Shown here: piece after piece, positions 1-36,981 of the stretch
Layout: each line of letters starts with the position of its first letter
How positions within the stretch are numbered: position 1 is the stretch's first letter
DNA from: a virus
IMG/VR virus record: IMGVR_UViG_3300018469_000001
Location: 64,001 to 100,981 of that record
Strand: one strand, 5' to 3'
Length of the DNA: 36,981 nt
The notes under the pieces: model-generated
Told to the model about the DNA's origin: nothing
Seen by the model: the letters and a program-made list of their open reading frames with translations, nothing else
Database searches by the model: none
Position numbers and translations under genes: made by a program

Positions 1-1
1 C

Positions 2-451
2 ATCCGGGCGTTCCTACTCGACCAGGTCCACGACCGGATGACGTTCGTCGAAACCTGCGAGCAGCTCCGCAAGCTGGCCGCGAAATGGCCGCAGGCCCTG
101 CTGAAACTCGTCGAGGACACCGCCAACGGGCCGGCCGTCATCAACTCGCTGACCCTGCGCGTGCCCGGCCTGGTCGGGGTGACCCCGGACGGGAAGAAGG
201 CCGCCCGGGCCGCCGCCGTGTCGCCGTTCTGCGAGGCCGGGCAGGTGTGGCTACCCGCCCCGGAAATGTCCCCGTGGGTGGGCGCCCTGATCGCCGAGTG
301 CGCACAGTTCCCGCAGTCCCCGCACGACGACCGGGTCGACGCCCTGTCCCAGGCACTCAACCGGCTGCTACTCAACCGGCTGCTGACCGAAGACGAGGTC
401 ATCGAGGACGACGAGGAAGGCCCCGCCGAGGGGTCGATCTCCCTGTACTAG
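2..451 (+). CDS. Large terminase subunit, C-terminal part (cut by window start)
   Basis: This is the nuclease end of the phage packaging motor, which cuts concatemeric DNA and works with the portal. The open frame runs in from the window edge, so the ATPase domain lies outside. The motif DTANGPAVI followed by VPGLVGV and RAAAVSPFCEAGQVWLP is typical of the RNase H-like nuclease of terminase large subunits, and the late HDDRVDA carries the conserved acidic residues of the metal site. The tail is short and acidic (EVIEDDEEGP). An ATG at 38 is internal to the gene, not a start. The portal gene follows about 320 nt downstream, the usual order. Confidence 0.92.
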   Translation: MRAFLLDQVHDRMTFVETCEQLRKLAAKWPQALLKLVEDTANGPAVINSLTLRVPGLVGVTPDGKKAARAAAVSPFCEAGQVWLPAPEMSPWVGALIAECAQFPQSPHDDRVDALSQALNRLLLNRLLTEDEVIEDDEEGPAEGSISLY

Positions 452-469
452 CCGGCCCGGGGGTGTGCG

Positions 470-634
470 TTGGCCAAGCATCTTATCCCCAACGACGGCA
501 CCGCGCACGCCCCGACCAGCGAATGCGGCTGCGGACCCGAGCGCGTGCACCGCGGCGGCCGGTGGGTGTACGTCCACACCAACCAGCGACCCGACCGACG
601 ACGAGGGGGCACCGGTGACCAGCGCGACGACTAG
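470..634 (+). CDS. Small Cys/His protein of the HxxPxxD...CxCGP type
   Basis: This 54-residue frame starts at TTG 470, just after the terminase stop. It has the pattern HLIPNDGTAH, then ECGCGPER, then GRWVYVHTN. Many actinophages carry a short protein near terminase or portal with the layout H-x-x-P-x-x-D, H, CxCGP, then V-x-H, and this one fits it with N-D in place of D-D. The two cysteines and flanking histidines could bind a metal, which is inference. A protein with the same layout lies at 12213-12473. The TTG start is the only one at the conserved N-terminus. The last residues overlap the next gene. Function is unknown. Confidence 0.6.
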   Translation: MAKHLIPNDGTAHAPTSECGCGPERVHRGGRWVYVHTNQRPDRRRGGTGDQRDD

Positions 635-791
635 GGCCCACCTCGACCTCGACCGCTTCCAGGCCGGCCTATGGCCCCGCGCCGCCGGCGGCGACACCGA
701 AGCCATATCCGCCGTGCGGGCCATCATCGACCGCCGGGCGAAGCTGCTCGGGCTCGGCGAGCAAGGGGGGCCGGATGACCACGACGACTAG
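615..791 (+). CDS. Small helical phage protein (RRAKLLGL motif)
   Basis: This 58-residue protein starts at GTG 615 with GAGGGGG seven bases upstream. It reads DLDRFQAGLWPRAAGGD and then AIRAIIDRRAKLLGL-like text (AISAVRAIIDRRAKLLGL). A helix with [LV]-x-x-x-x-RRAKLLGL is common in short actinophage proteins encoded beside terminase and portal, and in some helix-turn-helix small terminase-like proteins. It overlaps the end of the gene before it and the start of the portal gene by 17 nt, so it is translationally coupled. It is too short to be a normal small terminase, and no function is assigned. Confidence 0.6.
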   Translation: MTSATTRAHLDLDRFQAGLWPRAAGGDTEAISAVRAIIDRRAKLLGLGEQGGPDDHDD

Positions 792-2757
792 GGCCCGCCG
801 CAACGGCCGGCCCGGCCCGGCCCCGGCCAGCCTGCCCACCGTCGAGGCCGCACTGCGCCGCGAGCTGCGCGTCACCCAGGACAACCTTGGGCTGCTCGCC
901 GCCCGGATGGAAGAGTCCGCCGCCCCCAACCCATACGTCCAGACGACCGAGGCCGGGATCGCCGACCTGGAGCGGGCCATCATCGCCGACCCCGGCTGGC
1001 GGATGTTCACCACGCTGGCCCAGCAGGAGTTCACCGAGGAAGGCCGCCGGCAGGTCCGCGCCGTGTGCCGGCTCATGGCCGTCGCCAACCCGCTGATCAA
1101 GCGCGGGCTGAACCTGCGGGCGTTCTACGTGTGGGGGCAGGGCTGCGAAATCGTCGCCCGCGCCAACGGCAAGGCCAAGTCAGACGGTGGCGGGGAAGAG
1201 CAGGACGTCCGGTCGGTTGTGTCCGCGTTCGTGATGGATCCGGCCAACCAGCGGGCGGTGTTCGGGCAGCAGGCCCGCGGCGAGATGGAACGGGCGCTGG
1301 GCACCGACGGCGAGCTGTACTGCGCACTGTTCACCCGGCCGCAGTCCGGATGGGTGCAAGCCCGCACGATCGTCGCCGGCGAAATCACCGAGATCATCAC
1401 CGACCCGGATGATGCGGCCACCCCGTGGTACTACCGGCGGTGCTGGACCCGGCGCACCTACGACGAGCGCGGCGTCCTGGCCGACGAACAGCAAGAGCTG
1501 CTGTATCCCGACGTCGACTACAAGCCCAGGTCGAAGCCGGCCACATTCGGCGGCACAAAGATCAAATGGGATGCGCCGATCGTCGCCGTCCAAGTCAACC
1601 GGCCGCTGGGCTGGCTGCGCGGCGTCCCCGACGCCTACGCGTCGATCAACTGGGCGCGGGCGTACAAAGAGTTCCTCGAGCAGTGGTCGTCGTTGATGCG
1701 CTCGCTGGCCCGGTTCGCGTGGCGGCTCACCGCCGAAGGCAAGAACCGCACCCAGGCCAAGACCGCGCTCGCCGCCGCAGCGGCCGGCGACACCTCCACC
1801 ACCCCCGGGCAGCGCAGCGACGTCGGCGGCATCGCCCTGACCCCGCTCAACGGCAACCTCGAGGCCATCCCCAAGACCGGCGCCACCATCGACGCCGAAT
1901 CGGGCAGGCCGCTGGCCATGATGGTCGCCGCCGGCCTGGACGTGCCCGTCACGATGCTGCTGGCCGACCCCGGCCAGACCGGCGCCCGCGCGACCGCTGA
2001 AACGCTGGACTGGCCCACCGAGCTGGCCATGATGGACCGCCGTTCCCTGTGGACGGCATTCCAGTCCCGGATCGTCTCCCACGTCATCACCGAGGCCGCC
2101 CGGGCGCCGAAGGGTCCGTTGCAGGGCAAGGTGAAACGTGACCCGGTCACCGACCGGGAAGTGGTGGAGCTGGCCGGCGACACCGACGACACCGTCGACA
2201 TCATCTGGCCCGACCTCGACGAGACCGACCCCAAGCAGGTGATCGACGCCGTTGTCGCCGCCGCCGGCACCGGAACCATGCCGCCCGAGCTGGTGCTCAG
2301 GCTGCTGTTGCAGGCGTTGGGCGTGCGGGAGCTGGACTCCATCCTCGACGAGATGGTCGACGAGCAGGGCGTCTTCCAGTGGCCGCAGGCCGCCCCGATC
2401 ACACCCGGGCAGCAGGCCGCCGACCTCGCCCGAGCAGGCCAGGATCCGGCCACCGCAGGCGAGCCCGGCCAGATGGGCCCCGACGGCCAACCGATACCCG
2501 ACGGCGGGCCCGGCCAGCCCGGCGGGCCGGCCGCACTTGCGGAGGTGCCCGGAGTGAGTACGGAAGCCGTAGCCCGCCAGGCCGACGCCGATTTCGGGCT
2601 GTTCGGCGGCAAGGGCGCAGACCAGGACGCCGACACCGACGGGCCGGGCGCCAATGTGGACGCCGAAGGTGAGCAGCTCGACGGCGAGCCGATCGGCGCC
2701 GGCGAGGCCGGCGAGAAACCCGCCGACATCTACGACCCCGAGTTCTTCACCATCTAG
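775..2757 (+). CDS. Portal protein
   Basis: The portal is the dodecameric DNA gate at one capsid vertex, through which terminase packages DNA and to which the neck attaches. The 660-residue product has the portal pattern: an N-terminal helical part ending RRQVRAVCRLMAVANPLIKRGLNLRAFYVWGQG, a beta-rich wing, the SINWARAYKEFLEQWSSLMRSLARFAWRL stem region and the GLDVPVTMLLADPGQTGARATAETLD crown stretch. From about residue 545 on there is a Pro/Gly/Asp-rich, probably disordered tail (MGPDGQPIPDGGPGQPGG) that makes it longer than most portals of this type. The ATG at 775 is preceded by AAGGGGGG. It follows terminase and precedes the giant gene by 18 nt. Confidence 0.93.
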   Translation: MTTTTRARRNGRPGPAPASLPTVEAALRRELRVTQDNLGLLAARMEESAAPNPYVQTTEAGIADLERAIIADPGWRMFTTLAQQEFTEEGRRQVRAVCRLMAVANPLIKRGLNLRAFYVWGQGCEIVARANGKAKSDGGGEEQDVRSVVSAFVMDPANQRAVFGQQARGEMERALGTDGELYCALFTRPQSGWVQARTIVAGEITEIITDPDDAATPWYYRRCWTRRTYDERGVLADEQQELLYPDVDYKPRSKPATFGGTKIKWDAPIVAVQVNRPLGWLRGVPDAYASINWARAYKEFLEQWSSLMRSLARFAWRLTAEGKNRTQAKTALAAAAAGDTSTTPGQRSDVGGIALTPLNGNLEAIPKTGATIDAESGRPLAMMVAAGLDVPVTMLLADPGQTGARATAETLDWPTELAMMDRRSLWTAFQSRIVSHVITEAARAPKGPLQGKVKRDPVTDREVVELAGDTDDTVDIIWPDLDETDPKQVIDAVVAAAGTGTMPPELVLRLLLQALGVRELDSILDEMVDEQGVFQWPQAAPITPGQQAADLARAGQDPATAGEPGQMGPDGQPIPDGGPGQPGGPAALAEVPGVSTEAVARQADADFGLFGGKGADQDADTDGPGANVDAEGEQLDGEPIGAGEAGEKPADIYDPEFFTI

Positions 2758-2775
2758 CAGGAGAGGGGGTGCGGC

Positions 2776-5700
2776 GTGGCTGCTCGCCGCAGTAAGTGGA
2801 ATCCGTCGCTGCACCCCAGGGACGCCCGAGGCCGGTTCACCCGCTCGTCAACCCGGGTGATGAAGCCCGCCGACACCAAACGGGCACGGTCAGCCACCCA
2901 GGGATTCCAGCCGGCCAAGATCGGCGGGGCTGGTGCGGCCGGCGGATGGCTGACCCGCAACGGCGGCGCCAAGCCCGCCCAGGCCGACACCGCGCTCGGC
3001 CGGTACCTGGCCGGCGGCTGGCGGGACACCAACACCGAGATCCGCCGGTCGAAGACGCCGCCGCCCGACGTGGCCGAAATCGACGCCGAGTTCGCCGGGC
3101 TGCCCGAAGACCTGGTGCTGCGCAGGCAGGTGCCGCTGGCCATGTTCGCGCACATCCCCGTCGACCAGCTCGTCGGCATGAAGGTCCGCGACGCCGCGTA
3201 CGCCTCCACCAGCATCGACCACCCGGAGGCCGGCCCGTCCGCCCCCGACGCGGTCACCCTGCACATCGCCGCCGCCGCAGGCACCCCCGCCTACGTGCAC
3301 GCCGACGCCGGGGAAATCCTGCTCGCCCGCGACACCGAGATCGCCATCGCCCGGGCCGAGCCCAACGGGCAGGGCGGCTGGGACCTGTACGGCGTCGTCA
3401 TCCCCAAGACGGCGGTAACCCGCGACCAGCCCGCCGCAGGCGATCGCGACCAGCCGGCCGGCGGCGACACGCCGACACCGGCCGAAGACGAGACCACCAC
3501 CCCGCCCGCAGGTGACACTGACACCGGCGATGAGGCTCCCCAAGCGCCGGCCGCAGCAGCCTCCGTGCCAGCCGGCGCCGCCGCCCCACCCGCCCGCCAG
3601 AGCGGACCGGGCGGCGAGCCCACCACCAGCCCGCCCGACACAGCAGGCGGTGGTGATGGCGGCCGCGGCGCCGCGGTCGGCGGACCGCGCGCCGCGGCCG
3701 ACCAGCCGCGCCCGAACCCGCGCGAGGACCCCGAAGGCTGGGCGCGGTCGTTGACCGACGCCGAGCTGGAGCGGTGGTCGGCCACACGCGGCGCGCTGCC
3801 CCGGGTCAAGAAGGCGATCGCCGCCGAGCAGGCCCGCCGCGCCGAGCAGGACCAGGGTGCGCAGACCCCGGCGGCGGGTACCCGTACGCCCGCCGCCGGC
3901 TCACTCGCAGCCCTCGACCCGCTCGACCGAGAACGGGTCCGCATCGCAGTCGAAGACCACGCCGGCCGCATCTTCCGCAACCCGCTCATCGGCGGCTCGA
4001 CAGACAACGTCGGCCGGTACGTCGCCGAGGGGCACCTCGGCGCGCTAACCGAACGGTACGGCCTGTCCCAGGTGTGGCGGGCAGTCGCGCAGACGGTGGA
4101 GGAACGCCCCGAGCTGCTCGAGCGGTCCGACGCCGACGCCGATCAGGGTGCGCGCGAACGCGGCGAGGCCGCCGAGCTGCTGTCCACCCAGGCGGCCGGG
4201 CAGGTCCGCGACGGCGACTTTGCCGCCGCGCTGGCCACCATCGACCAGGCCGAACGACTCGACCCCGACCACCGGGCAGGCGTTGGCCGAAGCTGGGACG
4301 AGCTACGCACGATCGTGGCCCGCCGCCAGGAGGAGACCAGCCGGAAGCCGGCCGGCTCTGCCACGCCCCGCGAATCTGTCGCCGGCCGCGCCCAGCTCGA
4401 CGCGGCCATCGAGTCCGGCACCTCTTCCACCGAGAAACTCGACGGCGGGGGCATCGCACAGTCCGTCGACCTGGTGACGTTCAACGACGGCACCCAGGCC
4501 GTGCGGAAGGTCACCAAAGACTCCAAGACCATCGAGCGGTCGGGGGTTGATCAGGCCGACGCCGAAGAGGTCACCGCCTTGATCGCCGCCGCGGCCGGCG
4601 CGAAAGTACCCGCGGTGCACCGGGCCGGCGACACCGAAACCCTGACCGCCTATGTGGACGGTCAGACCGGCATGGAAGCCATGTCGGTGCTCGGCCTCGG
4701 CGCGGCACACACCGAAAGCCTGCGTCTGGCCAACACCGACCCCGGCCGGCTACTCGGCCTGGTCGACGTGCTCACCGACAACCCGGACCGGCACACCGGC
4801 AACTGGATCATCGACCAGGCTGGCGACCCGGTCGGCATCGACCACGGCAACGCCTTCCTGTACTCGGGAGATCCCGGGTCGGCCGGCGACAACTCGTGGA
4901 AGCCGTTCGCCGCCCACTACATGCAGTGGGACGCAGCCACCGGTATGCCGTCCGGCTGGGCAGACAACGACCTCACCCCCGCCGACGTCCAGACCGTCAG
5001 GGAACGGCTGGCAGCGCTGCGCCCAGAGTTCGACCGGATGGGCCACGGAGACTGGCACGACTTCGCCATGGGCCGCCTCGACGCGGTCGGCGCCCACGCC
5101 ACCGGCGACCGCAACCGCATCGCAGACGGCGGCACCCCCGCCCCGGCAGGCACCCCCGGCCAGCCGGCCGGGGAAACCCCCGGACAGCGCATCGACCCGC
5201 CCACCGGCGGGGCGCTGGCCGGCCTCGACCCGCTGGACCGGGAACGGGTCCGGGTGGCCGTCGAAGACAAAGCGGCCACGATCTTCCGGACACCGTTCAT
5301 GGGCGGCTCCGAATCCAACGTCGCCCGGTACACCGCCGAAGGCCGCGAGCTGGCCGCGTTGACCGACCGGCACGGCCTGGCCACCATGGCCGCCGCCGTC
5401 CGGCAGATCATCGACCAGCGGCCCGGGCTGCTGCAGCGCTCCGACGCCGACGTCGAAGCGCACCGGCAGGCCCGCAGGCAGGCCGCCGAGGCCCGGGCCA
5501 ACACCGGCGCCGACCTGGCCGCCGCCGGCGACTTCACCGCCGCCCGCGCCGAGATCGACGCCGGGGAACGCATCGACCCGACGTGGGTATTCACCTCGCC
5601 GGGCGGGCCGCCGCTGAACTGGACTGCGGTCCGGGCGCTGGTCGACGACATGGAACGCGACCGGGCCGCCGCCGACGCGCCCGAACCGGCAGGCGATGCG

Positions 5701-8700
5701 ACGCCGGTCGCTGACCCCACCACGCCCGCGACCGACCCGGCCAGCCAGATGACCGCTACCGCGGCCAGCCCCCGACGCACCCTCCTGGCCGCAGACAGCG
5801 GCACGGACGGCGCCTTCCTGTATTTCGGGACAGGCGACCGGCCCACCGACGTCGGCGTACCCGTCTCGGCGATGCAGCTCGGCCGCGGCAACCGGTCCAC
5901 GGTCGTGTTCAACGACTATGTCGACAGCAAGCCGCAGGGCGGCGAGCACCGCATGGGCGACCGGGTCTGGCTGGCTCCGCTGCCCCCCGCGGATGTGGTG
6001 GACAGCTACGTCGCCGGGATCCGCGATGAACGCCGCGGCGGCCGCCCGCTCGACACCGGCCAGCCGGCCGCACCCCCCGCCGCGGCCGAGGTGCCCGCGG
6101 CGCCCGAGGCCGACCCGAATGGCGGCATGACCGTCGTCAAGACCCGCACCGGCTGGGCGGTCAAGGGCGGCGAACCGTTCTACCTCGCCGAGCGGAAGAC
6201 CAAACGCGCCGCCCAGCAGTGGATTGACGACGCGATGACCGCCCGGCGGGCGCTGGCCGACCACGAGGCGCGGAAGAAGCAGTCCGCCGCCGACCTGATG
6301 GAACGGGTCGGGCTCGAGGAGGTCCGCCCGTCGCAGCTCGCCGAGGGCGACGTGTTCACGTACAAGCTCGGCGGCGGGTACACCGCCACCGTGACCGCCG
6401 TCGAGAACCTCGGCAACGGCATGGTGATGGTCCGGCTCACCCCAGGCCCGGACGCACCCGACGACGCGATGCCTCACCTGCTGCTACGCGACTCCGACCC
6501 CGTGTTCCGGCTGCAGGACCCAGGTCGCGCCCAGGTGTGGCAGGACATGATCGCCGCCGACCGGGCCGAGGCGGCACGCGAGCTGGCAGACCTCGAGCGC
6601 GGCGACCAGGCCGGCGCACCCGCGCCGTCGGCTGGCACCCGTGTGTCCGTCGAAGACCTCGACGCCGACGAGCAGGGCCGCGCCCTGTCCGGGCAGACGT
6701 TCGCCCGCACCGCCCGCATCGACCAGGACCCCGACTCGACCCGCCTGCGGATGGTCCGCGCCCGCGTCGGCAACCGTGAGCTACGCGTGCACGACCCGGC
6801 CAGCGGCGACCAGCTCGGCACCATCACCGAGCAGCGCGACGGCGGCTGGACGGCCACCACCACCGACGGCCGCGAGATGGGCGCCGGCCTGGACGTGGAA
6901 GCCGCGATCGGCGCACTGGAGAACCCAGACCCGGCCGGCCCGGCAGACAGCGACGTGCCCGCCGCCGATCAGCCGGCCGCCGCCGGCCGGCCCGTCAGCG
7001 AACTGCAACGCGGCGACTACGTCACCGTCACCGGCCGGCCGCCCGGCGGAGAGCAGCAGACCACCCGCACCGGCTACGTGACGGCGGTCATGGCGACCGG
7101 CCGCAGCAACGAGCAGATGGTCAGCCTGTCCGAGTTCCCGATCGGCGCCGGCCGCACCGAACTGGTCATCGCCGCACCGACCGCGCCGACCGTGCCGGCC
7201 ACACCGCCGGCCGACCCCGATGTGGTGCTGTGGCGCAACCCGACCAACGGCCGTCCGGTGCCGAACCCTTCGCAGGTGTCGATCGTGCGCGGCCAGGTTG
7301 TGCGCGACACCCGGCGGGAGGAGGCGGTACGCGCTCAACTCGCCCAGCGGGCCGGGACAGATGCCCCTACCGGCCGGGACACCCCGGCAACCCCGCCGCA
7401 GGCCGGCGAGGGCGGCGGCTGGCCCGACCAGTCCGGTGGAGGCGACCCGCCCGACGGCGTCGAGCTGTACCCGATGGACCGGCTACGCGCCGAGCTGAAA
7501 TACGGGACGGACGGCTTCAACTACGGCCGGCCGTCCGGCTGGAAACTGCTGCTCAACCGGGCGGTCGAAGACCCGCGCACCCCGGAATGGATGGCGTCGA
7601 TCGCCGAGAACGGTATGCAGCCCATCCAGGTCACGTTCGACGACGACGTGCCCGGCTCGACCGGCCGCCAAGCCGAGCTGCACAACGGCAACCATCGGCT
7701 CGCGTTGGCGCTGCTCATGGGCGTCCAGGACATCCCAATCTCTAGCCGTGACCTGGAAAACTGGGACGACGAAGGCGGCAAGGTCGCGGTGCGGCTCGGC
7801 GGGTCGCCGGTCACCGACATGCCCGACGGCGCCGCCGACGTGATCGCGCGCGCGCAGGCCATCGTCGCCCGCCGGCGGCAGGCCGACGCGGCGCTGAACG
7901 CCGACACCCCGGGTGAGGCCGGGACCGCTGACACTCCCGCGCCCGCGGCTGGGCCGCCCGAGCAGCTCGACCTGGCCGGAGGCGCAACCCCGTTCGACGC
8001 GTCTCGCACCGAAGTGGGACTGCCCGAGCGGCCACAGGTGGGCAGGGAGCGGGCGATCGCCGCCACCCAGCAGCTCGGCCTGTTCGCCTCCGACGAACGG
8101 GAGATGGACGGCCAGGTGGGGCTGCTCGACGCCCTGCTGAACATGCCCGCCGGTGACACCGCCGGGCCGCCGCCGGACGCCCCGCCCCGGCCGCTGCCCG
8201 AGGCGCCCGGCCAGGACAACGCAGGGGAAGAGCTGCCCGCCGAACCCACCTCGATCGTCCCCGACGACCTCAGCAACTGGTCGGACGAGCAGCTCGCCGA
8301 CCTGTTCCGCGACGTGTCCGGCGTCGAGTCCGTCGACCAGCTCGACGAGCCCGGGCTGCAGCGCATCGCCGACGAGTGGGACCGCCGCGAGCAGGCCATG
8401 GCCGACCTCGTCGCGACGGTGCCGGACGACCTCACCGCGCTGGGCGACGGCGACGTCGAAACCCTGTACGCCCGGCTGACCGGCGAGCTGGGCACCCTGG
8501 ACCACGACGCGGTCCGCCGCGTCGAGGCCGACCTCGACCGGCGCACCGCCGAGCAGGCAGCCGAAGCTGGGAACGCTCCCAAGCGTGCGTTGCTGGCCCG
8601 GCCGGTCGCCGACCTGACCGACGAAGAGATTGAGACCGCCGCCGGCTACGCGGCCGACCTCGGCGACGAGCCCGCCATCGTGCGCGTGTTCGCCGAGTGG

Positions 8701-10629
8701 GAACGCCGCGACACCGCCCGGGAGGCAGCCCAGGCCGCCGCACAGGCCGCGCAGGCCGTCCGGGAGCAGGAAGCCCACGCCCAGGCTGTACGCGACGCAG
8801 AGGCCGCCACACAGGCCGCCGCCGAACGGGCCGCCCAGGCACGGCAGGCAGCCCGCACCGACGCCATGATCGCAGCCCAGGCCGCATCGGTCATCCCGCA
8901 GCCGGTCGACCGGGAAATCCGCGACGCCGCCCGGGTGCTCGGCCCCGACGGGCTGCGCCGCCTGTACGGCGACCCGCAGGTAGACGAGTGGCTGGCCGGC
9001 GTGCCCGGCGACCCGGCCGACGCGCCCGACTCGGTCGTGGCCACCGCGCTCGGCAACGGCGTCATGCGGCTCGAGCCCAGGCAGCGGCTGCGGGCGTTCG
9101 ACGCCGCCGCCGACGTCGAAACCGGCGACATGGCCGGCAGGTCCGACAAAGAGCTGCTCGACATCATCACCGACGGTGTGATGGCCACCGGCGACGACCG
9201 GCAACAGGCCAAGGCGCGGGGCCGGGTAGCGCACCGGGAGCGGACCCGCCGCGCCATCGAGCAGGAGCGGTTCAAGGGCCGCCGGGCGTTCTCCGAGTGG
9301 CTGGCCCGGGCCCGCGTCGACAACCCGGCCGACCTGACCGACGCCGAACTGGAGACCGCCCCCGGCGTGGTCGCCGCACTGTCCGACGACGATGACCCGG
9401 CGCTCGCCGGGCGGCTGGCCGATCTCCGCGCCGAAGCTGACCGGCGGATGGCGTCTGCCCAGCAGCGCGCCGACGACCTGGCCGCCGGCCCGGCCGGCCC
9501 GGCCCGGCTGGCCAACCCCGTCGAACATCTGGCCCGGCTGCAACGCATGGTCGAGGGCTACGGCAGCAGCGGCGAGGCTCGCGACGCCGCCGACCGGCTG
9601 CGCCGGGCCCGCGCCGTCACGTTCGGGCTGGGCGAGGACGCCACCGATAAGGACATCAACACCGCCGCCCGCAAGGACCCGCGGCCGCTACCGGACCAGG
9701 CCGCGCAGATCATCGCCTGGTACCGGCATTACGGCCGGTTCGCCGACCTGCCCGACGACCTCCCCGACTACCGGCAGTGGCTGCGCGGCCCGGCCGACGA
9801 AGACGTACCCGACACCCCGGAGCCGCTGCCCGCCGCGAACGTGTCCAAACCCGACGAGGTGTGGGACCAGATCAAGGCCAACGCCCAGCAGGAGTTCCAA
9901 GCCGACCAGTACGAGACCGGCCGCCGGCTGCTACGTGCCATCGGCCGCGCCTACCGGGTACCAGTAGAAGACGACATCCCGGCCACCCTCGAGGGGCTGA
10001 CCGAACTGCAGCGCCGGGTCGGCGCGGCGCTCAACGCCGACCAGCGCACCCCCCGGCAACGGGCCGGGTTTCTGCTGGCCGAGTTCCGCCGCCTCGCCGC
10101 CGAGGACGGCATCGACCCGGCCGACACCCTGCGGTACGGACCGCCCGACAAGGCCGGCCGCACACCGGCCCGGGCCAGCTTCCGCACCTCCACCCCGGAG
10201 CAGGAGCAGCGCATCGACGCCCTGGTCGCCCGCGGCTGGGACTGGCTCGACGCGTACGCCGAAGTCCACGGCGCCGACTCCGACGCGCTGCGCCGCGAAC
10301 GGGCCCGCGGCGTCTCTGGCGGGTCAGAGAAGGCGATGCGCCAGCAGTACGCCGAATGGGTGGCCATGCAGGCCAAAGAGGCGGAGGCCGCCACCGCCGG
10401 GCACATGCTGACCAAGAAAGCCGAGACCCGCGGCGTGGACGTCGTCAAGCTGTTCTCCGGACCGTGGTCGACCGCCCGCGCCAACGCGTCAGAGGAGCTG
10501 CTGCGCTGGTGGGCGGAACACCCGCGGATGACCTACGCCGAGTGGAAAGCGATGCTCGCCGGCGGGTCCGACGCCCGGGCCGCTCGAGAGAGGATGATCG
10601 GGGCAGGGAAGGGGAACGAGTTCGCATGA
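2776..10629 (+). CDS. Giant polyvalent-type protein: ADP-ribosyltransferase, PI3/4-kinase-like and ParB-like domains (2617 aa)
   Basis: The start is GTG 2776 behind GGAGAGGGGG. Residues 13-22 read HPRDARGRFT, a tag common at the start of phage head-associated proteins. Residues 75-200 look like an ADP-ribosyltransferase: R116/R117, S144-T145-S146 and catalytic-type E180. Residues 376-520 and 812-965 are two copies of one helical domain (LDPLDRERVR). Between them, at 540-785, is a PI3/4-kinase-like domain with candidate ATP lysine K578, loop D671-R672-H673-T-G-N676 and metal D689-H-G. Small SH3-like pieces start near 1184 and 1405. A ParB-like domain spans 1563-1680 with HNGNHR at 1636-1641. 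An Ala/Gln coiled coil covers 1983-2035, and a helical C-terminal module ends the protein. Linkers are Pro/Ala-rich. The position between portal and MuF suggests a virion protein delivered with DNA (inference). Domain calls rest on motifs only. Confidence 0.85.
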   Translation: MAARRSKWNPSLHPRDARGRFTRSSTRVMKPADTKRARSATQGFQPAKIGGAGAAGGWLTRNGGAKPAQADTALGRYLAGGWRDTNTEIRRSKTPPPDVAEIDAEFAGLPEDLVLRRQVPLAMFAHIPVDQLVGMKVRDAAYASTSIDHPEAGPSAPDAVTLHIAAAAGTPAYVHADAGEILLARDTEIAIARAEPNGQGGWDLYGVVIPKTAVTRDQPAAGDRDQPAGGDTPTPAEDETTTPPAGDTDTGDEAPQAPAAAASVPAGAAAPPARQSGPGGEPTTSPPDTAGGGDGGRGAAVGGPRAAADQPRPNPREDPEGWARSLTDAELERWSATRGALPRVKKAIAAEQARRAEQDQGAQTPAAGTRTPAAGSLAALDPLDRERVRIAVEDHAGRIFRNPLIGGSTDNVGRYVAEGHLGALTERYGLSQVWRAVAQTVEERPELLERSDADADQGARERGEAAELLSTQAAGQVRDGDFAAALATIDQAERLDPDHRAGVGRSWDELRTIVARRQEETSRKPAGSATPRESVAGRAQLDAAIESGTSSTEKLDGGGIAQSVDLVTFNDGTQAVRKVTKDSKTIERSGVDQADAEEVTALIAAAAGAKVPAVHRAGDTETLTAYVDGQTGMEAMSVLGLGAAHTESLRLANTDPGRLLGLVDVLTDNPDRHTGNWIIDQAGDPVGIDHGNAFLYSGDPGSAGDNSWKPFAAHYMQWDAATGMPSGWADNDLTPADVQTVRERLAALRPEFDRMGHGDWHDFAMGRLDAVGAHATGDRNRIADGGTPAPAGTPGQPAGETPGQRIDPPTGGALAGLDPLDRERVRVAVEDKAATIFRTPFMGGSESNVARYTAEGRELAALTDRHGLATMAAAVRQIIDQRPGLLQRSDADVEAHRQARRQAAEARANTGADLAAAGDFTAARAEIDAGERIDPTWVFTSPGGPPLNWTAVRALVDDMERDRAAADAPEPAGDATPVADPTTPATDPASQMTATAASPRRTLLAADSGTDGAFLYFGTGDRPTDVGVPVSAMQLGRGNRSTVVFNDYVDSKPQGGEHRMGDRVWLAPLPPADVVDSYVAGIRDERRGGRPLDTGQPAAPPAAAEVPAAPEADPNGGMTVVKTRTGWAVKGGEPFYLAERKTKRAAQQWIDDAMTARRALADHEARKKQSAADLMERVGLEEVRPSQLAEGDVFTYKLGGGYTATVTAVENLGNGMVMVRLTPGPDAPDDAMPHLLLRDSDPVFRLQDPGRAQVWQDMIAADRAEAARELADLERGDQAGAPAPSAGTRVSVEDLDADEQGRALSGQTFARTARIDQDPDSTRLRMVRARVGNRELRVHDPASGDQLGTITEQRDGGWTATTTDGREMGAGLDVEAAIGALENPDPAGPADSDVPAADQPAAAGRPVSELQRGDYVTVTGRPPGGEQQTTRTGYVTAVMATGRSNEQMVSLSEFPIGAGRTELVIAAPTAPTVPATPPADPDVVLWRNPTNGRPVPNPSQVSIVRGQVVRDTRREEAVRAQLAQRAGTDAPTGRDTPATPPQAGEGGGWPDQSGGGDPPDGVELYPMDRLRAELKYGTDGFNYGRPSGWKLLLNRAVEDPRTPEWMASIAENGMQPIQVTFDDDVPGSTGRQAELHNGNHRLALALLMGVQDIPISSRDLENWDDEGGKVAVRLGGSPVTDMPDGAADVIARAQAIVARRRQADAALNADTPGEAGTADTPAPAAGPPEQLDLAGGATPFDASRTEVGLPERPQVGRERAIAATQQLGLFASDEREMDGQVGLLDALLNMPAGDTAGPPPDAPPRPLPEAPGQDNAGEELPAEPTSIVPDDLSNWSDEQLADLFRDVSGVESVDQLDEPGLQRIADEWDRREQAMADLVATVPDDLTALGDGDVETLYARLTGELGTLDHDAVRRVEADLDRRTAEQAAEAGNAPKRALLARPVADLTDEEIETAAGYAADLGDEPAIVRVFAEWERRDTAREAAQAAAQAAQAVREQEAHAQAVRDAEAATQAAAERAAQARQAARTDAMIAAQAASVIPQPVDREIRDAARVLGPDGLRRLYGDPQVDEWLAGVPGDPADAPDSVVATALGNGVMRLEPRQRLRAFDAAADVETGDMAGRSDKELLDIITDGVMATGDDRQQAKARGRVAHRERTRRAIEQERFKGRRAFSEWLARARVDNPADLTDAELETAPGVVAALSDDDDPALAGRLADLRAEADRRMASAQQRADDLAAGPAGPARLANPVEHLARLQRMVEGYGSSGEARDAADRLRRARAVTFGLGEDATDKDINTAARKDPRPLPDQAAQIIAWYRHYGRFADLPDDLPDYRQWLRGPADEDVPDTPEPLPAANVSKPDEVWDQIKANAQQEFQADQYETGRRLLRAIGRAYRVPVEDDIPATLEGLTELQRRVGAALNADQRTPRQRAGFLLAEFRRLAAEDGIDPADTLRYGPPDKAGRTPARASFRTSTPEQEQRIDALVARGWDWLDAYAEVHGADSDALRRERARGVSGGSEKAMRQQYAEWVAMQAKEAEAATAGHMLTKKAETRGVDVVKLFSGPWSTARANASEELLRWWAEHPRMTYAEWKAMLAGGSDARAARERMIGAGKGNEFA

Positions 10630-10949
10630 CGACGACAGAGCAGGCGCTCGCCGGCGCTCGCCGGGTAGCCCGCCGGGCCGCCCAACGCGACGCCGGCCTG
10701 GCAGCCAACCCGTACCCACCCGACGGCACCCCAACCCAGCGCGCCGCCCGCCGCGCCTGGCTGCGCACCTACCTGCACTGGCGTCCCGCCGCGGCCGCCG
10801 ACCTGGCCGACGCCGTCGACTACGGCGACGACCTGACCGCGCTCGCGCACGGCCCCGACCGCCGCGACCAGGACGACACCGGCCACGACCCGGCCGCAGC
10901 AGCAGCCCAAGGGATGATCGTCCCCGACCCGCCGGGAGGTGTGCGATGA
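10626..10949 (+). CDS. Small protein with NPYP motif (possibly Rmf/CrpP-like)
   Basis: This 107-residue product starts at ATG 10626, whose ATGA overlaps the stop of the giant gene, so the two are coupled. The N-terminal half reads GARRVARRAAQRD, NPYPPDGTPTQ, then RAWLRTYLHW. The spacing of a small helix, NPYP and an A-W-L-x-x-Y helix recalls the short Rmf/CrpP-like proteins found widely in actinobacteria and phages, but the usual glycines are missing, so this is a weak match. The C-terminal half is Asp/Ala-rich and probably disordered. It overlaps the next gene by 4 nt. Function is unknown. Confidence 0.65.
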   Translation: MTTTEQALAGARRVARRAAQRDAGLAANPYPPDGTPTQRAARRAWLRTYLHWRPAAAADLADAVDYGDDLTALAHGPDRRDQDDTGHDPAAAAAQGMIVPDPPGGVR

Positions 10950-11191
10950 CCGCGCTGCTGGTGACCGTCGTGGACGGCGGAGCCGAGCTCGACCGGCTCA
11001 CCCTCGACGACCAAAACAAAATCACCTACCGGACGGGGGCTGCCCGCGACATCGTCGAGTCGAAACGGCGGCACCTCGACGTCGGCGCCAGCGACACCGA
11101 CGTGCTCGCCGCCCTTGCCGGCTGGTCCAACGGCTACATAGCGATTGCCGACGACGAGGCAGGCGAGCCCGCCGCCGCGGCTGAGGAGTAA
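10946..11191 (+). CDS. Small alpha/beta protein, paralog of the next gene's N-terminus
   Basis: This 81-residue protein starts at ATG 10946, overlapping the previous stop (ATGA). Two beta strands (LLVTVVD, KITYRTG) are followed by a helix ARDIVESKRRHL and then VLAALAGWSNGYIAI. The same order of strand, I-x-Y-x-T-x-A-A-R, V-E helix and L-x-G-W-x-x-G is seen in the first 75 residues of the next product at 11196, so the two look like tandem paralogs. An acidic Ala-rich tail follows. The family is not recognised and no function is assigned. Confidence 0.65.
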   Translation: MTALLVTVVDGGAELDRLTLDDQNKITYRTGAARDIVESKRRHLDVGASDTDVLAALAGWSNGYIAIADDEAGEPAAAAEE

Positions 11192-11195
11192 CACC

Positions 11196-11666
11196 GTGGA
11201 CACCATGGCCATGGTCGCCGCCGACACCGGCGAGACACTGGACATCATCAGCATCGGATCCGCCCGCATCATCTACGCCACCGCCGCCGCCCGCCCGGTC
11301 GTGGAAGCCGCCCTGAACGCGTACGCCGCCCGCGGCATCCAGGTGGGCTGCCCCGCCGCGGTGCTCGACGGCTGGACCGACGGCGCCGTGCGGCTGGTCG
11401 CCACCCAGGAGACGCTGGAGTCCGGATGGGTGCCCGAGCTGCCCAACGTGCACCCTGTCGATCTGCGGGAGGCCGGGTCGGACCGTAAGCTGCGCACCTA
11501 CTGGACCAGAGGTGAGGGCGCAGCCAAGATCGGGTGGGGCAGCGGCGGCGACTTCAAACGGTGCGTCTCCCACCTCGGCAAGTACGTCGCCGACCCGGAA
11601 GGGCTCTGTGCCGAGTACCACAAGGCGGCGACCGGGCAGTGGCCTGGCCGCGGCCGCAAACACTGA
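11196..11666 (+). CDS. Phage protein with YWTRGEGAAKI / GDFKRCVSHLGKYV domain
   Basis: GTG 11196 is preceded by GAGGAG, and the 156-residue product has two parts. Residues 1-80 match the layout of the 81-aa protein just upstream. The C-terminal part reads LRTYWTRGEGAAKIGWG, GDFKRCVSHLGKYV, then CAEYHKAATGQWPGRGR. That block is a familiar domain in actinophage head genes and is often found fused to capsid or capsid-maturation proteins; its biochemical role is not established as far as I know. It holds conserved C, H and W residues that could form a small fold around a metal or DNA. The next gene starts 13 nt later. Confidence 0.72.
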   Translation: MDTMAMVAADTGETLDIISIGSARIIYATAAARPVVEAALNAYAARGIQVGCPAAVLDGWTDGAVRLVATQETLESGWVPELPNVHPVDLREAGSDRKLRTYWTRGEGAAKIGWGSGGDFKRCVSHLGKYVADPEGLCAEYHKAATGQWPGRGRKH

Positions 11667-11679
11667 CCAGGGGGCGCTG

Positions 11680-12210
11680 GTGGCCACGATGCAGCCGATC
11701 GACGTGACGAAAGGTCCGGCCGGTGAAACGATCATCCGGACCGGCCCGCCTCGTGTCGGGTTCTCCGCCGGGCTGATCGCGCGATGCCTGGCCGAGCCCG
11801 GGCCGCTGACCGTCGAAGGCGGCGAGCTGGTGTTGCGCGGGGTCGACCCCGACGGCGCCGCCGTCGAGTTGCGGTACCGGCCGGTCGACTTCAACGCGGG
11901 GCAGGCCGTCGACGAGGGCGGATTCCTGTTGTGCGACCGGGTCGACGTGGCGCCCGTGGTCGTGCACGTAGCCGGCACCCCCGGCCCCGACCACATCCAA
12001 CGGTGTGTGTCGTGCGGCGCCGAGCTGATCGACAACAGCGCCGCCATGACGTTGGACAGCGACGAGCGTGGGCCCGGCTGGTGGGGGGTCGGCAACCTGG
12101 TGGCCGTCGACAAGCCGTCCGGGGTGCGCGGGCCCGGCGTGTCGTACATGGTGGCCGCCCTGACCGACCTGGGCGTACGCGAGCGGCCGTGCACACCTAC
12201 GGGCGGGTAG
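11680..12210 (+). CDS. Hypothetical phage protein with CVSC motif
   Basis: The start is taken as GTG 11680, six bases after AGGGGG; ATG 11689 is the alternative. The 176-residue product is beta-rich in the first half (GPLTVEGGELVLRGVD, VELRYRPVDF) and then carries QRCVSCGAELIDN. A single CxxC with C's also near GGFLLCDR could make a small metal knuckle (inference). The end, SYMVAALTDLGVRERPC, looks helical. The family is not recognised. It sits in a run of small head-region genes, and its stop overlaps no start, but the next candidate start is 2 nt beyond. Confidence 0.6.
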   Translation: MATMQPIDVTKGPAGETIIRTGPPRVGFSAGLIARCLAEPGPLTVEGGELVLRGVDPDGAAVELRYRPVDFNAGQAVDEGGFLLCDRVDVAPVVVHVAGTPGPDHIQRCVSCGAELIDNSAAMTLDSDERGPGWWGVGNLVAVDKPSGVRGPGVSYMVAALTDLGVRERPCTPTGG

Positions 12211-12212
12211 CG

Positions 12213-12473
12213 GTGGCCCGGCCGCCGTGGAAGGTGCAACGGGCGATCACCGACCCCGATGAGATCCACATCCGGCCCCGCAACGACCGCCGCTGGCACC
12301 CGCCAGCCGCGGACTGCTGGTGCGGGCCGAAGGCCGAAAACCTGGGCTGCGGCGCCGGGCACCGGCTGGTCACCCACCAGGCCGCCGACGGACGCACCCC
12401 GCTGGGACGGGTGGACGGCGTCGAAGAGGGTCCGGTCGACCGGTGGGCGGGCTGGTCCGGCAGGGACTGCTGA
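12213..12473 (+). CDS. Small Cys/His protein with CWCGP motif
   Basis: This 86-residue product starts at GTG 12213, behind GGGCGGG; an upstream GTG at 12189 overlaps the previous gene and is less likely. The core reads IHIRPRNDRRWH, then DCWCGPKAE, then LVTHQAADGR. This is the widespread phage pattern HxxPxxD...H...CWCGP...V-x-H-x-x-x-DGR, best known from short proteins near terminase. It is a second family member in this window, longer than the one at 470 and carrying the complete DGR ending. Extra cysteines follow (LGCGAGH). Metal binding is plausible but unproven, and the function is unknown. Confidence 0.62.
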   Translation: MARPPWKVQRAITDPDEIHIRPRNDRRWHPPAADCWCGPKAENLGCGAGHRLVTHQAADGRTPLGRVDGVEEGPVDRWAGWSGRDC

Positions 12474-12475
12474 TC

Positions 12476-12679
12476 GTGCACCTCGGCCCGCTCGCGCCTG
12501 TCGACCCGGACACCGGCCGGGACCTGGTCAAAGTGCCCGAAGCCACCGACGCCGACCTGGAATGGCTGGCCCGCGTCGACGAGCTGTCCGGCCGGCATGC
12601 CGCCCGGTACATTTCCGGCGACCCTGACGCCCCGGACCCGGTGACCGGCTGGATCACCACCGAGACGGTTCGCTGGTAG
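12476..12679 (+). CDS. Small hypothetical protein
   Basis: This 67-residue frame starts at GTG 12476, two bases after the previous stop, with AGGGA about eight bases upstream; GTG 12443 in the same frame is an alternative. It reads VHLGPLAPVDPDTGR, LEWLARVDELSGRHAARY and ends GWITTETVRW. The middle is helical. The family is not recognised. It is the last gene of the small-gene run and is followed at once by a strong hairpin, which supports it being the end of a transcription unit. Confidence 0.55.
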   Translation: MHLGPLAPVDPDTGRDLVKVPEATDADLEWLARVDELSGRHAARYISGDPDAPDPVTGWITTETVRW

Positions 12680-13031
12680 CGAACGGCGCCGGGTGAATGG
12701 AAACCCGGCGCCGCCCCCTTGCACCCGCCCCCGCAAGGGCCGGATGACGACCGTACCGACCCGGCCGCCGTGATCGGAAGAGCACCAAGGACGCGCCCGC
12801 TGATAGCGAACGGCGCCGGGGTTGCCCTGTAGGGCTCACCCGACGCCGTCCTCTTGAGCGTTCTTCATGTGCCATGCCGAGACTGACTGAGAGCCTCGCC
12901 GGTGAAGAGCCACACCGCCAGGTAAGGCGGGTGACGCCACACCGGCGCCCGCGCCGCCCGGAACCGATTGAAGGCGACGCGGCCACGAACGGTACCGGCC
13001 CGACCGGCATGATCGGAAGAGGGGGCGCGGG
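12680..13031 (+). other. Non-coding structured stretch with duplicated pieces
   Basis: No convincing gene lies here. The 17-mer tagcgaacggcgccggg occurs at 12677-12693 and again at 12804-12820, each beginning a hairpin (the second, 12811-12848, is imperfect: cggcg...gccct/agggc...cgccg). A 30-nt block at 12753-12782 recurs at 12992-13021 with four differences, and the second copy ends in the ribosome binding site of the MuF gene. Between them, 12897-12904 (cgccggtg) pairs with 12940-12947, enclosing a smaller caccgcc/ggcgggtg hairpin. It looks like a duplicated gene-junction with an extra structured insert. A leader RNA or a scar of a lost gene are both possible. Confidence 0.45.
12685..12712 (+). 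terminator. Perfect 10-bp hairpin after the small-gene run
   Basis: The arms ggcgccgggt (12685-12694) and acccggcgcc (12703-12712) pair perfectly around an 8-nt loop, gaatggaa. The hairpin begins 5 nt after the stop of the previous gene. The sequence that follows is gccccctt, not a T-run, so it is an imperfect intrinsic terminator or an RNA-stabilising hairpin. Confidence 0.6.
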
Positions 13032-14111
13032 GTGGCTGTCACCAACCGGACCCTGCGACTCTTGCGGGCGCTGCGCGTCGACATCGGCGACCAGGCCGAC
13101 GACGTCGTCCGCGACCTGACCGCCGCATGGGTCAAGACGTGGAACACCCTGTCCGGCGAGTGGGACCGGGCGCTGGCCGACGCCGTCGCCCTGTACGTGC
13201 GCACCGGCGCCTGGCCGCCGCCGTGGCACCTCGCCCGCCTGGAGCGGCTCGTCGCCGCCCAGCAGCAGACCGCCCAGGCGCTCGCCGCCCTGGCAGCCAC
13301 CGCCAACACCACCGCAGGGTCCGGCGCCACCGAAGTGGTTGCCGCCACCGCGGCCGCCGAGCCCGCCATCATGGCCTCGCAGCTCCCGGCCAGCCTGGCC
13401 GCCGCCGCGGCGGAAACGTACGCGGCGAACGTGGCGCCGTCCGCGCTGGAGTCGATCGCGTTGCGGGCCCGCCAGCAGATCCACGCCGGCACCTGGCCGC
13501 TCACCGAGCAGGCGGTCGAGGCGATGCGCCGGTCCCTGATCACCGGCGTGGCCACCGGCGCCCACCCGACCGAGGCGGCCGCCGACATGCTTCGCCAGGT
13601 CGAGGGGGTTTTCAACGGCGGACTCACCCGGGCGATCAACATCGCCAGGACGGAAATGCTCGACGCCTACCGGGCCACGTCCGCCGCGGTGCACGAGGCC
13701 AACGCCGACGTGCTCGACGGCTGGACCTGGATCGCCACCCTCGACCGGCGTACCTGCCCGAGCTGCTGGGCGATGCACGGCACCCACCATCCGCTAGAAC
13801 AGGCCGGCCCATGGGACCACCAGCAGGGCCGATGCGCCCGCATGCCGAAGGTCAAATCGTGGGCCGAGCTGGGCATCCCCGGCGTCGAAGACGACGACCT
13901 CACCCCGGACGCCGAAAAGGTGTTCACCGCGCTCCCCCTCCACGAGCAGCTCGCGGTGATGGGGCCGGGTCGGCTCGCGCTGCTCAACACCGGCCGCGTC
14001 CAGTGGGCGGACCTGGCGGTACGCCGCGACAACCAGGCGTGGCGTCCGTCGTACGTGCCCCGCCCGGTGCGGGAGCTGGAGCGGCTCGCCAACCGGCGGC
14101 AGGTGGCCTAA
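13032..14111 (+). CDS. MuF-like minor head protein
   Basis: MuF-type proteins sit inside the portal vertex and are needed for head morphogenesis or injection. The product is 359 residues. The first 200 are helical and Ala-rich. The signature lies late: ARTEMLDAYRAT, GWTWIATLDRRTCPSCWAMHG, HP, then GPWDHQQGRCARMP, with C242/C245 and the following His and Cys forming the usual MuF C-terminal motif. GTG 13032 is preceded by GAGGGGGCGCGG. Here MuF is separated from the portal by the giant gene and the small-gene run, where many phages have the two adjacent. A hairpin follows the stop. Confidence 0.9.
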   Translation: MAVTNRTLRLLRALRVDIGDQADDVVRDLTAAWVKTWNTLSGEWDRALADAVALYVRTGAWPPPWHLARLERLVAAQQQTAQALAALAATANTTAGSGATEVVAATAAAEPAIMASQLPASLAAAAAETYAANVAPSALESIALRARQQIHAGTWPLTEQAVEAMRRSLITGVATGAHPTEAAADMLRQVEGVFNGGLTRAINIARTEMLDAYRATSAAVHEANADVLDGWTWIATLDRRTCPSCWAMHGTHHPLEQAGPWDHQQGRCARMPKVKSWAELGIPGVEDDDLTPDAEKVFTALPLHEQLAVMGPGRLALLNTGRVQWADLAVRRDNQAWRPSYVPRPVRELERLANRRQVA

Positions 14112-14117
14112 CCCAGC

Positions 14118-14149
14118 GATACGCCCCGACCATCGGGCCGAGGCGTATC
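14118..14149. terminator. Bidirectional hairpin between converging genes
   Basis: The arms gatacgcc (14118-14125) and ggcgtatc (14142-14149) pair perfectly and enclose a second short ccga/tcgg pairing. It lies between the MuF stop (14111) and the end of the minus-strand gene (14183), so it can end transcription from both sides. No clear T-run is seen on either strand. Confidence 0.55.
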
Positions 14150-14182
14150 CGTCGAGATGGGGCGGGGTCAGCGGCGTAGCGG

Positions 14183-14485
14183 TCAGAGTCGGTGGGCGCG
14201 CTCGGCGGGGACCTCGTCCAGCCAGGTCACGTCGCAATCGGCGAACTGCTCGCGGTTGGCGACGCGCACCGAGACGCGCTCGCCCGGGGTGAAGGTGCGC
14301 TCGTGGCCGTTCTGGTAGGTCCACACGACCTCGGCTCGGTCGTACTTGCCGGACGCGTCCCGCAACGTGCGGGTGATGACCTCCACTGATTCGAGGGTGA
14401 AGTTCCGGCCGGCTTCCGGGGTGGTCGTGGGCCAGAGCTGCACGCTGGTGGGGGCGGTTTCGGCGGTAACCAGTGCGTCGAACAT
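14183..14485 (-). CDS. Minus-strand small protein A (QLWPT family)
   Basis: This 100-residue protein is read against the direction of the structural genes. ATG is at 14485-14483 with GAGGAG about nine bases upstream. It begins MFDALVTAETAPTSVQLWP and continues with a beta-rich core, VVWTYQNGHERTFTPGERV, then REQFADCDVTWL. The next upstream minus-strand gene encodes a clear paralog with the same start and the same W-T-Y-Q / F-x-x-G-E-R / REQ / V-x-W-L spacing. No known family is recognised. The pair probably shares the promoter at 14819-14847. A moron-type accessory gene is the best guess. Confidence 0.7.
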   Translation of the reverse strand: MFDALVTAETAPTSVQLWPTTTPEAGRNFTLESVEVITRTLRDASGKYDRAEVVWTYQNGHERTFTPGERVSVRVANREQFADCDVTWLDEVPAERAHRL

Positions 14486-14526
14486 CGGGGTTCTCCTCGC
14501 GTCTCGGTTGGGGGCGGGTTGGTTGG

Positions 14527-14766
14527 TCAGAGCCAGACGACGTCGTCGCCGGGGAGCTGCTCGCGGTTCTCGACGCGGACCACGATGCGCTCGCCCTTGG
14601 CGAAGGTGCTGCGGCCGCCGTCCTGGTAGGTCCAGTGGACCCGGGTCTTGCCGCCGAGGAACGGCTCGACGGTGACCTCGGTGAGGGTTTCACCGGCCGG
14701 CTTGCTGGTGGGCCAGAGCTGCACGCCGGTCGGGGCTGCCTCGGCGGTGATCATCGCGTCGTACAT
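14527..14766 (-). CDS. Minus-strand small protein B, paralog of A
   Basis: This 79-residue product starts at ATG 14766-14764 with GAGGGAG upstream; the frame continues further upstream, but that part runs through the promoter element and is not coding. It begins MYDAMITAEAAPTGVQLWP and ends VHWTYQDGGRSTFAKGER, VRVENREQLPGDDVVWL, matching protein A along its length but shorter by about 12 residues at the C-terminus. It is first in a two-gene minus-strand unit, 41 nt from protein A. The function is unknown. The fold is probably a small beta barrel (inference from alternating strands). Confidence 0.7.
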   Translation of the reverse strand: MYDAMITAEAAPTGVQLWPTSKPAGETLTEVTVEPFLGGKTRVHWTYQDGGRSTFAKGERIVVRVENREQLPGDDVVWL

Positions 14767-14818
14767 GTCTGGCTCCCTCGTCTCGGGTGGCGGGTGTCCG
14801 GCCCGACCAACAACAGGG

Positions 14819-14847
14819 ACGTTACACGACCAGCAACTAGACCACAA
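14819..14847 (-). promoter_or_regulatory. Minus-strand promoter within 30-bp repeat, copy 1
   Basis: On the minus strand, TTGTGG (14847-14842) and TAACGT (14824-14819) are separated by exactly 17 nt and the -10 is preceded by TG at an extended position. Transcription would run into the genes at 14766 and 14485. The whole 30-nt core 14819-14848 recurs at 18417-18446 with a single difference, in the same orientation upstream of the other minus-strand gene. Conservation in both places is the main support. Confidence 0.65.
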
Positions 14848-14864
14848 CACCCCGGGGGTTGCTC

Positions 14865-15515
14865 GTGCTGCCCATCACCTCGATCTACGACCTACAGGTC
14901 GGCGACCTCGGCTTCGCCTCCATCAAAGGCCGGGCCGGCGCCGGCGTCCTCGCCGGCCAGACTGCCATCGACCTCGCCGCGCTGCTCCGCGGCCGCCGCG
15001 TCGAAAACGCCGGCTGGATCACCCACGCCTTCATCGTCGCCAGCATCCCCGGCGACGGCACCGCCGAGCTGGTCGAAGCCATGCCCGGCGGCGCCCGCAC
15101 CGTCTGGACCGAGGGCGGCGGCGTCGACCACAACGCCTGCCGGATCGGCGCCGGCTTCGCCTACGTGCGGCTACCCGCCGACGCCGGCCCACCCGGCTGG
15201 CAGACCGCCGCCGGGAAAGCCGCACTGAAAATGCGCGGCACCCCGTACGGCTTCGCCCAGTACGCCGCGCTGGCCGCGCTCACCCTCACCGGCGGCGACG
15301 CCGCCAACCACCGCGGCCCGCTCGCCCGCTACGTCAACCGTCGCAGCCCCGCCACCGGCCGACCCGTCCAGGTCATCTGCTCCCAGCTCGTCGACGAGGC
15401 GCTGCGCCTGGCCGGCGTCGCCCTGTTCGCCGACGGCCGGCCGCCGCAGTACGTCACCCCAGGCGGCCTGTTCTGGCAGGCCGCCCGGCTCGGCGACGTG
15501 TGCATCTGCTGCTGA
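14865..15515 (+). CDS. Permuted papain-fold (NlpC/P60-like, YiiX type) peptidase or amidase
   Basis: This 216-residue protein starts at GTG 14865, six bases after GGGGG. Its pattern is that of permuted NlpC/P60-like enzymes: VGDLGFASIKG near the start, then GWITHAFIV with candidate catalytic H54, then RGTPYGFAQYAALA, and VICSQLVDEALRLAG with candidate nucleophile C172. In this group the His precedes the Cys, as here. Such enzymes cleave peptide or lipid-linked amide bonds; in phages a cell-wall role is often assumed. It sits between head genes rather than tail genes, directly behind the divergent promoter element, and the natural substrate cannot be told from sequence. Confidence 0.7.
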   Translation: MLPITSIYDLQVGDLGFASIKGRAGAGVLAGQTAIDLAALLRGRRVENAGWITHAFIVASIPGDGTAELVEAMPGGARTVWTEGGGVDHNACRIGAGFAYVRLPADAGPPGWQTAAGKAALKMRGTPYGFAQYAALAALTLTGGDAANHRGPLARYVNRRSPATGRPVQVICSQLVDEALRLAGVALFADGRPPQYVTPGGLFWQAARLGDVCICC

Positions 15516-15555
15516 CCGTCCACGCCCGGCACGACCCGATCAGAGAGGGGGCGGG

Positions 15556-15834
15556 ATGGCCGCCGACTCGCCCAGATACGCGACCACAGTGGCCGACGTG
15601 GTTTCCACCGTCACGTTCGGCCAGGACTACGAGGTAGTCGAGATCGTCAACCTCGACGGGGTCGAGGCGTCCGCCCGCGTCGGCGCCACCGCACCCGAGG
15701 CCGGCGCCACCGGCACCGAGGTACTCCCCGCCGCCATCGGCGTCCTGCGGCTGCCGGTGAAAACCTCCGGACCCACCGTCGTCAAGCTGCTGTCCTCCTC
15801 CTCCGGCCGGTTCTGCGTGCGGGGCACCGAATGA
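15556..15834 (+). CDS. Small beta-rich structural protein
   Basis: This 92-residue product starts at ATG 15556 behind GAGAGGGGG. Alternating strands (TTVADVVSTVTF, YEVVEIVNLDGV, TEVLPAAIGVLRLPV, PTVVKLLSS) suggest a compact beta sandwich. Proteins of this kind, with V-x-V-x-N-x-D-G, V-x-P-A-A-x-G and T-V-V-K-L-x-S spacing, are frequent as small virion or decoration components in actinophages. It overlaps the next gene by 4 nt (ATGA), pointing to a joint product set. The exact role is unknown. Confidence 0.62.
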   Translation: MAADSPRYATTVADVVSTVTFGQDYEVVEIVNLDGVEASARVGATAPEAGATGTEVLPAAIGVLRLPVKTSGPTVVKLLSSSSGRFCVRGTE

Positions 15835-16418
15835 CCGGCCCGGCCTACTCGCCGTTCGCGCCGGCGGCGACCCCGGAGTACGGAGGCAACGGCGCCGCCG
15901 CGGCCGGCGGCATCGAGTCGCTGTCCCGGTTCGGGCTGACCACCCTGACCGGGCAGTCGTCTGGCCGGCTGTGGGTGTCCTACGTGACCGCCGCCGCGTC
16001 CGGCCCGATCGGCCGGCTGATGATCGCCAGCGGTGACATTGCGGCGCTGTCGTGCACGCTGGCCCGCATGGGGCTGTTCACCGTCTCCGACGACGGCTCG
16101 CTCACCCTGGTCGCGCGCACCGCCAACGACACCACTATCGCCGCAGGCACGTTCACCGCCTACGACAAGGTGTTCGCCACCGCCGGCGGCTACCCCGCCA
16201 CCTACCCGATCACCCGCGGCCGCCGCTACGCGCTGGGATTCCTGCAAGTGGCCGGCACGCCGGCCAGCCTGCAAGGCATGTCCGTGCTCGACGGGGCGGA
16301 ACCGCCGGTGGCGTCGCGGATCGTCGCCGGGCAGGCCGACATCGCCGCCTCGTATGCGGTCGGCTCCCTGTCCGCGCACTTCCTGTCGCTGTACGTCCGC
16401 GGGCTTCCGCCGACGTAA
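15831..16418 (+). CDS. Fibre-like beta-sandwich structural protein
   Basis: The product is 195 residues. After a Gly/Ala-rich N-terminus, residues 28-150 contain SGRLWVSYVTA, RMGLFTVSDDGSLTLVART, NDTTIAAGTFTAYDK and RGRRYALGFLQVAG. This block, with GL[FY]TV...LTLVA.TANDTT and RYALG, recurs in minor tail and receptor-binding proteins of actinophages, where it forms a jelly-roll-like module. Here it lies in the head half of the cassette, between the papain-fold enzyme and the protease, so a head fibre or a displaced adhesion protein is possible. The ATG overlaps the previous stop. Confidence 0.68.
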   Translation: MTGPAYSPFAPAATPEYGGNGAAAAGGIESLSRFGLTTLTGQSSGRLWVSYVTAAASGPIGRLMIASGDIAALSCTLARMGLFTVSDDGSLTLVARTANDTTIAAGTFTAYDKVFATAGGYPATYPITRGRRYALGFLQVAGTPASLQGMSVLDGAEPPVASRIVAGQADIAASYAVGSLSAHFLSLYVRGLPPT

Positions 16419-16427
16419 GCCCAGCCG

Positions 16428-16440
16428 CCGATAATATCGG
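16428..16440. promoter_or_regulatory. AT-rich 13-bp palindrome, possible operator or -10 region
   Basis: The sequence ccgataatatcgg is a perfect palindrome of 6-bp arms about a central a, and it contains TAATAT, one of the few A/T-rich stretches in the window. It lies 10 nt after the previous stop and 51 nt before the next ATG. No well-spaced -35 box is evident. Confidence 0.35.
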
Positions 16441-16490
16441 CCCGATCTTTAACGACCGGCGTGTTTGCGCAGGTCAAGAAGGGGAACGCC

Positions 16491-16709
16491 ATGGCCACCG
16501 ACGACACCGCCGACCAGCGGACATTCAGCGAGAAGGAGCTTGACGACGCGCAGACGCTCTACGCGGCGTACGGGGAGACCACCGGGGGGCTCAACTTCCG
16601 GGGCGAGCCGATGCCCGACTGGGATGGGCTCGGCGGCACCATTCAGTGGGCGTGGGTCAATTCCGGCGCCAAGCTACGCGCCAAGGTGGAAGCCGAGCAG
16701 GCCGGCTAG
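16491..16709 (+). CDS. Small hypothetical protein
   Basis: This 72-residue frame starts at ATG 16491 with AAGAAGGGG upstream; an upstream ATG at 16461 lacks a ribosome binding site. It reads MATDDTADQRTFSEKELDD, LYAAYGETTGGLNFRG, WDGLGGTIQWAWVNSGAKLR. It looks like a short helical protein with a tryptophan-rich centre. The family is not recognised. It ends in a CTAG shared with the stop of the opposing minus-strand gene (3-nt overlap of stop codons), so the two units converge tail to tail with no terminator between them. Confidence 0.6.
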   Translation: MATDDTADQRTFSEKELDDAQTLYAAYGETTGGLNFRGEPMPDWDGLGGTIQWAWVNSGAKLRAKVEAEQAG

Positions 16710-18367
16710 GCCGCGAACAGGGCGAGCTGCCCCACCTCGGCCGGCTCACCTTCCGGCGCGTCCGACGTGGCTGCTGGGCCGCGGCGCGCGAGGGTTATGC
16801 GGCTGTCCTTGCACAGCGCGCCCACGCAGGTCGGCCCGTCGCCGACCTGATAGGCGATCTCGACCCGGCCGGCGTCCAACGGAACCGCACCCGACCTGAT
16901 CGTGATGGGGCGCCGGGACTTCATGCCGAAGCTGCCCGGGACCGCTACGTCGCCGGTGGCCAGGTCCCGGCCGTCCACCACCTCGGCGAGCACGTCGACC
17001 AGGTCGACCTGCCCAGAAATTTCCGGAGCCGCCGCCGGCGTTGGGCGCCGACCCGTGGCCACCGGACGAAGCTGCCGGGCGGTGCCAGCCATCAGGGCGA
17101 GGCGGGCGTGCTGCTCGCCGATCCCCCGGGTGCCTTCCAACGGGCGTTCCGCGGCCGGCCACACCCTGCGGATCACGTCGGCGTACGACCGGCCGGCGAG
17201 CACCGTCACCCGCGACGCGCCCAACACGCCCAGCGCGAACGCCTGCCCGGCGACCTGCCCGGGGGTGACGCTGCCGGGCTGGCCCATCCGCAGGTCGTAG
17301 GGCTCGATCACGGTCTCCGGGTCGATCAGGCCGTACTTCGCCGACAGGATCAGCAGCAGGCCGCCGCGGGCGGCCGCCGCCCGGCGGGTCGCGGCGTGGT
17401 AGCTGCCCACGTACATCTCACCGGCCGGGGCCGGCCGGTCCAGCTTCTTCCCGCCGCACGGCACGATGATGATTTCGTCGGCGGGTGCTTCCGCGGCACG
17501 CTCGGCGATGATCCGCGCGTTGCGCTGCTCGCGCTCCCGCTCGGCCCGCTCGCGTGCCTCGGCCCGCTCCGTCTCCGCGCGCTCGGCGGCCGCAGCCGGG
17601 TCGAGCTCGACGCCGCGTTCGCCGGCGACCCGGCGCATGATGGCCAGCCGCCGGTCGAGGCGCTCGAGTTCGTGGTTGGCCTTGCGCCGGTTGCCGGGGG
17701 CCGCACCGGTCGTGATGTCCGTGACGCGCTGACGGCCGGGGCTGCTGCTCTCCGCCGCGTACTCGCGGACCAGCTCGGCGTCGGTCATGTCCTCGATCAG
17801 GCCGGTCTGGCGGTAGGTGCGGCGGGCCGGGGTGGGCGGGGAGTACATCGGGTCGCCGTCGGCCAGGCCGCCGCCGTGCTCGGTGACCGGGGTGGTCGGC
17901 GCCGCCTCGTACGCCCGGTAGTCGGGCTCGAGTTCGGCGACCCGGGCGGTGATGGCCAGCGCGAGCGCGCCGTGGCCGGCCTGCGCGGCCGCGAACATGC
18001 GCACCCGCAGGGTGTTGTAGACCAGCGCGACGGTGGCGCCTGACCGGCCGTTGGTGGCCCACCGCATGTGGTCTTCGACGCCTTGCTCGAGGCGGGTGAC
18101 GGCCGGGCCGGCGTCGGCGATCTGCCCGGGGGTGATCTGGGCGGCCGCGGCGAGCCAGATCAGTGATGAGCCACCCAGCTCGGCGAGAACTTCGCCGGTC
18201 GCGGCGTCGACGGCTTCGACGCGGGCGCCGGCGGCGATGAAGTCGACGACGCGGCCGGAGCCGCTGATCTCGCGGGCGGTGCCGAACCAGCAGGCCCTGG
18301 CCGGGGTGCCGTGGCCGCGGTAGGTGCCGCGGGTGGGTCGGGCTGCGGGGCCGAGGTTTTCGATCAT
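16706..18367 (-). CDS. 553-aa minus-strand protein with DUF6884-like domain
   Basis: ATG 18367-18365 lies behind GGAGG at a good distance; the frame extends upstream only through the promoter element. Residues 1-90 are beta-rich and include DFIAAGARVEAVD and LGGSSLIWL, recalling the F-x-x-G-x-R-V and V-x-W-L ends of the small minus-strand proteins at 14183-14766. Residues 90-250 are helical, and 255-298 form a charged coiled coil (ERAETERAEARERAERE). Residues 298-400 carry IIIVPC304GGKK308LD, SAKYGL (342-347) and PYD (356-358), the pattern I associate with DUF6884, a family of unknown role in phages and bacteria. The end (GQLALFAA) is short and hydrophobic. A host-directed or nucleotide-related enzyme is possible, but no reaction is assigned. 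Confidence 0.75.
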   Translation of the reverse strand: MIENLGPAARPTRGTYRGHGTPARACWFGTAREISGSGRVVDFIAAGARVEAVDAATGEVLAELGGSSLIWLAAAAQITPGQIADAGPAVTRLEQGVEDHMRWATNGRSGATVALVYNTLRVRMFAAAQAGHGALALAITARVAELEPDYRAYEAAPTTPVTEHGGGLADGDPMYSPPTPARRTYRQTGLIEDMTDAELVREYAAESSSPGRQRVTDITTGAAPGNRRKANHELERLDRRLAIMRRVAGERGVELDPAAAAERAETERAEARERAEREREQRNARIIAERAAEAPADEIIIVPCGGKKLDRPAPAGEMYVGSYHAATRRAAAARGGLLLILSAKYGLIDPETVIEPYDLRMGQPGSVTPGQVAGQAFALGVLGASRVTVLAGRSYADVIRRVWPAAERPLEGTRGIGEQHARLALMAGTARQLRPVATGRRPTPAAAPEISGQVDLVDVLAEVVDGRDLATGDVAVPGSFGMKSRRPITIRSGAVPLDAGRVEIAYQVGDGPTCVGALCKDSRITLARRGPAATSDAPEGEPAEVGQLALFAA

Positions 18368-18416
18368 CGCCGTGTCCTCCGTCTCGGTGTCGGGGTGTCC
18401 GGCCCCAACAACACGC

Positions 18417-18445
18417 ACGTTACACGACCAGCGACTAGACCACAA
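18417..18445 (-). promoter_or_regulatory. Minus-strand promoter within 30-bp repeat, copy 2
   Basis: On the minus strand, TTGTGG (18445-18440) and TAACGT (18422-18417) are 17 nt apart, with TG just before the -10. It faces the 553-aa gene whose ATG is about 50 nt downstream. The 18417-18446 core equals 14819-14848 except for one base in the spacer. Flanking sequence (gtgtccggccc...acaac) is also partly shared. Confidence 0.65.
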
Positions 18446-18497
18446 CGCGACGGGGCGGTACACGCGCCGCGCATCCGACCGGCAGGAAGGAACCACC

Positions 18498-18743
18498 ATG
18501 GCAGCACCACGACGAGGCGCATACATCGGCGACCTGCCCCAGGGCGTCGCCGTGGCCGACGCCGCCGCAGCGACCGTGTCCGTACCGGCCGCCATCACCG
18601 GCGGCGAGGTCCCGACCGAGGCCGAGCACAACGCGCTACGCACCGCCGCGGTCGCGCAGGCCGCCGACGCCGCCGCGCTGCGCACCACCATCAACGCGCT
18701 GCTCGACGCACTGCGCGATCAGAACATCATCGCCACCGCATAG
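18498..18743 (+). CDS. Short head-fibre-like protein
   Basis: This 81-residue product starts at ATG 18498, preceded by AGGAAGGAA. The first half is Ala/Val-rich (GDLPQGVAVADAAAATVSV). The second half is one long helix, TEAEHNALRTAAVAQAADAA followed by LRTTINALLDALRDQNII. A helix ending in N-x-L-L-x-x-L-R-x-x-x-[IL]-I is characteristic of phage head fibre-type small proteins (Phage_fiber_2-like), where it trimerises. The match is by pattern only. The gene lies directly upstream of the membrane protein and protease genes and diverges from the 553-aa gene. Confidence 0.6.
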   Translation: MAAPRRGAYIGDLPQGVAVADAAAATVSVPAAITGGEVPTEAEHNALRTAAVAQAADAAALRTTINALLDALRDQNIIATA

Positions 18744-18806
18744 ACCGCCACCACCTCACCTGAGGTGCCGAAACAGGAAGCCCCCCAGGTCACCCCGGGG
18801 AAAAGG

Positions 18807-18851
18807 CGGCGGCGGCCGTAGGCGCTGGTAGGTCGCCCACGGCCGCCGCCG
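18807..18851 (+). terminator. 13-bp hairpin upstream of the membrane protein gene
   Basis: The arms cggcggcggccgt (18807-18819) and acggccgccgccg (18839-18851) pair perfectly around a 19-nt loop. A smaller hairpin, cacctca/tgaggtg, precedes it at about 18751-18766. No T-run follows, so it could equally be a leader structure for the gene at 18875, whose AGGAGG lies 12 nt after the stem. Confidence 0.45.
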
Positions 18852-18874
18852 TCGCCCAGGCCCAGGAGGTGCCC

Positions 18875-19120
18875 ATGCGCCGCGCGCTGGCCTGGTGGCG
18901 TCGGGCCGACAAACGGGTCCGCATGGCCGCCGCGGTACTCGCCGCCGTGCTGTTCGGCTGGCCGGCCACCTCCACCGCCCAGGCGCTCGGGCTGCCGGTC
19001 TTCGAGCAGGTCATGTTGGCGCTGTCCTGGCTGGCCCCGGCCATCACCGCCCTGGACCTGCTGTTCACCGCCCAGCTCCACGCCAAGCAAGACCGCGACG
19101 CCGGCGCCGCCGGCCAATGA
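18875..19120 (+). CDS. Small two-helix membrane protein
   Basis: ATG 18875 lies five bases after AGGAGG; GTG 18869 is inside the ribosome binding site. The 81-residue product has a positive N-terminus (MRRALAWWRRADKRVRM), a hydrophobic helix AAAVLAAVLFGW, a short loop and a second, longer one, VMLALSWLAPAITALDLLF, then a charged tail. This is the size and topology of a holin, but small membrane proteins of unknown role also occur in phage head clusters, and no endolysin is next to it. I call it only a membrane protein. Confidence 0.65.
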   Translation: MRRALAWWRRADKRVRMAAAVLAAVLFGWPATSTAQALGLPVFEQVMLALSWLAPAITALDLLFTAQLHAKQDRDAGAAGQ

Positions 19121-19139
19121 CCGGCCCGGGAGGTCGACC

Positions 19140-21290
19140 ATGTCCAACAAGCGCAAGACGCGCATCCCCGGCCGGTACGAGCGGCCGGCCCACCTGCGCG
19201 CCCCCCTGGGCGACACGCTCGGCGAGGCGGGCATCCGCGACGGCTTCGTCTCAGCGCTGCGCATCAACGCCGCAGGCCGCCGCACGGTGGCCACCGTCGA
19301 ATCCGACGACGACCACGACCGGGAGCTGGAAGAGGCTCTCGCCGATCTCGACGACAACCAGGTCGACGCGCTCGGCGTGCTCGCCGACACCGACGAGGCC
19401 AGCCGGTTCGACAAGCTCGCCGGCAAGCTGGCCGGCAAGGGCGTGAAGGACCCCAAGGCGCTGGCCGCGCACATCGGCCGCAAGAAGTACGGCAAGACGG
19501 CCATGGCGAAGATGGCCGCCGCCGGCCGCAAACGCAAGGGCAAGAAGACCGGCGGCACCAGCGAGGCGTTCGCCGAGGCCGCCGCCGGCGGCATCCACGA
19601 GGCCACGCCGGGCGCCCAGCCGGGCACCTACGTCATCGACGTGATCAAGTCGGGGTGGAATAAGGCCAGGAGCCGCCACTACCCGGCTGAGGTGCTCGAG
19701 CGTGACGTTCCCAAGGTGTACCCGCGCGGCACGCAGATGTTCATCGATCATCCGACGCAGTCGGAGGCCGACGACCGGCCGGAACGGTCCGTGTCGACGC
19801 TGGCCGCGGTGTTCACCGATACCCCGTGGGCGGTCAAGGAAGACGACGGCAGCGTGACGATGCGCACCACCGCCCGCGTGTTCACGCCCTGGCAGCCGCT
19901 GATCGGCGAGGCGTGGCCACACATCGGAGTGTCGATCAACGGCATCGGCAAGGGCGACCACGGGCAACGCGAGGGCCACTACGGGCTGCTGATGGAAGAG
20001 CTGACCCACGGGGCGTCCGTCGACTTCGTCACGAAGCCCGGGGCGGGCGGCCGGGTGGTCGGGCTGCTCGAGTCGGCTGCGGCGGCGGCTGACTCGCCGG
20101 CCGGCCGGGCCGCGGTGCTGCGCGAGGCCGGGTCGTTGGGCGCGTTCGCCGAGTCCCGCATCCACCTCGGCTTCACCCAGCTCGCCGACGAAATGTACGG
20201 CGACGGCCGGCTCACCCGCGACGAGCGGATCACCATGTCGGGGGCGATCGGCGACGCCCTGGCCGCGTTCGTCAGCCGGCTCGATGCTGACGCGCCGCAG
20301 CTCTACCAGCGGTCCCGGTGGGCCGACCCGGACGGGCAGGAGACGACCGAGTCCGCCGCGGTGGCCACCCGCGAGGCCACCGCCGAGCAGACCCGGCAGG
20401 CGATCAGCCGGGCGCTGTCCGACCAGTACGCGACCGCACCCGCCCAGCCAGGCGGGCCGGCGCACTACTGCTGGTACCGCGACCACGATGAGGGCCGCGG
20501 GCTGGTGTGGTTCGACGCCTCTACCGCCGACACCGGGCACAACACCTGGCAGCAGTCCTACCAGATGGCCGCAGACGGCGAAGTTGAGCTGCTCGGCGGC
20601 CGCATCGAGGTCATCCCCGAGGTCGTGTACCGGCCGGCGCCGCCGGCCGACGGCGGGGGCGACACGTACGAGGCCGACCCCGGCGCCGGGGTGGCCCATC
20701 ACCGCATCACCGAGACCACCGACGGCGACCAGCCGGCGGGTAGCAACCCGGGCCCCGCGCCCGAGACCACCAAGGAGAGCGACATGGGCGAGAAGACCGC
20801 CGACGTCGTGGCGCGCGAGGCCGCCGAGGCCCTGGCCGCTACGAGCACGAAGGAGCGCGACGAGGCTCGCGCCGAGCTGGCCCGCTACCGGGCCGGCGAG
20901 ACTGCCCGGCCGATCCTGGATCGGCTGCTGACCGAATCGGCGCTGCCCGCGGCCGCGTACGACAAGGTGCGGGCCGACTTCACCGCCGACCGGCTGCCGC
21001 TGACCGAGTCCGGTGCGCTGGACGAGACCCGGCTGCGGACGCTGGCCGAGGCGTCGATCACCGCCGAGGCCGCGTACGTGGCGAAGCTCCAGGAGGAGAA
21101 CGGCGCGGGCCGGGTCGCTGGCATGGGTGCGACGCCGGTGCGGGCCGGGTCGGCGCTGCCGGCGTCGTTCGGCGGGGTCACCCGGGAGGCCGACGTTCCG
21201 GACAAGGCCGTCCAGGAGGCGCTAGCCGAAATCTACAAGCGGCGCGGGCTGGTGCCCGAGGCCGCGATCGCCGCCGGCCGCGGACGCTGA
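19140..21290 (+). CDS. Capsid maturation protease fused to scaffold
   Basis: This protease cleaves the scaffold and capsid precursors during head maturation. ATG 19140 follows GGGAGG, and the product is 716 residues. Residues 100-135 carry AAHIGRKKYGKTAMAKMAAAGRKRK, a basic tag seen in many actinophage proteases. Residues 155-310 are the protease fold, with FIDHPTQSE (H204) and GVSINGIGKG (S265) as candidate catalytic His and Ser. Residues 440-500 hold a WYRDHDEGRGLVWFD / TWQQSYQM insert domain also known from other phage proteins. From residue 549 the scaffold-like part begins: a charged helical stretch that has its own start (see separate entry). The fused protease-scaffold layout is like lambda C/Nu3. 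Confidence 0.88.
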   Translation: MSNKRKTRIPGRYERPAHLRAPLGDTLGEAGIRDGFVSALRINAAGRRTVATVESDDDHDRELEEALADLDDNQVDALGVLADTDEASRFDKLAGKLAGKGVKDPKALAAHIGRKKYGKTAMAKMAAAGRKRKGKKTGGTSEAFAEAAAGGIHEATPGAQPGTYVIDVIKSGWNKARSRHYPAEVLERDVPKVYPRGTQMFIDHPTQSEADDRPERSVSTLAAVFTDTPWAVKEDDGSVTMRTTARVFTPWQPLIGEAWPHIGVSINGIGKGDHGQREGHYGLLMEELTHGASVDFVTKPGAGGRVVGLLESAAAAADSPAGRAAVLREAGSLGAFAESRIHLGFTQLADEMYGDGRLTRDERITMSGAIGDALAAFVSRLDADAPQLYQRSRWADPDGQETTESAAVATREATAEQTRQAISRALSDQYATAPAQPGGPAHYCWYRDHDEGRGLVWFDASTADTGHNTWQQSYQMAADGEVELLGGRIEVIPEVVYRPAPPADGGGDTYEADPGAGVAHHRITETTDGDQPAGSNPGPAPETTKESDMGEKTADVVAREAAEALAATSTKERDEARAELARYRAGETARPILDRLLTESALPAAAYDKVRADFTADRLPLTESGALDETRLRTLAEASITAEAAYVAKLQEENGAGRVAGMGATPVRAGSALPASFGGVTREADVPDKAVQEALAEIYKRRGLVPEAAIAAGRGR
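20784..21290 (+). CDS. Scaffold protein from an internal in-frame start
   Basis: An ATG at 20784 in the protease frame is preceded by AAGGAGA at 20772-20778, with five bases between, which is as good as any start in the window. It would give a 168-residue protein: MGEKTADVVAREAAEALA, then a coiled coil KERDEARAELARYRAGE, and a basic end GGVTREADVPDKAVQEAL / EIYKRRGLV. Helical, charged and C-terminal in the protease gene, this is what a scaffold looks like. In lambda, the Nu3 scaffold is made from the C gene in exactly this way. Production of the short form is inference from the ribosome binding site. Confidence 0.65.
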   Translation: MGEKTADVVAREAAEALAATSTKERDEARAELARYRAGETARPILDRLLTESALPAAAYDKVRADFTADRLPLTESGALDETRLRTLAEASITAEAAYVAKLQEENGAGRVAGMGATPVRAGSALPASFGGVTREADVPDKAVQEALAEIYKRRGLVPEAAIAAGRGR

Positions 21291-21335
21291 CGCGTCCGCC
21301 ATCAGGCCACACACGACAGAGAGAGGTAACCAGCG

Positions 21336-21704
21336 ATGGCCATCGAGGACTTTGAAGTCCAGCCGGACGGCGCCCAGGTGTTCCGCAAGCTCACCGCCCC
21401 GTCCACGGGCGGGGTTGTGGGTGATCCGGGGCTGGTCGGCGACCGCCCGTGCGTGCTGCTGACCGACCAGGACGCCGCCGGGTACGCCACGGTGCGTTTC
21501 CAGGGCGCCTACCGGTTCCTGGTCGAGGGGGCGGACGGGTCGGGTGACTCCGCGATCGCGATCAACGGGGCGGTGTACTACGACACCGCCGCAACGATCA
21601 AGATCAACGAGGATTCGACCAACGGTGTCCGGTTCGGCACGGCGGTCGAGGCCGTCGCGTCCGGCGCCGAAACCGTGATCATCGTCGATATCCACCACGG
21701 CTGA
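21336..21704 (+). CDS. Capsid decoration-like protein (DUF2190-like)
   Basis: This 122-residue protein starts at ATG 21336 behind GAGAGGTAA. It is all beta: LVGDRPCVLLTDQDAAGYATV, FLVEGADGSG, GAVYYDT, VRFGTAVEAVASGAETVIIVDI. The G-D-x-x-x-V-L-x-x, G-x-x-x-Y-x-D and R-F-G-x-A-V-x-x-V-x-x-G-x-x-x-x-x-V spacing is that of DUF2190-type decoration or capsid-stabilising proteins, which are normally encoded between protease and major capsid protein, as here. Confidence 0.78.
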   Translation: MAIEDFEVQPDGAQVFRKLTAPSTGGVVGDPGLVGDRPCVLLTDQDAAGYATVRFQGAYRFLVEGADGSGDSAIAINGAVYYDTAATIKINEDSTNGVRFGTAVEAVASGAETVIIVDIHHG

Positions 21705-21718
21705 GAGGGCCGATCAAC

Positions 21719-22912
21719 ATGACGACCACGACACTGGCCCGCACGCACTTCACTTCCACTGTGGAGGGCATCGACGCCCGCACCACCGACATCCGCACCC
21801 TGTTCGGCGGCGGCATGACACCCGTCGCCGAGTCGACCCGCAAGACCGGCATTGACTTCTACGGCCGCCGCGAGTGGGACTCGATGCTGCTGGAGGCCGA
21901 GCAGTTCATGGAGACCATCAGGTCGGGCAGCCGCGGCGTGCACGTCTTCACCGAGGCCATGTCCACCGACCTGTTCCCCCAGCTCTTCGGCGACTCGCTC
22001 GACCGGCAGCTCTACGGGGCGTACACCGCGGCGCCGGTCACCTGGCGCAACTACGCCCGACGCGCCATGGTCAACGACTTCCGGGACGTGAAGCGGTTCG
22101 CCCTGTCCGGGATCCGTGGTCTGCTGACCCGCACCCCGGAGCTGTCCGAGCACGAGCGGCGCACCACCGACGAGGCCGTCTACACCTACGCGGTCAACAA
22201 GTACGAGGCCGGCTTCGGCTTGTCTTTCGAGGCCATGGTCAACGACGACCTGGACGCGTTCGCCCGGCTCCCCCGCGACCTGGCGCAGTCCGCCGTCGAC
22301 TCGGAGGAGTACTTCGTGACCGGCCTGTGGGCCGGCGCGTCCGGGCTGAACACAACCAACTTCACCGTCGACAACGACAACATCCTCACCGGCAACCCGG
22401 CGCTGACCAGGGCATCGCTCCAGGCTGCGATCACGAAGCTGATGCAGCGGGTCGACGAGCGGGGCAACCCGATCCCGGTCACCGCGGTCGAGCTGGTGGT
22501 CGGCCCGGGTCTGGCCCTACAGGCACAGGAGATCATCTCGGCGACCGAGTACCGGTCGGTCGACGGCTCCGGCAACGTCACGATCATCACCGGGAACGGC
22601 ATCGCGGCGAACCTGCGGGTGTCGGTCAATTTCTGGCTGCCGTCCGTGGCGACCACCGCGAACGCCGACACCACCTGGGCGGTCTTCGCCAACCCCGACT
22701 CGTCCGGCCGCCCCGCCCTGGAAATCGGTTTCCTGAGGGGTTACGAGCAGCCCGGCCTGTACGAGAAGGTGCCGGACATGCGGCGCATCGGCGGCGGCGA
22801 AGTGCCGTGGAGCTTCAACCACTCCCAGCAGGAGAAAAAGGTCCAGCACATCTTCGGCGGCACCTTCGTCGACCCGCGCATGGTGATCGGGTCCAACGGA
22901 TCGGAGTCCTGA
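21719..22912 (+). CDS. Major capsid protein
   Basis: The main shell protein has 397 residues, a usual length for HK97-fold subunits, and starts at ATG 21719 behind GAGAGG. The middle shows the expected mix of helix and long loops: TDLFPQLFGDSLDRQLYGAYTAAPVTWRNYARR, VNDFRDVKRFALSGIRGLL, then TYAVNKYEAGFGLSFEAMVNDDLDAFARLPRDLAQSA. It ends in GFLRGYEQPGLYEKV and VQHIFGGTFVDPRMVIGSNG, the typical capsid C-terminus with G-x-x-x-V-D-P-R. The GFGLSFEAMVNDDLDAF block is reminiscent of Mu-type capsid subunits. It lies directly after the decoration gene and before the accessory connector genes. Confidence 0.92.
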   Translation: MTTTTLARTHFTSTVEGIDARTTDIRTLFGGGMTPVAESTRKTGIDFYGRREWDSMLLEAEQFMETIRSGSRGVHVFTEAMSTDLFPQLFGDSLDRQLYGAYTAAPVTWRNYARRAMVNDFRDVKRFALSGIRGLLTRTPELSEHERRTTDEAVYTYAVNKYEAGFGLSFEAMVNDDLDAFARLPRDLAQSAVDSEEYFVTGLWAGASGLNTTNFTVDNDNILTGNPALTRASLQAAITKLMQRVDERGNPIPVTAVELVVGPGLALQAQEIISATEYRSVDGSGNVTIITGNGIAANLRVSVNFWLPSVATTANADTTWAVFANPDSSGRPALEIGFLRGYEQPGLYEKVPDMRRIGGGEVPWSFNHSQQEKKVQHIFGGTFVDPRMVIGSNGSES

Positions 22913-22915
22913 CCC

Positions 22916-23359
22916 GTGGCCCGCGCAGATGGCGGGCCGTCGTTCGACCAGCGGGTCGCCGCCGCGAAACTCTCCCCGCAGCAGCGGGAGAACGCGGCGG
23001 CGACCCTGCTGCTGGCCGGCCTGGTCGACGAGCTGTGCGGGCTGATCCGCGAGCAGAACGACCACCTGGCCGAACAGAACGACCTGCTCGACGACATCCG
23101 CAACGGCCGCCGCGGCGAGCGCTCGTCGGCGGGCGGGCCCGCCGACGAGGAGAAGGCAGGTGGCGCCGTGCGTATCACTGAACCCGAAATCCCGCCACCC
23201 GACGACGACACCGACGGCCGGCCCGTGGCCGAACCGTCCCCGCCCGCGCAGGCCACCGGGGGCGCGCCCGCCAAGAAGGCCGCCGGTAAGGCGACGCCGG
23301 CCAAGAAGACCACCACCGCGGCCGCGCGTCGGCCGCGCGGCACGACCGGGAAGGGGTAG
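22916..23359 (+). CDS. Coiled-coil protein with basic Ala/Lys tail
   Basis: This 147-residue product starts at GTG 22916, 3 nt after the capsid stop. A helical part (LSPQQRENAAATLLLAGLVDELCGLIREQ) runs into a coiled coil with NDHLAEQNDLLDDIRNG. After that comes an acidic Pro-rich linker and a histone-like basic tail, PAKKAAGKATPAKKTTTAAARR. No family is recognised. Similar two-part proteins occur beside capsid genes in actinophages. The basic tail might bind DNA (inference). The next gene begins 3 nt after its stop. Confidence 0.65.
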   Translation: MARADGGPSFDQRVAAAKLSPQQRENAAATLLLAGLVDELCGLIREQNDHLAEQNDLLDDIRNGRRGERSSAGGPADEEKAGGAVRITEPEIPPPDDDTDGRPVAEPSPPAQATGGAPAKKAAGKATPAKKTTTAAARRPRGTTGKG

Positions 23360-23362
23360 CCG

Positions 23363-23821
23363 ATGGCCTCCGTGGTCGCCAACATCAGCAAGGGGCGGGT
23401 GGCGGCATACGCCGCGATCGTCCAGGGTGCCAGCGGGTCGGTCGTGGCGATCCCCCTGCTGACCACCGGCATCGTGTCCGACGACGCGTTGCAGGACTAC
23501 GACACCGTCGAGGATCTGCTCGCCGGCGCCACCAACGAGAACACCACGATGACCCGCAAGACCCTGGCCTCCGTCACGGTGTCGGTCAACGACACCACCA
23601 ACGTGACCAGCGTGGACGCCACCGACCCGTCCTGGACGTCCGGGCAGATGGGCGGCGGGGCGATCTCCAAGCTGTGCCTCGCCTACAGCCCGGCCGGCGC
23701 CGTCGATGACGGCGACCTGATTCCGCTGGTGTACCTGGAGGCGTCGGTCACCCCGGACGGCAACGCCTGGACGTACCAGTTCGACGCATCCGGCTGGTAT
23801 ACGGCCAGCAACCCGGCGTAA
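23363..23821 (+). CDS. Beta-rich structural protein
   Basis: This 152-residue product starts at ATG 23363 behind AAGGGG, 3 nt after the previous stop. It begins MASVVANISKGRVAAYAAIVQ and continues with TLASVTVSVNDTTNVTSVDATDPSWTS, GGGAISKLCLAY, DGDLIPLVYLEASVTPDGNAW, ending YQFDASGWYTASNPA. It is strand-rich and reads like a small virion protein that packs on the capsid or neck. I do not recognise the family. It is followed by an 11-bp hairpin. Confidence 0.65.
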   Translation: MASVVANISKGRVAAYAAIVQGASGSVVAIPLLTTGIVSDDALQDYDTVEDLLAGATNENTTMTRKTLASVTVSVNDTTNVTSVDATDPSWTSGQMGGGAISKLCLAYSPAGAVDDGDLIPLVYLEASVTPDGNAWTYQFDASGWYTASNPA

Positions 23822-23835
23822 GCCCGCCGCGGCGA

Positions 23836-23868
23836 GGCACCCGACGGAAACGTCCGGCGTCGGGTGCC
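23836..23868 (+). terminator. Perfect 11-bp hairpin after the capsid gene block
   Basis: The arms ggcacccgacg (23836-23846) and cgtcgggtgcc (23858-23868) are exact complements around an 11-nt loop, starting 15 nt after the stop of the 152-aa gene. No T-run follows. It may lower read-through into the next gene or protect the capsid mRNA end. Confidence 0.6.
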
Positions 23869-23903
23869 CGCTGCGGCGTCCCCACGGTGTGAGGAGGGGC
23901 GCG

Positions 23904-25778
23904 GTGGCCAGGCTCTACACCCTCGGCTGGGAGATCAGCAGCGTCTCGTCCGGGCTGGACGTCCCCAACCGGACGACCACCTCGGCGACCCTGTCCACGT
24001 CGGTGTTCCGGTCCGGGCTGCGGTCCGGGCGGATCAGCTCGCTGGTGTCGGCGACCCGGTCCGGGTGGGGCGGGCAGTTCGTATCCGCCCTGTCCGACGG
24101 GCCGTACTACGCCCGGTTCGCGTTGCGGGTCGCCACCGCACCCAGCGCCGCCAACATGATTTTTGCGTTCATCGCCGGCGCGTCCGTGGCCGCCACCTCC
24201 GCCAACGACGGATCGATCAAACTCAACTCGGATCGGACGTTGGCGCTGTTCGCCAACGCCTCCCAGGTCGGCAGCGCCAGCGCCGCCCTGACCCTCGACA
24301 CCTGGTACGTCGTCCAAGTGCTGTACGACAACAGCCCGGCGTCCGGGTCGAAGGTGCTGCGCGCCTACCTCAACGGTGTCGAGTTCGCCGGCACCGCCGT
24401 CAGCACAAACGTGGGCGGTACGACCAACGGGTTCGCTATCGGCGGCAACCTGGTCGCCGAGGCCCAAACCCAAGGCGACTGGCACTTCGATGACCTGGCC
24501 ATCAACGACGGCACCGGCGGCGTCGAAGACGGGCTCCCCGACCACAACGGCAAGGTCATCTACCTGCGGCCGGACGGCACCGGCGACAGCAACCAGTGGC
24601 TCGACACCGCCGCGGCTGCCGGCTCAGCCAACAACTACCAGCTCGTCGACGAAACCGCCCCCAACGACACCACCGACCTGGTCCAGACGGTCACCAACAA
24701 CCACCTGGACCTGTACGCCATGGAGTCGGCCGGGGCCGCCGGCATGTCCGGCGGAGACGCCGTCAACGTCGTCCAGGTGTACGGCCGCAGCCGCAACAAC
24801 GTCGCCGACGCTACGACCGCCTGGTCGCCGGTCGTGGTCAAGACCACCGGCGGCACCCAGTCGACCGGCACCGCGTACGTGCCGAACACCACGACGTGGC
24901 GCACCGGCTCCGTCCAGTCGGCCAGCCAGATCGCACCGAACCACACCCTGTACGTCGATCCGGACGGCGCGGCGTGGACGCAGGCGACGCTGGACACCAT
25001 GCAGGTCGGCCCCAAGCTGACCGTGGCCGGCACCAACCGGGCGCAGGTGTCGGCGATCTGGGCGGTGGTCGACTACACGCCGACCAACAGCTACGCCGGC
25101 GACGTCGCGGAGGAAACCGACACCGCGGTCACCGGCGCCGGGGTCAAGACCACCACAGCCGGAGTCGCCGCCGAGACGGACACTGCGGTCCCCGGCGCCG
25201 GGGTCAAGACCACCGCGGCCGGGGTGGGCGCCGAGACGGACACCGCGACCGCAGGGGTCGGCGCGAAGACCGGCACCGCCGGCGTCGCCGCGCAGCTCGA
25301 CACCGCCGTCACCGGCGCCGGGGTCAAGGGCACCCCGGCCGGGGTGGCAGCCGAGACCGACACGGCGGTCACCGGGGCGGGCACCAAAACCACCGCTGCA
25401 GGGGTCGGCGCCGAGGCCGACACCGCAGTCGCCGGCGCCGGGTCGAAGACGACCACGGCCGGGGTCGGCGCGCAGCTCGACACCGCCGTCACCGGGGCAG
25501 GGGTCAAGGGCACCGCGGCCGGGGTGGCAGCCGAGGCCGACACGGCGGTCACCGGCGCATCGGCCGGCACCGCGGACGGCGACATCGCCGCCGAGGTCAA
25601 CACCGCCATCACCGGCGCCGGCGTCAAGACCACCGCAGGCGGGGTCGCCGCCGAAGTCGACACCGCGGTCCACGCCGCGCTGACCCACGTCCCGGTGCTC
25701 ACCGCGTACGTGCGCACCGGCACCACCACCGCAGCCGCCCGCAGCGGCACCACCACGTCAGGAGTGAGACGCCGATGA
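23904..25778 (+). CDS. LamG-like protein with ten 20-residue repeats
   Basis: This 624-residue protein starts at GTG 23904, five bases after GAGGAGGGG. Residues 1-220 look like a LamG/concanavalin-type jelly roll (LGWEISSVSSGL, PYYARFALRVAT, TWYVVQVLYDN, LRAYLNGVEFAG, WHFDDLAIND). Residues 220-395 form a second beta domain. From about residue 400 to 592 there are ten tandem repeats of 20 residues with consensus GVAAETDTAVTGAGVKTTAA, followed by a Thr/Ala-rich end. The repeats would form a regular extended rod or solenoid. LamG-like modules often bind sugars, so a head-attached or neck-attached adhesion protein is a fair guess. It precedes the connector gene with a 4-nt overlap. Confidence 0.75.
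   Translation: MARLYTLGWEISSVSSGLDVPNRTTTSATLSTSVFRSGLRSGRISSLVSATRSGWGGQFVSALSDGPYYARFALRVATAPSAANMIFAFIAGASVAATSANDGSIKLNSDRTLALFANASQVGSASAALTLDTWYVVQVLYDNSPASGSKVLRAYLNGVEFAGTAVSTNVGGTTNGFAIGGNLVAEAQTQGDWHFDDLAINDGTGGVEDGLPDHNGKVIYLRPDGTGDSNQWLDTAAAAGSANNYQLVDETAPNDTTDLVQTVTNNHLDLYAMESAGAAGMSGGDAVNVVQVYGRSRNNVADATTAWSPVVVKTTGGTQSTGTAYVPNTTTWRTGSVQSASQIAPNHTLYVDPDGAAWTQATLDTMQVGPKLTVAGTNRAQVSAIWAVVDYTPTNSYAGDVAEETDTAVTGAGVKTTTAGVAAETDTAVPGAGVKTTAAGVGAETDTATAGVGAKTGTAGVAAQLDTAVTGAGVKGTPAGVAAETDTAVTGAGTKTTAAGVGAEADTAVAGAGSKTTTAGVGAQLDTAVTGAGVKGTAAGVAAEADTAVTGASAGTADGDIAAEVNTAITGAGVKTTAGGVAAEVDTAVHAALTHVPVLTAYVRTGTTTAAARSGTTTSGVRRR
25102..25680 (+). repeat. Tandem 60-bp repeats inside the LamG-like gene
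   Basis: About ten copies of a 60-nt unit run in frame. A higher-order 180-nt period is visible: the units around 25261-25380 and 25441-25560 are far more alike to each other than to their direct neighbours (both contain cgcagctcgacaccgccgtc). This points to recent multiplication of three-unit blocks. Confidence 0.85.
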
Positions 25779-26455
25779 CCACCGGCAACCCGCGCGAACT
25801 GTGGATCGACGGTGTGTTCGTGCTCGAGTGGGACCTGATCTCGGTCGAGACCGGGGAGCCGCTCGACGACGCCGACGTGGCCGGCACCGTCACCCCGCCA
25901 TCCGGGTCGACCGCCGCCATGCAGGTCGACCACGAGACCGGGTCGGCGACCTGGCGGATCTCCTACTCCCCCACCGCGGCCGGCACCTACGGCTACCGGG
26001 TGGTCGCCACCGTCTCGGGGGCGCCGGCCGGCGCCATCGGCGGCATCTTCGTCGTCAACCGCGACACCACCGGCGCCGCCCCGATCGAGCTGGATCCGAC
26101 CACCCCGGTCGGGCTGGTTCGGCTGCTCATCACCGACACCGACGAGGCGTTCCCGCTGTTCACCGACGCGCAGCTCGTCGCGTTCCTGACCGCCGAAGGC
26201 GATGTGGTAAAGCGCGGCGCCGCGCTCGCCTTGGAGACCATCGCCACCTCCGAGACGCTGATCGGCAAAAAGATCACTACGCAGGATCTGTCGACGGACG
26301 GGCCCGCGGTGGCCAAGGCGTTGATGGACCGGGCGAAGGTGCTACGCGGCCAGGCCGACACCGAGGCCGGGCCGGTCGACGATCCCGATCAGTACGGATT
26401 CGACTACGTCGATTTCCCCACCTCGTCCAGCTACCCCAGCGTGCGCTGGTCATAG
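25775..26455 (+). CDS. Head-tail connector with N-terminal Ig-like domain
   Basis: ATG 25775 overlaps the previous stop (ATGA). The 226-residue product has two parts. Residues 1-100 form an Ig-like domain: RELWIDGVFVLEWDLIS, ADVAGTVTPPSGS, ATWRISYSPTAAGTYGYRVVATV. Residues 105-226 form a helical connector of the gp6/gp15 type: VGLVRLLITDTDEAFPLFTD, QLVAFLTAEGDVVKRGAALALETIA, then DLSTDGPAVAKALMDRAKVL. Connectors of this type form a ring under the portal; the added Ig-like domain is likely surface-exposed. A same-frame extension upstream runs through the repeats and is not coding. Confidence 0.82.
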   Translation: MTTGNPRELWIDGVFVLEWDLISVETGEPLDDADVAGTVTPPSGSTAAMQVDHETGSATWRISYSPTAAGTYGYRVVATVSGAPAGAIGGIFVVNRDTTGAAPIELDPTTPVGLVRLLITDTDEAFPLFTDAQLVAFLTAEGDVVKRGAALALETIATSETLIGKKITTQDLSTDGPAVAKALMDRAKVLRGQADTEAGPVDDPDQYGFDYVDFPTSSSYPSVRWS

Positions 26456-26531
26456 CGCATGAGCCCGCTGCTGTCCCCGCGCCCGTGACCGGGCACGGAA
26501 CCAATCCCCGCACGCCCAGAGGAGAATCGTC

Positions 26532-26855
26532 ATGGCCGAAATCGCCGTCATCACCTTCCCGCCGGACGGCAGCCAGATCGAGCTGGAGGCGGCCGCAGCC
26601 TCCGACACCGCGAAGTGCGGCTCGAACCGGATGCTGATGGTCAACAACGGGTCCGGCGCCGACGTGGATGTCACTATCTCGGTGCCCGGCAACACCGAGG
26701 TCGGTGAGGCGGAGCCAGACAACGTCGTGACCGTGCCGGCTGGCGAGATGTGGGGAATCCCGCTGCTCGACGTCTACAAGGACCCCACCGACCGGCTCGC
26801 CCACATCGCCTATGAGTCGACAACCACCGTCACCGTCGGCGTGCTGGAAATCTGA
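26532..26855 (+). CDS. Small beta-sandwich virion protein
   Basis: This 107-residue product starts at ATG 26532 with AGAGGAGA upstream. It has strands EIAVITFPPDG, CGSNRMLMVNNGSGADVDVTISVPG, NVVTVPAGEMWGIPLLDVY, and STTTVTVGVLEI. The pattern of a stand-alone beta sandwich with M-L-M-V-x-N-x-S/G and V-x-V-P-A-G-E matches small accessory virion proteins often found between connector genes in actinophages. The family is not named here. The 76-nt gap before it holds only a weak short hairpin. Confidence 0.65.
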   Translation: MAEIAVITFPPDGSQIELEAAAASDTAKCGSNRMLMVNNGSGADVDVTISVPGNTEVGEAEPDNVVTVPAGEMWGIPLLDVYKDPTDRLAHIAYESTTTVTVGVLEI

Positions 26856-26885
26856 CCCACGCCGCAGGGAGAGGGGGCGGTCGGC

Positions 26886-27326
26886 GTGCCGCTGTCCAAC
26901 ACCCGCATCATCCACCCGCGGTGGCGGCCGCACCACGAGCCCGCCGTTCACGGCACCATGACCGCCCGGGTGCGGCTGTCCAAGCCCGCCGCGTTGGGCA
27001 CCCGCAACACGACCACCGGGGCCACGCCGCTGCTGGCCGAAACCCGCTACTACGAGGGCCCGGGCCGGGTCCAGACGCAGGGCGGCGGGTCGCCGTCGGA
27101 GTCGCTGGCCGACCGGGAGGTCGACACCGCCCCGTACCTCGTGGCGGTGCCCGTCGACCTGGACGGGGCGACCCCTGAGCGCGGCGACCTGGTCGACGTC
27201 CTGGAGGCCGACGACCCGCTGCTCGTCGGGACGCGGCTGTACGTCACCACCGTGCCGAAAGCGACCGTCATCCTGCAACGCAACCTGGGCTGCGACGACC
27301 ACCAGCCCACCACGCCCGGGGGGTGA
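26886..27326 (+). CDS. Head closure-like protein (DUF6093-like)
   Basis: This 146-residue product starts at GTG 26886 behind GGGAGAGGGGG. The N-terminal motif NTRIIHPRWRPHHEPAVHGTM is what I know from the DUF6093-type head closure proteins of Streptomyces and related phages. The rest is beta-rich: TARVRLSKPA, YEGPGRVQTQGG, YLVAVPVDLDG, GDLVDVLEADDPLLVGTRLYVTTV. Head closure proteins plug the connector after packaging and bind the tail. Position between connector and gp10-like gene fits. It overlaps the next gene by 4 nt (GTGA). Confidence 0.75.
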   Translation: MPLSNTRIIHPRWRPHHEPAVHGTMTARVRLSKPAALGTRNTTTGATPLLAETRYYEGPGRVQTQGGGSPSESLADREVDTAPYLVAVPVDLDGATPERGDLVDVLEADDPLLVGTRLYVTTVPKATVILQRNLGCDDHQPTTPGG

Positions 27327-27736
27327 TCGCTGTGGCGTCGGTATGGGTTGAGGGCGTCGAAGAGATGAACAAAGTTGCGGTGGAGCTGCGCCACAAGAAC
27401 AGGCGGATCGGCGCGCAGGGCGCCGCGGTGGTCAAGGCCGCAGCGTTTCAGGTGGAGGCCACCGGCAAGCTGTTCTGCCCGGTCGACACCGGCCACCTGA
27501 AATCGACGATCGGGCCGCCCAACTTTTCAGGCGACGGCCGGGGCGGCGCCATGGAAGCCGAGATCAGCGCCACCGCCCGGTACGCCATCTATGTCGAGTT
27601 CGGGACCAGGAACATGGCGCCGCACGCGTTCATGGGGCCCGCCCTGGACCGGGTCTCCCCCGGCTTCGTCGCCGCCGTGTACGCGATCTCCGACCCGTTC
27701 GACGGCGGCCTGGTCGGAAGGCGCGGCGGTGGCTGA
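27323..27736 (+). CDS. HK97 gp10-like neck or tail completion protein
   Basis: The start is GTG 27323, overlapping the previous stop. The 137-residue product shows the HK97 gp10 signature: an N-terminal helix (MNKVAVELRHKNRRIGAQGAAVVKAAAFQVEATGK), then CPVDTGHLKSTI, then YAIYVEFGTRNMAPHAFMGPAL. In this family P-V-D-T-G-x-L-x-x-S/T and Y-x-x-Y-V-E-F-G-T are the fixed points, and the protein is part of the neck or the tail terminator interface. It overlaps the next start by 8 nt. Confidence 0.85.
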   Translation: MIAVASVWVEGVEEMNKVAVELRHKNRRIGAQGAAVVKAAAFQVEATGKLFCPVDTGHLKSTIGPPNFSGDGRGGAMEAEISATARYAIYVEFGTRNMAPHAFMGPALDRVSPGFVAAVYAISDPFDGGLVGRRGGG

Positions 27737-28178
27737 CCTGGAGCCGTCCCGGCTGCACGCCGCCGCGCTGGTGACCCTGGCCACCGCGCAGCTCGTCGAG
27801 CTGGGCGCCGCCCTGACCGTCTACCTGGATCAGGTCCCACGCGAGCCGACCTACCCGTACGCGGTGTTCTGGAGCTCTCCCGCAGGCCCGTACGCGTCCG
27901 GCGAGCGGATGGCCGGGTGGGGGCAGGACGTGGAGACCGTCACCCAGGCGACGGTTGCGGGGCTGACCCGCCTCGACGTGATCGGCGGGGTCGACCGGCT
28001 CGCCCGGGCGCTGCACCGCCGCCGGCCCGCCATCGCCGGCCGCACGGTGGGCGACGTCGACCTCGACGGTGTCCCGGCGGCGCCGGCCCGCGACCCCGTC
28101 CCGACACCTGACGGTCAGGAGGTCTGGACGACGCCTGTGATCTTCCGCTTCGCATCCAGCCCAGTTACTAACGAGTAA
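27729..28178 (+). CDS. Tail terminator-like protein
   Basis: The start is GTG 27729 inside the end of the gp10-like gene. The 149-residue product reads LHAAALVTLATAQLVELGAALTVYLDQVPREPTYPYAVFW, VETVTQATVAGLTRLDVIGGVDRLARAL and VWTTPVIFRF. The order helix, strand with P-x-x-P-Y-x-V, then a helix that follows the ring subunit fold, and the place between gp10-like and major tail genes, fit a tail terminator (tail completion) protein that caps the tail tube. The assignment is by position plus weak pattern. Confidence 0.7.
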   Translation: MADLEPSRLHAAALVTLATAQLVELGAALTVYLDQVPREPTYPYAVFWSSPAGPYASGERMAGWGQDVETVTQATVAGLTRLDVIGGVDRLARALHRRRPAIAGRTVGDVDLDGVPAAPARDPVPTPDGQEVWTTPVIFRFASSPVTNE

Positions 28179-28194
28179 GGGAGCGTGACCCGGC

Positions 28195-28686
28195 ATGGCC
28201 GACGACACGATCGACACCAGGCCGGGAGTGGTCCCGGCCGATCTCAAGACTGGACCCGACGGCGCCGCCCCCGACCTGGGCGGCCGCCGCGCGTGGATCT
28301 GGTGCCGCGGACCGTTGGGAGACCGGTCGGACTTCCGGTCCGACCGGCTGGAGGCGGCGGCCCGCCGCGGCTACCAGCCGGTGCCCGACTACCCGATCAA
28401 TTTCGGTGCGTCGGCCCGGCCCGGTAAGGCGCACACCAGCAAAGGGGACGACAGTCCGCCGGCCGAGCTGGCGGGGACGTTCAGCGACGGCGGTGCCTCG
28501 ACCGGAACGGTAGGCGGCGAGTCGGTCCAGGTCGACGTGCCGTCGGACGGCGCGCAGACCGAGGCGGCGGCGAACACCGCCGAGCAGCCCGTCGAGCCTG
28601 ACACCGCCGACCCGGCCGCCGTGCCCGACGACGGCGACGACCAGGCCGCCAAGACCACGACGACCCGGAAGCGGGGCAACCGATGA
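28195..28686 (+). CDS. Hypothetical protein with disordered acidic/basic tail
   Basis: This 163-residue product starts at ATG 28195 with AAGGGAG upstream. The folded part is short: RRAWIWCRGPLGDRSDF, RLEAAARRGYQPVPDYPINF. The second half is a Ser/Thr/Ala/Asp-rich linker ending TTTTRKRGNR. The acidic linker followed by a basic end is like the protein at 22916. The gene overlaps the major tail gene by 4 nt (ATGA), so it may act in tail tube assembly. The family is not recognised. Confidence 0.6.
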   Translation: MADDTIDTRPGVVPADLKTGPDGAAPDLGGRRAWIWCRGPLGDRSDFRSDRLEAAARRGYQPVPDYPINFGASARPGKAHTSKGDDSPPAELAGTFSDGGASTGTVGGESVQVDVPSDGAQTEAAANTAEQPVEPDTADPAAVPDDGDDQAAKTTTTRKRGNR

Positions 28687-29189
28687 CGCAGCCGATCCCC
28701 ACCGCCGTCACGACCAACGGGACCATGCTGGCCCTGTTCGTCGAGACGCTGGCCGACTACACCGCGCCCACCGTCGCCGAGCTGACCGCCGGCTCCGTCA
28801 TCGACCTGACCTGCTACATCACCGGCGAGGGTCTGACCACGGAGACGACTGAAAACAACGTCGAGGATCCGCGGCTGTGCTCGAGGCAGATTTACGAGGC
28901 CCGCGGCGACTTCACCAACACCCTCGAGCTGACGTACGTGTTCAACCCGGCCAGCCCAGCCGACGACGAAGCCCGGCTGGGGATGCCGCCGGGCACCGCC
29001 GGCTACATCGCCATCCGGTGGGCGCGTGAACACGAGCTGGCGATCGCCGCCGGCCACGAGTTCGACGTGTACCCGGTCGAGATGGGCGAGCAGCGCAAGC
29101 AGACCCCCGCCCGAAACGGCGTCCACCGGATCATGCAGAAGCCGTTCGTCGTCGGCGAGGTCGCCCGCGACGTGGCCGTCATCGCATAA
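28683..29189 (+). CDS. Major tail (tube) protein
   Basis: The tail tube is built from hexameric rings of this subunit. The 168-residue product begins MTQPIPTAVTTNGTMLALFVE and shows GSVIDLTCYITGEGLTTETTENNVEDPRLCSR, YEARGDFTNTLELTYVFNP, GTAGYIAIRWAREHE, and FDVYPVEMGEQRKQTPARNGVHRIMQKPFVVGEV. A strand-rich domain with the central helix-free layout and the place just ahead of the chaperone pair fit the phage tube protein fold. The ATG overlaps the previous stop, and a strong hairpin follows. Confidence 0.85.
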   Translation: MTQPIPTAVTTNGTMLALFVETLADYTAPTVAELTAGSVIDLTCYITGEGLTTETTENNVEDPRLCSRQIYEARGDFTNTLELTYVFNPASPADDEARLGMPPGTAGYIAIRWAREHELAIAAGHEFDVYPVEMGEQRKQTPARNGVHRIMQKPFVVGEVARDVAVIA

Positions 29190-29205
29190 CCGGCCGGACT
29201 TGATC

Positions 29206-29249
29206 GTGCCGGCCCGTACGTCCCCGGGCGGGAGCGTACGGGCCGGCAC
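29206..29249 (+). terminator. Perfect 15-bp hairpin after the major tail gene
   Basis: The arms gtgccggcccgtacg (29206-29220) and cgtacgggccggcac (29235-29249) are exact complements around a 14-nt loop, 16 nt after the stop. There is no T-run. This is the longest perfect stem in the window. A partial terminator that sets the ratio of tube protein to chaperones, as known in other phages, is likely. Confidence 0.7.
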
Positions 29250-29295
29250 CCCGCCTCATCCCGCCCATCCCGCCCGAGAATCGAGACCGACGATC

Positions 29296-29940
29296 ATGGC
29301 CACCCGTGAACCTGTCAACGTGCCCGACGCGGTCGGCACCACCGACGACGACTTCGACAGCCTCATCGAGGACGCCAACCTGCCGTGGGATGTGGTGCCG
29401 CTGTGCCTCAACGGCAAGCTGCGCCGCGAATATGAGGAGGTCAAGCAGCGGATCGCCGACCGGGCCGCCGAGCGTGACGCCGCGGCGACCGTCGCCGCCG
29501 CGGAGGCCGCAGGCATGACCGACGTGCGGCTGGCCACCCGCGGCCCGGAGCTGCCCGGCCCGGACGTCCGCGACCCGGAGCAGGACCGCCTCGACGAGCT
29601 GGCCGCCAAGATGAACAAACAGCTCGTCAAGGTTGTGTTGCAGGCGTTGCCGTCCGTCGAATACAACAAGATCCTTGAGAAGCATCCGCCGCGCCGCGAC
29701 CCGGCCACCGGCCGGTTCGACGAGCGCGACTACCGCGGGTTCAACTCCCGCACGTTCTTCCCCGACCTGGTCCGCGGCTGCGTCGTCAAGCCCACCATGA
29801 CCAACGAGCGGTGGAAGAAGTTCGAGAGCGCGCTCACCGACGCACAGTTCGACAAGCTCGCCGACGCGGCCGCCCGCGTGAACAGGCAGGAGGGCGACAT
29901 CCCTTTCTCGCCCGGCGACTCGGAGCCAACCCCGAGCTGA
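29296..29940 (+). CDS. Tail assembly chaperone, first frame (gpG-like)
   Basis: The product is 214 residues, starting at ATG 29296. It is helical and charged: LNGKLRREYEEVKQRIADRAAERDAAATVAAAEAAG, then DRLDELAAKMNKQLVKVVLQALPSVEYNKILEKHPPR, then RTFFPDLVRGCVVKPTMTNERWKKFESALTDAQFDKLADAAARVN. The K-x-L-x-K-x-x-L-x-A-L-x-S-x-E-Y-x-x-I-L-x-x-H-P block is typical of actinophage gpG-type chaperones that coat the tape measure before tube polymerisation. A slippery site near the 3' end lets some ribosomes continue in the -1 frame. Confidence 0.88.
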   Translation: MATREPVNVPDAVGTTDDDFDSLIEDANLPWDVVPLCLNGKLRREYEEVKQRIADRAAERDAAATVAAAEAAGMTDVRLATRGPELPGPDVRDPEQDRLDELAAKMNKQLVKVVLQALPSVEYNKILEKHPPRRDPATGRFDERDYRGFNSRTFFPDLVRGCVVKPTMTNERWKKFESALTDAQFDKLADAAARVNRQEGDIPFSPGDSEPTPS

Positions 29941-30368
29941 GACGCCGGCTGGCCGCGGCCCGCGTGCTGGGCGTCAGCCTGAAACGGTTCGAGGGGTGGG
30001 AGCCCCGCACGATCACGAAGGTCACCAGGTACGACAAGCGTGGCCGGCCGGCCGTGTGGGAGACCCGCACCGAGCGGGAGTGGGATCCGCGGGAACGGTC
30101 CCTGATCCTGGCCCTGGGGTTCTGGGAGGCCGGGCTGTGCCGCAAGTGCGGCGAGCACCTCGACGCCACCACCGACCCGGCCAACGACCAGGACAACCCG
30201 GCCACCTCGTACGGGTGGGCCGCGGACGGGCCCGACGAGTGTTTCGCCTGCAAGGCGTTGCACCGGGCCGAAGAGCGCCGCCACAAGGAGGCACCCGACG
30301 TCGGCCCGTACGAAATCTGGTCGCCGGTGCTGCTGGGCAAGAAACCGCGGCTGAGACGCACGACCTAG
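29296..30368 (+). CDS. Tail assembly chaperone, frameshifted form (gpGT-like)
   Basis: A -1 shift at CCCTTTC (29901-29907) joins the first frame to a second one that ends at 30368, giving about 357 residues. After the slip the protein reads LARRLGANPELRRRLAAARVLGVSLKRFEGWEP, then TEREWDPRERSLILALGFWEAGLCRKCGEHLDA, then DECFACKALHRAEERRHKEA. Two CxxC pairs make a likely zinc ribbon. The second frame has no own start near the junction with a ribosome binding site, and this is the standard gpG/gpGT arrangement between major tail protein and tape measure. Join: 29296-29907 and 29907-30368. Confidence 0.85.
29901..29907 (+). promoter_or_regulatory. Slippery heptamer CCCTTTC for -1 frameshift
   Basis: In the zero frame the codons are CCT TTC, and the heptamer C CCT TTC fits X XXY YYZ. 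After slipping, tRNAs re-pair on CCC and TTT. The stop of the zero frame follows 30 nt later at 29938-29940, and the -1 frame is open to 30368. Confidence 0.85.
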
Positions 30369-30384
30369 CGGGAGGCGGGGCGGC

Positions 30385-33300
30385 ATGAGCGACCGGAATG
30401 TCACCGTCCGGCTGCGGATGACGGCGCGGGACTACATCGCCGGCGGCACCGAGGTCGACCGGGTCAACCGCAAGATGGCCGCCTCGGCGCGGGACATGGG
30501 CGCCGCCCACCGGGCGGCCGGCGACGACATCGACCGCACCAGCCAGAAGATCGAACGGTCGGGGCGTCGCAGCGGCCGCGGCATGCTGTACGCCGCGGCC
30601 GGCGTCGCCGCGCTCGGCGCCGCCGGCGGCTCGCTGAAACTGCTTCCCGGGCTGATCGGCGGCACCGCGGTCGCGGGCGCCGCCCTGCCGCCGATGTTTC
30701 TCGGCGCGGCCGGCACCGTCGGCGTGCTGGTCACCTCGCTCAAGGGCGTCGGCAAGGCCATGGGCGAGGTCACCAAGACCGACGACCCATTCGCCGGGCT
30801 GGGCTCCAACGCCCGCAACCTCGTCGCCCAGGTCAAGGCGCTACAGCCGGCCATGCGCGGGTTCCGGCAGGGCATCCAGGACCGGGCGCTGGCAGGGGCG
30901 TCGCGCAACCTCAACGCGCTGGCCACCGTCACACTGCCCGCCGTGTCCGACGGCCTCGACGACCTGGCGACCGACTGGTCGCAGGCGTTCCGGCAGATCA
31001 CCCTGGCCGTGACCGACCCGCACTTCACCAGCGCGTTCAACACGGCCACCGCCGGCGCCGACGATTTCTTCGACATGCTCAACGACCGGATCCAGCCGTC
31101 CGTGCGCAGCCTGTCCACCCTGGTCAAGTCCGCCGACCCGCTGGCCCGGGCGTTCGGTATGTCGATGATCGGCGCGATCGACCGGTTCAACGCCAAGATC
31201 GCCTCGGCTGCCGAGTCTGGCAAGCTGGGCGAGTTCTTCGCCGACGGCGCCGAATCCGCCGACGCCTTCCTGGATCTCGCACGGGATGTCGCCCGCATCA
31301 CCGGGCAGGTCATCGCCCAGGTCGCCAAGCAAGGCAACACCCTGCGGGACACCGGCGCCGAGCTGGCCGCGTACATCGAGTCCGGCCGGTCCGCTCAGGA
31401 TGTGGCCGGCATCGTCAATACGCTGACCGTCGCCTACGAAGGTGTGCGCGATGTGCTGGGGCCGCTGGCCGGCATGGCCCGCGACGCCCTGGCCGACCCG
31501 GGCACCGCGCAGGCGCTGGCCACCATGTTCGACGTACTCCAGGCCGGCACGCAGGTACTGCGCGTCATATTTGATCTTTTCCAGGCGTTGCCGGACGGCA
31601 TGCAGGCCACCGTCCTGGCCGCGGTCGCGCTCGCCCTGATCGCCCGGAAGCTGTCGACGGGGCTGATGCTCGTCCAGGCCGCCGCAGGCAAGACCGCCGT
31701 GTCGCTGACCGCGATGAGCACCGCCGGGGCGGCGGCCGGCCGAGGCCTGAACGTCGTCGCGGCGGGGGCGGGCAAGGCGCTGGGGGCGCTGCTGGCGCTG
31801 CAACTCGTCGGGGTGGTGCTGGACCAGTTCGACGGCGCGGCGCCCGACATGGAGGCGCTGGGGCGGGCTGTTGCCCGGTTCGCCGACGAGGGCGAGCGGG
31901 TCGGCGAGATGACCCGGCTTTTCGGCGACGGCCTGGAGGACATGGGGCAGGCCGCCCGCGGCGCGTCGGACGAGTGGTTCCCCAAGCTGGCGCGCAGCAT
32001 CGAGGGGCTGATCCCGCCGACGAAGAGCCTCAACGAAATGCTGTTCGGGGGCAGCTTCACCGGCGATACGGAACGCTTCGCGGCGCTCGACGCGGCGCTC
32101 ACCCAGTACGCGCAGACCACCGGCGACGTCACCGGCGCCCAAGAGACGTGGAATGAGGCTTTCCGCCAGTCCGGTATGGACATGGCCGAGTTCTCCAAGC
32201 TTTTGCCGTCGTCGACCGCCGAGCTGGCGCGCATGCAGGACGCCGCGCACGCCAACGCCACCGGGCTGGGCGCCAACGCCGAGCGGGCCGAGGCGATGGC
32301 CGGCAGCTTCCAAGAGGCGTCGATGCGCGGCAAGGATCTGGCCGCCACCCTCGATTTGATCAACGGGAAGAACATCAGCGCGGTCGAGGGTCAGATCGCG
32401 CTCGAGGCCGCCTACGACTCGGCGGCCGACACCGTCGACGAGTACGGCCGGGTGACCAAGAAAGGCACCCACGAGATCAACCTCAACACGGAGGCCGGCC
32501 GGGCGTCGATGCAACAGTTGATCGGCATATCCCAGGCGGCTAAGGCGTACGCCGACTCCGAGGTCAAGCGGACAGGGAACATGCAGGACGGCATCGACAT
32601 CCTCAACACCGCCCGGGCCACGTTCGTCGGCCTGGCCACCGACATGACCGGGTCGAAGGCGGCGGCGGAGGAGCTGGCCAACCAGATCCTCGGAATCCCC
32701 GACGCCGATGTGAAGGTCGACGCCGACACCAAACCCGGCCAGGACGCGATCGCCGACTTCGAGGGCAAAAACAAGGGCAAGTCGTTCAACTTCCCGATCA
32801 AAGCCTCGCCCAACCCCGGCCAGGGGCAGGTTGACGGGTTCATGGACCGCAACCAGGGCAAGTCGTTCAACTTCCCGATCAGCGTGAACACCGGGTCAGC
32901 GAACGCCAAGCTGCAAGGGTTCTTCGACCGCTGGGGGCGGCGCACATTCAACTTCCCGATCACCGCGTCCGCAGCCAACGCGGCCGGCGGGGTGCACCTG
33001 CCCCGCGCAGGCGGCGGCTACTCGGTGCCATACGGGCAGCCGATCGCCGCCGCGATGGGGCTGGTCCGCCCCGACATGTACCCGGCGTCGGACCCTCCCC
33101 TGTACCAGTTCGCCGAGAAGCAGACCGGCGGGGAGCTGTTCCTACCCCGCCGCGGCATCGACGTCGAACGCGGGCGGGCGCTGCTGGCCATCGGCGCATC
33201 CTGGTACGGCGGCATGTTCGTGCCGATGGCCCGCGGCGGGGTCGTGGCCGCACAGTCCGGGCTGGTCAACGTGGCACCCGCCCAGCAGTCCGGCAGCCGC

Positions 33301-34323
33301 ACGACGCGGCTGGACTACGCCGAGGCGTACCTACGGGCCAAGGACGCCATCAAGTCGCTGTCCGTGGCGCTGAAAGAGAACGGCCGGGCGTTTTCGTACA
33401 ACACGGTGAAGGGCCGGGAGAACCTGTCCGCGCTGCACTCGTCGATCCGGGCGGCCGAGGACGCCGCCGAGACCAAGTTTGAAGAGACCGGCAGCGTGAA
33501 GGCCGCGAACGCCGCGTATGCGGCGCACATCGCAGCCCTGCGGAAAACCCTGGCCCAGCAGAAGGTCAACTCGGCGACGGTCAACAAGCTGCTGGCGTTG
33601 GCGGTCCCGCCGGTATTCGGCACCGCGGCGGCGCCGAAGAACAGCCAGTCGAATATCGCGTTCGCCAAGTCGAACATCGCCGCCCGGGCCGGGCTCGGCG
33701 ACCTGGCCGACGCCCTGTCACTCAACCGGCCCGGCATTTCGATCAACACACCGGAAGGCCGGGACAACCTGCTGGCCATCATCGGCTACCTGGAGACCAT
33801 CGGCGGAGCCGCCCAGGACCGGTTCTCGCAGACCGGCAACGCCAAGACGGCCACCGACTACTACAACACCCTGCTGGCCAGCCTGCGCAAGACGCTTCAG
33901 GGGGCGGGCTACTCCAAGCAGACGATCGACGGCCTGTTCTCCGCGTACGGGCGGATCACCTTGCAGCGCAACGACCGCGGCGGCATCTACATGGCCGCAG
34001 CCGGCGGGCTGGGCATGCTCAGCCAGGGCGGCATCTACCCGGGCTCCGGCGGCGGCATGTACGGGTGGGCCGAGAAGTCCACCGGCGGGGAGATGTTCCT
34101 CCCCCGGCTCGGCGACCGGGCCCGCGCCGACCGGCTGCTCGCGGTCGGCGCCGGCTGGTACGGCGGCCGGTACACCCCGGCCGGCGGCGGACAGGGCAGC
34201 GGCGGCATGACGGTCAACAACAACCTGACCGTGCACGGCCGGATGGACCCGCTGACCATCGGCCAACTGTCGGGCTTCATGCGGCAGATGGACGCCGAGG
34301 CGCGGGTCGGCCGCCGCAAATAG
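30385..34323 (+). CDS. Tape measure protein
   Basis: The tape measure sets tail length and leaves through the tube into the cell. At 1312 residues it would fit a tail of around 190-200 nm by the usual 0.15 nm per residue. ATG 30385 follows GGGAGGCGGGG. The N-terminus is basic. Hydrophobic stretches occur near residues 70-120 (LYAAAGVAALGAAGGSLKLL) and 405-480 (TVLAAVALALIARK). Residues 801, 828 and 855 each start FNFPI, so there is a 27-residue repeat. The C-terminal third has two copies of a helical domain and two copies of an AEK-x-TGGE-x-FLPR...WYGG block (near 907 and 1226). No peptidase motif is seen. Confidence 0.93.
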   Translation: MSDRNVTVRLRMTARDYIAGGTEVDRVNRKMAASARDMGAAHRAAGDDIDRTSQKIERSGRRSGRGMLYAAAGVAALGAAGGSLKLLPGLIGGTAVAGAALPPMFLGAAGTVGVLVTSLKGVGKAMGEVTKTDDPFAGLGSNARNLVAQVKALQPAMRGFRQGIQDRALAGASRNLNALATVTLPAVSDGLDDLATDWSQAFRQITLAVTDPHFTSAFNTATAGADDFFDMLNDRIQPSVRSLSTLVKSADPLARAFGMSMIGAIDRFNAKIASAAESGKLGEFFADGAESADAFLDLARDVARITGQVIAQVAKQGNTLRDTGAELAAYIESGRSAQDVAGIVNTLTVAYEGVRDVLGPLAGMARDALADPGTAQALATMFDVLQAGTQVLRVIFDLFQALPDGMQATVLAAVALALIARKLSTGLMLVQAAAGKTAVSLTAMSTAGAAAGRGLNVVAAGAGKALGALLALQLVGVVLDQFDGAAPDMEALGRAVARFADEGERVGEMTRLFGDGLEDMGQAARGASDEWFPKLARSIEGLIPPTKSLNEMLFGGSFTGDTERFAALDAALTQYAQTTGDVTGAQETWNEAFRQSGMDMAEFSKLLPSSTAELARMQDAAHANATGLGANAERAEAMAGSFQEASMRGKDLAATLDLINGKNISAVEGQIALEAAYDSAADTVDEYGRVTKKGTHEINLNTEAGRASMQQLIGISQAAKAYADSEVKRTGNMQDGIDILNTARATFVGLATDMTGSKAAAEELANQILGIPDADVKVDADTKPGQDAIADFEGKNKGKSFNFPIKASPNPGQGQVDGFMDRNQGKSFNFPISVNTGSANAKLQGFFDRWGRRTFNFPITASAANAAGGVHLPRAGGGYSVPYGQPIAAAMGLVRPDMYPASDPPLYQFAEKQTGGELFLPRRGIDVERGRALLAIGASWYGGMFVPMARGGVVAAQSGLVNVAPAQQSGSRTTRLDYAEAYLRAKDAIKSLSVALKENGRAFSYNTVKGRENLSALHSSIRAAEDAAETKFEETGSVKAANAAYAAHIAALRKTLAQQKVNSATVNKLLALAVPPVFGTAAAPKNSQSNIAFAKSNIAARAGLGDLADALSLNRPGISINTPEGRDNLLAIIGYLETIGGAAQDRFSQTGNAKTATDYYNTLLASLRKTLQGAGYSKQTIDGLFSAYGRITLQRNDRGGIYMAAAGGLGMLSQGGIYPGSGGGMYGWAEKSTGGEMFLPRLGDRARADRLLAVGAGWYGGRYTPAGGGQGSGGMTVNNNLTVHGRMDPLTIGQLSGFMRQMDAEARVGRRK

Positions 34324-34351
34324 GAATCCGGACCCGGCTGACCTGCGGCAA

Positions 34352-34403
34352 CAGGGCAAGGCTGTCCACTGTGGGGTTTCGTCGCGCCGCATCCCTTGCC
34401 CTG
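34352..34403 (+). terminator. 10-bp stem after the tape measure gene
   Basis: Cagggcaagg (34352-34361) and ccttgccctg (34394-34403) are exact complements around a 32-nt loop. They lie 29 nt after the tape measure stop in a 147-nt non-coding gap before the Dit gene. The long loop makes a classical terminator less likely; the rest of the gap shows no gene. Confidence 0.4.
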
Positions 34404-34470
34404 CCTAGAGCGGCCCGTCCGGGCGAGACGTTTACGCAGGTCAACGGCATGACAGGAGAGGGGGGCCGCT

Positions 34471-35445
34471 GTGCCTGTCGCCAGAGGGCTAGTCCAGGTC
34501 CCGCAGCCCCCCACCCTGCCGACACCGACCCGCAGGGTGATCGAACCGCCGGGTGTCTACCTGGCCACCTGGATCGCGCCGGACGGCACCGAGCTGGACC
34601 TCAACCCGCACCCGGACGCCGGCTGGTTCTCGCTCAAGGCCAACTCGGGGCTGGGCGCGGTGCCGGTCGAGCACATCACGACCGACAACCCTGACGGCGG
34701 GGTGATCGTGGAGGCGACCCGGCCGAAGGAACGGACCATCCTGTGGCCCATCCGGATGAGGTCCAACACCCACCTAGAGCTGCTCGCCACGATGCGCAAC
34801 ATCGCCGACCTGTTCACCCAGACCCGCGACCTGGGCGCCGGCCGGCTCCGGCTGACCCGCCAGGACGGCACCTCGCGGGAGATCCTCGCCTGGTACTCGT
34901 CGGGGCTGGAGGGCGAACCGGAAGACGGGGCGTGGCTGCAATTCACGGCGGTTGTCAACCTGCTGTGCCCAGACCCGTTCTGGCGGTCCACCACCGAAAT
35001 TGTCCAGGAGTACCGGGAGGGCGACCGGCCCGCCTACCTCGACCCGTACATGACCGTCTCGTCCGGCAGGGTGTTCGGCACCACCACGATCCCCAACGAC
35101 GGCGCCCGGGCGGTGTGGCCCGACTGGACGATCCGCGGGCCGATGACCGAGCTGACCGCCACCAACCACACCCGCGGCGAAGAGTTCACCGTCACCCACG
35201 CGCTGACCGCCGGCGAAACGTTGACGATCACCGGCCGGCCCATCCAGGTCCGCGGCCCGGCTGACGAAAACCTGATCGCCGCGCTGGACCTGGCCGGCGG
35301 CGGCGGCAAGCCGTGGCGGCTGGACCGGCGCACCGTCTCCGACGTCGAGTTCTCGGTCACCGGGTCGGCGCCCGACACCACCCCGACGTCGGATGACGGC
35401 ACCCGGGTGCGGCTGTCGTACGCGCTGGACTACGAAACCGGGTGA
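34471..35445 (+). CDS. Distal tail protein (Dit-like)
   Basis: Dit forms the hexameric hub at the tip end of the tube. The 324-residue product starts at GTG 34471 behind GGAGAGGGGGG. It carries YLATWIAPDGTELDLNPHPDAGWFSLKANSGLGAVPVEHIT, PKERTILWPIRMR, ADLFTQTRDLGAGRLRLTRQDGTSREI, and DPFWRSTTEIVQEYREG, then a galectin-like second half with GGGGKPWRLDRRTVSDVEFSVTG. The D-P-x-W motif and N-terminal tube-like domain match siphovirus tail component proteins of the Dit family. Confidence 0.85.
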   Translation: MPVARGLVQVPQPPTLPTPTRRVIEPPGVYLATWIAPDGTELDLNPHPDAGWFSLKANSGLGAVPVEHITTDNPDGGVIVEATRPKERTILWPIRMRSNTHLELLATMRNIADLFTQTRDLGAGRLRLTRQDGTSREILAWYSSGLEGEPEDGAWLQFTAVVNLLCPDPFWRSTTEIVQEYREGDRPAYLDPYMTVSSGRVFGTTTIPNDGARAVWPDWTIRGPMTELTATNHTRGEEFTVTHALTAGETLTITGRPIQVRGPADENLIAALDLAGGGGKPWRLDRRTVSDVEFSVTGSAPDTTPTSDDGTRVRLSYALDYETG

Positions 35446-35455
35446 GGGGGCTCCG

Positions 35456-36709
35456 ATGGGTCGCAGCGCCGAATACACCCTGCTGATCACCGACCCGGCC
35501 GGTGATCAGGTTATCGCCGACCCGATCCATGTGGGCGACCCGCGCACCGGCGACCCCGGCTGGTCGGAAATCCGGCTCGGCCCGCGGCTCAACGAGACCG
35601 GGTCGGGTACGTTCACCTGCTCGGCGCGGCCGGCGCTGCTCGCCGCGGTCAATGACCCCGACAACCGGGTGGTGGTGCTGCGCGACCACCCCGACGGCGG
35701 CGCGACCACCATCGAGATGGCCGGGCCGATCGAGCGGCCCAAGCATCCGTATCAGGCGGCCCGGGACGGCACCGACGGGCCGGGGCTGCTGACCGTGTCG
35801 TTTGCCGACGACCTGGAGCTGCTCACCGACCGGCTCGTCTACCCCGACCCGGCTCAGCCGTCCACCAACCAGACCACGCTGACCCGGTACGCCATCACCG
35901 CGCAAAACGCCGAGGATGCGATGCGGGCGCTGGTCAACCTGAACGCGGGCCCGGGCGCGTTGGCGGCCCGGCAGACGCCCGGTCTGGTGCTGGGCGCAGA
36001 CAACGGCATCCTGCCCGGCGTCACCGTCTCGACCAGCTTCACCCGCGACGCGGTGCTCTCCGACGCGCTGCGTGAGGTGGCCCGCCTCGCCGGGGTCGCC
36101 GCCGCCACCGCACCCCGGGTTCCCCGCTTCCGCATCATCCAGGGCACCAACCAGCTCGAGTTTCTGGTGACCATGCCCGCCGACCTCACCGACTCGGTGA
36201 TCTTCTCCCGGGAGCTGGGGAACATCGCCGAGCTGGAGTACGAGCCCGAGGCGCCGATCAACACAGTCGCCATCGTGGGGGACGCCACCGCCGGTACCGG
36301 CCGGATCGTGAAGGAACGGGCCAACGCCGACGCGCATACCGCCGGATGGCGGCGCCGCGAGGTGTGGGTCGACGCCCGCGGTGCCGCCAACGCCACCGAG
36401 CTGGAGCAGGCCGGCGACGCGGCGCTGGAGGAAGGCGGCCCGAAAACCCGCTACGTGCTACAGGCGATCGAGACACCGTCGACCCGGTACGGCTACGACT
36501 ACGTCATCGGCGACCTGGTCGGCACCGAACCGTACGCCGGGGCGTTCGTGCCGGCCGTCGTGTTCGGCGCGGACATCACCGTCACCCCGTCCCGCGGCGA
36601 AGAGGTCAAGCCGATCATCGGCGTGGAAGGTGACCAGATCACCGACCGGAAGGCCGCCGAGCTGCGGCGCATCCAACGTCGGCTCGCCGCGCTCGAGGGC
36701 GCTCTCTAA
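35456..36709 (+). CDS. Tail hub protein (ReqiPepy6 gp37-like)
   Basis: This 417-residue protein starts at ATG 35456 with GAGGGGG upstream, 10 nt after the Dit stop. It begins YTLLITDPAGDQVIADPIHVG, then WSEIRLGPRLNETGSGTFTCSARPALLAAV, RVVVLRDHPDGG, VSFADDLELLTDRLVYPDP, and later YVLQAIETPSTRYGYDYVIGDLVGTE. These features (short ring domain, N-E-T-G-S-G-x-F, R-V-V-V-x-R, G-x-D-Y-x-x-G-D) fit the hub or baseplate base protein that follows Dit in actinophages. The end (RRIQRRLAALEGAL) is a helix. Confidence 0.8.
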   Translation: MGRSAEYTLLITDPAGDQVIADPIHVGDPRTGDPGWSEIRLGPRLNETGSGTFTCSARPALLAAVNDPDNRVVVLRDHPDGGATTIEMAGPIERPKHPYQAARDGTDGPGLLTVSFADDLELLTDRLVYPDPAQPSTNQTTLTRYAITAQNAEDAMRALVNLNAGPGALAARQTPGLVLGADNGILPGVTVSTSFTRDAVLSDALREVARLAGVAAATAPRVPRFRIIQGTNQLEFLVTMPADLTDSVIFSRELGNIAELEYEPEAPINTVAIVGDATAGTGRIVKERANADAHTAGWRRREVWVDARGAANATELEQAGDAALEEGGPKTRYVLQAIETPSTRYGYDYVIGDLVGTEPYAGAFVPAVVFGADITVTPSRGEEVKPIIGVEGDQITDRKAAELRRIQRRLAALEGAL

Positions 36710-36742
36710 ACCACCAGACAGACCGGAAAGCGAGGGCTCACC

Positions 36743-36981
36743 GTGGCGTCGATCGCCTACCCCACCGCCGGCTACAACGCCGGCGCGGTCACCCAGGACG
36801 AACACGAGCAGCTCACCGCGTCCGGCCTCGGATCGGGCATCATCGGGCATCCGGACACCACCAGCCAGGTCGCGTTCGCCGACGGCAGCGGCACCCGCAC
36901 CGTCTGGCTGCGCGCCGAGCGGCGGGTGATCAACCGCGGTTTTGTGTGGTACTCCGGCGGCAGCAACATCGCGATGGCGCA
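36743..36981 (+). CDS. Minor tail or fibre-like protein, N-terminal part (cut by window end)
   Basis: The start is GTG 36743, with GAGGG about ten bases upstream. At least 79 residues are visible: ASIAYPTAGYNAGAVTQDEHEQL, SGIIGHPDTTSQVAFADGSG, WLRAERRVINRGFVWYSGG. The layout Y-x-x-x-G-x-N, then V-T-x-x-E-x-E-x-L, then V-x-x-x-D-G-S-G and R-A-x-R-x-x-x-R-G-x-x-W-x-S-G is a common N-terminal module of actinophage minor tail and fibre proteins. The gene continues past the edge. Confidence 0.75.
   Translation, partial: MASIAYPTAGYNAGAVTQDEHEQLTASGLGSGIIGHPDTTSQVAFADGSGTRTVWLRAERRVINRGFVWYSGGSNIAMA

What the first reader, a model, noticed from the sequence alone, without database searches (positions are those of the whole stretch)
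2776..10629. Giant multi-domain protein between portal and MuF gene: candidate polyvalent effector
One gene of 2617 codons fills a fifth of the window and carries at least three domains with enzyme or binding motifs (ADP-ribosyltransferase-like, PI3/4-kinase-like, ParB-like) plus several short unassigned modules and long Pro/Ala linkers. Large proteins of this kind encoded beside portal and MuF were described as polyvalent proteins thought to enter the host with phage DNA (established idea from comparative genomics by Iyer, Aravind and co-workers). The pairing of an ADP-ribosyltransferase and a lipid/protein kinase-like fold in one chain is the exciting part and I do not know a described example with this order.
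Basis: partly seen in the sequence, partly recalled or inferred. Interest (0 to 1): 0.85.

Follow-up and report, generated by a model that had tools for sequence, protein, structure and literature searches.

The report
Giant phage ADP-ribosyltransferase–kinase polyvalent protein
A phage of (probably) an actinobacterium carries, right behind its portal gene, one 2,617-residue protein that joins an ADP-ribosyltransferase, a kinase and a ParB-like domain to a tail-end domain shared with minor head proteins, so it is probably packed in the virus head and delivered with the DNA; it belongs to a known class of 'polyvalent' phage proteins, but the enzyme pairing recurs in unrelated phages and I found no description of it.

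Summary
ORF 2776-10629 (2,617 aa) is coding throughout, starts 18 nt after the portal gene, and lies upstream of a separate MuF gene (13032-14111). Residues 2-217 are an ADP-ribosyltransferase (ART) of the C3/VIP2 kind with R117, S144 and E180 present. Residues 552-781 are a kinase whose five active-site residues are kept in 12-13 of 13 relatives. Residues 1567-1657 are weakly ParB-like. The last 139 residues are a domain found at the extreme C-terminus of all 85 complete proteins examined, mostly Phage_min_cap2 or VG15 minor capsid proteins encoded after portals. ART and kinase occur in one chain, same order, in at least three further elements, each directly behind a portal (L135, L110, L140), and in reverse order in L124, with MuF. 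The kinase is also fused to portal, MuF and Phage_min_cap2 proteins. Best reading: a head-packaged polyvalent effector. Packaging, injection and both enzyme activities are inferred. It is a new variant of a known kind: its ART is the R-S-E type that Iyer et al. 2017 said was absent from genuine polyvalent proteins, and its kinase is not the type they described.

The parts
2776..10629 (+). giant multi-domain protein gene, GTG start, 2617 aa
   Evidence: long relatives L002 and L135
2759..2768 (+). AGGAGAGGGG, ribosome-binding-site-like stretch before the GTG start
   Evidence: sequence read
775..2757 (+). portal protein gene, directly upstream
   Evidence: phrog_10963 E 1.5e-113; portal homologues in Microcystis, Brevibacterium and Arthrobacter phages
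2797..2838 (+). N-terminal motif KWNPSLHPRDARGRF (aa 8-21 region); HPRD..GRF invariant in 10 of 10 ART-bearing relatives and also at the N-terminus of other giant phage proteins
2779..3426 (+). ADP-ribosyltransferase domain, aa 2-217, R117, S144 and E180 present
   Evidence: profile of relatives E 5e-104; relative L020 passes PF03496 with 50.8 bits; AF2 pLDDT 85.7; Foldseek C3 exoenzymes E 4e-7; sequence profile to C3stau2 2.9e-8 and VIP2 1.5e-7
3904..4365 (+). duplicated module, first copy (about aa 377-530)
   Evidence: aligns with second copy, score 351 against a shuffled maximum of 73; also in L135
4429..5118 (+). PI3/PI4-kinase-like kinase domain, aa 552-781; K578, E597, D671, N676, D689
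   Evidence: profile E 1.6e-86; relatives pass PF00454; AF2 pLDDT 87.6; Foldseek kinases E 4e-6; active site conserved
5215..5730 (+). duplicated module, second copy (about aa 814-985)
6124..6543 (+). unassigned module aa 1117-1256, conserved in L002
   Evidence: 48.6% identity, E 1.4e-32
6658..7368 (+). unassigned short modules aa 1295-1531, present in another order in L002
7474..7746 (+). ParB-like domain, aa 1567-1657, GNHR motif from aa 1638
   Evidence: phrog_21912 E 7.4e-5; profile with Microbacterium ParB-like proteins to solved ParB E 1.7e-4; single sequence gives no PF02195 match
7963..10626 (+). conserved C-terminal region aa 1730-2617, with LTDxEL-type repeats
   Evidence: about 41% identity to L002 and L135, partly in L013
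10210..10626 (+). C-terminal domain (CTD) aa 2479-2617 shared with minor capsid proteins
   Evidence: at the extreme C-terminus of 85 of 85 complete proteins; 66 proteins are Phage_min_cap2 + CTD, 7 VG15 + CTD
13032..14111 (+). separate MuF (minor head) protein gene
   Evidence: PF04233 E 4e-9

Best explanation
The gene encodes a polyvalent effector built into the phage head. It is made late with the portal and head proteins. Its C-terminal domain, shared with minor capsid proteins, and possibly the N-terminal HPRD..GRF motif, hold it at the portal end of the head. It is then released into the new host with the DNA, where its separate modules act early: the N-terminal ART modifies host proteins using NAD+, the kinase phosphorylates a host protein or another substrate, and the ParB-like module may bind or nick DNA. 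The Pro/Ala linkers separate modules that are swapped between phages. Shown: gene, position, domain homology, catalytic residues present, module exchange, and recurrent fusion of the same domains to portal and minor-head proteins. Inferred: packaging, injection, activity and targets.
For: Terminase, portal, giant gene and MuF lie in one head module. The CTD ends 85 of 85 complete proteins; most are Phage_min_cap2 or VG15 minor capsid proteins, and 41 of 90 CTD-only proteins have a recognised portal gene directly upstream in the stretch held. All four ART+kinase proteins found by the local profiles (window, L135, L110, L140) follow a portal gene by 3-76 nt. The kinase is fused to a portal (L126), to MuF with an ART (L124) and to Phage_min_cap2 (L121, pMLP1). 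ARTs at the same post-portal position are fused to VG15 in Arthrobacter phages. A minimal 427-aa version, HPRD + ART + CTD, follows a portal in L020. Kinase residues: K in 12/13 and E, D, N, D in 13/13 relatives. Folds confirmed. T4 Alt and MuF toxins are the precedents cited in PMC5512222 and PMC5576092.
Against: No virion proteomics is at hand for this phage, known only as a virus record. The chain has no recognisable MuF, portal or Phage_min_cap2 domain of its own, and the function of the CTD is known only by association. The S of the ART triad is kept in only 6 of 10 relatives, so the N-terminal ART may be structural or inactive in some (the window has it). Kinase PDB matches have low TM-scores (about 0.32-0.43), so the substrate class cannot be read from them. 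A 2,617-residue chain would have to unfold or be cleaved to leave through a tail, which is untested.
Confidence: 0.72

Rival explanations
1. The protein is mainly structural: a long internal head or portal-vertex protein needed for assembly, in which the ART and kinase folds have become binding or spacer modules with little or no catalysis.
For: The best-conserved part is the C-terminal 890 residues and the CTD of minor capsid proteins. The ART serine is lost in 4 of 10 relatives. L013 has the C-terminal body but no ART or kinase.
Against: The kinase active site is invariant or nearly so in 13 relatives, the window ART keeps R, S and E, and modules are gained and lost as expected of effectors.
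Confidence: 0.15
2. It is a polymorphic toxin used by the lysogen or phage against rival bacteria, released by lysis or delivered by phage-like particles, not an aid to infection.
For: MuF toxins are proposed to act this way in temperate phages (PMC5576092), and the prophage ART Bxa has antibacterial activity (PMC11699363). Related kinases occur in other carriers in Micromonosporaceae (L104).
Against: No immunity gene was identified (not searched for systematically), and the effector domains are internal or N-terminal, not a C-terminal toxin tip. Whether this phage is temperate is unknown.
Confidence: 0.08
3. It is synthesised in the infected cell and acts there late (for example on host or assembly factors) without being packaged.
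For: Iyer et al. 2022 note that post-portal ARTs could instead counter immune processes aimed at packaging components (PMC9503650).
Against: Fusion of the same domains to portal, MuF and Phage_min_cap2 proteins.
Confidence: 0.05

Closest known systems
Polyvalent proteins of phages and conjugative elements (Iyer et al. 2017, PMC5512222)
   Same: Large phage-encoded chain with unrelated enzyme domains, encoded among late head genes, ART and ParB-type domains, variable module order.
   Different: [quoted passage not shown] kinase is PI3/PI4-kinase-like, not the STY-type kinase without C-lobe they describe; no zincin HExxH motif; ParB-like part not shown to be DdrB-like.
MuF polymorphic toxins (Jamet et al. 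2017, PMC5576092) and actinophage 'MuF-like/ART fusion' proteins
   Same: Same genomic position and ART cargo; relative L124 carries a MuF-kinase-ART chain.
   Different: No MuF domain in this chain; MuF is a separate gene at 13032-14111.
Micromonospora phage pMLP1 post-portal protein (L008:6423-8366)
   Same: Kinase 40% identical over the aligned domain, gene directly after the portal.
   Different: 647 aa, Phage_min_cap2 plus kinase only; no ART, no CTD.
Arthrobacter phages Tuck and VResidence 'capsid maturation protease and VIP2-like ART toxin'
   Same: Post-portal gene with an ART of the same broad family.
   Different: ART at the C-terminus behind a VG15 domain; about 680 aa; no kinase.
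Mycobacterium phage Onyinye 'ADP-ribosyltransferase' (1340 aa, BFVD A0A6B9L6W7)
   Same: A protein named as an ART whose predicted structure also matches the window kinase (E 3e-6): a lead for the same pairing in a named phage.
   Different: Order, position and residues were not examined here.
T4 Alt
   Same: R-S-E type ART packaged and injected (as described in PMC5512222).
   Different: No kinase described for it; not compared by sequence here.

Membership tests
Polyvalent proteins | two or more domains of unrelated biochemical activity in one chain | tested here: met
   ART, kinase and a ParB-like domain
Polyvalent proteins | encoded by a phage or conjugative element near late virion genes | tested here: met
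   terminase-portal-giant-MuF order
Polyvalent proteins | packaged and injected with the DNA | not testable with these tools
   only indirect: CTD and fusions in relatives
Polyvalent proteins | ART of the Tox-ART-HYD2 (H-Y-D) clade, as stated for the known members (typical, not strictly required) | tested here: not met
   R117/S144/E180 and best matches to C3 and VIP2 ARTs; literature statement
Polyvalent proteins | zincin-like metallopeptidase (common, not universal) | tested here: not met
   no HExxH in the chain
R-S-E clade ADP-ribosyltransferases (C3/VIP2) | fold match and R, S, E residues | tested here: met
R-S-E clade ADP-ribosyltransferases (C3/VIP2) | transferase activity | not testable with these tools
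   needs purified protein
PI3/PI4-kinase-like kinases | kinase fold with Lys, Glu, catalytic-loop Asp/Asn and metal Asp | tested here: met
   K578, E597, D671, N676, D689; model pLDDT 87.6, Foldseek kinases
PI3/PI4-kinase-like kinases | Pfam PF00454 at gathering score | tested here: inconclusive
   window 17.9-21.7 bits, below 27.1; relatives L135, L110, L140, L121 and pMLP1 pass
MuF polymorphic toxins | N-terminal MuF domain in the same chain | tested here: not met
   no match in the chain
Phage capsid maturation protease | protease domain | tested here: not met
   phrog_1752 match covers only the C-terminal part; no protease in Pfam; a separate protease-like gene is at 19140-21290
ParB/Srx superfamily | significant family match and GxHR-type motif | tested here: inconclusive
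   motif GNHR present; profile E 1.7e-4, single sequence no PF02195 match

The most novel reading that the evidence does not exclude
A head-packaged dual-modification device that recurs across phages of actinobacteria: an ART and a kinase of one chain are delivered together and modify the same host machine (for example the transcription or translation apparatus) within the first minutes of infection, with a C-terminal minor-capsid domain as a general cargo anchor onto which such modules are loaded.
Probability: 0.22. Interest if true: 0.78.

Novelty: new variant of a known kind. Interest (0 to 1): 0.56.

Why it matters
It identifies a kinase family with a preserved active site that phages fuse to their portal, MuF and minor capsid proteins, alone or with an ART, and a C-terminal domain that may serve as a general anchor for cargo in the head. 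If the anchor works, it gives a direct handle to test which proteins phages inject, and a way to find such cargo in genomes. It also widens the polyvalent class to ART and kinase types that its founding survey did not list.

Tried and rejected
Capsid maturation protease (label carried by the nearest annotated C-terminal homologues): rejected; the match is confined to the C-terminal part and no protease domain was found. MuF domain in the chain: none. Zincin peptidase: no HExxH. Assembly artefact or chance ORF: rejected. Plasmid relatives of the kinase: none. Single-sequence scan of viral contigs with the kinase found nothing; alignments were needed. PF02195 in the phage's own record: no match. 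Profile of the CTD region against solved structures: only doubtful helical matches, not used. Papers naming this ART-kinase pair: none found in six searches of the open library; subscription papers are not covered.

Full report
OBSERVATION. The window is bases 64001-100981 of a 100,981-base IMG/VR virus record. The gene at 2776-10629 is a single open frame of 2,617 codons with a GTG start. Third-position GC stays near 0.9 in its frame along nearly its whole length, and shuffled windows never gave a stop-free frame over 603 codons. The terminase ends at window 451, the portal is 775-2757, and the giant gene starts 18 nt later behind AGGAGAGGGG. A true MuF gene, 13032-14111, follows after 2.4 kb; then come a protease-like gene (19140-21290), the major capsid gene (21719-22912) and the tape measure gene (30385-34323).

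ART. Residues 2-217 form a domain conserved in ten phages. The minimal relative L020 passes Pfam PF03496 with 50.8 bits (cut-off 23.4). The family profile finds C3stau2 (2.9e-8) and VIP2 (1.5e-7) among solved structures. The AlphaFold2 model has pLDDT 85.7, and Foldseek places it with C3 exoenzymes at E 4e-7 and TM 0.5-0.6. R117, S144 and E180 are present; across ten sequences R is kept in 9, E in 9 and S in 6. So the fold is well supported, and activity is likely for the window protein but not for all relatives.

KINASE. Residues 552-781. The window sequence alone scores below the PF00454 cut-off, but the closest relative L135 (37.7 bits), L110, L140, L121 and pMLP1 pass it. The model has pLDDT 87.6. 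PDB matches are atypical and protein kinases (RIO2, PknA/PknB, PRPK, COQ8, macrolide phosphotransferases), E from 4e-6, but with TM-scores of only about 0.32-0.43; sequence profiles prefer PI4-kinases weakly (E 0.003). Lys, Glu, catalytic Asp, Asn and metal Asp are kept in 12-13 of 13 sequences. The substrate (protein, lipid or small molecule) cannot be decided.

OTHER MODULES. A module of about 150 residues is duplicated on both sides of the kinase (377-530 and 814-985; alignment score 351 against at most 73 for shuffles). A ParB-like stretch with GNHR is supported by phrog_21912 (E 7.4e-5) and by a small profile matching a solved ParB at 1.7e-4, but not by PF02195 on the single sequence. Eight Pro/Ala-rich linkers lie mostly between the modules. 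No HExxH motif occurs.

C-TERMINAL DOMAIN. Residues 2479-2617 match the C-termini of Streptomyces, Mycobacterium and Microcystis phage proteins annotated as capsid maturation protease or MuF-like minor capsid protein. A scan of viral contigs found 110 stretches encoding relatives and kept 80 loci. In the proteins of all fetched loci, the domain ends at the extreme C-terminus in 85 of 85 complete cases; 66 have a Phage_min_cap2 domain in front, 7 VG15, and others MuF or portal. This is the best argument that the giant protein is a head component. The same call finds a recognised portal gene directly upstream of 41 of 90 CTD-only proteins; other portal families or contig ends would not be counted.

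RECURRENCE. L002 (2,202 aa) keeps the ART and the C-terminal 890 residues, with shuffled middle modules and no kinase. L135 (2,896 aa) has ART, two kinases and the C-terminal domain, behind a portal of the same family. L110, in a Micromonosporaceae genome behind terminase and portal genes, has the HPRD motif, three ART copies (one passing PF03496, two by the local profile) and a kinase passing PF00454. L140 has ART, a second weaker ART copy, and kinase, behind a portal. L124 has MuF, kinase, ART and a papain-fold deamidase-like domain. L126 is a portal-kinase fusion and L121 Phage_min_cap2-kinase. In a sample of 301 Micromonosporaceae genomes the kinase profile matched 13. The pairing is therefore a recurrent one and not a single curiosity.

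LITERATURE. Iyer et al. 2017 (PMC5512222) defined polyvalent proteins and said that R-S-E (Alt/VIP2) ARTs are not found in genuine members, whose ARTs are H-Y-D; their kinases are a STY-type group lacking the C-lobe. Iyer et al. 2022 (PMC9503650) report Alt/VIP2 ARTs fused to MuF and encoded near portals. Jamet et al. 2017 (PMC5576092) describe MuF toxins, 14% of them putative ARTs. None of the passages read describes an ART with a PI3/PI4-type kinase; absence from an open-access library is weak evidence.

MECHANISM AND VERDICT. Most likely the protein is packed at the portal end of the head through its C-terminal domain and delivered with the DNA to modify host targets by ADP-ribosylation and phosphorylation. 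Position, homology, residues and fusions are shown; packaging, delivery, activity and targets are inferred. It fits the polyvalent class by its two main tested features, with two atypical enzyme types, hence a new variant of a known kind. The host is inferred to be an actinobacterium from GC (72%) and relatives, not shown.

Noticed in passing
L131 (IMGVR_UViG_3300037359_000088, record G336:C1:18407-28609, minus strand): An open frame of 5,913 codons with a MuF domain and about six copies of the kinase, directly after a portal gene.
   Followed up: partly
L127, L128, L130: Tandem arrays of small stand-alone kinase genes (three to four in a row) in phage contigs.
   Followed up: no
L145-L154, L156, L159: Open frames of over 3,000 aa (cut by the flank) starting with WNPxxHPRDSKGRF; most carry CTD copies, often in tandem, in the interior.
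   Followed up: partly
L066 (record G002): Another giant protein (frame of 3,949 codons) with the CTD at its end and a HELAH zincin motif.
   Followed up: partly
L164:1-6330 (Microbacterium phage Pumpernickel gp82): A hypothetical protein of about 2,235 aa ends in the same kinase.
   Followed up: partly
L003:3516-5327, L005:4473-5954 and similar: Proteins annotated 'capsid maturation protease' show Phage_min_cap2 or VG15 plus the CTD, and no protease domain in Pfam; the label looks propagated.
   Followed up: partly
window 2797-2838 and relatives: HPRD..GRF motif shared by the N-termini of very different giant phage proteins and, in a HPRDRKGQF form, by a portal-like/ART open frame (L155): candidate localisation or cleavage signal.
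   Followed up: partly
G000:C1:61021-61767 (L163:7021-7767): A separate ParB-like gene lies upstream of the terminase (phrog_620 E 2.3e-18).
   Followed up: no
window 14859-15515: Small head-module gene matching phrog_1128, named enoyl-CoA hydratase-like (E 3.3e-7).
   Followed up: no

Follow-up and report, generated by a model that had tools for sequence, protein, structure and literature searches.

Promoter-like elements ahead of minus-strand genes

The structural block of this virus record is read from the plus strand, with islands of minus-strand genes in its midst that stand behind predicted promoter-like elements, and the question raised by the locus is what these elements are and whether they place their genes under a common regulator. 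The window, the whole stretch of 36,981 nucleotides that was analysed, corresponds to bases 64001-100981 of the 100,981-bp record. The original prediction described two 30-mers differing by a single base, both reading TTGTGG-N17-TAACGT on the minus strand just ahead of minus-strand genes while the rest of the block is on the plus strand. Direct comparison of 14819-14848 with 18417-18446 bore this out in every respect, with an exact match to the hexamer pattern at both sites and the distances to the start codons given below.

14819..14848 (record 78819), minus strand: promoter-like element copy, TTGTGG-17-TAACGT, start codon 14766 lying 52 nt past the last base of TAACGT
14774..14786, minus strand: leader or ribosome-site motif of the CCGAGACG type ahead of the 79-aa ORF, two mismatches to CCGAGACGNGAGG
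14527..14766, minus strand: 79-aa ORF that comes first behind the element and is a tandem relative of the ORF that follows
14183..14485, minus strand: 100-aa ORF, second member of that pair
14118..14149, no strand assigned: hairpin with a 14-bp stem and a 4-nt loop, between convergent genes ending at 14111 (plus) and 14183 (minus)
18417..18446 (record 82417), minus strand: promoter-like element copy, one base different, start codon 18367 lying 49 nt past the last base of TAACGT
18376..18387, minus strand: leader or ribosome-site motif CCGAGACGGAGG ahead of the 553-aa ORF
16706..18367, minus strand: ORF of 553 aa, DUF6884 domain at residues 299-423, weak DpdC profile match

A comparison of the window with itself gave four diagonals holding 29-mers that differ by at most one base. 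The element pair is one of them, and the other three are repeats spaced by 180, 60 and 81 bases (at 25118-25347, 25125 and 32770) inside plus-strand ORFs. When the window was shuffled 20 times under a second-order Markov model, no pair of 29-mers this alike appeared. The hexamers by themselves are weak evidence and would not be significant, with 0.61 matches expected at up to two mismatches and 14 of 100 shuffles reaching two. A scan of positions 13000-19500 for E. coli-type sigma-70 promoters (consensus TTGACA / TATAAT) returned none, because either hexamer shares no more than three of its six bases with that consensus.

Seven clear copies in the record

Pattern searches over the whole 100,981 bp revealed seven clear copies, the two of the window and those listed first below, followed by two degenerate ones.

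8189, minus strand: clear copy, start codon 65 nt downstream
27512, minus strand: clear copy, start codon 49 nt downstream
28388, minus strand: clear copy, start codon 49 nt downstream
35555, plus strand: clear copy, start codon 48 nt downstream
60981, minus strand: clear copy, start codon 39 nt downstream
62336, minus strand: likely degenerate copy from the weight-matrix scan, score 26.2
39110, minus strand: likely degenerate copy reached through the leader motif and not through the promoter, score 22.9

The reversed control pattern gave no match in the main whole-record searches and four weak matches for a shorter pattern. The weight-matrix scan covered about 74 of the 101 kb, the other 27 kb or so being covered by pattern searches alone, which are prone to miss degenerate copies. 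Each of the two degenerate sites is graded as only likely because one of 25 shuffles scored 28.7, above both of them (next best 18.6). Other candidates were set aside: a weak match at 43238 (minus strand, three mismatches) that lacks a -10 hexamer, spacer-only matches at 31200, 43776, 62378, 99701, 88820 and 41760, none with both hexamers, and a site at 8225 (plus strand), divergent from the 8189 copy, that has TAAAGT and a CCGAGACG leader with a score within the range of the shuffles. The match at 43776 lies beside the integrase genes and shares 15 identical nucleotides with the spacer of the 82417 copy; it was considered as a free operator, but belongs to an inverted repeat and was outscored by two of 20 shuffles.

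All seven clear copies behave as a dispersed start-proximal motif, near-identical, intergenic and oriented with the gene downstream, whose start codon follows at 39-65 nt in every case. For a position and strand picked at random, the chance of a start codon 35-70 nt downstream is 2.1%, and seven out of seven would thus have a probability of about 2e-12. Genes were called with a simple in-house caller based on GC by codon position, and in the structural half (57-101 kb) it called six minus-strand ORFs. Four of these (60941, 62254 with the degenerate copy, 78766 and 82367) head units with an element, 78485 is the second gene of a pair, and 62706 is a doubtful 52-aa ORF with no element. Elsewhere, the 8189 copy heads a run of five minus-strand ORFs, those at 27512 and 28388 head two minus-strand units, and the copy at 35555 heads a plus-strand gene run behind an FtsK/SpoIIIE-like gene and an endonuclease-like gene. 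The minus-strand units 28664, 38549 and 42866 have no element.

The set of genes sharing one regulator that was originally proposed is matched by near-identical sites scattered over the record, the arrangement required of a single regulon. No support was found for the idea that the element specifically marks minus-strand genes within the structural block, the copies at 8189, 27512, 28388 and 35555 being outside that block; moreover, the 35555 copy lies on the plus strand in a plus-strand operon and the element is therefore not a minus-strand device.

Leaders and the distance to the start codon

The constant nearness to start codons recalls the Start Associated Sequences (SAS) of mycobacteriophages (in the portion consulted of PMC3203893), and the asymmetry and orientation with transcription recall L5-type repressor sites (as far as the sections seen of PMC9283540 describe them). 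The element could accordingly be a translation-start element or a repressor or transcription-stopping, stoperator-like site, in either case itself no promoter, which we regard as very unlikely. A ribosome-site element would not lie as far as 39-65 nt away, and that place is taken by a CCGAGACG leader distinct from the element, while the hexamer-like ends persist at promoter spacing even in the degenerate copies. The CCGAGACG leader was considered as a marker of the element and rejected: it also precedes genes without an element (14485 of the window, 21920 of the record), occurs at 13966, and stands at 14495-14507 as the own leader of the 100-aa ORF. It is therefore a favoured leader and not a part of the promoter. 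No RNA structure beyond that of shuffles was found in the leaders.

Conservation of the hexamers and the spacer

The mean pairwise identity among the seven clear copies is 87% over the 29-bp core and 84% over the 17-bp spacer, which is as strongly conserved as the first hexamer, and the similarity drops sharply beyond the 29 bp: 30-nt blocks of flanking sequence are 32-43% identical, where random pairs reach 30%. In an ordinary sigma-70 promoter the spacer is free to drift. The spacer is thus conserved more than a plain sigma promoter needs, which calls either for a second reader of the spacer or for young copies. No clear dyad is present in the element, which contains TGGTC twice, 12 bp apart, so that a direct-repeat or asymmetric site is possible.

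Young copies would be expected if plain host-type promoters had recently spread, either alongside cargo genes (morons) or to new locations, the spacers being alike through youth with no regulator involved. The two window copies do serve cargo-like minus-strand islands among plus-strand genes, and those at 60981, 78819 and 82417 also have GTTGTTGG in common just downstream. The near-random flanks argue that the copies are not young as blocks, and the genes served are mutually unlike, including the plus-strand run with its FtsK-like neighbour. We consider such a recent spread rather unlikely.

Promoters of the SigA/HrdB type in their actinobacterial form have a -35 TTGnnn and a -10 TAnnnT, 16-18 nt apart. 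TTG and TAnnnT at 17 nt are present in five of the seven clear copies, the exceptions being 8189, the weakest clear copy, with TAGCGG in place of TTGTGG, and 28388, with TTACGT in place of TAACGT. TTG and TAnnnT also persist in the degenerate copies, where the second hexamer is TACGTT in 62336 (with a spacer of 18 nt) and TACCAT in 39110. A close match to TTGACA / TATAAT was not found in the scan of 13000-19500.

Lifestyle of the phage and possible readers of the element

The record has a tyrosine integrase match (44664-45269) and gave none for a serine recombinase; the phage is therefore probably temperate. The profiles for sigma-70 regions 2 and 4_2 (PF04542 and PF08281) had no match in the possibly incomplete record, hence no phage sigma factor was recognised. 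The genes scanned near the integrase included no recognisable repressor or regulator.

These searches bear on a further explanation, a promoter specific to the phage, whose reader would be a sigma factor or activator encoded by the phage and belonging to an unrecognised family. The conservation spans the whole 29 bp and the hexamers are far from the usual consensus; besides, Microbacterium phages of clusters EC and EI pair repeated intergenic motifs with a sigma-factor gene of their own (in the part consulted of PMC7302621), and such a reading has been suggested for their motifs. On the other side stand the missing matches to the two sigma-factor families in a possibly incomplete record and the TTGnnn/TAnnnT form itself, the one expected for a host main sigma factor, and we find this explanation quite improbable.

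Genes served by the window copies

The 79-aa and 100-aa ORFs are tandem duplicates, and no family was found for either of them. The hairpin behind this pair is a possible two-way terminator. It has no T run, is not stronger than shuffles (z-score -0.87) and is absent from the terminator scan, which listed none behind 16706 either. The 553-aa ORF carries CxxxK and LSAxxG, both of them motifs described for DUF6884, and its PADLOC profile matches are PDC-M57A at 3.3e-14 and, weakly, DpdC at 1.2e-5. The DUF6884 family is related to YaaA, and a role in DNA repair has been suggested (PMC11701544, in the sections available).

Record G001, whose portal protein is 60% identical and which is the nearest one with minus-strand genes at this position, has three minus-strand ORFs at a comparable place among plus-strand genes, the first of them encoding a DpdA-family protein (Pfam E 3.9e-47) with no likeness to the 553-aa protein. 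The sequence upstream of these ORFs is promoter-like, differs from the 29-mer and shares the leader form GGCCGGACACC...CGAGACG.GAGG. Because this relative holds a DpdA-family gene at a comparable place, the position in the structural block may be, on the evidence of two records, a habitual site for DNA-modification cargo. No tblastn match to DpdA was found in about 74 of the 101 kb of the record under study. The 587-aa protein behind the 27512 copy had no relatives in viral contigs or phages.

The element in other records

At up to three mismatches, the element was found in none of 25 other virus records (14 portal relatives and 11 others, of which nine were chosen by terminase, one by DUF6884 domain and one by capsid), which are mostly fragments with no close relative among them. 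One of the 25, L028 (record G024), encodes a DUF6884-domain relative (50% over residues 299-424) and has no element, which argues mildly against conservation beside homologous genes. No close relative of the whole 553-aa gene was found, including in the 11 related loci compared. The original prediction expected the 30-mer to recur next to homologous minus-strand genes in related phages, and these comparisons appear to lean slightly against it.

The phage collection holds 114 records with DUF6884-domain relatives. Among the blast matches to the 30-mer that were listed (20 of 393 phage records and 20 of 24 plasmid records), all had E values of at least 0.05, and TTGTGGTCTAGTNGCTGGTCGTGTAACGT had no exact match in genome_contigs or viral_contigs. 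A looser pattern gave one match in viral_contigs (L011, 1804-1828), which is not in a promoter setting and was taken as chance. Upstream of called genes, 26-mer pairs with at least 20 matches numbered 33 in the stretches of this record and 0-2 per set in nine related sets, some pairs of the former and of the G003 set coming from overlapping or touching stretches; in the parts examined of the nine related sets, none looked promoter-like by eye. A capsid scan of genome_contigs gave one relative at 26% identity, MAG L030.

A proposed promoter with a built-in operator

We lean towards reading the element as a dispersed SigA-like phage promoter with a built-in asymmetric operator, whose units would be switched together by a regulator that reads the spacer. 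The host RNA polymerase, carrying the main sigma factor (SigA/HrdB type), would start a few bases past TAACGT, and a phage or host regulator bound to the conserved spacer would act on all units at once. The copies are probably a promoter family sharing one regulator, and the element probably turns on small side gene sets separately from the virus-particle genes. Within the structural block, both the DUF6884 gene and the small duplicates would obtain a transcript of their own. Late plus-strand transcripts would run antisense through the same genes, so that the natural time for their expression would be when the late operon is off, namely early in infection or in the prophage.

Several observations count against a promoter with an operator, such as the poor sigma-70 match, the TAGCGG of the 8189 copy and the 25 records without the element, together with the minus-strand units that lack it and the failure to recognise a regulator near the integrase.

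A more far-reaching version, which we put forward as a speculative and rather doubtful extension, is that a temperate actinophage has a genome-wide regulon under a single regulator that reads the asymmetric spacer operator, antisense cargo islands of the late operon included. As these islands hold genes of DNA-modification or repair type (the DUF6884 gene with its weak DpdC match in this record and DpdA in the relative), the switch would time the alteration of viral or host DNA. For an uncultured phage that is probably temperate, the copies define by sequence which genes are candidates for co-regulation, and the element offers a handle on the expression of genes set against the direction of the late operon.

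Comparison with known systems

The early promoters of the Streptomyces phage phiC31 are conserved. Close parallels come from Microbacterium phages, cluster EC (Quhwah) with 12 copies of an 18 bp intergenic motif and cluster EI (MementoMori) with five copies of a 30 bp motif, which lie in small intergenic regions, some of them ahead of genes inserted among the structural genes (PMC7302621, in the portion consulted). The EC motif is asymmetric, with all copies oriented alike 21-30 bp before start codons, whereas the element described here differs in sequence, lies 39-65 nt from the start on both strands and occurs with an integrase, and no sigma-factor gene was recognised in the record (PF04542, PF08281; possibly incomplete record).

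The SAS of cluster K mycobacteriophages are likewise asymmetric repeats that accompany the starts of some of the genes, but they measure 13 bp and overlap the ribosome site, while this element spans 29 bp, is promoter-shaped and is placed further upstream (PMC3203893, same portion). Cluster A stoperators, the sites bound by an immunity repressor, are asymmetric, dispersed in a temperate phage and oriented with transcription; according to the sections seen of PMC9283540 they are 13-bp sites, more than 20 in number, and also occur away from promoters and in mid-operon, whereas here the unit is 29 bp and the clear copies are all promoter-shaped and ahead of starts. The halovirus HF2 has near-identical intergenic repeats, those of class II being 29 bp long, which act as promoters in a reporter assay, although that virus and its promoters are archaeal (PMC8707807, in the part available). 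In cluster O (Corndog), PL2 is a predicted leftward SigA-like promoter of a backward gene in the structural operon; its mRNA is predicted to be leaderless, and the repeat of that cluster is a 17-bp palindrome apart from the promoters (PMC4351075, in the text accessed). Repeated upstream regions are also described in the consulted part of the report on Gordonia phage CaiB (PMC9302106). Elements of this kind are already described in other actinophages, and the sequence of the present one was not encountered elsewhere within the databases searched.

Large and repetitive genes of the structural block

The portal gene is immediately followed on the + strand by a very long open reading frame of 2617 aa (window 2776-10629), and an ORF of 2896 aa occupies the same position in a relative (stretch L012). 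Further along the window, a 60-base unit is repeated ten times in tandem at 25036-25755, within a + strand ORF of 624-629 aa. The structural block of a relative (G001) carries a minus-strand gene of the DpdA family (7486-8643 of its stretch L026), at a site comparable to that of the DUF6884 gene in our record; members of this family insert 7-deazaguanine into DNA.

Features elsewhere in the record

The minus-strand unit bearing copy 60981 of the promoter-like element lies divergent to a + strand gene with a ParB-like / DNA methyltransferase profile (record 61042-61767; L008:4042-4767). A non-coding stretch at record 28853-29065 (L007:4853-5065), flanked by minus-strand and + strand genes, is densely packed with CCGGACCG-type repeats in direct and inverted orientation and is possibly a replication origin.

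Adjoining the integrase genes, 15 intergenic nt (record 43776-43790, minus strand) match exactly the spacer core of element copy 82417; this match lacks the promoter hexamers and was outscored by 2 of 20 shuffles. The record also encodes an FtsK/SpoIIIE-like protein of 771 aa (31764-34079; L007:7764-10079), whose presence together with a tyrosine integrase we take to be reminiscent of actinomycete integrative elements.
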